Source: Sciscionella sediminilitoris (GTDB taxonomy: Bacteria; Actinomycetota; Actinomycetes; Mycobacteriales; Pseudonocardiaceae). Taken from it: DNA of 38,205 nucleotides. A model generated the notes under the pieces. The model was not told where the DNA came from and made no database searches. It worked only from the letters and a program-made list of their open reading frames with translations. Where the stretch lies: the NCBI RefSeq assembly GCF_000737195.2, contig NZ_JALM01000080.1:1-38205 (forward strand). The letters are read 5' to 3'. A program made the translations under genes and the position numbers. This document shows, in pieces, positions 1-38,205 of the stretch; position 1 is the first letter of the stretch, and each line of letters begins with the position of its first letter.

Positions 1-822
1 GCCGTCCATGGTGGTGGCGGCGCCGATTCCGTCGCGCAGGGCTTGTTCGGTCATGGTGACCATGATGGTGAACGGTTCGCCGCCTGATTCGGGAAGATTC
101 TCCGGATTCGCTGCGAGTTGGACGATCTCGGCGAACGCGTCCGCATCCCGTTCACCCGGGCAGCGAAGCTCCGGACTGTGAGCTTTGTTCAGCGCATCAA
201 GGACACTGCGCAGTTTCAACCCAGTCTCGTTGTCCAGGTGTCCTTCGATGAGCCAATCACTGTTGCGCTGCCGCAACCAGATCTCTCGGCGCGGGCGCAC
301 CGGATCATGATCATTGGGTTCCTGCCCATCCGGATCCAGACGGGCATGCAGCTCCCTAATCGGACGACTCAACCCACGCGGCCCGGTCTCACTAGCCACC
401 GTGGCCAAACACTTCTCCGCGATCGGCCACGATTCTCCGGTCAACACATCCGCGGGCAACTCGGCAGCGAACTTCCGGATCCGATCCACATGCTCAGCAC
501 CGACCTCGCCACGTGCATAGGCTTCCGCGGTATTCGGTAAATCCGGCGGCAACGGTTCACCACTGATCCCCAGCGAACCGAACAATGCCCGCGCACGCTC
601 GGCGATCCGGCGCGCCTCGGCCAAACCCACCCGCGCCACATCCTCGACCATCCGCGCAGGCGAACCCCGATACCCGAACTCCACCGCCGCACCGCGTTTA
701 TCAAGCAGCGCAACAAGATCCAGCATCTCCGCCTCCGCGCGCCGCACCACCACGGCCTGTTCACGGAGCCGATCAAGCAACTCCCGATTCGACAACATCG
801 CCGAACACTCCCCAGCGTTCAT
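1..822 (-). CDS. DUF222 / HNH endonuclease-type protein (partial, C-terminus off the left edge)
   Basis: The minus-strand frame is open from an ATG at 822 to the window edge (274 codons, no stop). The N-terminal part reads MNAGECSAMLSNRELLDRLR, followed by an Ala/Arg/Glu-rich helical region and a stretch around RREIWLRQRNSDWLIEGHLD, which is typical of the actinobacterial DUF222 (13E12-repeat) family. These proteins usually end in an HNH nuclease domain, which here would lie outside the window, so nuclease activity cannot be judged. An ATG eight codons further in (after GGGGAG) is an alternative start. Codon use is visibly less GC-biased than in the genes to the right, fitting an accessory or repeat-family gene rather than part of the neighbouring cluster. 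Family assignment is fairly confident; function is unknown. Confidence 0.75.
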   Translation of the reverse strand, partial: MNAGECSAMLSNRELLDRLREQAVVVRRAEAEMLDLVALLDKRGAAVEFGYRGSPARMVEDVARVGLAEARRIAERARALFGSLGISGEPLPPDLPNTAEAYARGEVGAEHVDRIRKFAAELPADVLTGESWPIAEKCLATVASETGPRGLSRPIRELHARLDPDGQEPNDHDPVRPRREIWLRQRNSDWLIEGHLDNETGLKLRSVLDALNKAHSPELRCPGERDADAFAEIVQLAANPENLPESGGEPFTIMVTMTEQALRDGIGAATTMDG

Positions 823-829
823 AATCTCT

Positions 830-838
830 ATACTACCA
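830..838 (-). promoter_or_regulatory. Possible extended -10 element of the DUF222 gene
   Basis: On the minus strand TGGTAGTAT fits an extended -10 (TGn plus TAGTAT) that ends 8 bases before the ATG at 822. A transcript starting about 7 bases downstream would begin at or next to the start codon, so the message may be leaderless. No convincing -35 at normal spacing was seen. Confidence 0.35.
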
Positions 839-991
839 GACAACTGGGCTTCACTCGGCAATTTCATCGAAATCGCCCGAATGGACTAGGTCTTGTCGGA
901 TAAATGTCGGATCCGGGCGATGACGGCGTTGAGGAGAAGTACCGGCAGACTCACAGTTGCGCGAGCGACTCTGGTGCACCTCCTTTCCCCT

Positions 992-1022
992 TTGACCTCC
1001 ACTAAGGTTGAGGTTCAATACT
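992..1022 (+). promoter_or_regulatory. MerR/SoxR-type promoter-operator upstream of the MBL-fold gene
   Basis: A -35-like TTGACC (992-997) and a -10-like AATACT (1017-1022) are separated by 19 bp, the overlong spacing typical of MerR-family promoters. The spacer holds an imperfect 20-bp inverted repeat at 995-1014 (arms ACCTCCAC and GTTGAGGT, 7 of 8 positions complementary). This matches the general ACCTCAA-n-TTGAGGT form of SoxR/MerR operators. The predicted transcript would start around 1028-1029, at the ATG. No MerR-family gene lies in the window, so the regulator must be elsewhere. Confidence 0.6.
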
Positions 1023-1027
1023 TGGTC

Positions 1028-1849
1028 ATGACCATCTGGATTTGTGCCACCTGCGGCGTCGAACACCCCGATTCGCCGGAGCCGCCGCCCGGTGACTGCG
1101 CGATCTGCGCCGATGAACGTCAATACATTCCGCACGAAGGTCAGAGCTGGATCAGCCTGGACCAGCTCTCCGCGCAGCCACACGCAACCGTGCACCGGGA
1201 GCACGGCTTCGGCGTGCACGCGCTCTATCGCGAGCCGGAGTTCGCCATCGGACAACACAGCTACCTGGTGCAGACCGCCGAGGGGAATCTGCTGTGGGAT
1301 CCGCCGAACTATCTGGACGCCGAAATCCTGGCCATAGTACGGAAACTGGGTGGTGCGGCCGTGATCGCGGCCAGTCATCCGCACATGTTCGGTTCGCAGG
1401 TCAGCTGGAGCACCGCCCTTGGCGGGGCCCGGGTACTCGTCAACGCCGCCGACCGCGCCTGGGTGCGCCGCGCGGACGCGGCCATCGAGTCATGGGATGA
1501 ACTACTCGCCCCGCTTCCCGGGATCACACTGGTGAGGTTGGGCGGGCATTTCCCGGGCAGCGCGGTCGCCCACCTCGATGATGCGGCGGGCGGCACGCTT
1601 CTGGTCGGGGACACCATCGGCGGGGCCGCGGCCGAAGGCTGGCTGACTTTCCTGCGCAGCTACCCCAACCGGATCCCGTTGTCCGCGAACATTGTCCGCA
1701 GGATCGCCGACAGTCTCGAACCTTACGCGTTCGAGCGCTTGTTCGGTCTCGGCGGCAAAGCGATCCGGCACGGTGCCGCGCACGCGGTGCGGCGCTCCGC
1801 TCAACGCCATATCGACCGGGTCACCGGCGCTCACGACGAGCTCACGTGA
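1028..1849 (+). CDS. MBL-fold metallo-hydrolase with N-terminal Cys4 zinc-ribbon-like segment
   Basis: 273 aa. The N-terminus MTIWICATCG, with a second CAIC pair near residue 30, looks like a small rubredoxin or zinc-ribbon element. It is followed by a metallo-beta-lactamase-like fold with ASHPHMFGS (the divergent counterpart of the HxHxDH motif), GGHFPGSAV (third metal-ligand region) and LLVGDTIGG (metal-bridging Asp region). The ATG at 1028 was chosen because homology-like sequence starts exactly there and the MerR-type promoter would initiate transcription at that base. There is no Shine-Dalgarno sequence, consistent with a leaderless mRNA. In-frame codons further upstream look non-coding. 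It is convergent with the flavin hydroxylase gene. Substrate unknown; the operator type suggests induction by redox-active or electrophilic compounds, which is inference. Confidence 0.75.
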   Translation: MTIWICATCGVEHPDSPEPPPGDCAICADERQYIPHEGQSWISLDQLSAQPHATVHREHGFGVHALYREPEFAIGQHSYLVQTAEGNLLWDPPNYLDAEILAIVRKLGGAAVIAASHPHMFGSQVSWSTALGGARVLVNAADRAWVRRADAAIESWDELLAPLPGITLVRLGGHFPGSAVAHLDDAAGGTLLVGDTIGGAAAEGWLTFLRSYPNRIPLSANIVRRIADSLEPYAFERLFGLGGKAIRHGAAHAVRRSAQRHIDRVTGAHDELT

Positions 1850-1869
1850 ACCACGCGCAGCCGCTCCGG

Positions 1870-3057
1870 CTACACCGCCACGCGGGCACCGCCGAACACC
1901 CGGTCCCCGTGCATCCACGCCACATAGTCGTGCAGCTCGGTGACGGACATGGCGGACAGTACTCGGTTCCGAGCCTGCGCGCGCTCGCCTTCGGGGTGCC
2001 AGAGCTGGATACTTTCCCTTGCCAGTGCCTGGATCCGGGCGGTCCGCTCGTAACGCGCGGCGTTGTAGGCGCGGAATTGCTCGGCCAAGTCGCCGGGTTC
2101 ACCGAGCAGATCGCCGAGCACGACGGCATCCTCGAGGCCCATGCAGGCTCCCTGCGCGGCGTAGTGCAGCATCGGATGCGCGGCGTCGCCGAGCAGCGCC
2201 ACGCGCCCGTCCGTCCAGTCGCGCACCGGATCGCGGTCGACGAGCACCCAGGTTCTCCAGTCGTCACCGAGTTCGAGCAGCCGCCGCGGAACCGGGCCGA
2301 GGACGGCGAATTCCGCACGGACGCGATCGTGCCCGACGGGAACACCGGCGAACGCGGTGCTCGCCCCGTCCTGGCTGCTGGCCGCGAGATTCAGGTACGT
2401 GCCACCGGCGATCGGGTAGTGCACGAAATGGCATTTCGGACCGGCCCACCAGGTGACCGCGTTCCACCGCAGCTCTTCGGGAACCCGCGCCATCGGAATG
2501 ATCGCGCGATAGACGGTGATCCCGGAAATCCTCGGCTCGCCGTCGCCGATCAGCTGCCGCCGCATCGCCGAGTTGATGCCGTCGGCGCCGATCACCGCGT
2601 CCCCGGTGATCTCCACGCCATCCTCGAGCACAGCGCTCGCCCCGGCCACGTCCTGCCGGTACCCCACAACGGTCTGATTGCTGCGCAGTTCGATCAGCCC
2701 GGATTCCCGGCATGCGGCGAGCAGCAACGAGTGCAGATCGGCCCGGTGCACCACGACATACGGATTGCCGAACCTGCGGCGGTACACACCGGTGAGCGGC
2801 ATACTCGTCACCCGCTCGCCGGTGATGCCGTCCATGAACCGCAGTTCGTCCACGTTCACCGCGCGGGCGCGCACGGCATCGCCGAGTCCGAGACGGTCCA
2901 GCGCATGGATACCGTTCGGGGCGAGCTGGATGCCCGCGCCGATCTCGGCGAACCGGTCCGCACGTTCGAGCACCACCACCCGGTGATCGTGCTCCGCGAT
3001 GGCGATGGCCGCGGCAAGTCCACCGATCCCGCCACCGACGACGACGATTTTCGACAC
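1870..3057 (-). CDS. FAD-dependent aromatic-ring monooxygenase (salicylate / 3-hydroxybenzoate hydroxylase type)
   Basis: 395 aa, GTG start at 3057 preceded by a strong GGAGGAG. It has the class A flavoprotein hydroxylase layout: N-terminal dinucleotide-binding motif GGGIGGLAAA, the 'DG' motif around VIGADGINSAMRR, and the FAD-binding LLGDAAHPMLHYAAQG near residue 300. Such enzymes use NAD(P)H and O2 to hydroxylate phenolic or benzoate rings, sometimes with decarboxylation. It is the last gene of a three-gene unit behind the SRPBCC and adenylate-forming genes (15-nt gap to the latter). In this cluster it could hydroxylate a 3-hydroxyanthranilate-derived ring, a role comparable to the ring hydroxylase of cremeomycin biosynthesis. 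Family is confident; the substrate is inference. Confidence 0.85.
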   Translation of the reverse strand: MSKIVVVGGGIGGLAAAIAIAEHDHRVVVLERADRFAEIGAGIQLAPNGIHALDRLGLGDAVRARAVNVDELRFMDGITGERVTSMPLTGVYRRRFGNPYVVVHRADLHSLLLAACRESGLIELRSNQTVVGYRQDVAGASAVLEDGVEITGDAVIGADGINSAMRRQLIGDGEPRISGITVYRAIIPMARVPEELRWNAVTWWAGPKCHFVHYPIAGGTYLNLAASSQDGASTAFAGVPVGHDRVRAEFAVLGPVPRRLLELGDDWRTWVLVDRDPVRDWTDGRVALLGDAAHPMLHYAAQGACMGLEDAVVLGDLLGEPGDLAEQFRAYNAARYERTARIQALARESIQLWHPEGERAQARNRVLSAMSVTELHDYVAWMHGDRVFGGARVAV

Positions 3058-3072
3058 TCGTTCTCCTCCGGC

Positions 3073-4647
3073 TCAGGCTGGCTGGCTTCGGGATGTCAGC
3101 AACCGGGCCAGTTCCAATCGCTTGATCTTCACCGTCGCGGTCTGCGGCAGGTCCTCGAGCCGCCAGTGCACGGGATCCGCCATCGCCGGGAGCCCGGAGG
3201 CCGCGGCGCGCCAGGCCTCGTGATCGAGCGGCTGATCGTCCTTGGTGCACACGATGGGCACCGCTTTCCCGCTCTGCCCCGGAATGATGATCACCTCGGT
3301 GAGTTCCTCCAGCCGCGCGAACAGCGCGTCCTCGGCCGCCAGGGTGCTGCCGAAGCCCTCGATCACGTCCACCTCCCGGTCGAGCAGGTGCACACAACCG
3401 AGCCGGGTGCGGTACCCGACGTCCCCCATCCGCCACCAGCCGTCCGCGGAAACCTGTCTGTCGTACCGGTTCTGCTCGCCGAGGTAGGTCACGATCCGGC
3501 CATCGCTGCGCACCTCGATATAGCCGGGGTTCGCCGCCGAGGGCCGCCCGCCGTCCCTGCTCACCACGCGGACCGAGGTCATCCCGGGAACCGGCCAGCC
3601 GACACATCGCCCGTCGGTACCCAACCGCTTGCGTTTGGTGTAGCCACGCATGACCGCGGGGCCGACCTCGCTCTGCCCGTAGATCTGGCCGAACATCGGC
3701 GCTCGGCGCTCGCTCGCCCGCAGCAGCCGGTGCATGGTTCGCGGGTGGATGGCATCGAAGGTGCTGCTGAAGAATTTGACGTTGGCGAACGGTTTGCGCG
3801 GATCCTCGGCGAGCGGTTCCCATGCCATGTAGGAATTCGGGTGCGCCTCCAGGATTCCCGGTCGCAGCCGGGCGAACATCTCGGCGACGTGCTCCGGGGT
3901 GGCATCGGCGAGCACGACGATCGGGTACCCGCGGTGCAGCGAGATGGCCAGCGCGGTGATCAGCCGGGAGTGCACGAAGGACACGTGGATCGCGATCGTC
4001 TCACGGTTGCGCAGGATCGGCCAGGTCACCGTCGCTTGTGGACGGTAGCGGGCCTGCAGGGTGCGTCCGGTGTGTACGGCCAGTTTCGGGGTTCCCGTTG
4101 TCCCCGAGGTGTGCGTCACCAGCGTGGGATGCTCGGCGGGCATGGTCACCGCGGGGACCCGCGGTGCCCCGGCGAGCGCCCGCAGTTCGGTGGTGTCCGG
4201 GTGACTGCCCGAGGCGAGCAGCACCCGGTTCGCCAGCGCGAGGACCGAATCCGGTAACTCATCGTCCAGTTTGGACTGGTCGGTCAGCAGCACCGCGGGC
4301 TCGATGCGGCGCAGGAGTTCGTTCACCGTGGCACCGTCGAGTTTCGGGGAGAGCATGACCGGGACCGCGCCGATCCGGGCGATCGCGCAGGCGAGCAGGG
4401 TGAGATCGAAGCCCTCGGACTTGTACACCACGACCCGGTCTCCCGGGCGGACTCGCACCGACCAGAACCGGGATGCGATGTCCGCGACCAGATCCGCGAC
4501 CTCCGGGATCGTCGCCCGCCGCCCCAGCCCGGGCGCGATGTCCAGATCGTGATCGAGAATGAGCACATTCGCCGGATGTGACGCCGCGGCGCGCTCGAAC
4601 AGCGTGCCCAGCTGGATACCACGGTTCATAATCCGCTGCAGGAACAT
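3073..4647 (-). CDS. Adenylate-forming (ANL) ligase; candidate aryl-amine diazotase (CreM-like role)
   Basis: 524 aa. Core motifs of the acyl-CoA synthetase/NRPS adenylation superfamily are visible: the phosphate-binding THTSGTTGTPK around residues 178-188, the IYGQSEVGP motif, DGWWRMGDVGYR with the ribose-binding Asp, and a C-terminal ATVKIKR that carries the usual catalytic Lys. No acyl-carrier or NRPS domain is attached and no carrier-protein gene is nearby. In cremeomycin biosynthesis a member of this superfamily (CreM) uses ATP to activate nitrite for diazotisation of an aminohydroxybenzoate. Because this window also holds a CreD/CreE-like nitrite module, that role is a reasonable hypothesis. 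A conventional aryl-acid:CoA or amide ligase remains possible. It sits between the SRPBCC gene (9-nt gap) and the flavin hydroxylase (15-nt gap). An internal ATG six codons on is an alternative start. Confidence 0.8.
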   Translation of the reverse strand: MFLQRIMNRGIQLGTLFERAAASHPANVLILDHDLDIAPGLGRRATIPEVADLVADIASRFWSVRVRPGDRVVVYKSEGFDLTLLACAIARIGAVPVMLSPKLDGATVNELLRRIEPAVLLTDQSKLDDELPDSVLALANRVLLASGSHPDTTELRALAGAPRVPAVTMPAEHPTLVTHTSGTTGTPKLAVHTGRTLQARYRPQATVTWPILRNRETIAIHVSFVHSRLITALAISLHRGYPIVVLADATPEHVAEMFARLRPGILEAHPNSYMAWEPLAEDPRKPFANVKFFSSTFDAIHPRTMHRLLRASERRAPMFGQIYGQSEVGPAVMRGYTKRKRLGTDGRCVGWPVPGMTSVRVVSRDGGRPSAANPGYIEVRSDGRIVTYLGEQNRYDRQVSADGWWRMGDVGYRTRLGCVHLLDREVDVIEGFGSTLAAEDALFARLEELTEVIIIPGQSGKAVPIVCTKDDQPLDHEAWRAAASGLPAMADPVHWRLEDLPQTATVKIKRLELARLLTSRSQPA

Positions 4648-4656
4648 TGCGCCGCC

Positions 4657-5199
4657 CTATCGCTTTTCGATGACGTTTTTGATGCGTTCCAGGGTCGCCG
4701 TGATATCTCGTTCCAGTTTCGCGCCCCATTCGGTGAAGAATCGCCGCTGCTCCGCCTCGGTCATTTCGGCGGTGATGCTTCGGATTCCCTCGGTGGCCGT
4801 CCCCATGTGGAAGGCGTGCGTGAGTACGCAGCCGCTTCCGGCCGCGGCGAGTTCGAACGACCACACGCTGTCCTGCGCCGTCCCGGCCTTGGTGCGGATC
4901 GCCCAGCGAAAGACCCGGCCGGGTTCGGCGGCGATCACCTCGGCGTCCGTTGTCCAGTCCCCGCGCACGACCGGTGCCCAGCCGACTACGTCCGGCTCGC
5001 GGTGATTCCGGCCGCGGAACACCGAACCGACCGTGGCCGGTGCACCGGAAACCCAGGTGCCGCCCCGGCATTCCGCGCTCCACTCGGCGGCGCGCGGCAT
5101 ATCGCTGACCACCGCGTAGACCTCGCCGGGGGACGCGGAGACGCGAATATCGGCCCGGACCCGGAACAGCGGTGCTTTCGTGGTTTTCGACTGCGGCAT
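4657..5199 (-). CDS. SRPBCC (START/Bet v1-like) family protein
   Basis: 180 aa. The N-terminal strand VRADIRVSASPGEVYAVVSD and the later 'WSAECRGG', 'GSVFRGRNH' and 'PGRVFRWAI' segments are the usual pattern of SRPBCC small-ligand-binding barrels (polyketide cyclase/dehydrase-like or COG3832-like). These proteins bind hydrophobic or aromatic ligands and in clusters often act as cyclases, hydrolases or carriers. It is the first gene of the three-gene unit with the adenylate-forming ligase and ring hydroxylase, so it probably handles an intermediate of that branch. ATG 5199 is preferred because homology starts soon after it; a GTG at 5223 is an alternative. No clear Shine-Dalgarno precedes either. 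Confidence 0.75.
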   Translation of the reverse strand: MPQSKTTKAPLFRVRADIRVSASPGEVYAVVSDMPRAAEWSAECRGGTWVSGAPATVGSVFRGRNHREPDVVGWAPVVRGDWTTDAEVIAAEPGRVFRWAIRTKAGTAQDSVWSFELAAAGSGCVLTHAFHMGTATEGIRSITAEMTEAEQRRFFTEWGAKLERDITATLERIKNVIEKR

Positions 5200-5369
5200 G
5201 GTTGAATTGTCGCCCGCGCGCACCGGCGCCGGTCAACGCGCGAAACCGGGGTAAATCAGCTCGCCGATAATCTGTCAGTATTCCCCGCGGATTCCGCCGC
5301 TACCTGACATATTCCCGTTCGGATCCGAACCCGGTCACGGTACGGATTCTAGAGTGTGCGCATGCGAAA

Positions 5370-5408
5370 GCCCGGGTACCCGATGTGTTCGGCATCGGGT
5401 ACCCGGGC
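5370..5408 (-). terminator. Strong hairpin terminator downstream of the VOC gene
   Basis: A perfect 16-bp inverted repeat (GCCCGGGTACCCGATG at 5370-5385, complement at 5393-5408) has a 7-nt loop. It begins 13 bases past the stop of the VOC gene on the minus strand and is followed there by only a short CTTTCG, so it is a GC-rich, T-poor terminator. It separates the RHH-VOC unit from the SRPBCC operon. Confidence 0.75.
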
Positions 5409-5421
5409 GCGGTCCGCGCGG

Positions 5422-5763
5422 CTACTTCTTGGCCGGCGCCTGAATGCTCCAGGTGCGGCCGTCCGGGTCCCGCACCTTCATCTCCTGGGTGCCGTAGTGG
5501 GTCGGCTCGAACGGCGTGACCACCTCGACCCCCTCGCCCAGCTGGAACTCCTCCGCGCTCGCGGTGCGCAGCACCACCTCGGTACGCGGATCCTGACTCT
5601 CGGGTACCTCGATGAGCAGCAGATAGGGGCCGTCACCGTTACGCAGCATCCCGGAGCCGTCCTCGGTCTCGAACTCCACCTTGTATCCAAGGGACTGGAA
5701 GAACTTCGCGGCCTTCCCCCAGTTGTGCGTCTCGATGTACAGGCCTTCGATGCCCTCGGTCAT
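5422..5763 (-). CDS. VOC superfamily (glyoxalase / bleomycin-resistance type) protein
   Basis: 113 aa, a single VOC unit of about the usual one-domain length. It starts MTEGIEGLYIETHNWGKAAK, a beta-strand followed by helix as in VOC proteins, has 'FFQSLGYKVEF' in the middle, and ends with VRDPDGRTWSIQAP, the typical last strand (DPDGx). Members include glyoxalases, ring-cleavage dioxygenases and antibiotic-sequestering proteins. It follows the small ribbon-helix-helix gene by 6 nt and faces away from a drug exporter gene, a context that suggests detoxification or self-protection. That role is inference. Confidence 0.8.
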   Translation of the reverse strand: MTEGIEGLYIETHNWGKAAKFFQSLGYKVEFETEDGSGMLRNGDGPYLLLIEVPESQDPRTEVVLRTASAEEFQLGEGVEVVTPFEPTHYGTQEMKVRDPDGRTWSIQAPAKK

Positions 5764-5769
5764 ACCGGA

Positions 5770-5940
5770 TCAGTCCTTTCTCGCGGGAGTCTCGTCTTGT
5801 TCGTGCGCGGAGAGATACGTACGCAACGCATCGGCAACCAGGGCCGAGAGCGAGAGCTCGGCTTCGATGGCGTGGTGTTTGACCTGCCTGATGAGCTCGA
5901 GCGGCAGGTAGACATTGAACTGTTTGACGTCCTCTCCCAT
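5770..5940 (-). CDS. Small ribbon-helix-helix (CopG/Arc-type) protein
   Basis: 56 aa, ATG at 5940 to TGA at 5770. The translation reads [20 protein letters not shown], then [20 protein letters not shown] and a polar tail. This is the standard RHH pattern: a short beta-strand with alternating polar residues (KQFNVYLP), then two helices separated by a LSLSALV turn. RHH dimers bind short palindromes through the strand. It lies 6 nt upstream of the VOC gene, divergently from the DHA2 exporter, and the divergent spacer contains palindromes that could be its operator. Autoregulation with control of the exporter is the likely job, by inference from layout. Confidence 0.8.
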
Positions 5941-5946
5941 AATAGG

Positions 5947-5966
5947 ATGCTAGCATACTACTATGC
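5947..5966. promoter_or_regulatory. Overlapping palindromes in the RHH/exporter divergent spacer (candidate operator)
   Basis: ATGCTAGCAT at 5947-5956 is a perfect 10-bp palindrome. GCATA at 5953-5957 is repeated inverted as TATGC at 5962-5966 after a 4-nt gap. The half-site TATGC/GCATA therefore occurs repeatedly within 20 bp, in a locally AT-rich patch 7 bases from the RHH start codon. This is the kind of short repeated half-site that RHH repressors bind cooperatively. Confidence 0.5.
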
Positions 5967-6005
5967 GCGGATTCGCGTGGAACGACTCGAGGAAGGCATC
6001 AGCCG

Positions 6006-7556
6006 ATGAACCGCCAATGGTGGACGCTCGTCGTGGTTTGCGCCGCGACGTTCATCCTGTTGCTCGATGTCACGATCGTCGTCGTTGCCCTGCCCAACAT
6101 CCAGCACGATCTGCAGGCGAGTTTCAGCGGCCTGCAGTGGTTCACCGATGCCTACGCGCTGACCCTCGCCTCGGTGCTGCTCACCACCGGATCGCTTGCC
6201 GACCGGTACGGAAGGCGGCTGCTGTTCCTCATCGGGCTCACCGTGTTCACCATCGGTTCGCTGCTGTGCGGTATCGCGGCCGATGAACTGATGTTGATCC
6301 TTTCCCGTGCCGTGCAAGGGATCGGCGCCTCGATCCTGTTCGCCACCTCGCTGGCCCTGCTGGCCAGTACCTTCGCTGGCAAGCAGCGCGGGATCGCGTT
6401 CGGGGTGTGGGGCGCGGTCGCCAGCGTGGCCACCGCGCTCGGCCCGCTGCTCGGCGGTGTGCTCACCACCGGAATCAGCTGGCGCGGGATCTTCCTGGTG
6501 AACCTGCCGATCGGCATCGTGGCGTTCCTCATCGCGCTGCGCAAGGTGGACGAGTCCCGCGCGCCGTACTCCAGCCGGATCGACTGGCCCGGCATGGCCA
6601 CCCTCACGGCCGGGTTGTTCGGGCTGGTGTACGCGCTGATCCGGGCCAGCGCCTCGGGCTGGGGCGATGCCGGGGTGCTGATCGCCTTCGTGCTCGCCGC
6701 GGTGTTCCTCATCGCCTTCGTGGTGGTCGAACTGCGGGTGTCCGCGCCGATGTTCGACCTGACGTTGTTACGGATCCCGACATTCCTCGGCGGCTCGATC
6801 GCCGCGTTCACCATGAACGCCTCGATGTTCGCGATGTTCCTGTACCTGGTGCTGTACCTGCAGAACGGTCTGTCCTTCAGCTCGCTGGACGCGGGGGTCC
6901 GGCTGCTGGTGGCCTCCGGCTGTACGTTCGTCGCCGCGACCGTGGCAGGCCGGTTCGTGAGCCAGATCCCGGCGCGCTGGCTGGTCGGCGGTGGACTGGT
7001 GCTCGTCGGCGCGGGCCTGTTGCTGATGCGCGGGCTGAGCGCGGACTCCTCATGGACCCACCTCATTCCCGGTCTGATCGTCTCCGGGATCGGCACCGGA
7101 ATGGTCAACCCACCGCTGGCCTCCACGGCGGTCGGGGTGGTGCCGGTACAGCGTTCCGGTATGGCCTCCGGGGTGAGCCAGACCTTCCGGCAGATCGGCA
7201 TGGCGGTCGGAATCGCCTTGTACGGCTCGATTTTCGCCTCCGCGCTGTACGGGAACCTGGTCGGCAGGCTGGCTGGGCTTCCCGGGCCGCACGCGAGCGC
7301 CGAGCAGATCGCCGAGGCGGTCCGCAAGGGAACTCCCGCGAACGCGATAGCGAACGCCGCACCACAGGCACCGGAGCAGCTGGCGGGTGCGGTGCAGGCG
7401 AGTTACCCGGCCGCGGTGAACGTCCTGCTGCTCACCAGCGGACTGCTGGCGATCGTCGGCGGGCTGCTCGCGCTGATCCTCATCCGTGGCAAGGATTTCG
7501 TACCTCCGGCCCAGCCCAGTTCCGCCGGATCCCAGCAGCGGGCCGCGACGGGTTAG
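6006..7556 (+). CDS. DHA2-family (EmrB/QacA, 14-TMS) MFS drug exporter
   Basis: 516 aa. The start is supported by GAGGAAGG at 5989-5996. It begins with a hydrophobic helix containing LDVTIVVVALPNI (DHA2 motif D1), followed by WFTDAYALTLASVLLTTGSL and ADRYGRR (MFS motif A), RAVQGIGAS (motif B region) and LGPLLGGVLT (motif C of antiporters). About 14 membrane helices can be counted, with a short polar tail. These are proton-driven exporters of cationic, aromatic or antibiotic compounds. It is divergent from the RHH-VOC pair and overlaps the convergent Lrp-type regulator by 4 bases at the 3' end. It is the obvious candidate for product export and self-resistance. Confidence 0.9.
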   Translation: MNRQWWTLVVVCAATFILLLDVTIVVVALPNIQHDLQASFSGLQWFTDAYALTLASVLLTTGSLADRYGRRLLFLIGLTVFTIGSLLCGIAADELMLILSRAVQGIGASILFATSLALLASTFAGKQRGIAFGVWGAVASVATALGPLLGGVLTTGISWRGIFLVNLPIGIVAFLIALRKVDESRAPYSSRIDWPGMATLTAGLFGLVYALIRASASGWGDAGVLIAFVLAAVFLIAFVVVELRVSAPMFDLTLLRIPTFLGGSIAAFTMNASMFAMFLYLVLYLQNGLSFSSLDAGVRLLVASGCTFVAATVAGRFVSQIPARWLVGGGLVLVGAGLLLMRGLSADSSWTHLIPGLIVSGIGTGMVNPPLASTAVGVVPVQRSGMASGVSQTFRQIGMAVGIALYGSIFASALYGNLVGRLAGLPGPHASAEQIAEAVRKGTPANAIANAAPQAPEQLAGAVQASYPAAVNVLLLTSGLLAIVGGLLALILIRGKDFVPPAQPSSAGSQQRAATG

Positions 7557-8518
7557 CTCATCAGCTCGGCGCCCGGGCCCTTGATCTGCCGGGTGATCAG
7601 TGAGGTCTCCACGGTCAGCACCCCGGGCAGCGCGCCGAGGCGGTGGGCGAGGTAGCCGTAACACGCGTCCAGATCCCGGTAGACGGTGAAGGCCACGATG
7701 TTCGCCGTGCCGCTCGTCGCCGCCGCGTAGGCCACCTCGATGTGCCCGGCGAGCGCCGCGGCGACCGCGTCGAGTTCCCCGGGCGCCACGGTCAGCCAGA
7801 GCACGGCCGTGCAGTCGTAGTCGAACCAGCCGGGGTCGATGTCCACGTCGTAGAAGAAGACCCCGCGCCGGTGCAGTTCGGTCAACCGCCTGCGCAGGGT
7901 GGATTCCGGTGTCCCGGTCAGCGCGGAGAGGGCGGGAAAGCCGGTACGCCCATCGACCGCGAGCGCACGCAGCAGCGCCTGATCGGCCGCGGTGATGCGC
8001 TCGGGCGGGCCGGGCTGTTCGGCGGGTTCGGGTTCCCGCAACCGCTCGATCTCCCCGGCCTCGAGCGCACCGAGCCTGCCGGGCCAGCCATGGGCACCCG
8101 CGAGATCGCGCAGCACGCAGTGCGCCGTGATCGCGTCGATCCGCGGGGTGCGGGACAGTTTCTCCAGCAGCAGGCTGCCCGAACCGGATTCGGCGTGCGC
8201 CATACAGGTCAGCTCGGTGCCACCGGAGGCGAGCGCGACCCAGGAGGTGTCCTCCCTGCGCGCCAGCGCCTGCGCGATCCGCGGCGCGGTGTCCGGGGCA
8301 CAGCGCAGCCGCACCAGCCAGTCGGCCCGGCCGAGCCTGCGCCGGTCCGGAACCGCGACCACGCGCATCCCGGCATCCCGCAGCCTGCGGTATCGCTGCG
8401 CGAGCGTGCGCTCCGAGCACCCCAGCACGGCGGCGATCCGGCGCAGCGGGGTCCGCCCGGCGATGGCCAGCGCGTGCAGGATCCGCCGGTCCAGCACGTC
8501 CAGCGTGATGTTTTCCAC
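7553..8518 (-). CDS. AsnC/Lrp-family transcriptional regulator, duplicated (HTH-RAM-HTH-RAM)
   Basis: 321 aa, about twice the length of a classical Lrp, with GTG start at 8518. The first half has an AsnC-type HTH (LDVLDRRILHALAIAGRTPL, residues about 5-50) and a ligand-binding alpha/beta domain. The second half repeats the plan: DQALLRALAVDGRTGFPALS, then a second helix-turn-helix around residues 172-225 and a RAM-like domain ending in SLITRQIKG. Such tandem Lrp proteins occur in actinomycetes and are often linked to secondary metabolism. It is divergent from the methyltransferase (84 bp apart) and probably controls genes of this cluster; the ligand could be an amino or aromatic acid. The target is inference. 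Confidence 0.85.
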   Translation of the reverse strand: MENITLDVLDRRILHALAIAGRTPLRRIAAVLGCSERTLAQRYRRLRDAGMRVVAVPDRRRLGRADWLVRLRCAPDTAPRIAQALARREDTSWVALASGGTELTCMAHAESGSGSLLLEKLSRTPRIDAITAHCVLRDLAGAHGWPGRLGALEAGEIERLREPEPAEQPGPPERITAADQALLRALAVDGRTGFPALSALTGTPESTLRRRLTELHRRGVFFYDVDIDPGWFDYDCTAVLWLTVAPGELDAVAAALAGHIEVAYAAATSGTANIVAFTVYRDLDACYGYLAHRLGALPGVLTVETSLITRQIKGPGAELMS

Positions 8519-8602
8519 CAGTCAAGGGTACTTTGGATGCATCATCAGCCGAATAGACCGGTGAAGAGTAGTGGAACCGCCGATCTCTGCGAACCTCGAG
8601 GT

Positions 8603-9403
8603 ATGCAGAAAGACGAACTCGATCCGGTCGCGCACACCAGCAGGCTGACCGCCGCGATGCGCGCCGCCGAAAGCCGCAGGCCCGACGCGCTGTTCACCGA
8701 CCCGTTCGCCGAACGACTGGCCGGTGCCTCCGCACGGCAACTGGCCGAGGACTTCGACGGCGGGCCCACGATCCCGGTGCGCACCAGGTATTTCGACGAT
8801 GCGTTCGCCGAGCTGCGGCCGAGCCAGATCGTGGTGCTCGCCGCGGGCATGGACACCCGCGCGTTCCGGCTGGACTTCGCCCCCGGCACCACGCTGTTCG
8901 AACTCGACCGCCCGGCTGTGCTCGCCCACAAGGAGCGGGTCATCGACGCTCCGGCACGGTGCGAGCGCAACACCGTGGGCGTCGATCTGGCCACGGATTG
9001 GCGGGATCCCTTGCGTGCAGCGGGTTTCCAGGCCGACCGGCCGACCTGCTGGCTGGTCGAAGGGCTCACCCAGTACCTCGAGGAGTCCGCCGTGCTCACC
9101 CTGCTCGACCGGCTCACCGAGCTCAGCGCGCCGGGCAGCACCCTGCTGCTTGACGTGGTCGGGCGTTCGGTGCTGGAGGCGCACACGATGCGCGCGACGC
9201 TGGACTGGATGGCCGAGCACGGCGCACCGTGGCTGTTCGGCACCGAGGAACCGGAGGCGCTGCTGACCGCACGCGGCTGGGATCCCGAGGTGTCCCTGTT
9301 CAGCACGGTGGGCACCCGGCTGGGCCGCTGGCCGTACCCGGACGCGCCGCGGGGAACACCGGGTGTCCCGCACGGCTACCTTATCCGCGCGACACTGCGC
9401 TGA
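8603..9403 (+). CDS. SAM-dependent methyltransferase (LCM/PPM, TIGR00027-like)
   Basis: 266 aa. The sequence has DALFTDPFAERLAG near the N-terminus, IVVLAAGMDTRAFRL as the SAM-binding region, LFELDRPAVLAHK as the acidic strand-2 motif, and CWLVEGLTQYL after it, a signature order for the leucine carboxyl methyltransferase-like family that actinomycetes use for O-methylation of small molecules and carboxylates. ATG 8603 was chosen because homology begins just after it; an in-frame ATG at 8537 would add unrelated residues. The 3' end overlaps the convergent lyase gene by 23 bases. In this cluster it could methylate a phenol or carboxylate of the aromatic product, which is inference. Confidence 0.8.
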   Translation: MQKDELDPVAHTSRLTAAMRAAESRRPDALFTDPFAERLAGASARQLAEDFDGGPTIPVRTRYFDDAFAELRPSQIVVLAAGMDTRAFRLDFAPGTTLFELDRPAVLAHKERVIDAPARCERNTVGVDLATDWRDPLRAAGFQADRPTCWLVEGLTQYLEESAVLTLLDRLTELSAPGSTLLLDVVGRSVLEAHTMRATLDWMAEHGAPWLFGTEEPEALLTARGWDPEVSLFSTVGTRLGRWPYPDAPRGTPGVPHGYLIRATLR

Positions 9404-10796
9404 GCGGAACAGCGGCACGGCGCAGCTCCCGGTCGACCAGTGCGGCCGCGGCTCCGGTGTACTCGGCCGGATCGCACAACCGGTCCAGTTCTCCGGTCTC
9501 GATACACCCGGCGAGCTCGGACTCCCCGGCAAGCAGCTCGGCCAGTGGTTTCCCGGTCCGGCCCGCTTCCGCCGATGCCGCGCTCAGCAGCCGTTTGGCG
9601 GCGGCCTTCCCGATCCGCGGGGCCAGCACGGCCGCGATCCGCTCGGAAACCACCTGACTGCCGGTGATCCCGAGGTTGTCCCGCATCCGCTGCGGCCGCA
9701 CCTCGAGTCCCTCGGCCAGTTCGACCGCGGTGTGCGCGGCCCCACCGGTCAGCCGCAGGCATTCGCGCAACAACAACCATTCCGCGTGCCAGGCACCAGC
9801 CGAGCGTTCGTCCTCGGTGAGCAGGCACTGGGTCAGCCCGGTCGCGAGCGCCGGAACCTGCATCGCCGCACTGCGCAGCAAGGTGGCGAGCACCGGATTT
9901 CGCTTGTGTGGCATGGCCGAGGAACTGCCCCGCCCGTCCGCTCCCGGCTCGGCGAGCTCACCGACCTCGGTCCTGGCCAGCGACTGCACATCGAGCGCGA
10001 TCTTGCCGAGCGCCCCGGCGGTGCACGCCAGTGCCGAGGCGAGATCGGCCATCGGGGTGCGCAGTACGTGCCACGGCAGCACCGGGCGGGCCAGGCCGGT
10101 CTCCGCCGCGAACGCGCCGGCCAGCCGGTCGGTGTACTCACCCGGATCCGGATGTGGCTGCCCACCGTCGATCCCGGCGTATTCCAGGTACCCGGCCAGC
10201 GTTCCCGCCGCACCGCCGAGCGCGACCGGCAGCCCCTCGGCGAGCAACCGTGCCAGCCGGGCATCGGCGTCCAGGACGAGTTCCCGCCAGCCCGCCGCCT
10301 TCAGGCCGAACGTGGTGGGCACCGCGTGCAGGGCCAGGGTGCGCCCGGCGAGCACGGTGTCCCGGTGTTCGGCGGCGAGCCGGCCGATGGCGGTGGCCGT
10401 GGCGCCCAGATCGGCCCGGATGAGCCGGATCGCGCGCTGCGCGACCAGCATCGCGCCGGTGTCCAGGATGTCCTGGCTGGTGGATCCGCGGTGCACGTAT
10501 TCGGCGGCGGCCGCGTCCTCCTCGGACACCACCGCCGTGAACGCCTGCACCAGGCCCACCACCGGATTCGCGGTCGCCCGCGCGGCGATCGCCAGCGCCC
10601 GCAGATCGAGCCGTTCGGCCCGGGCCGCGCGGCTGATCACCGCGGCCACGTCCGGCGGCAGCGTGCCGAGCCGGGCCTGGGCCCTGGCCAGTGCGGCCTC
10701 GGCGTCGAGCATCGCCTGCAGCCATGCCGTATCGGAGACCGCCGCTTCGACCGGGGTCCCCGCCCGTACCGGGGAAAGCAGCCCGGAATCGATCAT
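9381..10796 (-). CDS. Aspartase/fumarase-superfamily lyase; candidate nitrosuccinate lyase (CreD-like)
   Basis: 471 aa. It has the superfamily signature SSAMPHKRNP (around residues 292-301) and the other active-site segments RGSTSQDILDTGA (103-115) and LALHAVPTTFG, placing it with 3-carboxy-cis,cis-muconate cycloisomerase, adenylosuccinate lyase and CreD. CreD-type lyases release nitrous acid and fumarate from nitrosuccinate. Its ATG overlaps the stop of the CreE-like flavoprotein gene (ATGA), and that pairing is the main reason for preferring the nitrosuccinate lyase role over a beta-ketoadipate or purine role. No other beta-ketoadipate or purine gene is in the window. It is the last gene of the seven-gene operon and overlaps the convergent methyltransferase end. 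Superfamily is certain; substrate is inferred from context. Confidence 0.8.
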   Translation of the reverse strand: MIDSGLLSPVRAGTPVEAAVSDTAWLQAMLDAEAALARAQARLGTLPPDVAAVISRAARAERLDLRALAIAARATANPVVGLVQAFTAVVSEEDAAAAEYVHRGSTSQDILDTGAMLVAQRAIRLIRADLGATATAIGRLAAEHRDTVLAGRTLALHAVPTTFGLKAAGWRELVLDADARLARLLAEGLPVALGGAAGTLAGYLEYAGIDGGQPHPDPGEYTDRLAGAFAAETGLARPVLPWHVLRTPMADLASALACTAGALGKIALDVQSLARTEVGELAEPGADGRGSSSAMPHKRNPVLATLLRSAAMQVPALATGLTQCLLTEDERSAGAWHAEWLLLRECLRLTGGAAHTAVELAEGLEVRPQRMRDNLGITGSQVVSERIAAVLAPRIGKAAAKRLLSAASAEAGRTGKPLAELLAGESELAGCIETGELDRLCDPAEYTGAAAALVDRELRRAAVPLSAVSRG

Positions 10797-12745
10797 ACGA
10801 TCACACCCATCAGCCGGGTGCCCTCCACCGCGGGCCGCCGGATCGGGGTAGCGGTCGGCATGTCCAGGATGGTCCGGGCTATCGCATCGGAGTCCCCGAG
10901 GGTGACCGAGTCGACCCCCGGCCGGATCCCGGCGGCGGTGACCCAGTGCACCGCCTCGGTCGGCACCCCGTACGCGAACCGGCGCGGATGCGCGCGGTCC
11001 TGGGTGTCGACAAGGCGATAAGGGCGTTCGGTGACCGCGAGTCCGCCGGTTTCGTAGGTTTCCCCGGCCGCGCCGGGGATCCGGTAGGTGCGGCACTGTT
11101 CGGTGGCCAGCAGGTGCCGCATCAGCGGATCGGCGGTGCGCCGCAGATCCGGTTCCGGCAACCGCGCCTCGATCAGCACCTCGGCCCGGATCGGCGGGCC
11201 GGGCACGATCCCGGACTGGGCCACGAATGCGGGATCCTCGGTGTCGATGCAGATCTGGGTTCCGGGCCCGGTGATCTCCAGGATGCCCGCCTCGATCAGG
11301 GCGATCATCTCCTCGATCCTGGACACCGGCGGCCCGATGGAGAGGAATGCGTTGAGCGGGGTGTACCACGCGTCCAGCTCGTCCTGATGCGAATCACCGG
11401 CCAGGCCACCGTGATCCACCACGAGCCGGATCTCGTTGCGCAGATCGCGCAACACATCCAGCGCGGCCTTGAGCGGTCCGTCCACATTGCCCGCCTTGGC
11501 CTCCCGGACATCCCGGGCCAGATAGTCCAGCAGCCAGGCGCGGAACTCGGCCCGATCGGCGAATTCCAGTCCCTGACAGGGATGCGCGATCCGGTCCCAG
11601 TCCCAGCGTTCGGCTGGCGCGATGCGGTAGGTGTCCAGCAGCAGGTCTTCGTCCCGGTCCCCCGATGCGGACAGATAGCGCCGCACGAACGGCTCGGGAT
11701 CCTCGCCCCGGGAGCGCAACAACGCGCCGTAGTAGACGCTTTCCACTTCCAGCGCGATCAGCGGCCACACGTCGGCGCCGAAGCGAACCCCCGCGCGCTC
11801 GCGCAGCCGGGCGATCACTTCCGGGGTGAGCAGCCGGGGACGGTACCGGCCGAAGGCGCCCTTCTGGTTCTCCCCGCGCGCGTGGTACGGCACCCCGCGG
11901 CGGGAACTGGCGTACAGCACGGGTTCCCGCCCAGACGGCCGGTACCGTAACCGGTCCCCTTCGCGGACAAAGGACCCGCCGCGGCCCACCGTGAACAACG
12001 CCATGTGGTCGAAGAAGTTCAGGCCGAGGCCGCGCAACAGCACCGGACGGCCCGCTTCGATCGCGCTCAGTTCCAGATCGGCGGGATTGGCGGGCGGAAC
12101 ATAGGTGAGCAGATGGATCCGCGCCAGGCTCGCCGTCCGTTCCTCGCGCGCGGAAAGCCGCGCGGGCAGGTGCCCCTGGGCCAGCACCACCGCGTCCAGT
12201 TCGTGCAACCGGGTACCGTCCTCGAGGCGAACTCCTTGTGGGCCACCGGCGATCCCGTTGGTGTCCGCCATCGCCACGGCACGCGAGCGATGCACCGCGA
12301 TCGTGACGTGTTCGGGTGCGCGTGCCACGATCTGCTGGAAGGAGTCGTTCAGGTAGCGGCCGTAGAAGGCGCGAGTGGGATACGAGTCCGGGCCAAGACT
12401 CCGCGCCTCGGCAAGCGTTTCCGCCTCGTATTCGCCCAGTTCACCCAGCAGTGCCAGGCTTTTCGCCCACTCGTACAGGCTCGGACCTGGCTCCACCGGC
12501 CCCTCGATCCGTGCGCTGTCATCGGTGTAGACGGTGATCTGGGCGGCCACCGTATTGGTGAGCAGATACCGGGACTGTTCGGCGCGCCACACCGCTCCGG
12601 AACCGGGAGCGGACGGATCCACGATGTGCACCGTGATCGTCTCGTGGGTGGCCGCGGCGCGTTCATTGGCGCACAACCGCTCCACAATGGACAGTCCGCG
12701 GGGACCGGCACCGATGACGCAGATCTCGAGGTGACCGGGTCTCAT
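10793..12745 (-). CDS. FAD/NAD(P)-binding flavoprotein; candidate L-aspartate N-monooxygenase (CreE-like)
   Basis: 650 aa. The N-terminus EICVIGAGPRGLSIVERL is a dinucleotide-binding motif of the FAD-NAD(P)-binding (PF13454-like) group. Further on are 'VWRAEQSRYLLTNTVAAQ', the cofactor-proximal VVLAQGHLPA and LLRGLGLNFFDH, a typical block of this large family. CreE/FzmM-type enzymes, which oxidise the amino group of aspartate to nitrosuccinate, are as far as I recall of this size and family. The gene is coupled to PhzE upstream and to the CreD-like lyase downstream by ATGA overlaps, so the two nitrite genes are made together with the 3-hydroxyanthranilate genes. Many members of the family are uncharacterised, so the reaction is inference from pairing. 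Confidence 0.75.
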   Translation of the reverse strand: MRPGHLEICVIGAGPRGLSIVERLCANERAAATHETITVHIVDPSAPGSGAVWRAEQSRYLLTNTVAAQITVYTDDSARIEGPVEPGPSLYEWAKSLALLGELGEYEAETLAEARSLGPDSYPTRAFYGRYLNDSFQQIVARAPEHVTIAVHRSRAVAMADTNGIAGGPQGVRLEDGTRLHELDAVVLAQGHLPARLSAREERTASLARIHLLTYVPPANPADLELSAIEAGRPVLLRGLGLNFFDHMALFTVGRGGSFVREGDRLRYRPSGREPVLYASSRRGVPYHARGENQKGAFGRYRPRLLTPEVIARLRERAGVRFGADVWPLIALEVESVYYGALLRSRGEDPEPFVRRYLSASGDRDEDLLLDTYRIAPAERWDWDRIAHPCQGLEFADRAEFRAWLLDYLARDVREAKAGNVDGPLKAALDVLRDLRNEIRLVVDHGGLAGDSHQDELDAWYTPLNAFLSIGPPVSRIEEMIALIEAGILEITGPGTQICIDTEDPAFVAQSGIVPGPPIRAEVLIEARLPEPDLRRTADPLMRHLLATEQCRTYRIPGAAGETYETGGLAVTERPYRLVDTQDRAHPRRFAYGVPTEAVHWVTAAGIRPGVDSVTLGDSDAIARTILDMPTATPIRRPAVEGTRLMGVIV

Positions 12746-14622
12746 CTGGCCACCCCGTTCGCGATGAGCTCCGCGATCCGCGCGCCGAGGATGCGGACCC
12801 CGTCCTTGGTGAGCACCGATTCGGCATGGAACTGCAGCGAGGCGAAAAACGGCGCGCGGAGTGCGTGTACCTCGCCGGATTCGGCGTCCCTGCTCACCTC
12901 GACCACGCCGAGCGGTCCGCAGTCGACCTTGTCCTCGGTGCACCGCGCGGCGAAGGTGTTGTAGAAGCCGACCAGTTCGCGCGCGCCGAACAGGTCGATC
13001 TCGCGCTGCAACCCCTGATTCGGCACATCCTTGCGGAGCAATGGGAACCCGAGCCGCCTGCTGAGCACCTGATGGCTCAGGCACACCGCGAGGAACGGGA
13101 GACGGCGCTCGAGCAGGGTGCCGATCGCCGAGCTGAGGTGCGCGATCTTGGGATGCTCGGGATCCCGCGGATCGCCGGGCCCCGGCCCCATCACGACCAG
13201 ATCGTGGCCGTCCAGGAAATACGGTTCGTCGAACCGGCACACGGTGACCTCGAGCCCCATGGACCGCAGCTGGTGATCGAGCATCGAGGTGAAGGTGTCC
13301 TCGGCGTCGACCACCAGCACCCGGCGACCGGCAAGTTCGGCTCGCGGCCACGCGCGGTTTTCCTCGCTGTGCTGCCAGAAACCGGCGAGCGTCGCATTGC
13401 GGTCCCGGAGCGCGGCCCGCACACTCGGATGCTCGGCGAACCGCTGCGGCTGCTCGGCGCGCAGCGCGGCGAGCAGCCCGGCCGCCTTCGCCTTGGTCTC
13501 CGCGACCTCGGATTCCGCTTCGGAATGCCGGACCAGGGTGGCGCCGACCCCGATCCGGATCCGCCCGGTGGCGCCGATGTCCGCGGCGCGTATCAGGATC
13601 GAGGAGTCCAGGCAGCGGTTTCCCCGCTCGTCCCGCCCGATCAGCGCGATCACCCCGCTGTAGTAACCGCGGCCCTGCGGTTCATAGCGGGCGATCACCC
13701 GGCACGCGCTCTCCAGCGGGCTGCCGGTGACGGTGGGCGCGAACATGGTCTCGCGCAGGATCTCGCGCGGATCGCGTTCGCTGTGCCCGAGGATGAAGTA
13801 CTCGGTGTGCGCGAGGCGAGCCATCTCCTTCAGCCGCGGCCCGACCACCCGTCCGCCGTGCTCGCAGATCCGGGCCATCATCTTCAGTTCCTCGTCCACG
13901 ACCATGTACAGCTCGTCGGTTTCCTTGCGGTCGGCCAGGAAATCCAGCACCGCGGGCAGGCTCGGACCCGACGGCGGATAGCGATAGGTGCCGCTGATCG
14001 GGTTCATCACCGCGGTTCCCTCGTGCAGGCTCACGTGCCGTTCGGGCGTCGCGCCCACGAAGGTCCGGTCACCGGTGTGTGCGATGAACGTCCAGTAGGC
14101 GCCCGTTTCCCTGGTCAGCAACCGGCGGAAGAAGGAGAGCGCTTGCCCTGTGGTGTACCCGGTGATGTCGGCGAGGAACGAGCGTTTGATCACGAAGTTC
14201 GCGCCCTCGCCCTCGCCGATCTCCCGGTCGATGATCGCGCCGACGGTCTCCGCATAGGTCTCGTCGGCCACGTCGAATTCCTCGCCGGTCAGGCTGATCG
14301 GCAGGTCCGGGAGCCGGGCGAGGCCGTGTTCCAGTGGAATCGTGTCCTGCTCGGTGACGGTCATCGTGATCAGCGGCTCGCCGTCGTCGGCGCACGCGTA
14401 GCCGCGCTCGGTGATCTGCCGATAGGGCACGATGGCCAGTACCTCGTGGCCCGCGCCGGAAGCACCGTCCGGCAACGCGATCTCGGCCAGCGTGTCCACC
14501 GTGGACGTCTCGCCGAGCAGGATCTCCAGCCTCGGTTCCGTGTTCCGCTCCGGGCGATACAACAGGGCGAACGGGGGCGGATCCGGTGCCAGTGCCCGGT
14601 CGAGCAACTCGACCTGATTCAT
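12742..14622 (-). CDS. phzE: 2-amino-2-desoxyisochorismate (ADIC) synthase, PhzE-type
   Basis: 626 aa, close to PhzE length. The N-terminal two thirds are a chorismate-binding (MST) domain with [28 protein letters not shown] and [20 protein letters not shown]. The C-terminal third is a class I glutamine amidotransferase with the nucleophile Cys in FLAVCLSHQ and the His-Glu pair in LQFHAES. It converts chorismate plus glutamine-derived ammonia to ADIC. The fused MST-GATase order is also found in some anthranilate synthases, but the directly coupled PhzD gene upstream (ATGA at 14619-14622) supports ADIC as the released product. It overlaps the CreE-like gene downstream in the same way. Confidence 0.92.
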
Positions 14623-15242
14623 GGCAGCACCTCTTTCGCGGTGGTCACCACCGCGCAGCGCTGCGCGGCGTAGTCGATGGCGAGCCGGTGATACCGCGCG
14701 GAGAAGTCCGCGATGGCATCCGCGACCAGGAAGGTCTCGATGTCGTTGGTGAACGCCTCGACCGCGGTCATCAGCACACCGACATGCGCGTACACGCCGC
14801 ACAGCACCAGCTGGTCCCGGCCGAGGGTACGCATCCGGGCCAGCAGATCGGAACCGAAAAACGCGCTGTAGCGCCATTTCACGAAGGTCCAGTCGTCCTC
14901 GGCGGGAGTGAGCGCGTCGACCACCTCGCGGTCCGCGGGCGCCACCCGCATGCCCGGCCCCCAGAAGTCCTTGAGCAGGCCACGTTGCCGTTCGGTCATC
15001 CCGCCGGGCTGCGCGGTGTAGCCGACCGGGACACCGAGCGAAGCACACCGCGCGCGCAATACGGCGATGTTCGAGACCAGTTCCTCGCGCAGGCCACCGG
15101 GCAGGGGGCGCACGAAGAACCGTTGCATATCGTGCACGAGCAGCACCGCGCGGTCCGGATCGGCGGACCATCCGGCGATGTTCTCCGGCAGGTCGCCTGC
15201 GGCCGGCATCGAGTACGGCTCGATCGTGGGGATTCCTGCCAT
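14619..15242 (-). CDS. phzD: Isochorismatase-type ADIC hydrolase, PhzD-type
   Basis: 207 aa. Very close in pattern to Pseudomonas Phz[14 protein letters not shown] at the start, [13 protein letters not shown] with the catalytic Asp at residue 38, [23 protein letters not shown] with the active-site Lys just before it, [10 protein letters not shown] and [16 protein letters not shown]. It removes pyruvate from ADIC to give trans-2,3-dihydro-3-hydroxyanthranilic acid (DHHA). ATG 15242 is preferred over an upstream ATG at 15281 because it matches the PhzD N-terminus and follows GGAGGAG by 5 nt. It is third after the DAHP synthase and the SDR dehydrogenase (28-nt gap) and is coupled to PhzE downstream. 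Confidence 0.93.
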
Positions 15243-15270
15243 GGGGCTCCTCCGGGAATTCAGGGGAATA

Positions 15271-16023
15271 TCAACTGCCAAGGGTCGCTCCGCCGTCCAC
15301 GGTCAGTTCGTGCATGGTGATGTGGCTCGCCCGTGCGGAGAGCAGGAAGGTCACCGCGTTCGCGATATCGGCGGGCGCGGCGATCCTGCCGAGCGGAATA
15401 CCGAGCCGGTAGGTGTCCAGGCTGCCCCGGACGGTGGTCTTGGGGCCGGACTCGTCGTGCCACATCGAGCTGAGCATCGGGCTGTCGGTGGAGCCGGGCG
15501 CCACCACATTGCACCGGATGCCGTGCCCGGCCAGTTCGAGGCCGAGACACTTGGTGAACATCGTGGCCGCCGCCTTGGACGCGGCATAGGCGGCCATCTC
15601 CAGTCGCGGGGTGCTCGCCGCATTGGATGCCACGGTCACGATCGCGCCCCGGGAACGCTGCATCATCCGCACGGCGACCGCGCGGGAGAGGTGGAAGACA
15701 CCGGTGGTGTTGACCGCGAAGGTAGTGTGCCAGTCCTGCTCGGTCAGTTTGGTCGCCTCACCGAGCCGCAGCACACCGGCCGCGTTCACCAGATACTCGA
15801 CCGGGCCGAGCCGGTCCTCGATCGCCGCCACCGTGTCCGCCACCTGACCGGAATCGCTGACATCGGCGGGAAACCCGGTCACTCCCGCTCCCGCGATCGC
15901 CGCCAGCCCCTCCGGATCCCGGTCCACCGCGGCGACCACCGCCCCGCGTTCCCGCAACGCGCGCACCACCTCGGCGCCGATCCCACCGGCCGCGCCACTG
16001 ACCACCGCGACCTCGTGTTCCAT
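15271..16023 (-). CDS. SDR dehydrogenase, EntA-type; probable DHHA to 3-hydroxyanthranilate dehydrogenase
   Basis: 250 aa classical short-chain dehydrogenase: [11 protein letters not shown] (cofactor loop), NAAGV (about 80-84), catalytic Ser133 and Y146-AAS-K150, and the C-terminal [13 protein letters not shown] typical of the 2,3-dihydro-2,3-dihydroxybenzoate dehydrogenase (EntA/DhbA) branch. By analogy it oxidises DHHA with NAD+ to 3-hydroxyanthranilic acid, the aromatising step known from calcimycin- and benzoxazole-type clusters. The ATG at 16023 has AGGAGG 8 nt upstream; an upstream GTG would overlap that element. It lies directly between DAHP synthase (16-nt gap) and PhzD. Family is sure; the exact substrate follows from its neighbours. 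Confidence 0.87.
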
Positions 16024-16039
16024 CAGGCACACCTCCTCG

Positions 16040-17242
16040 TCACCCCAGCCACGCCGAAACCACCCGCAGCGCCTGGCGCGGATTGAGCCGTGGATCGCAG
16101 AAGCTGGTGTACTTGTCTCCGACGTGTTCGATCTGCGCCGCGGTCGGCACGCACTCGGTCACCTCGTCGGGTGTGGTCTCCAGATGCAACCCGCCGGCGA
16201 CCCCGCCCGCGGAGCGCACCGCGACCTGGAACTGCCGCACCTCGCTCATCACCGTGCGCAGGAACCGGGTCTTCAGCCCGTCCGCGGTCTTGACCGTGTT
16301 GCCGTGCATGGGATCGCTGAGCCAGATCACCGGATGTCCCGCCGCCCGGACCGCTCCGACCAGCGGCGGCAGCATCCGCGCCACCTGCGCCTCGCCCATC
16401 CGCGCGATCAGGGTGAGCCTGCCCGGCTCGCGATCCGGGTCCAGCCGCTCGCAGACGGCGAGCAGATCGTCCCTTGTCATGCCCGGCCCCACCTTGCACG
16501 CCACCGGATTGGCCACCCTCGCGAGCAGCGCCACGTGTGCGCCGTCCACCTGGCGGGTGCGGTCGCCGATCCACGGCAGATGCGTGGACGTGAGCAGCAG
16601 ATCACCACGAACATCGCGGCGCAGCAGGGGAATCTCGTAGTCCAGCACCAGGGCCTCGTGACTGGTCCACACCGGAGCGAGCAACCGCGCACCGCCGGTT
16701 CCCGAACCCCAGCCCAGATGCCCGAGCACCTCGCCGGAGGCCTGATAGGCCGACATCATCCGGTCCGGATCGGCCTTGCGCAGTTCCGGATCGGGCTCCG
16801 GCGCATTGACCAGATGCCCGCGGTACACCGGAAGTTCCCGGCCGCCGACCCGTTCGACCGGGGCCGACCGGGGTTTGGCGAACTGGCCGCCGATGCGCCC
16901 GATCCGCACCACCGGTTTGTGCGTGGCCAGCATCAGCGCACCGGCCAGCAGCTCCAGCACCCCGACCTTGCGGGCCACGTAGCCGCGAGTGCACTCCGCC
17001 GGGTCCTCCGCGCAGTCGCCCGCCTGCACCGCGACCGCCTCGCCGAGGCTCACCGCGGCGAGCAGCGCGCGCAGGTTGCGCACATCCTCGGCACGCACCA
17101 GCGGTTCGGCGAACCCCAGTTGTTCGCCGATCTGCCTGGCCCGCACCGGGTCGTGCCACGGCGGCTGCTGCTGAGCCGGTATCCGCCGCAGGTCGGTCAC
17201 CGCACTGTCCACTGTGGTCTCCTGACTCGGTGTCCCGGTCAT
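16040..17242 (-). CDS. phzC: Class II 3-deoxy-D-arabino-heptulosonate-7-phosphate (DAHP) synthase, PhzC-type
   Basis: 400 aa. Class II DAHP synthase motifs are clear: AVQAGDCAEDPAECT with the metal-ligand Cys77, RIGRIGGQFAKPRS, and WLSDPMHGNTVKT followed by LHLETTPDEVTEC. It condenses PEP and erythrose-4-phosphate at the entry of the shikimate pathway. It is roughly 60 residues shorter than housekeeping class II enzymes such as that of Mycobacterium tuberculosis, lacking the N-terminal extension linked to allosteric control. Short PhzC-type enzymes are associated with secondary metabolism and weak feedback inhibition. The ATG at 17242 overlaps the esterase stop (ATGA), which fixes the start. 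It would boost chorismate supply for PhzE. Confidence 0.93.
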   Translation of the reverse strand: MTGTPSQETTVDSAVTDLRRIPAQQQPPWHDPVRARQIGEQLGFAEPLVRAEDVRNLRALLAAVSLGEAVAVQAGDCAEDPAECTRGYVARKVGVLELLAGALMLATHKPVVRIGRIGGQFAKPRSAPVERVGGRELPVYRGHLVNAPEPDPELRKADPDRMMSAYQASGEVLGHLGWGSGTGGARLLAPVWTSHEALVLDYEIPLLRRDVRGDLLLTSTHLPWIGDRTRQVDGAHVALLARVANPVACKVGPGMTRDDLLAVCERLDPDREPGRLTLIARMGEAQVARMLPPLVGAVRAAGHPVIWLSDPMHGNTVKTADGLKTRFLRTVMSEVRQFQVAVRSAGGVAGGLHLETTPDEVTECVPTAAQIEHVGDKYTSFCDPRLNPRQALRVVSAWLG

Positions 17243-18882
17243 GGTCTCGGTACCCATCCGGCGCTGTCCCAGAACCGGAGCTGACGCAGTTTCGGCGTGG
17301 TCGCGATGCGCGCCACCGTTTCGCCGCCGAGGATCATCGTGCTCGGCAGTTGCGGATCGAACAGGGGCAGCGCTGGTGCACCACTGGCCCGCGGCACACC
17401 GGTCCACGCGAAATTCGCGACCAGGTCCATGAACACGCCGGAGATCCTGCGCTCGAGCGGGCCGTCGCCGAATTTCGCCACGTTCCCGGGAATCCCGTTG
17501 GTGCCGAACAGGAACGGGGAGGTCGCCTCGTGCGGGGTGCCGAAGTACGGCGGCCGCACCGGATGCGCGAACTCCATGGCATAGAACGGGGTCCGGCCAT
17601 GGCGCGCGTGCCGTTCGGCGAGCCGGACGATCTGGTAGCGGAACAGCCCATCGCCCCACACCTCGGTCCAGATCGAGAGCGGATCGGTGGGCAGTCCGTC
17701 CGCCACCGCCGCCGCACGGTAAGCGGAGACGCAGGCATCGACCTGTGCGTTGGTGACCCGCACCGCGCCCTTGTCCAGAAAGGCGTGCACGCAGTCGTGC
17801 AGTTCGGCATCGTTCGCAGGCGCCGGGCGCGGATCCGGAACCGGAGCGCCCGGGGCGGTGTAGAACGAACCCTCGGTGTCCGCGTGGATACTGAACACCG
17901 GGATCCGCGGGTTCGGCGCCTGGTACTCGAATTCCGGCAGCCAGCGCCCGCCCCGCACCGGTCCGCGGTATTCCCGCCCGCTGCGCACGATCCGCGCGGT
18001 CGGGCTGCCGGCGAACACCGATTCCCAGACCCGCTGGAGCTCGGCGGGCGAGACCGAACGCAGTCCGCGCACCGTGGTGTCCAGCCGGCGCGCCATCGTC
18101 CGGTAGACGGTGCGCGCGTCCTCCGGGGTCAGGGTGTTCGCCGGATTCCAGACATGGCACGGACTGATCGGCACCATCCGGCGGACGATCCCCCGCAGTT
18201 CCGGCAGAATGCCGAGCTGCCAGGTGCTCGCACCACCCGCCGAGGTACCGACGAGCGTGATGTTGTCCGGGTCCCCGCCGAAGGCGCCCGCGTTCCGCTT
18301 CACCCAGCGCAGCAGCGCGGCCTGATCCTGCAGTCCCCAGTTCGCGTTGCTTCCGGTCACCGGGTCGGCCAGTTCCTCGTGGTGACCGAAACCGAACGGA
18401 CCCAGCCGGTAGTTGAAGGTCACCACCACCAGGTCACCGCGCTCGGCGAGCCGCGCCCCGTCGTAGGTCGGTTCACTGCCCGCGCCGAGCAGCCAGCCAC
18501 CGCCGTGGATGTAGACCAGAACCGGCCGCTTCCCCTCGGTGTCCGGGGTCCATACGTTGGCGTACAACGAATCCTCGCTGCCGCCCGGCAGAATCAACTG
18601 GTACGAGGGTGCGGCGAAGCTGGTGGCGTCCCGCACTCCGGACCACGGCACCGGCGGCCGCGGCGAGGCGAACCGTAAGGCACCGACCGGTGGCTGTGCG
18701 TACGGCACCCCGCGAAAGATCGCCAGCGAACCGCTGCGCTGCCCGGCGACCCGGCCGGAACTGGTGTGTGCCACCACCTTTCCGGCCGCGGCGACGCCAC
18801 CGGGCCGGGCCGGCGCCTGGCTGCTCGCCGCCGCAGAGATGGCCGCGCCGGTGGCACCGGCGAGAAAAGTTCGTCTCTGCAT
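17239..18882 (-). CDS. Type B carboxylesterase with Tat-like signal peptide
   Basis: 547 aa. The N-terminus MQRRTFLAGATGAAISAAAS has a twin arginine, a hydrophobic stretch and an Ala-rich cleavage region, so export by Tat is likely. The mature part is a carboxylesterase/para-nitrobenzyl-esterase-type alpha/beta hydrolase: IFRGVPYAQPPVGALRF, YIHGGGW (oxyanion hole, about 124-130), and the nucleophile elbow GTSAGG with Ser214. The ATG at 18882 has AAGGGGAG 8 nt upstream; an upstream in-frame start at 18927 would bury the signal. It is the first gene of the seven-gene operon and is coupled to DAHP synthase. A secreted esterase in a biosynthetic operon could activate or trim an exported product; this is inference. 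Confidence 0.88.
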   Translation of the reverse strand: MQRRTFLAGATGAAISAAASSQAPARPGGVAAAGKVVAHTSSGRVAGQRSGSLAIFRGVPYAQPPVGALRFASPRPPVPWSGVRDATSFAAPSYQLILPGGSEDSLYANVWTPDTEGKRPVLVYIHGGGWLLGAGSEPTYDGARLAERGDLVVVTFNYRLGPFGFGHHEELADPVTGSNANWGLQDQAALLRWVKRNAGAFGGDPDNITLVGTSAGGASTWQLGILPELRGIVRRMVPISPCHVWNPANTLTPEDARTVYRTMARRLDTTVRGLRSVSPAELQRVWESVFAGSPTARIVRSGREYRGPVRGGRWLPEFEYQAPNPRIPVFSIHADTEGSFYTAPGAPVPDPRPAPANDAELHDCVHAFLDKGAVRVTNAQVDACVSAYRAAAVADGLPTDPLSIWTEVWGDGLFRYQIVRLAERHARHGRTPFYAMEFAHPVRPPYFGTPHEATSPFLFGTNGIPGNVAKFGDGPLERRISGVFMDLVANFAWTGVPRASGAPALPLFDPQLPSTMILGGETVARIATTPKLRQLRFWDSAGWVPRP

Positions 18883-18977
18883 ACGACACACTCCCCTTCC
18901 GCGGGGCGAGGAAGTTCCACGGCCCAAGATCCATTCTCATTACCCGCCCCTGCGCCCACGAATAAGAAATTCCGACT

Positions 18978-19034
18978 CCGTCAGGTGACGAAAAGTGAGT
19001 CAGCTGCCCGAAAATACGTCAGGTCCGGGATACT
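18978..19034. repeat. Three tandem 19-bp direct repeats in the esterase/AsnB divergent promoter region
   Basis: Three consecutive 19-mers start at 18978, 18997 and 19016: CCGTCAGGTGACGAAAAGT, GAGTCAGCTGCCCGAAAAT and ACGTCAGGTCCGGGATACT. All share GTCAG at the same offset (18980, 18999, 19018), a T at unit position 9, an A at positions 15 and 17 and a final T; two carry CGTCAGGT. Exactly periodic repeats in a 287-bp divergent spacer suggest an activator or repressor array controlling the two biosynthetic transcripts. Confidence 0.55.
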
Positions 19035-19069
19035 TCCCGGACTTGCGCTGGCCCGATGAGCACCCACGA

Positions 19070-19116
19070 TAACGTTAGGTTGCGCGCCGACACAGCCCGG
19101 TGTAACTTCGGTTGCG
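19070..19116. repeat. Pair of near-identical 14/15-bp elements upstream of the AsnB-type gene
   Basis: TAACGTTAGGTTGCG at 19070-19084 and TAACTTCGGTTGCG at 19103-19116 share TAAC and GGTTGCG and start 33 bp apart, about three helical turns. The first begins with the perfect palindrome TAACGTTA. They lie between the 19-bp repeat array and the AsnB start and could be a second regulator site; significance is uncertain. Confidence 0.35.
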
Positions 19117-19169
19117 GGTCCATTTCGCGTTTCTTTCTATCAACCCAAGATCAGAATTAGTGGGTATTC

Positions 19170-21023
19170 ATGTGCGGTATGACCGGCTGGATCGGCTTCC
19201 AGCACGACCTGACCAAGTGTTCCGCGACGATCGAGGCCATGACCGAGACCATGGCCTGCCGGGGCCCGGACGACACCGGGAGCTATCTGGCCCGGCACGT
19301 GTCGTTCGGGCACCGCAGGCTTTCGGTGATCGACCTCGAAGGCGGCAGCCAGCCCATGACCGCCGAGCACGACGGGGAAACCGAGGCGGTCATCGTCTAC
19401 ACCGGCGAGGTGTACAACTTCCGCGAACTGCGCGCGGAATTGCGCAGGCGCGGTCACCACTTCCGCACCGAGAGCGACACCGAGGTGGTGTTGCGCGCCT
19501 ACCTGGAATGGGGCGAGGAATTCGCCGAACGGCTGAACGGGATGTACGCCTTCGCGATCTGGGACGCGCGCACCGAGGAACTGCTGCTGGTGCGCGACCG
19601 GATGGGCGTGAAGCCGCTGTACTACTACCCGACCGCGGACGGTCTGCTTTTCGGTTCGGAGCCGAAGGCGATCCTCGCGCATCCCGAGGTGCGCGCGGTG
19701 GTCGGGGCGGACGGCATCCGGGAGATGTTCGGCATCGTGAAGACGCCGGGACACGCGGTGTTCGAAGGCATGTACGAGGTCCGGCCGGGAACCCTGATCC
19801 GGGTATCGCGCACCGGACTGCGCACCACGACCTACTGGCAGCTCGAGGCCGCACCGCACACCGATGACCTGGAAACGACCATCGGCACGGTGCGCGATCT
19901 GTTGTCCGACATCGTCGAGCGGCAGCTGTTCGCCGATGTTCCGGTCGGCACCCTGCTTTCCGGCGGGCTGGACTCCAGCGCGGTCACCGCACTGGCCGCG
20001 CGCACCATCGCCGGGCAGCGATCGAACGAGCCGCTTCGTGCCTACTCCATCGACTTCACCGGCCACGACGATCGGTTCGAGGCGAACATCCAGTGGGCCG
20101 ATCCGGACACCCCGTTCGCCGTCGAGGTCGCCGAGTACACCGGGGCCGAACACGTACACGTCCTGCTGAACAACGCCGATCTGCTGGACCCGAAGGTGCG
20201 CCGGGCCGCGCTGCACGCACAGGACTTCCCGGTGTCCGCCGGTGACATGGAGTACTCGCTTCTGTTGCTGTGCAAGGCATTGCGCAAACACGTCACGGTG
20301 GCGCTCTCCGGTGAGGCTGCCGACGAACTGTTCGGCGGCTACACCTGGTTCCACGACCGGGAGGCGATCGACACCGACACCTTCCCGTGGCACACCCCGT
20401 TCCGCAACGGCGGCGGGATCGACGCGTGGCGCGCGGTCGGGCTGTGGGACCGGCTGGAGTTCACCGACTACATCAAGCACCGCTACGACGAAGCGCTCGC
20501 CGAGGTACCTCGGCTGGACGGGGAATCCAGCACCGAAGCCAGGATGCGCGAGCTCAGCTATCTCAACCTGACCCGGTGGGAACGCTGGCTGCTCGACCGC
20601 AAGGACCGGATCAGCATGGCGGTCGGGCTCGAGGTCCGGGTGCCGTTCTGCGATCACCGGCTGGTCGAGTACGTGTTCAACGCGCCCTGGTCGATGAAGA
20701 GCTTCGACGGCCGGGAGAAGAGCCTGCTGCGCGCCGCCATGCGCGGACTGCTGCCGGAATCCGTGCTGGAGCGCAAGAAGAGCCCTTATCCGTCCACACA
20801 GGACCTGAGCTACGAGCGCGCGCTGCGGGCGAAGCTGTCCGAACTGCTCGCCGCGGACGCGCCGGTGCGGGAACTGGTGTCCGCGGCCGAGATCCGCACA
20901 CTGCTCGACGTTCCGGAAGGGTCTTACCGGGTCGGCGGACTGTGGACCGCGCGATCGGTTCCGGAACGCCTGATCGAGTTCGACAACTGGGTGGCCGACT
21001 ACGACGTGACCGTCCGGCTCTGA
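19170..21023 (+). CDS. AsnB-type glutamine-dependent amidotransferase (asparagine synthetase family)
   Basis: 617 aa. The start MCGMTGW supplies the N-terminal Cys nucleophile of class II glutamine amidotransferases after Met removal, followed by CRGPDD, GHRRLSVIDL and ESDTEVVLRA. The synthetase half has the pyrophosphate loop SGGLDSS at 264-270 and LSGEAADELFGGY. Canonical family members have NGE at the oxyanion position of the glutaminase site; here it reads YTGEVYN, a variant whose effect is unclear. It activates a carboxylate as its adenylate and forms an amide. As a lone gene facing the seven-gene operon across a repeat-rich spacer, it probably amidates the cluster's aromatic or amino acid rather than serving general asparagine supply. 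The acceptor is unknown. Confidence 0.9.
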   Translation: MCGMTGWIGFQHDLTKCSATIEAMTETMACRGPDDTGSYLARHVSFGHRRLSVIDLEGGSQPMTAEHDGETEAVIVYTGEVYNFRELRAELRRRGHHFRTESDTEVVLRAYLEWGEEFAERLNGMYAFAIWDARTEELLLVRDRMGVKPLYYYPTADGLLFGSEPKAILAHPEVRAVVGADGIREMFGIVKTPGHAVFEGMYEVRPGTLIRVSRTGLRTTTYWQLEAAPHTDDLETTIGTVRDLLSDIVERQLFADVPVGTLLSGGLDSSAVTALAARTIAGQRSNEPLRAYSIDFTGHDDRFEANIQWADPDTPFAVEVAEYTGAEHVHVLLNNADLLDPKVRRAALHAQDFPVSAGDMEYSLLLLCKALRKHVTVALSGEAADELFGGYTWFHDREAIDTDTFPWHTPFRNGGGIDAWRAVGLWDRLEFTDYIKHRYDEALAEVPRLDGESSTEARMRELSYLNLTRWERWLLDRKDRISMAVGLEVRVPFCDHRLVEYVFNAPWSMKSFDGREKSLLRAAMRGLLPESVLERKKSPYPSTQDLSYERALRAKLSELLAADAPVRELVSAAEIRTLLDVPEGSYRVGGLWTARSVPERLIEFDNWVADYDVTVRL

Positions 21024-21034
21024 GCCGGACGGTC
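21008..21034. terminator. Bidirectional hairpin between AsnB and the luciferase-like gene
   Basis: GACCGTCCGGCTC (21008-21020) is perfectly complementary to 21022-21034, giving a 13-bp inverted repeat around a single T. Sterically about ten pairs with a 7-nt loop would form. The AsnB stop codon (21021-21023) lies in the loop, so the last codons of AsnB encode half of the stem. It sits between convergent genes and could stop transcription in both directions. Confidence 0.6.
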
Positions 21035-21038
21035 CCGG

Positions 21039-21929
21039 TCAGCCGAGCAGTTCGCGGACGGCGGGCACGACCTGACCGGCGAACCGCTCCACCTGCCCGA
21101 GTTCCTGGCGCTCGGGCCAGAAAACGAAGCTGCGGAAGGGTTGCTCGGTGGCCAGCCGGGCGATCAGCCGCGCCCACTGTCCGGCGGTGCCACGGATCGG
21201 CGCCGAACCCTGCCTGGCCTCCGCATCGCCCTCGGTATCGGTGATGGTGCCCACCAGCTGGGACATCCGCAGCACATCCGCGGGATCCCGGCCGGCCGCG
21301 AGCGCCGCCTCGTCGAGGATCGCGTTCGCGTTCGCCCACTTCTCGTAGGGCAGATAGGCCGGGATCGGCGCGGCCCAGCCCTCCGCGATCCGCCCGGTGA
21401 GCCGCAGCGAACGCGGCCCCTGCGCGCCGATCCAGATGCCGATCGGATGCGCGGGCGCCGGTCCCGCCTGAGCCCCGTCCAGGCTGTAGTACTTGCCGCG
21501 GAGCCCGACGGTGCCGCCCGGCCGCCACAGCGCGCGCAGGATCTGCACGGCCTCCTCGAGCGCGTCCAGCGCGTCGGCCGGGCTGAGCCGGTCGACGCCG
21601 AGGGTGGTGATCGCGTCCCAGTAGCCACCGGCCCCGATGCCGAGCTCGAACCGCCCGCCGGAGAGCAGATCCAGGCTGCTCGCGGTCTTGGCGAGCAGGG
21701 CGGGCGGGCGCAGCGGCAGCGTCACCACATCCGGGAAGAACCGCAGCCGATCGGTCCGCGCCAGCATGGTCGCGATCAGGCTCATGGTGTCCACGAACGC
21801 CGGTACGTACGGATGATCCTGCACGCCGACCAGATCGAGCCCGCCCTCCTCGGCCGCCGAGACGAGATCCTCGTGCAGGGCCAGATCGACCGAGGGGGAA
21901 AGGGAGAAACCGAATTCCAGTTCTGCCAT
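21039..21929 (-). CDS. Luciferase-like (LLM class) flavin/F420-dependent oxidoreductase
   Basis: 296 aa. LLM features include the N-terminal FGFSLSPS strand, LVGVQDHPYVP, RFFPDVVTLPLRPPALLAK, SGGRFELGIGAGGYWDA and IWIGAQGPRSLRLTGRIAEGW, a pattern shared by actinobacterial F420- or FMN-dependent oxidoreductases. Whether it uses F420H2 or FMNH2 cannot be told. ATG 21929 follows GGAAAAGG; an ATG at 21941 and a GTG at 21950 (overlapping the stop of the upstream transposase-like gene) are alternatives, the last implying coupling. It is convergent with AsnB and downstream of the transposase-like gene, so it is likely a tailoring redox enzyme of the cluster, by position only. Confidence 0.85.
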   Translation of the reverse strand: MAELEFGFSLSPSVDLALHEDLVSAAEEGGLDLVGVQDHPYVPAFVDTMSLIATMLARTDRLRFFPDVVTLPLRPPALLAKTASSLDLLSGGRFELGIGAGGYWDAITTLGVDRLSPADALDALEEAVQILRALWRPGGTVGLRGKYYSLDGAQAGPAPAHPIGIWIGAQGPRSLRLTGRIAEGWAAPIPAYLPYEKWANANAILDEAALAAGRDPADVLRMSQLVGTITDTEGDAEARQGSAPIRGTAGQWARLIARLATEQPFRSFVFWPERQELGQVERFAGQVVPAVRELLG

Positions 21930-21946
21930 GGCCTTTTCCATCACCG

Positions 21947-23119
21947 TCACGCCGCGGGCCGGTTGCCGATCGCGGTCGCCATCACCACGTGTGCCGCCGA
22001 GGCGAGCGTGACGTGCCGATGCCAGCCGTCGAAGGTACGGCCCGCGTAGTCCCGGATCCCCACCCGTTCGGAGATCTCCAGGAAGTCCTGGTCCACCCGT
22101 TCGGTCAGCTGCGCCAGCCGGACCAGTGCGGACGGTTGCGCCGTCGTCATCGTGGTGAGCCAGATCTGGCTCGGCCACTTCTGCCCGGGTTCGGCCATGC
22201 CGAGCAGGAGCAGATCCTCGGTGTGCTCCGCCTGCGCCGGGGTGCGCACCCGAACGGCGGCGACGAGCGTGGTCCGGGTGGCCGAACCGGAACCGGCCGA
22301 GACGACCATCCGCCGGGTTTCCCTCGCTGCCAGCATGATCTGGTAGGTGGACAGGAATTCCCCGGTGTGGCCCGGCAACGCGCGGTCGGTCACCAGGAGC
22401 CGGGTCGCGTGGCACACCCGGGACAGCAGCGGCACCCCGGTCGCGCGGAACCGCTCGGCCGCCTTCACCGCATCCATGTCCCGCGCGTCCAGCACCACCG
22501 GCTGCGCCGGGAGTTCACGCCGCATGGCCATGCCGAGGAACGCCTCGATCGCGCAGTCGCCGAGCGATTCCGGGCCGACATCCTCGGGGATCGCCGCCCG
22601 CTTGCGCCTTCCCGCGTCCTCGAACCAGGCAGGCGGAAGCCGCAGACGCCAATCGATCGGGCTGCTGATGTCCTCGGTGGCCGACCAGACACCCACCGCC
22701 TGCTGGGCGTTGAGCACCCGGCCGAACGCGGGGAAGTAGTCCTTGCCGACCCCGACCGAGTGTTCCCCGGCCTTCGGAATCACGATCGGCCGCACCACCC
22801 AGGCCTTCGGCGGCGCCAGCTGCATCACGTACCGCGCCAGCGCCCGCCGCACCGGCAACCAGTTCCAGGTCGATTCACTGATGAAATGATGCAGGCTCTG
22901 TTCGGTCGCCTGCCCGTCGAGCAGGGCCGCGATGTTCCGGATCGATTTCCGCCCGTCGACCTCGAGCAGACCGCGCAGGTATTCCAGGCCCCTCCTGCGC
23001 TGATCGGCCCGGGCCAGCGAGGCGAACAACACCGATGACAGTTCGGCGAGCACGACGGTGTCCACGGCAGCCGGCACCGTCACCGGCTTCGGTCTCTGCA
23101 TTATCCCCAGATATGGCAT
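21947..23119 (-). CDS. IS701-family transposase-like protein, probably domesticated (catalytic residues lost)
   Basis: 390 aa from the ATG at 23119. It has the family's N-terminal part (RRGLEYLRGLL, RKSIRNIAALL, QSLHHFISEST-W) and the block PKAGEHSVGV, where active IS701 transposases carry DDTGxPKKG-HSVGV. Here the two Asp positions are Arg and Pro (WVVRPIVIPK), and near the C-terminus the usual acidic IEEDF segment reads RVDQDF before GRTFDGWHRHVTL. At least two of the three catalytic acids therefore look absent, while the fold-defining residues remain. I saw no terminal inverted repeats or target duplication around it. Inactive relatives occur in actinomycete biosynthetic clusters; a DNA-binding role is plausible but unproven. 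An ATG at 23101 is an alternative start. Confidence 0.75.
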   Translation of the reverse strand: MPYLGIMQRPKPVTVPAAVDTVVLAELSSVLFASLARADQRRRGLEYLRGLLEVDGRKSIRNIAALLDGQATEQSLHHFISESTWNWLPVRRALARYVMQLAPPKAWVVRPIVIPKAGEHSVGVGKDYFPAFGRVLNAQQAVGVWSATEDISSPIDWRLRLPPAWFEDAGRRKRAAIPEDVGPESLGDCAIEAFLGMAMRRELPAQPVVLDARDMDAVKAAERFRATGVPLLSRVCHATRLLVTDRALPGHTGEFLSTYQIMLAARETRRMVVSAGSGSATRTTLVAAVRVRTPAQAEHTEDLLLLGMAEPGQKWPSQIWLTTMTTAQPSALVRLAQLTERVDQDFLEISERVGIRDYAGRTFDGWHRHVTLASAAHVVMATAIGNRPAA

Positions 23120-23557
23120 ACTTTTTCCATTTATGCGTCCCCAGTTGTATTTGGTAACCACTGTACCGGGCGACCGGGATTCTGACCAGCTTTATTTTTC
23201 ACCCCGCCGAAGCCTGGACACCGGCCATCGTCCGATGAAACCATTTGTTGATCATTCTTGTCCGAGATCCGATCGGTGTGCACCGCAATGGTCACAGCGA
23301 GTCATCGAATAGCCGCACACCACGGCATGACGCGGTTTGGGTAGTCACCCTCAGCAAGTTCGCCACGGTAGCCGAACACATCCGTTTCGTTACCGTAATA
23401 CGGTGAAGGGCTTTGTTTATTCTCCGGACACCGGCCCTAGCGCATTTCCGTGACACCGTTCCAGAAAAGTATCCGACACGAGTGGAATTCACATTGAATT
23501 CACCGGAACAGGTTCGGCGCGCCGCTGGGCCCGCTCGCCGAGCACCGGAATGCGCGC
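23120..23557. other. Intergenic stretch without a supported gene; likely right border of the biosynthetic cluster
   Basis: About 440 bases, noticeably more AT-rich than the surroundings (for example a TTTATTTTTCACC patch near 23194). Open frames here on both strands lack coding character and family resemblance. It must contain the promoter of the transposase-like gene and the end of the C45-type transcript. I see no convincing terminator, RNA gene or insertion-sequence end. Confidence 0.5.
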
Positions 23558-24616
23558 TCAGCAGACGAGGAAGCCATTGTCACCGGCTTCCTGCGGGTCG
23601 CCCGGGAAATAGCTCATCGAGAATTCCGCCGTGTGCAAGGCGATGGTGAGCAGGGTCCGCCACTGCTCGGTGACCGGGAGCGTGGTGTCCGGGCGCATGA
23701 TCACCGGCGCGGCGCCCTTCCCGGAAACGATCTTCGCGCGCTCGGCCGGTTCCTGACCGGCGAGCCGGTCACGCAGCCCGGCGAGGTAGTCGAGGCGGAG
23801 CTCGGTGCTGGATTCCACGACCGGGATGGTGTCCTCCCCGGACAGTTCCGCGTCCAGGAAATGGTTGGTGTGCAACAACCAGCCGTCCGCACCCTGCTCG
23901 ATGACCGCGGTCCGCCGTGGGGACAGCTCGATGCTGACCGAGCGCCCGCGCGCCACGACCGTGAGCACGGTGGACGCGCTCACCGGCGCGGAACGAGCCA
24001 GCGCGATCGCCTCCTCGACGCTCGTCGCCTCCTCGATCACCCGCCGCGCGATCGCGTGCACCGGAACACCCGTGCCCGAACCATCGCTCGCGTGGCTGAG
24101 GATGTTGAAGTGCACACCGAGGCCGGCCTCGTTGAGCCCGATCTTGCCGAGCACACCGAATTCGGTGAACAGTTTGAACCGCAGCCCGGAGCTGCCCCGC
24201 CCGGAGAGCAGCAGCCCCTCGGGGGCGAGTTCCTCGTGCCAATCCCAGGTCTGCATGGTCTGCGGGGCGACGCCGCCGGGATTGAACACCATGGTCGAGC
24301 ACTCCCCCTCCGCCGAGGGCGGGAGGTGGGCCATGATCTCGGTCCGCCCGTCGAGCAGGGTGACCGCCGCCAGCGGAAGGCCCGCCCCTTCGGCGATCCC
24401 CTCGAGTTCCGCGGCCAGTTCCGGGGACCACCGGGCGAGCGCGGCCTGGCTGTCCGCCGCCACCGAGGCGACGGTGTCCGCGCCGACGCCCGCGGTCGCG
24501 AAGAACTCCCCGTACAACCGGCTCACCAGCCGGATCTGCTCCGCGAATGCGGCGCCGATCGCCCGCCCCCGGTCACCGGGACGCACGGAGGCTGCGTGGT
24601 GCTCGTGAAGCCGCAT
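23558..24616 (-). CDS. C45-type N-acyltransferase / amidohydrolase (isopenicillin-N acyltransferase-like Ntn hydrolase)
   Basis: 352 aa; ATG 24616 is preceded by GAAGGAG at good spacing. The sequence GECSTMVF around Cys106 matches the nucleophile region of the acyl-CoA:6-APA acyltransferase (AAT, C45) family. The downstream blocks WDWHEEL, GLNEAGLGVHFN (with the conserved Asn) and LHTNHFL fit as well. Family members are N-terminal-nucleophile enzymes, usually self-processed just before the Cys, that cleave or transfer acyl groups on amides such as penicillins or carcinine. It is downstream of ThyA (62-nt gap) and may be the last gene of the long minus-strand run. The amide substrate is unknown. 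Confidence 0.8.
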   Translation of the reverse strand: MRLHEHHAASVRPGDRGRAIGAAFAEQIRLVSRLYGEFFATAGVGADTVASVAADSQAALARWSPELAAELEGIAEGAGLPLAAVTLLDGRTEIMAHLPPSAEGECSTMVFNPGGVAPQTMQTWDWHEELAPEGLLLSGRGSSGLRFKLFTEFGVLGKIGLNEAGLGVHFNILSHASDGSGTGVPVHAIARRVIEEATSVEEAIALARSAPVSASTVLTVVARGRSVSIELSPRRTAVIEQGADGWLLHTNHFLDAELSGEDTIPVVESSTELRLDYLAGLRDRLAGQEPAERAKIVSGKGAAPVIMRPDTTLPVTEQWRTLLTIALHTAEFSMSYFPGDPQEAGDNGFLVC

Positions 24617-24678
24617 GTCACTCCTTCGCACTGCCGACCCGGTGCCACTGCCCACCGGACTCGAGGTCCGCGAATCGA

Positions 24679-25473
24679 CTACACCGCGATCGGCGCGCTG
24701 ATCCTCGGGTGCGGGTCGTAGCCCTCGACCGTGATGTCCGCGAGGGTGAACTCGTCGATATCGCGCACCGCGGGATTCAGCACCAGCCGCGGCAACGGGC
24801 GTGGTTCCCGGCTCAGTTGCTCACGGGCCTGGTCGAGGTGGTTCAGGTAGAGGTGCGCGTCACCGAGGGTGTGCACGAACTCGCCCACCTCGAGATCGCA
24901 GACCTGGGCGACCAGGTGGGTCAGCAGCGCGTAGGAGGCGATGTTGAACGGGAGCCCGAGGAAGATGTCCGCCGAGCGCTGATAGAGCTGGCAGGACAAC
25001 CGTCCCTCGGCGACGTAGAACTGGAACAGCGTGTGGCACGGCGGCAGCGCCATCCGGTCCAGATCGGCGACGTTCCAGGCACTGACCAGGTTCCTGCGCG
25101 AATCCGGGTCGGTCCTGATCCGCTCGATCACGGTGCGGATCTGGTCGATGTGCGCACCATCGGGACTCGGCCAGGAGCGCCACTGGTACCCGTAGATCGG
25201 GCCGAGCTCGCCGTTCTCGTCCGCCCACTCGTCCCAGATGCTGACCTTGTTCTCGTGCAGCCACCCGACATCGGTCGCTCCCCGGAGAAACCACAGCAGC
25301 TCGGCGAACACCGAGCGGGTGTGCACCTTCTTCGTGGTGAGCAACGGGAATCCGCTGCCGAGGTCGAAGCGCAGCTGATGGCCGAACACGCTCAGCGTGC
25401 CCGTCCCGGTCCGGTCTTGCTTGCGCGCCCCGGTGGTCAGTACGTGGTCCAGCAGGTCCAGATATGTCCGCAC
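24679..25473 (-). CDS. thyA: Thymidylate synthase ThyA
   Basis: 264 aa, the length of bacterial ThyA. GTG start at 25473 with GAGGAG 8 nt upstream. Conserved elements are all present: QDRTGTGT, the dUMP-phosphate arginines in [11 protein letters not shown], the catalytic Cys in [27 protein letters not shown] and the C-terminal PRISAPIAV. It methylates dUMP with methylene-tetrahydrofolate. The usual partner, dihydrofolate reductase, is not beside it. Instead the gene follows the dienelactone hydrolase by 12 nt, apparently within a catabolic operon. It may be the only ThyA (many actinomycetes also have ThyX) or an extra copy. Confidence 0.96.
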
Positions 25474-25485
25474 GGTGAAGACTCC

Positions 25486-26229
25486 TCAGCGCAGTGCGCG
25501 GTCGAGCAGCGGGAGCAGGCGATCCCAGTGCTGCTGCAAGGCGGCGGGATTGAACGCGGCGGTGTCCGACATGGTGAACCCGTGGATGCTGTCGGGGTAG
25601 ATCTCGGTGCGGTAGCTGACCCCCGCGGCCTCGAACGCCTGGTTCAGCTCGCTGATCGTCTCCGGGGTCATGTCGTTCTCCGCGAGCCCGAGGTGCACCT
25701 CGGCGGTGAGCGCGCCGACCTGGCGGTGCGGGCTGTCGGCTTCCTCGGTGACCAGCTGGGCGGGGTGGAACCCGGCCACGGCGGCCACCCGGTCCGGATG
25801 CGCGATTCCGGTGCGCATCGCCAGCAGGGCACCGATGCAGTACCCGATCGCCGCCACCGGCCCGGCGCTCACCTCGGGCTGTTCGGTGAGGAACCGGATG
25901 TAGGCCTCGGCATCGCGCAGCACCCGCTCGGTGCCGTGCTCCTCGAGCAGCGGCATCAGCTGGGCGAACACCGCGGGCCGGTTCTCCTCGCTGATGTGCT
26001 CGGGCAGCTCGAAGACCGGAGCCGGACCGCGCCGGTAGTAGAGATTGGGCACCAGCACGTAGTAGCCGTGCCCGGCGAGTTCGGTGGCTTTCCGCTCCAG
26101 TTCCGGCCGGATTCCGAAGGCGTCCGGGTACAGCAGCACTCCCGGATGCGGTGCGCCGTCCCCGGGGTGCGCGGCGAGCGCGTCGGCCTGACCGTCCGCG
26201 GTCGGGATCCGCAGCGTTGTGATGGGCAT
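25486..26229 (-). CDS. Dienelactone hydrolase family protein
   Basis: 247 aa alpha/beta hydrolase. It starts with MPITTLRIPTADGQADAL and has PGVLLYPDAFGIRPE, the nucleophile motif GYCIGA (Cys in place of Ser, as in dienelactone hydrolases), and the C-terminal IYPDSIHGFTM carrying the catalytic His. Family members hydrolyse lactones or small esters. It lies between the mannonate oxidoreductase (41-nt gap) and ThyA (12-nt gap) on the same strand. In the context of sugar-acid genes it could open an aldono- or uronolactone, but chloroaromatic-type dienelactones cannot be excluded. Confidence 0.85.
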   Translation of the reverse strand: MPITTLRIPTADGQADALAAHPGDGAPHPGVLLYPDAFGIRPELERKATELAGHGYYVLVPNLYYRRGPAPVFELPEHISEENRPAVFAQLMPLLEEHGTERVLRDAEAYIRFLTEQPEVSAGPVAAIGYCIGALLAMRTGIAHPDRVAAVAGFHPAQLVTEEADSPHRQVGALTAEVHLGLAENDMTPETISELNQAFEAAGVSYRTEIYPDSIHGFTMSDTAAFNPAALQQHWDRLLPLLDRALR

Positions 26230-26270
26230 ATGCCGAGCTTGTCACACTCCACTGGGTCCCGGCATCCGGA

Positions 26271-27704
26271 TCACCGGCTCGCGGTCCGCAGACCGGCGAG
26301 AACCTCCTCACGGAAGACCGGGTCGGCCGAAAGCCGTTCGGGTACCACGGGAATCGTATCCAGGATGCGGAGCGCGACACTCTCGTCACGATGGGTGCGG
26401 GCGATCTCCAGCAGGGCCGCGGAGTGCGGGTCCATCAGCCGGTCCGGTTGCTCCCGCGCGCAGTGGACGACCCAGCGGATCCAGGACGCGAGGACCGCGG
26501 CGACCCGGTGCGGTGGGTGACCGCGTTCCAGTGCCGCCACGGCCGTCGGGGCGAGTCGTTGCCGGATCTTCTGGCTCCCATCGGCGCCCAGTTTGGCGAG
26601 GGAGTAGGGCACCTCGGGATTCGCGAACCGGCGCAGAACCGTTGCGGCATAAGCAGCCGGGTCCGCCTCGACCACGGGCAGGTGCGGAATGATCTCCTGG
26701 TCGATCAGGTCCTCGACACCCGCCCGGATCGCCGGATCGGTGACCGCCTCGCGGACGTTGTCCTGTCCGGCGAGCAATCCGGGATAGGCGAGCGCGGTGT
26801 GCGCGGCGTTGAGGACGCGGAGTTTCAACTGCTCGTAGGGTGCGACCTCGGGCACGAACACCGCGCCCGCCTCGTCCCAGGGTGGCCGTTCGCCGAGGAA
26901 CCTGTCCTCGATGATCCATTGGCGGTACGGCTCGGTCAGCACGGCCGCGGCATCGCGCACCCCGCTCAGCCCGCGTACCTCGGCGCCGAGCGCTTCGGCC
27001 GGGCCGGGCACGATGCGGTCGACCACCGTGGACGGGAACGTGACGTGCCCGGCCAGCCACGCGGAAAGCTCCGCCTCGCGGTAGACCGGATGCTGCTGCG
27101 CGAACTCGTGCACCAGCCGTTCGGTGACGAGCCCGTTGCCGCTCAGGTTGTCGCAGGAGATCACCGCCAGCGGCCGGGTGGTGCGCCGTGCCCGTTCGGC
27201 GAGCGCCCTCGTCAGTAGCCCGATCACCGATTCGCCCGGCTCCTCGCGCACCCGATCCCTTGCTATCGCGGGATTCCCGGTGTCGAGGTGTCCGTCCGAT
27301 GTCTGCGGGTAGGCCTTCTCGGTCACGGTCAGGGTGACCACCGTGACCGCCGGATCGGCCACTTCGGCGGCGAACCGGGCGGGATGCGCGGCCGCGGACC
27401 GGGCGCGCCGGATCGAGCCGATGATCCGCGCCTCTCGGTCCTCGTCCGCGGTCACCACGGTGAACAGGCCGTCCTGCGCGGTCAGCGCATCGGCAAGTTC
27501 CGCGTTGCGCCAGGTGTAGGCGCTGATTGCGCAACCGGGATGGCGGGCGAGCACACTGTCCGCGTACACCGCCTGGTGTGCCCGGTGAAAGCCGCCGAGA
27601 CCGAGATGCACCTGCCCGACCCTGACGGATTCCGGGTCATAGTCCGGAATCCGGACTCGCCCGCGCAGCCCGGCGAGTACTTCCGGGGACAGTTCCGGGG
27701 TCAC
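26271..27704 (-). CDS. Mannitol dehydrogenase-family oxidoreductase, probable D-mannonate/fructuronate oxidoreductase
   Basis: 477 aa. GTG start at 27704 overlaps the stop of the mannonate dehydratase-like gene (GTGA). The N-terminal part has [16 protein letters not shown], the NAD-binding motif typical of the polyol/aldonate long-chain dehydrogenases. '[10 protein letters not shown]', [10 protein letters not shown] and [11 protein letters not shown] are family hallmarks, and the helical C-terminal domain contains [15 protein letters not shown]. UxuB-type members interconvert D-mannonate and D-fructuronate, others mannitol and fructose. Translational coupling to a mannonate dehydratase homologue favours the mannonate reading. 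No KDG kinase or aldolase is in the window. Confidence 0.85.
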
Positions 27705-28909
27705 CACGGATGCACCGTCCCGTCCTCGAGGCGGTTCACCGGAAGATACGCGCGCTCGTACGGATACCGTGCCGCGGCCTCCTCGTCGATCTCCACGCCG
27801 AGCCCAGCGGCGGTGCCCGGGTGCAGGAATCCCTCGGCGAACGTGTATTCGTGCGGGAACACCGCATCGGTTTCCGCCGTGTGCCGCATGTACTCCTGGA
27901 TACCGAAGTTGGGGATGGCCAGATCCACCTGCAAAGCGGCGGCCATCGCGACCGGTGAGAGGTCCGTCGCACCGTGGAAACCCGTTCGCACACCGTAGAC
28001 CTCGGCGAAGCCCGCGATCTTGCGGACGCCGGTGATCCCGCCCGCGCGGGCCGGAGGGGTCCGGATGTAGTCGATCAGCTGCTCCGCGATCAGCGTGGAG
28101 CAGTCGTGCACGCTGTTGAAGATCTCCCCCACGGCGAGCGGGGTGGTGGTGTGCGAGCGCAGCTGCCGGAACGACTGCTGATGTTCGGCGGGAGTGGCGT
28201 CCTCCAGCCAGAAAAGCCGGGAATCCTCCAGCCGCTGACCGAGCCAGGCCGCCTGGATCGGTGTCATCCGGTGGTGCCCGTCGTGCAGCAGATGCACGTC
28301 GTGGCCGTAGGTTTCGCGCAGCACGCGGAACAGTTCCGGGACGACGTTCAGGTATTTCTCCGTGGACCAGCGTTCCTCGCTCGGCAGCCCCTTCTCCGCG
28401 GGCTCGTAGTAGAGCTCGCCGCGCCCGACACCGTAGACACCACGCAGTCCGGGCACCCCGGTCTGCGCGCGTACCGCGCGGTACCCCATGGCGAGGTACC
28501 GGCCGACCGCCGCGACGGTTTCCTCGATATCGGCACCGTTCGCATGCCCGTAGACCAGCACCGCTTCCCGGCTCGGGCCGCCGAGCAGCTGGTGCACCGG
28601 CACCCCGAGTGCCTTTCCCTTGATGTCCCACAGCGCCATGTCGACCGCGGAAAGCGCCGACATGGTCACCGGGCCCCGCCGCCAGTAGGCACCGTGATAC
28701 AGGTACTGCCAGGTGTCCTCGATCGCCGCGGCGTCCCTGCCGATCAGCAGCGGCACGATGTGCTCGGTCAGGTAACCGGCCACCGCGAGTTCCCTGCCGT
28801 TGAGCGTCGCATCACCGATGCCGCTCACGCCGTCGTCGGTGGTGATCTTCAGCGTGACGAAGTTCCGTCCTGGCGAGCAGACGATGACTTCGGCTTCGGT
28901 GATCCTCAT
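27701..28909 (-). CDS. D-mannonate dehydratase-family (ManD/RspA-like) enolase-superfamily enzyme
   Basis: 402 aa, the standard ManD length. Metal and catalytic residues are in place: D210-G-H212 ([13 protein letters not shown]), E237 ([10 protein letters not shown]) and E263 (AVGEIFNS), with the C-terminal signature [17 protein letters not shown] [11 protein letters not shown] and [12 protein letters not shown]. The loop after LIDYIR reads TPPARAGG where many ManD proteins have TTVVHAGG, so the substrate may differ; weakly active and divergent ManD homologues are known. The ATG at 28909 overlaps the fusion-gene stop (ATGA), and the mannonate oxidoreductase overlaps downstream. A syn-elimination of a sugar acid is expected. 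Confidence 0.88.
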
Positions 28910-30798
28910 CGGCTGACCACATTCGGCTCGTGCGGAATGGACTGCAGTGACGTGGCACCGGCCGGATCCCCGACGACGAGGTTGTCCTCGTTGCGTACGC
29001 CACCGATTCCCGGAATGTACACACCGGGCTCGATCGCGATCACGTGCCCGTCCTCGAGCACGTCCGATGCTTCCGGTTTGAGCAAGGGGAACTGTTCGTG
29101 GAACGCGACACCGACCCCGTGCCCGGTCTGGTGCGGGTAGTTCTCCGCATAACCGGCGCACTCGATGGCGTTGCGGGCCGCGGCATCCACCTCGGCACCG
29201 GTGGCGCCCGGAACCGCGGCCCTGCGCGCGGCCTCGAACGCGGATTCGGCGGCCTCGAAAACCGCGCGCTGCTGTGGATCCGGTTCGCCGATCACGAAAA
29301 CCCGGGACAGGTCCTGCCAGTAGCCGTCCGCGACCACCGCGAGCTCCATCAGCACCCATTCCCCCTCGCGCATCCGCCGGGTCGAGGAGAACTCGTAGTC
29401 CAGGTGACACTGCGAGGTCTGGGGTCCGCTCATCACGAAGGCATATCCGCGAACCCTGCTGGCGCCCCGATACCCGACGCCGAACCGTTCGATCGCGCGT
29501 TCCACCTCCGTGGCCAGGTCGATATCGCGCACCCCGTCGGCGAGCCCGTCGCGGAAGGTGCGCAGGCCGACATCGGCGATCTCCGCGCTCCGGCGCAGTG
29601 CGGCCAGTTCCGGGGCGGTCTTGCGGGCGCGCACCTTGGTGAGCTCGCGGTCGAAGAAGGCTGTCTCGGCGTTCAGCGCGGAGGCGATCACTGGACGGAT
29701 CGTCTCGTGCCGCCCGGAAACCTCGTGCGCCATATGCGGTGGCACCTGCGCCCGGAACGGTCCCTCCACCCCGATCCGGCCGCCGCCGAGCACTTTCGTG
29801 TCCACCAGCCCGCGCAGCTGCTCGTCCACGGTGTCCGCGAAGGACTGATCGGTCACCCGCCCTGCCTGGTACATCCGAATGTTCGCCCAGCCCGAGCGGG
29901 CCGCCCAGAATTCCTCACCCGCGGGAACAAGCAGCCGTGGCTCGCCGGTACGCGGCACGATCGCCACACAGGTGCCGTTCATCGGCCAGTACCCGGAAAG
30001 CGAGAGCACATTCTCCGCACTGGCCAGCACCGCGGCATCGAGCTCGTTCTCCGCGAGGGTCCGCTGCAGTGCGCGCACCCGTTCGCGGTCCTGGACCGTC
30101 GAACCGCCCAGCCGCTCGAGAATTTCCCCGGTCTCCTCGATGGCAGGCAGTGCAACCACATCGCCGTAGCCGTACGACTGCAGATCGGCCAGCAGGGCAT
30201 CGACTTCCGCGCGCTGTTCCCGTACGAGCCTTGCCGCATCGGACCCCAGCCGCGCGTATCCCAACCGGCCGACCACGCTCGCGAGCGCCCGGTCCGGTTC
30301 CTCCCCGCCGCACAGCACCGCGCTGAGATCGATCTCGGCGGCGACCGGCCCACGATTGCTGCGGGCCAGCACATCCCGGAGCTCGGCGACGGTACCGAGG
30401 GCCGAGCTCGCGGTGTCCGCGGCGCGCCCTTGCCGCACCACGACGGAAAGGCCGGGCCGTTCGCAGCGATCGGCGAGCTCGGCGACCATCTGGTCGAACC
30501 ACTCGCGTTCGCCTTCGGCACAGGTCAGCACCAGGCGCCGACAACTCACCGCCGCGGTGAAGGCGAGGATCCGGTCGAATTCCGTCCTCGGATCCTCGGC
30601 GGGTGCGACCGGGCCAAGGTCGAGCGCGCTCACCACCAGGCCCTGCCCGCGCGCCTCGACAAGGCGCTTCCACACCTGTTCGTCGACCTCGCGCCAGTTC
30701 ACCTCGACGGCGTCGAGCCCGAGTTTGTCCGCGAGCGCGAGCGCATCCTCGATGCTCGGCGTTCCGGAGGTACTGAGTGCGAACCGGGTGAATCCCAT
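28906..30798 (-). CDS. Fusion: xylose-isomerase-like TIM barrel + creatinase/Xaa-Pro-peptidase (M24) domains
   Basis: 630 aa, well above the roughly 390-460 of single M24 enzymes. Residues 1 to about 230 ([47 protein letters not shown]) follow the pattern of AP-endonuclease-2/xylose-isomerase-like barrels. A creatinase N-domain follows (about 240-375, with [18 protein letters not shown]). The M24 pita-bread domain comes last: [34 protein letters not shown] and [10 protein letters not shown]. The first metal-ligand Asp of M24 peptidases (DxG) appears as E-L-A, leaving four of five ligands, so it may be creatinase-like or metal-altered. ATG 30798 has GAGGAG 8 nt upstream. It is 22 nt after the aminotransferase and overlaps the ManD gene. 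Confidence 0.8.
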
Positions 30799-30820
30799 GA
30801 CTGTTGCTCCTCGATCAGTT

Positions 30821-32179
30821 TCAGTTGCCTGCCAGTTCGGCGAACACCGTGTCCAGCCGCGCCAGCGCTTCCTCGATGTCGGATTCGGTGTGCGCGGCCG
30901 TGATGCCGTAGTGCATGGGCGCCGCCTTGGTGCCGAAGTCGTGAAAATGCAAGCCGTTCCGGGCGCAGCCGGCGAGGAACCGGTTGTTCAGCGCGGCATC
31001 GAATTTCGTGGCACTGCGGTAATCGACCGCGGTGCCGGAGAAACCGAAGTACAGCCCGAACCGCGCGCAGAGTCCTTGCACGTGGCCGGGAATTCCGTAC
31101 CGGGCGAACAATGCGTCGAAGCCGTCGTAGAGCTTGTTCGCCACCTCGTTCAGCGCCGGATAGAACTCCGGATCCGACATCTCCTCCAGTGCGGCGAGCG
31201 CGGCGAGCACGCTGCAGAGCTGTCCGGTGTAGGTACCGCTCACGACCGCCTTGCCCATCGGGTTGAGCTGGGACATCACCTGATCCGTCCCGGTGATCGC
31301 GGCGATCGGCCAGCCGCCACCGAGCGCCTTGGCCCAGGTCGCGAGGTCCGGGGTGACGCCGTAGTATTCCGCGGCCCCGCCGAGCGCCATCCGGAAACCG
31401 GAAAGGACCTCGTCGAAGATCAGCACGATTCCGCGCCGCCTCGTCTCTTCCCGGAGTTCGGCGAGCCAGGCCGGATCCGATTTGACGCAGCCGAGGTTAT
31501 AGGAGACCGGCTCCAGGATCACCGCGGCGAGTTCGTTCTCGTACCGGTCCAGCGCGGTCTTCAACGCCGCGGAATCGTTGAACGGCACCGTGACGACGAG
31601 ATCGTCGATCGCTTTCGGAACCCCCGCACTGTCCACGAATGGCGGGACGACCGATTCGTAGGGACGCTCCGGCGTGTGCGCGTTGTAGAAGACGTAATCG
31701 TGCATTCCGTGGAAATGCCCGTCGAACTTCAGGATCTTTTCCCGCCCGGTCGCCGCGCGCGCGATCCGCAGCGCCGCCATCGTCGCCTCCGTGCCGGTAT
31801 TGGTGAACCGCACCTTCTCGGCGCCGGGCAGGATCTGACTGAGCCGCTCGGCCAGCTCTACGTGGTAGGCGGTTTCCTGGGTGCAGATCTTTCCCATGCG
31901 CAGTCCGCGTTCCACGGCCGCATTGATCTTCGGATGATTGAACCCGAGCATGCTCGCCCCGTTGGACGAGCTGAAGTCGATGAATTCATTGCCGTCCACA
32001 TCGCGAACGCGGCAGCCATCGGCCGCCGCGAAGTAGTACGGACGCCCGAGAACCGGGTTGTACCGCCCCGCCGCGGTCACACCGCCGACGGTCACGTTCT
32101 CCGCACGAGCGAAGAGTTCTTGCGAATTCGGCGCGGGCACGAGGGGCTGAGCTGCGCCGGTCACGGCTGTGTCTGTCAC
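30821..32179 (-). CDS. Class III PLP aminotransferase (glutamate-1-semialdehyde aminomutase-like)
   Basis: 452 aa from the GTG at 32179, which has GAGGAGG at ideal spacing; an ATG at 32203 lacks such support. Class III features: DGNEFIDFSSSNGASMLGFNHP, RFTNTGTEATMAALRIAR (phosphate binding), KFDGHFHGMHDY, IFDEVLSGFRMALGG with the PLP Asp, and the Schiff-base Lys in WAKALGGGWPIAA. It resembles HemL, but it is not with heme genes and the fold covers many amine and beta-amino acid transaminases. It is the first gene of the catabolic run. A TTGA-AA-TCAA palindrome at 32207-32216, just upstream of the start, is a possible regulator site. Confidence 0.87.
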   Translation of the reverse strand: MTDTAVTGAAQPLVPAPNSQELFARAENVTVGGVTAAGRYNPVLGRPYYFAAADGCRVRDVDGNEFIDFSSSNGASMLGFNHPKINAAVERGLRMGKICTQETAYHVELAERLSQILPGAEKVRFTNTGTEATMAALRIARAATGREKILKFDGHFHGMHDYVFYNAHTPERPYESVVPPFVDSAGVPKAIDDLVVTVPFNDSAALKTALDRYENELAAVILEPVSYNLGCVKSDPAWLAELREETRRRGIVLIFDEVLSGFRMALGGAAEYYGVTPDLATWAKALGGGWPIAAITGTDQVMSQLNPMGKAVVSGTYTGQLCSVLAALAALEEMSDPEFYPALNEVANKLYDGFDALFARYGIPGHVQGLCARFGLYFGFSGTAVDYRSATKFDAALNNRFLAGCARNGLHFHDFGTKAAPMHYGITAAHTESDIEEALARLDTVFAELAGN

Positions 32180-32279
32180 GGAATCCTCCTCAATGAGGTC
32201 CATTATTTGAAATCAACGTCTCATATAACGCTAGCACTGCGCTCGCCGAGCTGTCGAGACCCGGCGACGGCACGAAAAA

Positions 32280-32306
32280 GGCGGCCGATCGGTTCGATCG
32301 GCCGCC
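32280..32306 (-). terminator. Rho-independent terminator of the IclR pair
   Basis: GGCGGCCGATC (32280-32290) pairs perfectly with 32296-32306 around a 5-nt loop (11-bp stem). Read on the minus strand it is followed directly by a run of five T residues. It lies 26 bases after the stop of the second IclR gene and insulates it from the aminotransferase promoter. Confidence 0.85.
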
Positions 32307-32332
32307 AGGCAGGAAAAATCGCGCGAAGTGGC

Positions 32333-33088
32333 TCAGCCGCCGGGCGAGTGGGCCGCCCAGCAGTCCTGGATCCGGTCCGCCGCCGTGCGCAGGGCGGGCG
32401 CGTACTCGCACGCCTGCGCTGCGCTCATCCGAAACGACGGGGCCACGAGACTGATCCCGCCGACCGGATAACCCGTCTCATCGGCAACGGCGGAACCGAT
32501 CGCGCGCAGCCCCGCCTCGTCCTCCTCGTCGTCGAGGGCATAACCGTCACCGCGGATCGCCGGGAGCGCGCCGATCAACTGCGCGCGATCCACGATCGTC
32601 GTCTCGGTGATCGCCGGAAGGTCCACTTCGGACAGCAACTGCTCCGCCTCCTCGGCCGGAAGCTGCGCAAGCACGGCTTTACCGATCGCCGAGGAGTGCA
32701 CGGCCTGACTCTTCCCCACCTGCGAGGCCATCTGATAGGGATGCGGCGCGTCCAGCTTCTCGACATAGAACAGCTGCCGATGCCGGAAGACCGAAACGTG
32801 CACCGTTTCCGGTACCCGTTCCTGCAGTTCGATCATGATCCGCCGGGTCTCCGGTGGCACGCTCACCTGCCGGTAGGCCATCCCGGCAAGGGCGAACAAC
32901 CGCCGGCCCGCGCGATAGGTTCCCGAGCCGTCGTTGTGCACCAGACCGTGCTCGACCATGGTGCGCAGCATCCGGTACAGCGTCGGTTTGGGAATCTCGG
33001 TCAGTTCCTGCAGCCGCGCCAAGGGCAACCGCGGACCGTTGGCGGCCACCTTTTCGAGAATCAAGAACGTCTTGTCCATCGTCGTCAT
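32333..33088 (-). CDS. IclR-family transcriptional regulator (second of a tandem pair)
   Basis: 251 aa. Winged HTH at the N-terminus (MDKTFLILEKVAANGPRLPL, then IPKPTLYRMLRTMVEHGLV) and an IclR effector domain with SSAIGKAVLAQLP and GYALDDEEDEAGLRAIGSAV, both standard for the family. The ATG overlaps the stop of the upstream IclR gene (ATGA, 33085-33088), so the two are translationally coupled. A strong terminator follows. Position between the aminotransferase operon and the sugar porter suggests it controls one or both, with a sugar-acid or aromatic-acid ligand; inference. Confidence 0.92.
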   Translation of the reverse strand: MTTMDKTFLILEKVAANGPRLPLARLQELTEIPKPTLYRMLRTMVEHGLVHNDGSGTYRAGRRLFALAGMAYRQVSVPPETRRIMIELQERVPETVHVSVFRHRQLFYVEKLDAPHPYQMASQVGKSQAVHSSAIGKAVLAQLPAEEAEQLLSEVDLPAITETTIVDRAQLIGALPAIRGDGYALDDEEDEAGLRAIGSAVADETGYPVGGISLVAPSFRMSAAQACEYAPALRTAADRIQDCWAAHSPGG

Positions 33089-33873
33089 GCCCGCGCCCCC
33101 GCCTTCGATTCGCCCGTGCCTTGCCGCAACTCCGGGCCACCGAACCAGGAACCGATCTCATCGGCCGCCGCGGCGACCAGTGACCCCTGCTCGGTCAGCC
33201 ATTCACCACCGCCCTGGGATGCGGCGACCGAGACCGAAACCGCGGCCATGGGGCGGGAAAGGTAGTTGCGCACCGGAGCGGCGACACACCGCACGCCCGG
33301 CTGCGATTCCTCATCATTCACCGCGTACCCGCGCCGCAGGACCTCGCCGAGCTGCGCCCGCAATTCCCCGGGATCGGTGACGGTCCCCGCCGTATAGCGC
33401 TCGAGCTCACCGGTGCCGAGCAGCCACCCCACATCGGCATCGGAAAGGCAGGCCAGCACCGACTTTCCCGCGGCCGTGGCATGCAGACCGGTGGCGGCCA
33501 CACCGCGCCCGGCGACCTTGTACGGCGCGTTCGGGGCGAGCGTCGCGGCCGGATGCAGCTGACGATCCGCGTACACCGAGAGCGTCACGGTCGCCGACAG
33601 TCGGGAACGCAGGTCCGAGAGCACCCCCTGCGAATCCGCGACCAGATCCACGTTCCCCAGCGCGGTGGCCGCCACATCGAGAACCCGTGCGCCGACGACA
33701 TAACGGCGCTGCGCATCCTGGCGCACGAATCCCTGCCCCTCCAGGCCGAGCAGCAACCGGCGAACGGTGGGCTTGGTCAGGCCCGATGCGGACACCAGTT
33801 CGCCGAGTCCGCGCGGTTCCGGCGACTCGATGATCATCTCGAGCAGATCGAATGCCCGGTCGTTGGCTGTCAC
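33085..33873 (-). CDS. IclR-family transcriptional regulator (first of a tandem pair)
   Basis: 262 aa, GTG start at 33873. HTH: AFDLLEMIIESPEPRGLGEL followed by SGLTKPTVRRLLLGLEGQGF. Effector-domain hallmarks: ATAAGKSVLACLSDADVGWL and GYAVNDEESQPGVRCVAAPV. Divergent from the MFS sugar porter across a 235-bp spacer, and coupled to a second IclR gene. Sequence divergence between the two (different HTH recognition helices) indicates different operators or heteromeric action rather than a recent duplication. Confidence 0.92.
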   Translation of the reverse strand: MTANDRAFDLLEMIIESPEPRGLGELVSASGLTKPTVRRLLLGLEGQGFVRQDAQRRYVVGARVLDVAATALGNVDLVADSQGVLSDLRSRLSATVTLSVYADRQLHPAATLAPNAPYKVAGRGVAATGLHATAAGKSVLACLSDADVGWLLGTGELERYTAGTVTDPGELRAQLGEVLRRGYAVNDEESQPGVRCVAAPVRNYLSRPMAAVSVSVAASQGGGEWLTEQGSLVAAAADEIGSWFGGPELRQGTGESKAGARA

Positions 33874-33908
33874 CGGTCCAACCTAACCGAGCGAACCCTT
33901 CAGGTCCA

Positions 33909-33920
33909 CGATTCGAAACG
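33909..33920. promoter_or_regulatory. Near-palindrome, possible IclR operator
   Basis: CGATTCGAAACG is palindromic at 10 of 12 positions around TTCGAA. It lies 36 bp upstream of the first IclR start, in the spacer shared with the sugar porter. IclR-family sites are often TTCGAA-centred palindromes, but this is a single weak instance. Confidence 0.25.
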
Positions 33921-34108
33921 GAGGATTCAGGTTTTCTCGCCGAAGGATTGACTTGACCGGAACCGCGAGCCACACTCTTGCCGACAGTGATACGCCCATT
34001 TCATATTACGGACCATTGGTGATTGCCCGGCCGAATGCCCACTCGGCCCGCCGCCGATCGTCCTGCAGGGCGCCGGTCCTCGCACCACTGAACGACAAGG
34101 AGGTCGTC

Positions 34109-35518
34109 GTGTCGGACCGTTCCATGGAATCGAGCTCGCCCAACCGATTCGTCAATATCGCGGTGCTGACGGCCGCACTCGGGGGACTGCTGTACGGCTA
34201 CGACACCGGCGTGATCTCCGGTGCCATCCTCTACCTCAAACAGGACCTGGGGATCGCCGACAACGGGCTCCAGCAGGGACTCGTGACCAGTTCGATCCTG
34301 ATCGGCGCCATGATCGGCGCACTCACCGGCGGCGGGCTCGCCGATCGCACCGGACGGCGGAAACTCACGCTCATCGCGGCGGTCATCTTCGCGGTCGGGG
34401 CGATCGGCTGCGCGCTGAGCCCGAACGTCACCGTCATCATCCTGTTCCGGATTCTGCTCGGCATCGGAGTCGGATCCGCCTCCGTCGTGGTGCCGATGTA
34501 CATCTCCGAAATAGCCCCGGCCGCGGTACGCGGGAAATACACCTCGATCTACGAACTCATGATCACCGTCGGCATCCTCCTCGCCTACATCGTCGACTAT
34601 GGACTGTCCACATTGGCCGCATGGCGCTGGATGCTGGGGATCGCCCTGCTTCCCGCCGTCGTGCTGTTCATCGCGATGCTCACCCTGCCGGAAACTCCGC
34701 GCTGGCTGGTCCGGGACGGCCGGTTCGAGCGGGCGCGCCAAGTGCTCGGCAAGATCCACGCCGAAGGAGAGGTCGAGCGCGAACTCGCCGACATCCGGAC
34801 CGCCGAGAACCGTGCGCGGGAACACTCCGGCTGGAGCGTGCTCACCCGGCCCTGGATACGCCCCGCGCTCATCGTCGGGCTCGGGCTCACCGTGCTCCAG
34901 CAGTTCGTCGGGATCAACACCATCATCTACTACGCCCCGACCACACTCGCGAAACTCGGCCTCGGCAACTCCGCCTCCATCCTTGCCGAGGTCGGCATCG
35001 GCGCCGTCAACGTCGCCTTCACCTTCGTCGCCATCCGCTACATGGATCGCTTGGGCCGCAAGCGATTGCTGTTCGCCGGAAGCATCGGAATGGCACTGAG
35101 CCTGTTCGTGCTCGCCGTGCTCACCCTCATCTTCGGCGCCAGCGGAGGCACCGTCGGAGTCATCACCATCGTCTGCCTCGCCGCCTACATCGGCTCATTC
35201 GCCGCGACCTGGGGACCGACGGTGTGGGTGATCCTGCCCGAGATCTATCCACTGCGGGCCCGCGGACCCGCGGTCGGACTGGCTACCTGGGGCAACTGGG
35301 CCGCCAACTTCGCCGTATCCCTGGTGTTCCCGATCATCCTGTTCACCATCGGACAGGGCCTTTCCATGCTCATCTTCGCCATCATCAGCGCGCTGAGCCT
35401 GCTGTTCGTCAGCCGGTTCGTCCCGGAAACCAAGGGGCGCAGCCTCGAACAGATCGAGAACGACCTCTACAGCCACGTGCACGATTCCCCGGAATCACGG
35501 AAAATCAGCCACTCCTGA
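34109..35518 (+). CDS. MFS sugar porter (SP family, 12 TMS)
   Basis: 469 aa. GTG 34109 was chosen because AAGGAGG lies 6-8 nt upstream and the membrane part begins soon after; upstream in-frame codons look non-coding. Sugar-porter signatures are complete: GGLLYGYDTGVISGA (TM1), LADRTGRRK, PETPRWLV after TM6, QQFVGINTIIYYAPT (TM7 sugar-binding region), DRLGRK and PETKGRSLEQIE at the C-terminus. It would import a hexose, pentose or sugar acid with protons. Divergent from the IclR pair and convergent with the flavin monooxygenase. The nearby mannonate-type enzymes make a hexuronate or aldonate a reasonable guess. Confidence 0.93.
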   Translation: MSDRSMESSSPNRFVNIAVLTAALGGLLYGYDTGVISGAILYLKQDLGIADNGLQQGLVTSSILIGAMIGALTGGGLADRTGRRKLTLIAAVIFAVGAIGCALSPNVTVIILFRILLGIGVGSASVVVPMYISEIAPAAVRGKYTSIYELMITVGILLAYIVDYGLSTLAAWRWMLGIALLPAVVLFIAMLTLPETPRWLVRDGRFERARQVLGKIHAEGEVERELADIRTAENRAREHSGWSVLTRPWIRPALIVGLGLTVLQQFVGINTIIYYAPTTLAKLGLGNSASILAEVGIGAVNVAFTFVAIRYMDRLGRKRLLFAGSIGMALSLFVLAVLTLIFGASGGTVGVITIVCLAAYIGSFAATWGPTVWVILPEIYPLRARGPAVGLATWGNWAANFAVSLVFPIILFTIGQGLSMLIFAIISALSLLFVSRFVPETKGRSLEQIENDLYSHVHDSPESRKISHS

Positions 35519-35534
35519 GGCACAGTGCTCAGGA
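35513..35534. terminator. Possible bidirectional terminator between sugar porter and flavin monooxygenase
   Basis: TCCTGAG (35513-35519) pairs with CTCAGGA (35528-35534). With one bulged G the stem can extend inwards through GCAC/GTGC. It spans the stop codons of both convergent genes. Without a T-run the call is moderate. Confidence 0.45.
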
Positions 35535-37340
35535 CAGGTGGTGCACCTCCTGTAGCCCGTACACCGGAGTGGGAATCCCTTCGTAGCGCGCCTTCAGTTG
35601 CAGGGCGAGGTACAGCGAGTAGTGCCGGGACTGGTGCAGGTTTCCGCCGTGGAACCACAATCCGGGTTGCTGGGTGGGTTTCCACATGTTGCGCTGTTCG
35701 CCTTCCCAGGGCCCGGGGTCTTTGGTGGTGTCGGATCCCAGTCCCCAGCATTTGCCGACGCGGTCGGCCATGTCCTGGCCGCACAGATCGGCGACCCAGC
35801 CGTTCATGGAGCCGTATCCGGTTGCGTACACGACGAGGTCGGCCTGCAGTTCGGTGCCGTCCTCGAGGATGACGGAGTCGCGGGTGAGGTGGTCGACCTG
35901 GCCGTGCGCGAGCTTGATCTGGCCGTCGGCGACGAGGTCCGCGGCGCCCACGTCGATGTAGTAGCCGGATCCGCGCCGCAAGTATTTCAGGAACAGTCCG
36001 GATCCGTCGTCACCCCAGTCGTGCCGGAATCCGGCTTTGGCGAGGCGTTCGTAGAATTCGGCGTCGTGTTCCCGGATTTTCTCGTATATCGGAATCTGGA
36101 ATTCGTGCATGATCCGGTATGGCAGCGAGGCGAAGACCATATCGGCTTTCTCGGTCGTCATTCCGGACCGTACGGCGCGTTCGGAGTACAGATCGCCGAG
36201 GCCGAATTCCATCAGTGAGTCGGATTTGACGATGTGCGTCGAGGATCGCTGCACCATGGTGACCTCGGCGTCGTGTTCCCACAGTGCGGCGCAGATGTCG
36301 TGCGCGGAGTTGTTGGAACCGATCACCACGGCCTTCTTGCCCCGGTACGCGTCCGGTCCCGGGTGCCGGGAGGAGTGGTGCTGTTCGCCCGCGAATTCGT
36401 CCATCCCGGGAAACGAGGGCAGGTTGGGTTTGCCGGACATTCCGGTGGCGAACACGAGATGGCGCGGCCGGAGCACGATCTCCTCGCCGTCCCGGCGCAC
36501 GGTGACCGACCAGTACCCGGTCTCTTTGTCGTAGGCGGCGGAGGTGACCTCGGAACCGGTCCAGTACGGCACTTCCATCACGCGGGTGTACATCTCCAGC
36601 CAGTCCGCGATCTTGTCCTTCGGCGCGAAAACCGGCCAGTTCTCCGGGAACGGCAGATAGGGCAGGTGGTCGTACCAGACCGGATCGTGCAGGCACAGGC
36701 TCTTGTACCGGTTGCGCCAGGAGTCGCCCGCGCGCGCGTTGCGCTCCACCACCAGCGCGGGCACGCCGAGCTGCCGGAGCCGGGCACCGAGCGCGATTCC
36801 GCCCTGCCCGCCACCGATCACGACGACGAACGGCTGGTCTTGGCGACCGAGCCGGTCCTGTTCCACCTCCAGTTCCTCGGCCCAGGACAGGCGTCCGGCG
36901 ACCGCGCCGTGCCGCGCGCCCTTGGGGCGCAGTTCGGCCCGCGGTTCCGGGAAGTCCTTGAGCTCGCGCAGGCTGGTCAGCAGTGTCCAGGCACCTTCGT
37001 CCTTCAGGCGCAGATGTCCTTTCGCCCGGCCGGTGGCGGTCTCGAACTCGATCCACGCCTCGAGCACCCCATCGGCCTCGCTCGGCGGTTCACTGGTACG
37101 GAAACCGGACGGATCGATGTTGTCGAGGCAGGCAGCGAGCAGTCCGGCGACCCCGTCGCGCCCTTCGACCGTCTTGAGGTTCCAGGTGAAGGCCACCAGA
37201 TCCCGCCAGAAGCTGTCCACGGCGAACAGCCCGGCCGCGGCATCGATATCGCGCGCCGCCAGTGCCGCCTCGAACCGGCTGAGCCAGTCGTCGACACGCG
37301 ACTGCGCGGAAAGCGCCACCCTGTCCTGCGTTTGCGTCAT
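35529..37340 (-). CDS. Flavin-containing monooxygenase with N-terminal NTF2/SnoaL-like domain
   Basis: 603 aa. ATG 37340 follows AGGAG with a short spacer. Residues about 12-140 (RFEAALAARDIDAAAGLFAV, FWRDLVAFTWNLKTVEGRDG) are an NTF2/SnoaL-like cone. The rest is a class B flavoprotein: FAD motif VIGGGQGGIALGARL, GDSWRNRYKSLCLHDPVWYD, the FAGEQHHSSRH segment at the place of the FMO fingerprint, the NADPH motif VIGSNNSAHDIC and the late VVYATGYGS. YUCCA-like and related bacterial enzymes of this size oxygenate heteroatoms or ketones, or decarboxylate. It is divergent from a GAF-type activator, which suggests substrate-induced expression. Substrate unknown. Confidence 0.88.
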   Translation of the reverse strand: MTQTQDRVALSAQSRVDDWLSRFEAALAARDIDAAAGLFAVDSFWRDLVAFTWNLKTVEGRDGVAGLLAACLDNIDPSGFRTSEPPSEADGVLEAWIEFETATGRAKGHLRLKDEGAWTLLTSLRELKDFPEPRAELRPKGARHGAVAGRLSWAEELEVEQDRLGRQDQPFVVVIGGGQGGIALGARLRQLGVPALVVERNARAGDSWRNRYKSLCLHDPVWYDHLPYLPFPENWPVFAPKDKIADWLEMYTRVMEVPYWTGSEVTSAAYDKETGYWSVTVRRDGEEIVLRPRHLVFATGMSGKPNLPSFPGMDEFAGEQHHSSRHPGPDAYRGKKAVVIGSNNSAHDICAALWEHDAEVTMVQRSSTHIVKSDSLMEFGLGDLYSERAVRSGMTTEKADMVFASLPYRIMHEFQIPIYEKIREHDAEFYERLAKAGFRHDWGDDGSGLFLKYLRRGSGYYIDVGAADLVADGQIKLAHGQVDHLTRDSVILEDGTELQADLVVYATGYGSMNGWVADLCGQDMADRVGKCWGLGSDTTKDPGPWEGEQRNMWKPTQQPGLWFHGGNLHQSRHYSLYLALQLKARYEGIPTPVYGLQEVHHLS

Positions 37341-37501
37341 CGGAGCTCCTACGGACGGTGTCGGTCTGTTGCCCCGATCACACTCCGCCCGGCAGGCACG
37401 GGCAAGGGTTGCAGCGAGTTGCACGCGAATTGCCCATGGCCAGGGCACCCGGGCTCACCTATGCTGGGACCGCTGCCGCGATGGTGCGGGAGGTGATGCG
37501 C

Positions 37502-38205
37502 GTGCGCAGTGCGATCCCCCCGGGACGGAACCTGCCGAGTCACGCGCGCGAGCTCGTCCGGATGCACGAGGCCGTACTCGGCGGCGGTCACCCGCCCGTG
37601 CGCCCGCGCGAGGTCGTCTCCCAGTCCTGGTCCCGGATGCTGCGGCTCGGTCTCACCGCGGACCGCGTGAACGCCCGTGATTCCGTCGCCGAACAGGAAC
37701 TCGCCCGGCGGCGACAGGGTTCCCCGCTGCACGAGGTGGTGGACGGGCTCGGCCAGATCATCGGCGCCACCTCGGACGCGGCCCACATGCTGCTCGTGGT
37801 GACCGACGCCGAGGGCATCATCCTCTGGCGCGCGGGCACCTCCGCGGTCCGCCGCCGCGCGGATGCCCTCGGGTTCATCGAGGGCACGGACTGGACCGAG
37901 GCGAAGGTCGGCACGAACGCGATCGGCACCGCCCTCGCCGAGGCTGCCCCGGTCGAACTCCTCGCCGGGGAACACTTCGAGCAGGGCCAGCACCCGTGGT
38001 ACTGCTCCGCGGCCCCGGTGCACGATCCGCGCACCGGAGAACTGCTCGGCATCGTGGACGTCAGCGGTCCGGCGCTGACCCTGCACCCGGCGATCGGGGC
38101 ACTGGTCGAGACCGGGTGCCGGCTCGCCGAGGCTCAGCTCTGGCGCTCGCACCAGCAGCGGCTGGACCGGCTACGGCAGGCGGCCGAGCCGATGCTGACC
38201 GGTTC
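37502..38205 (+). CDS. GAF-domain transcriptional activator, AcoR/DhaR-type (partial, cut by right edge)
   Basis: Open from the start region to the last base of the window with no stop, so the C-terminal part is missing. The N-terminus has VVSQSWSRMLRLGLTADRVN, the motif found before the GAF domain of AcoR-like activators. The GAF domain itself shows LLVVTDAEGIILWRAG, FIEGTDWTEAKVGTNAIGTA, HPWYCSAAPVHDP and ELLGIVDVSGP. GTG 37502 has GGGAGG 8 nt upstream; ATG 37496 and ATG 37481 are in frame alternatives. Whether AAA+ and Fis-type HTH domains follow cannot be seen. It is divergent from the flavin monooxygenase (about 160 bp) and probably activates it on sensing an organic inducer. Confidence 0.87.
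   Translation, partial: MRSAIPPGRNLPSHARELVRMHEAVLGGGHPPVRPREVVSQSWSRMLRLGLTADRVNARDSVAEQELARRRQGSPLHEVVDGLGQIIGATSDAAHMLLVVTDAEGIILWRAGTSAVRRRADALGFIEGTDWTEAKVGTNAIGTALAEAAPVELLAGEHFEQGQHPWYCSAAPVHDPRTGELLGIVDVSGPALTLHPAIGALVETGCRLAEAQLWRSHQQRLDRLRQAAEPMLTG

Follow-up and report, generated by a model that had tools for sequence, protein, structure and literature searches.

A putative gene cluster for aryl diazo formation from 3-hydroxyanthranilate in Sciscionella sediminilitoris

INTRODUCTION

Can one actinobacterial locus supply both 3-hydroxyanthranilate (3-HAA) and nitrite, and join the two into an aryl diazo species? We asked this of a 38,205-nucleotide stretch of the Sciscionella sediminilitoris genome (contig NZ_JALM01000080.1, assembly GCF_000737195.2; hereafter the window), in which the original prediction had placed a seven-gene operon uniting the 3-HAA pathway with a nitrite-forming module. 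Evidence at the gene level matters for aryl diazo metabolites, which are reactive and can easily be lost during isolation; for 3-HAA-linked nitrite clusters, we found one in silico product assignment in print. What the analysis addressed directly was gene content, synteny, family membership and the retention of catalytic residues, with family assignments drawn from Pfam, NCBIfam and PDB sequences.

RESULTS

Gene calls on the window located all seven genes of the operon where they had been predicted, at 9381–18882 on the minus strand and with four overlapping junctions. They encode a carboxylesterase, a class II DAHP synthase, a DhbA-type SDR, PhzD, PhzE, a CreE-type and a CreD-type enzyme; Pfam, NCBIfam and PDB matches bore out the six families originally named, and the seventh gene, left unnamed at that time, is the carboxylesterase. 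The PhzD/PhzE, PhzE/CreE and CreE/CreD junctions overlap by 4 bases each and the carboxylesterase/DAHP synthase junction by 19 bases, given the start chosen for the gene, with the remaining two gaps being 16 and 28 bases. Embleya hyalina (L084) has the same one-direction order from DAHP synthase through SDR, PhzD, PhzE and CreE to CreD, again with an overlap between PhzE and CreE; the order is also seen in L091 with one gene inserted between PhzE and CreE, and in L096 with that additional gene and no SDR called. Because the order recurs in these three loci, the arrangement is hard to ascribe to chance. A contig artefact was rejected on the joined order in E. hyalina. The genome holds a single copy each of CreE and PhzE, and a phenazine cluster was rejected on that single PhzE together with the window scans, in which no phzF- or phzG-type gene was recognised.

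For the 3-HAA half, the DAHP synthase (16040–17257; Pfam DAHP_synth_2, 424 bits; TIGR01358, 397 bits, below the cut-off of 614.7) would boost shikimate flow, whereupon PhzE, PhzD and the SDR would convert chorismate via ADIC and DHHA to 3-HAA. The ADIC synthase PhzE (12742–14622) matched the PhzE structure 3r74 at E = 1.1e-218, its sole PDB match at E ≤ 1e-30, and PhzD (14619–15242), the ADIC hydrolase forming DHHA, matched PhzD 1nf9 at E = 6.9e-93, with D38 and K122 of 1nf9, which we take to be the catalytic residues, aligned with identical residues. The SDR (15271–16023), predicted to form 3-HAA from DHHA, scored 338 bits on TIGR04316 (cut-off 300) and 336 bits on NF006074 (cut-off 312), and the combination of PhzE, PhzD and a DhbA-type SDR that defines the pathway is present. 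The adjoining carboxylesterase (17239–18882; Pfam COesterase) has a 71% homologue at the same place in the nearest syntenic relative, G218.

The nitrite half would use CreE to convert L-aspartate to nitrosuccinate and CreD to split the latter into fumarate and nitrite. The sole PDB match of the CreE-type protein (10793–12745) at E ≤ 0.01 was a solved aspartate N-hydroxylase (8cp2/8cp5, E = 4.2e-203, 59% identity), and its aspartate-binding Arg/Asn cluster is retained at 10 of the 11 residues named for that enzyme (PMC10404684), the exception being R597, at the end of the alignment, where the window protein has Asp. The CreD-type protein (9381–10796) scored 786 bits on the nitrosuccinate lyase model NF052556 (cut-off 650) and 391 bits on the PcaB model NF006554 (cut-off 595), whereas two PcaB-like relatives reached merely 338 and 397 bits on NF052556, and these scores led us to reject a muconate cycloisomerase. 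Both proteins thus fell outside non-nitrite families, in agreement with the original prediction. Aligned with PDB 5xny (CreD; E = 6.7e-177, 72% identity over 406 positions), the lyase keeps all 16 published positions. In a tree it grouped with the CreE-linked lyases L114 and L112, at unstarred support values (91/81 and 88/84) with the bootstrap not settled and with one outgroup row, L197, being a mis-called ORF. The published nitrating fingerprint of CreD, E49/H118/D125/H253/R341 plus SSxMPxKRNP (PMC13411527), is also retained in both residues and loop positions; yet 14 of 15 tested positions are identical in muconate cycloisomerase 1re5, so the fingerprint cannot separate the two enzyme classes and was not used as proof.

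The proposal that the two halves meet in a diazotisation stood, except that the operon itself lacks an enzyme joining nitrite to the amine. By sequence, the candidate for this step sits outside the operon, at 3073–5199 on the minus strand, where an ANL adenylating enzyme (3073–4647; Pfam AMP-binding), a putative ATP-dependent arylamine diazotase of CreM/Pzm18 type, adjoins an SRPBCC/START-fold protein (4657–5199) assigned by adjacency and fold match. The former would activate nitrite with ATP and diazotise the aromatic amine, and the latter may bind the substrate or shield the diazonium. The ANL enzyme fell within a starred 24-row clade (99/95), in a tree that held no CreM sequence, together with the L071 orthologue of Pzm18 (74% identity), itself a putative diazotase. 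On the AvaA6 3-aminoavenalumate diazotase equivalog of the ava system (NF058622) it scored 70 bits, far under the cut-off of 975, and fatty-acyl-CoA ligase models ranked above that model, so its role could instead be the loading of a carboxylate. Among solved structures, the search for CreM returned Tri17 (9bq0/8tf7) and distant ligases, and nothing else. The SRPBCC protein gave a confident structure model (pLDDT 93.4) whose best matches were aromatase/cyclase and START folds, a common fold that carried no pointer to function in these searches. Its constant neighbour is the ANL gene: among 93 CreE loci (after omitting L117, L119 and L120, which repeat L046, L057 and L062), ANL was found in 48, SRPBCC in 45 and both in 40, adjacent on the same strand in 39.

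The first rank of acyl ligases among ANL models fits a different scheme, with two independent outputs, in which nitrite serves N-nitrosation or signalling and 3-HAA is turned by an ANL acyl ligase into a benzoxazole, phenoxazinone or amide; a 3-HAA cluster with an ANL enzyme, and with CreE/CreD not found in the stretch, does exist (L206). The 4-base overlap of CreE with PhzE and the joint recurrence of CreE, ANL and SRPBCC speak against that scheme, which we regard as highly improbable.

The cluster extends beyond the operon, to about 1870–23161, and includes genes that the original prediction had missed, namely the diazotase candidate and its partner, a ring hydroxylase and other tailoring genes. 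The hydroxylase (1870–3057, minus strand) is an FAD-dependent, 3-hydroxybenzoate 6-monooxygenase-like protein that would hydroxylate the ring para to its hydroxyl; it scored 450.9 bits on NF006021, within 8 bits or so below the cut-off of 459, its best PDB match (E = 1.3e-65) was 4bjy, which carries the name 'probable salicylate monooxygenase', and homologues of at least 35% identity occur in 19 of the 93 loci. That near-threshold score would also suit diazotisation-dependent deamination, in which 3-HAA is diazotised and loses N2 to give 3-hydroxybenzoate, and the hydroxylase then forms gentisate or a derivative, in analogy to the ava and cma pathways, in which CmaA6 and AvaA7 are established to remove the aryl amine (as outlined in PMC10777205). 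The window proteins that were scanned included no recognisable separate NAD(P)-dependent enzyme for denitrification, and the sole SDR is the DhbA-type enzyme of the operon. Since 3-HAA already is a 3-hydroxybenzoate, the hydroxylase can be accommodated with no deamination step, and we consider the deamination route very unlikely.

Under the favoured reading of retained diazo chemistry, the product would be tailored or released by the esterase, an LCM-type SAM-dependent methyltransferase (8603–9403, plus strand; Pfam LCM; TIGR00027, 207 bits versus a cut-off of 93.6), an AsnB-type amidotransferase (19170–21023, plus strand; TIGR01536, 508 versus 267 bits) and a luciferase-like, F420-type (LLM) oxidoreductase (21039–21950, minus strand; Pfam Bac_luciferase; best NCBIfam model TIGR03619, below cut-off), the last with a 78% homologue in the G218 cluster. 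The methyltransferase has no homologue among the 93 CreE loci, and AsnB has one (73%), adjoining CreDE/ANL in G117 (L114). Export would fall to a predicted MFS protein (6006–7556, plus strand; Pfam MFS_1; homologues of 68% in L041 and 62% in L050). Three further genes lie on the minus strand: an Lrp/AsnC-type regulator (7553–8518; Pfam HTH_AsnC-type and AsnC_trans_reg) that has no homologue among the 93 loci, a ribbon-helix-helix protein (5770–5940; RHH_1, 24.0 bits versus 20.5; 78% homologue in L041), and a small protein (5422–5763) that is VOC-like by eye, matched no family in the Pfam scan and has a 71% homologue in S. poonensis L041; pzm21 is annotated as VOC (PMC9323291, as outlined there).

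Linkage of the two modules was then compared across genomes. 3-HAA genes lie within about 10 kb of CreE in 20 of the 93 loci, and in 18 of 30 further genomes PhzE lies 9–33 kb from CreE; no linkage was seen in the other 12, of which 11 have the genes on separate contigs and one, G117, carries PhzE 3.8 Mb from CreE. These 30 genomes, among which L038 has a partial PhzE at its edge and L047 lacks homologues of both ANL and SRPBCC, were picked by choice and not randomly, as were 14 compared regions. A CreE match was found in 227 of 390 family genomes, from which no prevalence was drawn because many matches form a clade at only 36–41% identity. The comparison shows that 3-HAA-linked nitrite clusters are a broad, common family. 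G218 shares DDE, LLM, Est, DAHPS, SDR, PhzD, PhzE, SRPBCC, ANL and hydroxylase genes with the window at 63–79% identity; CreE and CreD are absent from its cluster. As G218 and G117 illustrate, the nitrite and 3-HAA modules can also be unlinked, and these two are natural cases in which nitrite or arylamine supply lies outside the cluster.

The most unexpected feature of the cluster was an IS701-like gene (21947–23161, minus strand). Its product scored 303 bits on the IS701 profile NF033540 (cut-off 150), and carries Arg in place of the first catalytic Asp of the transposase; PF13546 matches no other gene of the genome, and none of six inverted-repeat pairs brackets the gene. Across the loci compared the gene tracks the 3-HAA genes, and in two Streptomyces (L050 and L041) it is fused to an N-terminus that is presumably StrR-like, for which no Pfam or NCBIfam assignment was obtained; in L223 a regulator-like protein that stands alone, encoded next to 3-HAA genes, matches these N-termini at 46% and 40% identity. 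To judge from these sequences, the IS701-like protein probably acts as a regulator. A literature search of titles and abstract openings did not find IS701 or domesticated transposases as regulators; if this one is a regulator, many 'transposase' genes inside biosynthetic clusters would need re-examination, and the protein could serve to wake silent clusters.

DISCUSSION

We conclude, at a probability of roughly 0.78, that about 21 kb of the window form a biosynthetic cluster that would make an aryl diazo species from 3-HAA; what we infer are the individual reactions in S. sediminilitoris and their order, the assignment of the diazotase and the product formed. This reading is supported by the family tests of CreD and CreE and their retained residues, the identities of PhzE, PhzD and the SDR, the ANL clade shared with the Pzm18 orthologue, the correspondence of L071 to the pzm cluster, the ANL–SRPBCC adjacency, the proximity of 3-HAA genes to CreE, the linkage in further genomes and the G218 synteny. 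Counted against it were the acyl-ligase scores of the ANL enzyme, the lack of CreE/CreD in G218, the distance in G117, the 12 genomes without linkage and the fingerprint shared with 1re5. The product may simply be the ortho-quinone diazide of 3-HAA. More tentatively, and with rather less than even odds, the locus may direct an undescribed light-labile 3-HAA quinone diazide that carries a hydroxyl para to the phenol and is amidated or methylated, and the cluster may be switched on by a transposase-turned-regulator, an IS701-family protein that lost its first catalytic Asp and became a standing companion of actinobacterial 3-HAA gene sets, with arylamine supply, diazotase pair and nitrite supply being three modules shuffled between genomes, able to work in trans and fully joined here. 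The cluster family offers a ready test set for diazotase and START-partner function.

The original prediction knew of no described compound of exactly this origin. That claim fails, since the pzm cluster of Streptomyces sp. SCSIO 40020, assigned in silico to penzonemycins in 2022 (Mar Drugs; PMC9323291), holds, as outlined there, DAHP synthase, PhzE-, PhzD- and SDR-type genes together with CreD, CreE and CreM homologues. The S. halstedii locus L071 corresponds to pzm: its genes follow the pzm order and 10 of the 15 agree in size with Table 3 of that paper, one of the five that differ being cut by the locus end. The window contains the penzonemycin-type set, sharing DAHP synthase, PhzE, PhzD, SDR, CreD, CreE, CreM-type ANL, SRPBCC and the 'transposase' Pzm10 at 50–74% identity, and pzm4 is likewise annotated as an F420-dependent oxidoreductase. 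Features of pzm itself are an N-acetyltransferase, an acetolactate synthase, a second acyl ligase and a SARP, whereas the window has its own flavin hydroxylase, LCM methyltransferase, AsnB, LLM oxidoreductase, esterase and Lrp regulator, with CreE/CreD joined into the PhzE operon. Because no published cluster is closer than pzm, whose core genes are orthologous to those of the window, a hydrazone route as proposed for penzonemycin was weighed. In it the amine of 3-HAA would be retained, a second nitrogen on the ring, which AsnB could supply, would undergo diazotisation, and the resulting diazonium would couple with a carbonyl compound. The scheme put forward for pzm is a bioinformatic one, and neither acetolactate synthase nor N-acetyltransferase was found among the window proteins scanned with Pfam, which were all but five predicted genes at the window ends; we hold this route to be unlikely. 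Given that these two enzymes were not found and that other tailoring genes are present, the cluster is likely to form another diazo-derived product.

Among other known systems, as outlined in PMC10777205, ava and cma (avenalumic and p-coumaric acid) share nitrite formation by CreD/CreE homologues and an ANL diazotase, and differ in their 3,4-AHBA arylamine, type II PKS and reductive loss of N2. Cremeomycin (cre) shares CreD, CreE and an ANL-type diazotase with the window, its arylamine being 3-amino-2-hydroxy-4-methoxybenzoate in contrast to 3-HAA, and the tasikamide aha cluster (Aha1, Aha2 and Aha11) shares CreD, CreE and CreM homologues acting on an anthranilate, in that case an alkyl 5-hydroxyanthranilate (both as outlined in PMC11705231).

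An operon joining arylamine and nitrite genes

The original prediction that one operon joins the genes for 3-hydroxyanthranilate (3-HAA) and for nitrite could be confirmed, with seven genes (Est, DAHP synthase, SDR, PhzD, PhzE, CreE and CreD) running in one direction throughout on the minus strand, from 18882 to 9381. The PhzD/PhzE, PhzE/CreE and CreE/CreD junctions are 4-base ATGA overlaps, Est and DAHP synthase overlap by 19 bases, and the other two gaps are of 16 and 28 bases. The window makes up one entire contig, C80, of 38,205 bases, in a 7.42 Mb genome assembled in 215 contigs, and no CreE match at E <= 1e-50 was found in the one other genome of the host genus examined.

With regard to the 3-HAA half, PhzE had PhzE 3r74 as its sole PDB match at E <= 1e-30 (E 1.1e-218), and PhzD matched 1nf9 (E 6.9e-93), with the catalytic residues D38 and K122 aligned to identical residues. 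The SDR scored above two NCBIfam cut-offs for 2,3-dihydro-2,3-dihydroxybenzoate dehydrogenase, and the DAHP synthase gave a Pfam class II match, yet stayed below the TIGR01358 cut-off. Formation of 3-HAA by PhzE, PhzD and such an SDR is described in PMC9323291, which cites calcimycin and limazepine work, as well as in PMC5958127.

In the nitrite half, CreD exceeded the 650-bit cut-off of the nitrosuccinate-lyase equivalog with 786 bits; its score on the PcaB model was 391 bits. Over 406 positions it shares 72% identity with CreD 5xny and retains 16 of 16 published positions, compared with 43% identity to the cycloisomerase 1re5. The "nitrating" fingerprint of CreD, as presented in PMC13411527, is no discriminator between CreD and 1re5, with 14 of 15 tested positions identical in the latter and Leu154 (Trp in 1re5) as the sole difference. 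An 89-row tree grouped the CreD of the window with CreE-linked lyases of two family genomes, G117 and G218, at unstarred support, with the bootstrap unsettled and one outgroup row being a mis-called ORF. For CreE, the aspartate N-hydroxylase 8cp2/8cp5 was the one PDB match with E <= 0.01 (59% identity, E 4.2e-203), and 10 of the 11 aspartate- and entrance-site residues described in PMC10404684 are kept. The biochemical logic of the combined operon is likely to hold.

Genes beyond the operon

Three genes outside the operon were overlooked in the original prediction. These encode an ANL enzyme (3073-4647), which is the putative diazotase, an SRPBCC protein of START fold (4657-5199, minus strand) and a flavoprotein (1870-3057). 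In a gene-by-gene comparison of 93 CreE loci (80 around CreE relatives and 16 stretches from family genomes, with three repeats removed), homologues of the ANL enzyme occurred in 48 and of the SRPBCC gene in 45, with both present in 40 and lying as same-strand neighbours in 39; the flavoprotein had homologues in 19. The START-fold protein is likely an unrecognised partner in diazotisation. It has many invariant residues (Y28, D33, R36, W40, S41, E43, C44 and H128), and its gene adjoins that of the diazotase candidate almost without exception. The window ANL enzyme fell below the NCBIfam cut-off of the AvaA6 type. Another ANL paralogue, sharing 52-62% identity with that of the window, was seen in seven loci (L071, at 2956-4530, L042, L033, L062, L065, L053 and L074) and may be a second diazotase or an acyl ligase. 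The locus of S. poonensis also shares homologues of the window genes at 5422 and 5770 and of the exporter.

Because of the presence of enzymes resembling a 3-hydroxybenzoate-6-hydroxylase and a carboxyl-methyltransferase, together with AsnB, a luciferase-like (LLM) oxidoreductase and an esterase, the expected product would be a diazo compound or quinone diazide derived from 3-HAA with further hydroxylation, the structure of which is beyond prediction from sequence alone.

Directly to the right of the cluster, positions 23558-26229 hold genes for an AAT-type acyltransferase/hydrolase, a thymidylate synthase and a dienelactone hydrolase, which probably lie outside the cluster, since the first two had no homologue in the 93 CreE loci. 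By its genes, the stretch at 26271-37448 resembles a catabolic locus. It encodes a mannitol dehydrogenase, an enolase-superfamily protein, an M24 peptidase, a class III aminotransferase and an FMO-like protein, joined, as judged by eye, by a sugar transporter and two regulators of IclR type.

Linkage and separation of the modules

The 3-HAA genes, counted as PhzE and at least one more, were present in 20 of the 93 CreE loci. We also hand-chose 30 further genomes, most from loci having an ANL or SRPBCC homologue in a fetched stretch without the full 3-HAA set, and a PhzE relative was found in all 30. PhzE and CreE shared a contig, 9-33 kb apart, in 18 of these and were on different contigs in 11, several of these CreE contigs being short, while in the remaining genome, G117, PhzE was 3.8 Mb from CreE.

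The closest syntenic cluster to that of the window was found in the one-contig genome G218, with identities of 63% (DDE), 78% (LLM), 71% (Est), 74% (DAHP synthase), 75% (SDR), 79% (PhzD), 75% (PhzE), 72% (SRPBCC), 78% (ANL) and 74% (hydroxylase). CreE and CreD were looked for in this cluster and not found. The G218 pair nearest that of the window (69% and 70%) stands alone, 4.8 Mb from the 3-HAA/diazotase cluster, and may supply nitrite in trans. This pair (locus L112, G218:C1:10267500-10287400) is flanked by a glycosidase-like gene and by treS- and maltokinase-like genes, treS scoring 968 bits on TIGR02456 (cut-off 678) and the maltokinase-like gene staying below its cut-off. A different 3-HAA cluster of G218, L111, also contains a CreE. 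G117 shows the converse, with CreD, CreE, hydroxylase, ANL, SRPBCC and AsnB together and PhzE, PhzD and DAHP synthase elsewhere. No CreD was found near CreE in nine family loci (L046, L057, L062, L111, L113, L115, L116, L118 and L122), and all eight genomes behind them had a CreD relative elsewhere (56-71%), at 26 kb in G216 and 53 kb in G086 and G096. From these arrangements it follows that the modules for arylamine, diazotase and nitrite can be separated and that the window holds a joined form. Such interchangeable modules are one of two points of wider interest.

A transposase-derived companion of the 3-HAA genes

The second such point is a transposase-derived companion of the 3-HAA genes. 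This IS701-like gene (21947-23161, minus strand) scored above the IS701 profile cut-off and was the sole PF13546 match in the whole genome; no inverted repeats bracketing it were found. Its protein has Arg in the first catalytic Asp column, and that Asp was absent in 20 of 20 CreE-locus homologues and 28 of 29 family hits. By comparison, relatives were searched with PF13546 (29 loci tried), and 13 of the 21 rows that could be aligned have the Asp, one of the 21 being of degenerate type. The second Asp was mostly retained. Homologues occurred in 65 of 386 family genomes (E <= 1e-40). The gene is present in 18 of the 93 CreE loci; of the 20 that hold 3-HAA genes, 12 have it. Of 14 family loci selected apart from CreE, eight had 3-HAA genes within 10 kb of the IS701-like gene and six had not, one of the latter (L215) having ANL and hydroxylase genes close to the edge of a contig. 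In S. poonensis (L041:18839-20267) and S. varsoviensis (L050:19697-21718) the protein is fused to an N-terminal part, 40% and 46% identical, respectively, to a free-standing protein beside the G117 3-HAA genes. We presume both this part and its G117 counterpart to be StrR-like; Pfam and NCBIfam scans gave no family name for the fused N-terminus. In the simplest reading of these sequences, the IS701-like protein is probably a regulator of 3-HAA gene sets.

Comparison with the penzonemycin cluster

A literature search, with most subscription journals, including the tasikamide paper, outside its scope, yielded no second cluster with 3-HAA and nitrite genes. The original prediction named no described compound of this origin, a claim of novelty that we withdraw because the penzonemycin (pzm) cluster already pairs these gene sets. 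For penzonemycins A and B, PMC9323291 proposes that the 3-HAA core is made by homologues of DAHP synthase, PhzE, PhzD and SDR and that the diazo step falls to homologues of CreD, CreE and CreM; an ACS Catalysis review (PMC11705231) gives the same proposal and points out that it still awaits experimental confirmation. The S. halstedii locus L071 is the pzm cluster: its genes follow the order of the published table, and 10 of the 15 agree with it in size, the other five differing by start choice or being cut. The pzm cluster has an acyltransferase and an acetolactate synthase, whereas neither was among the Pfam-scanned proteins of the window (five predicted genes lying outside that scan). The ANL tree placed the enzyme of the window in a starred 24-row clade that includes L071_1217, and since this clade mate belongs to the pzm cluster, the window enzyme is an orthologue of Pzm18 (74% identical), which the authors of PMC9323291 describe as a CreM homologue with 48% identity to CreM.
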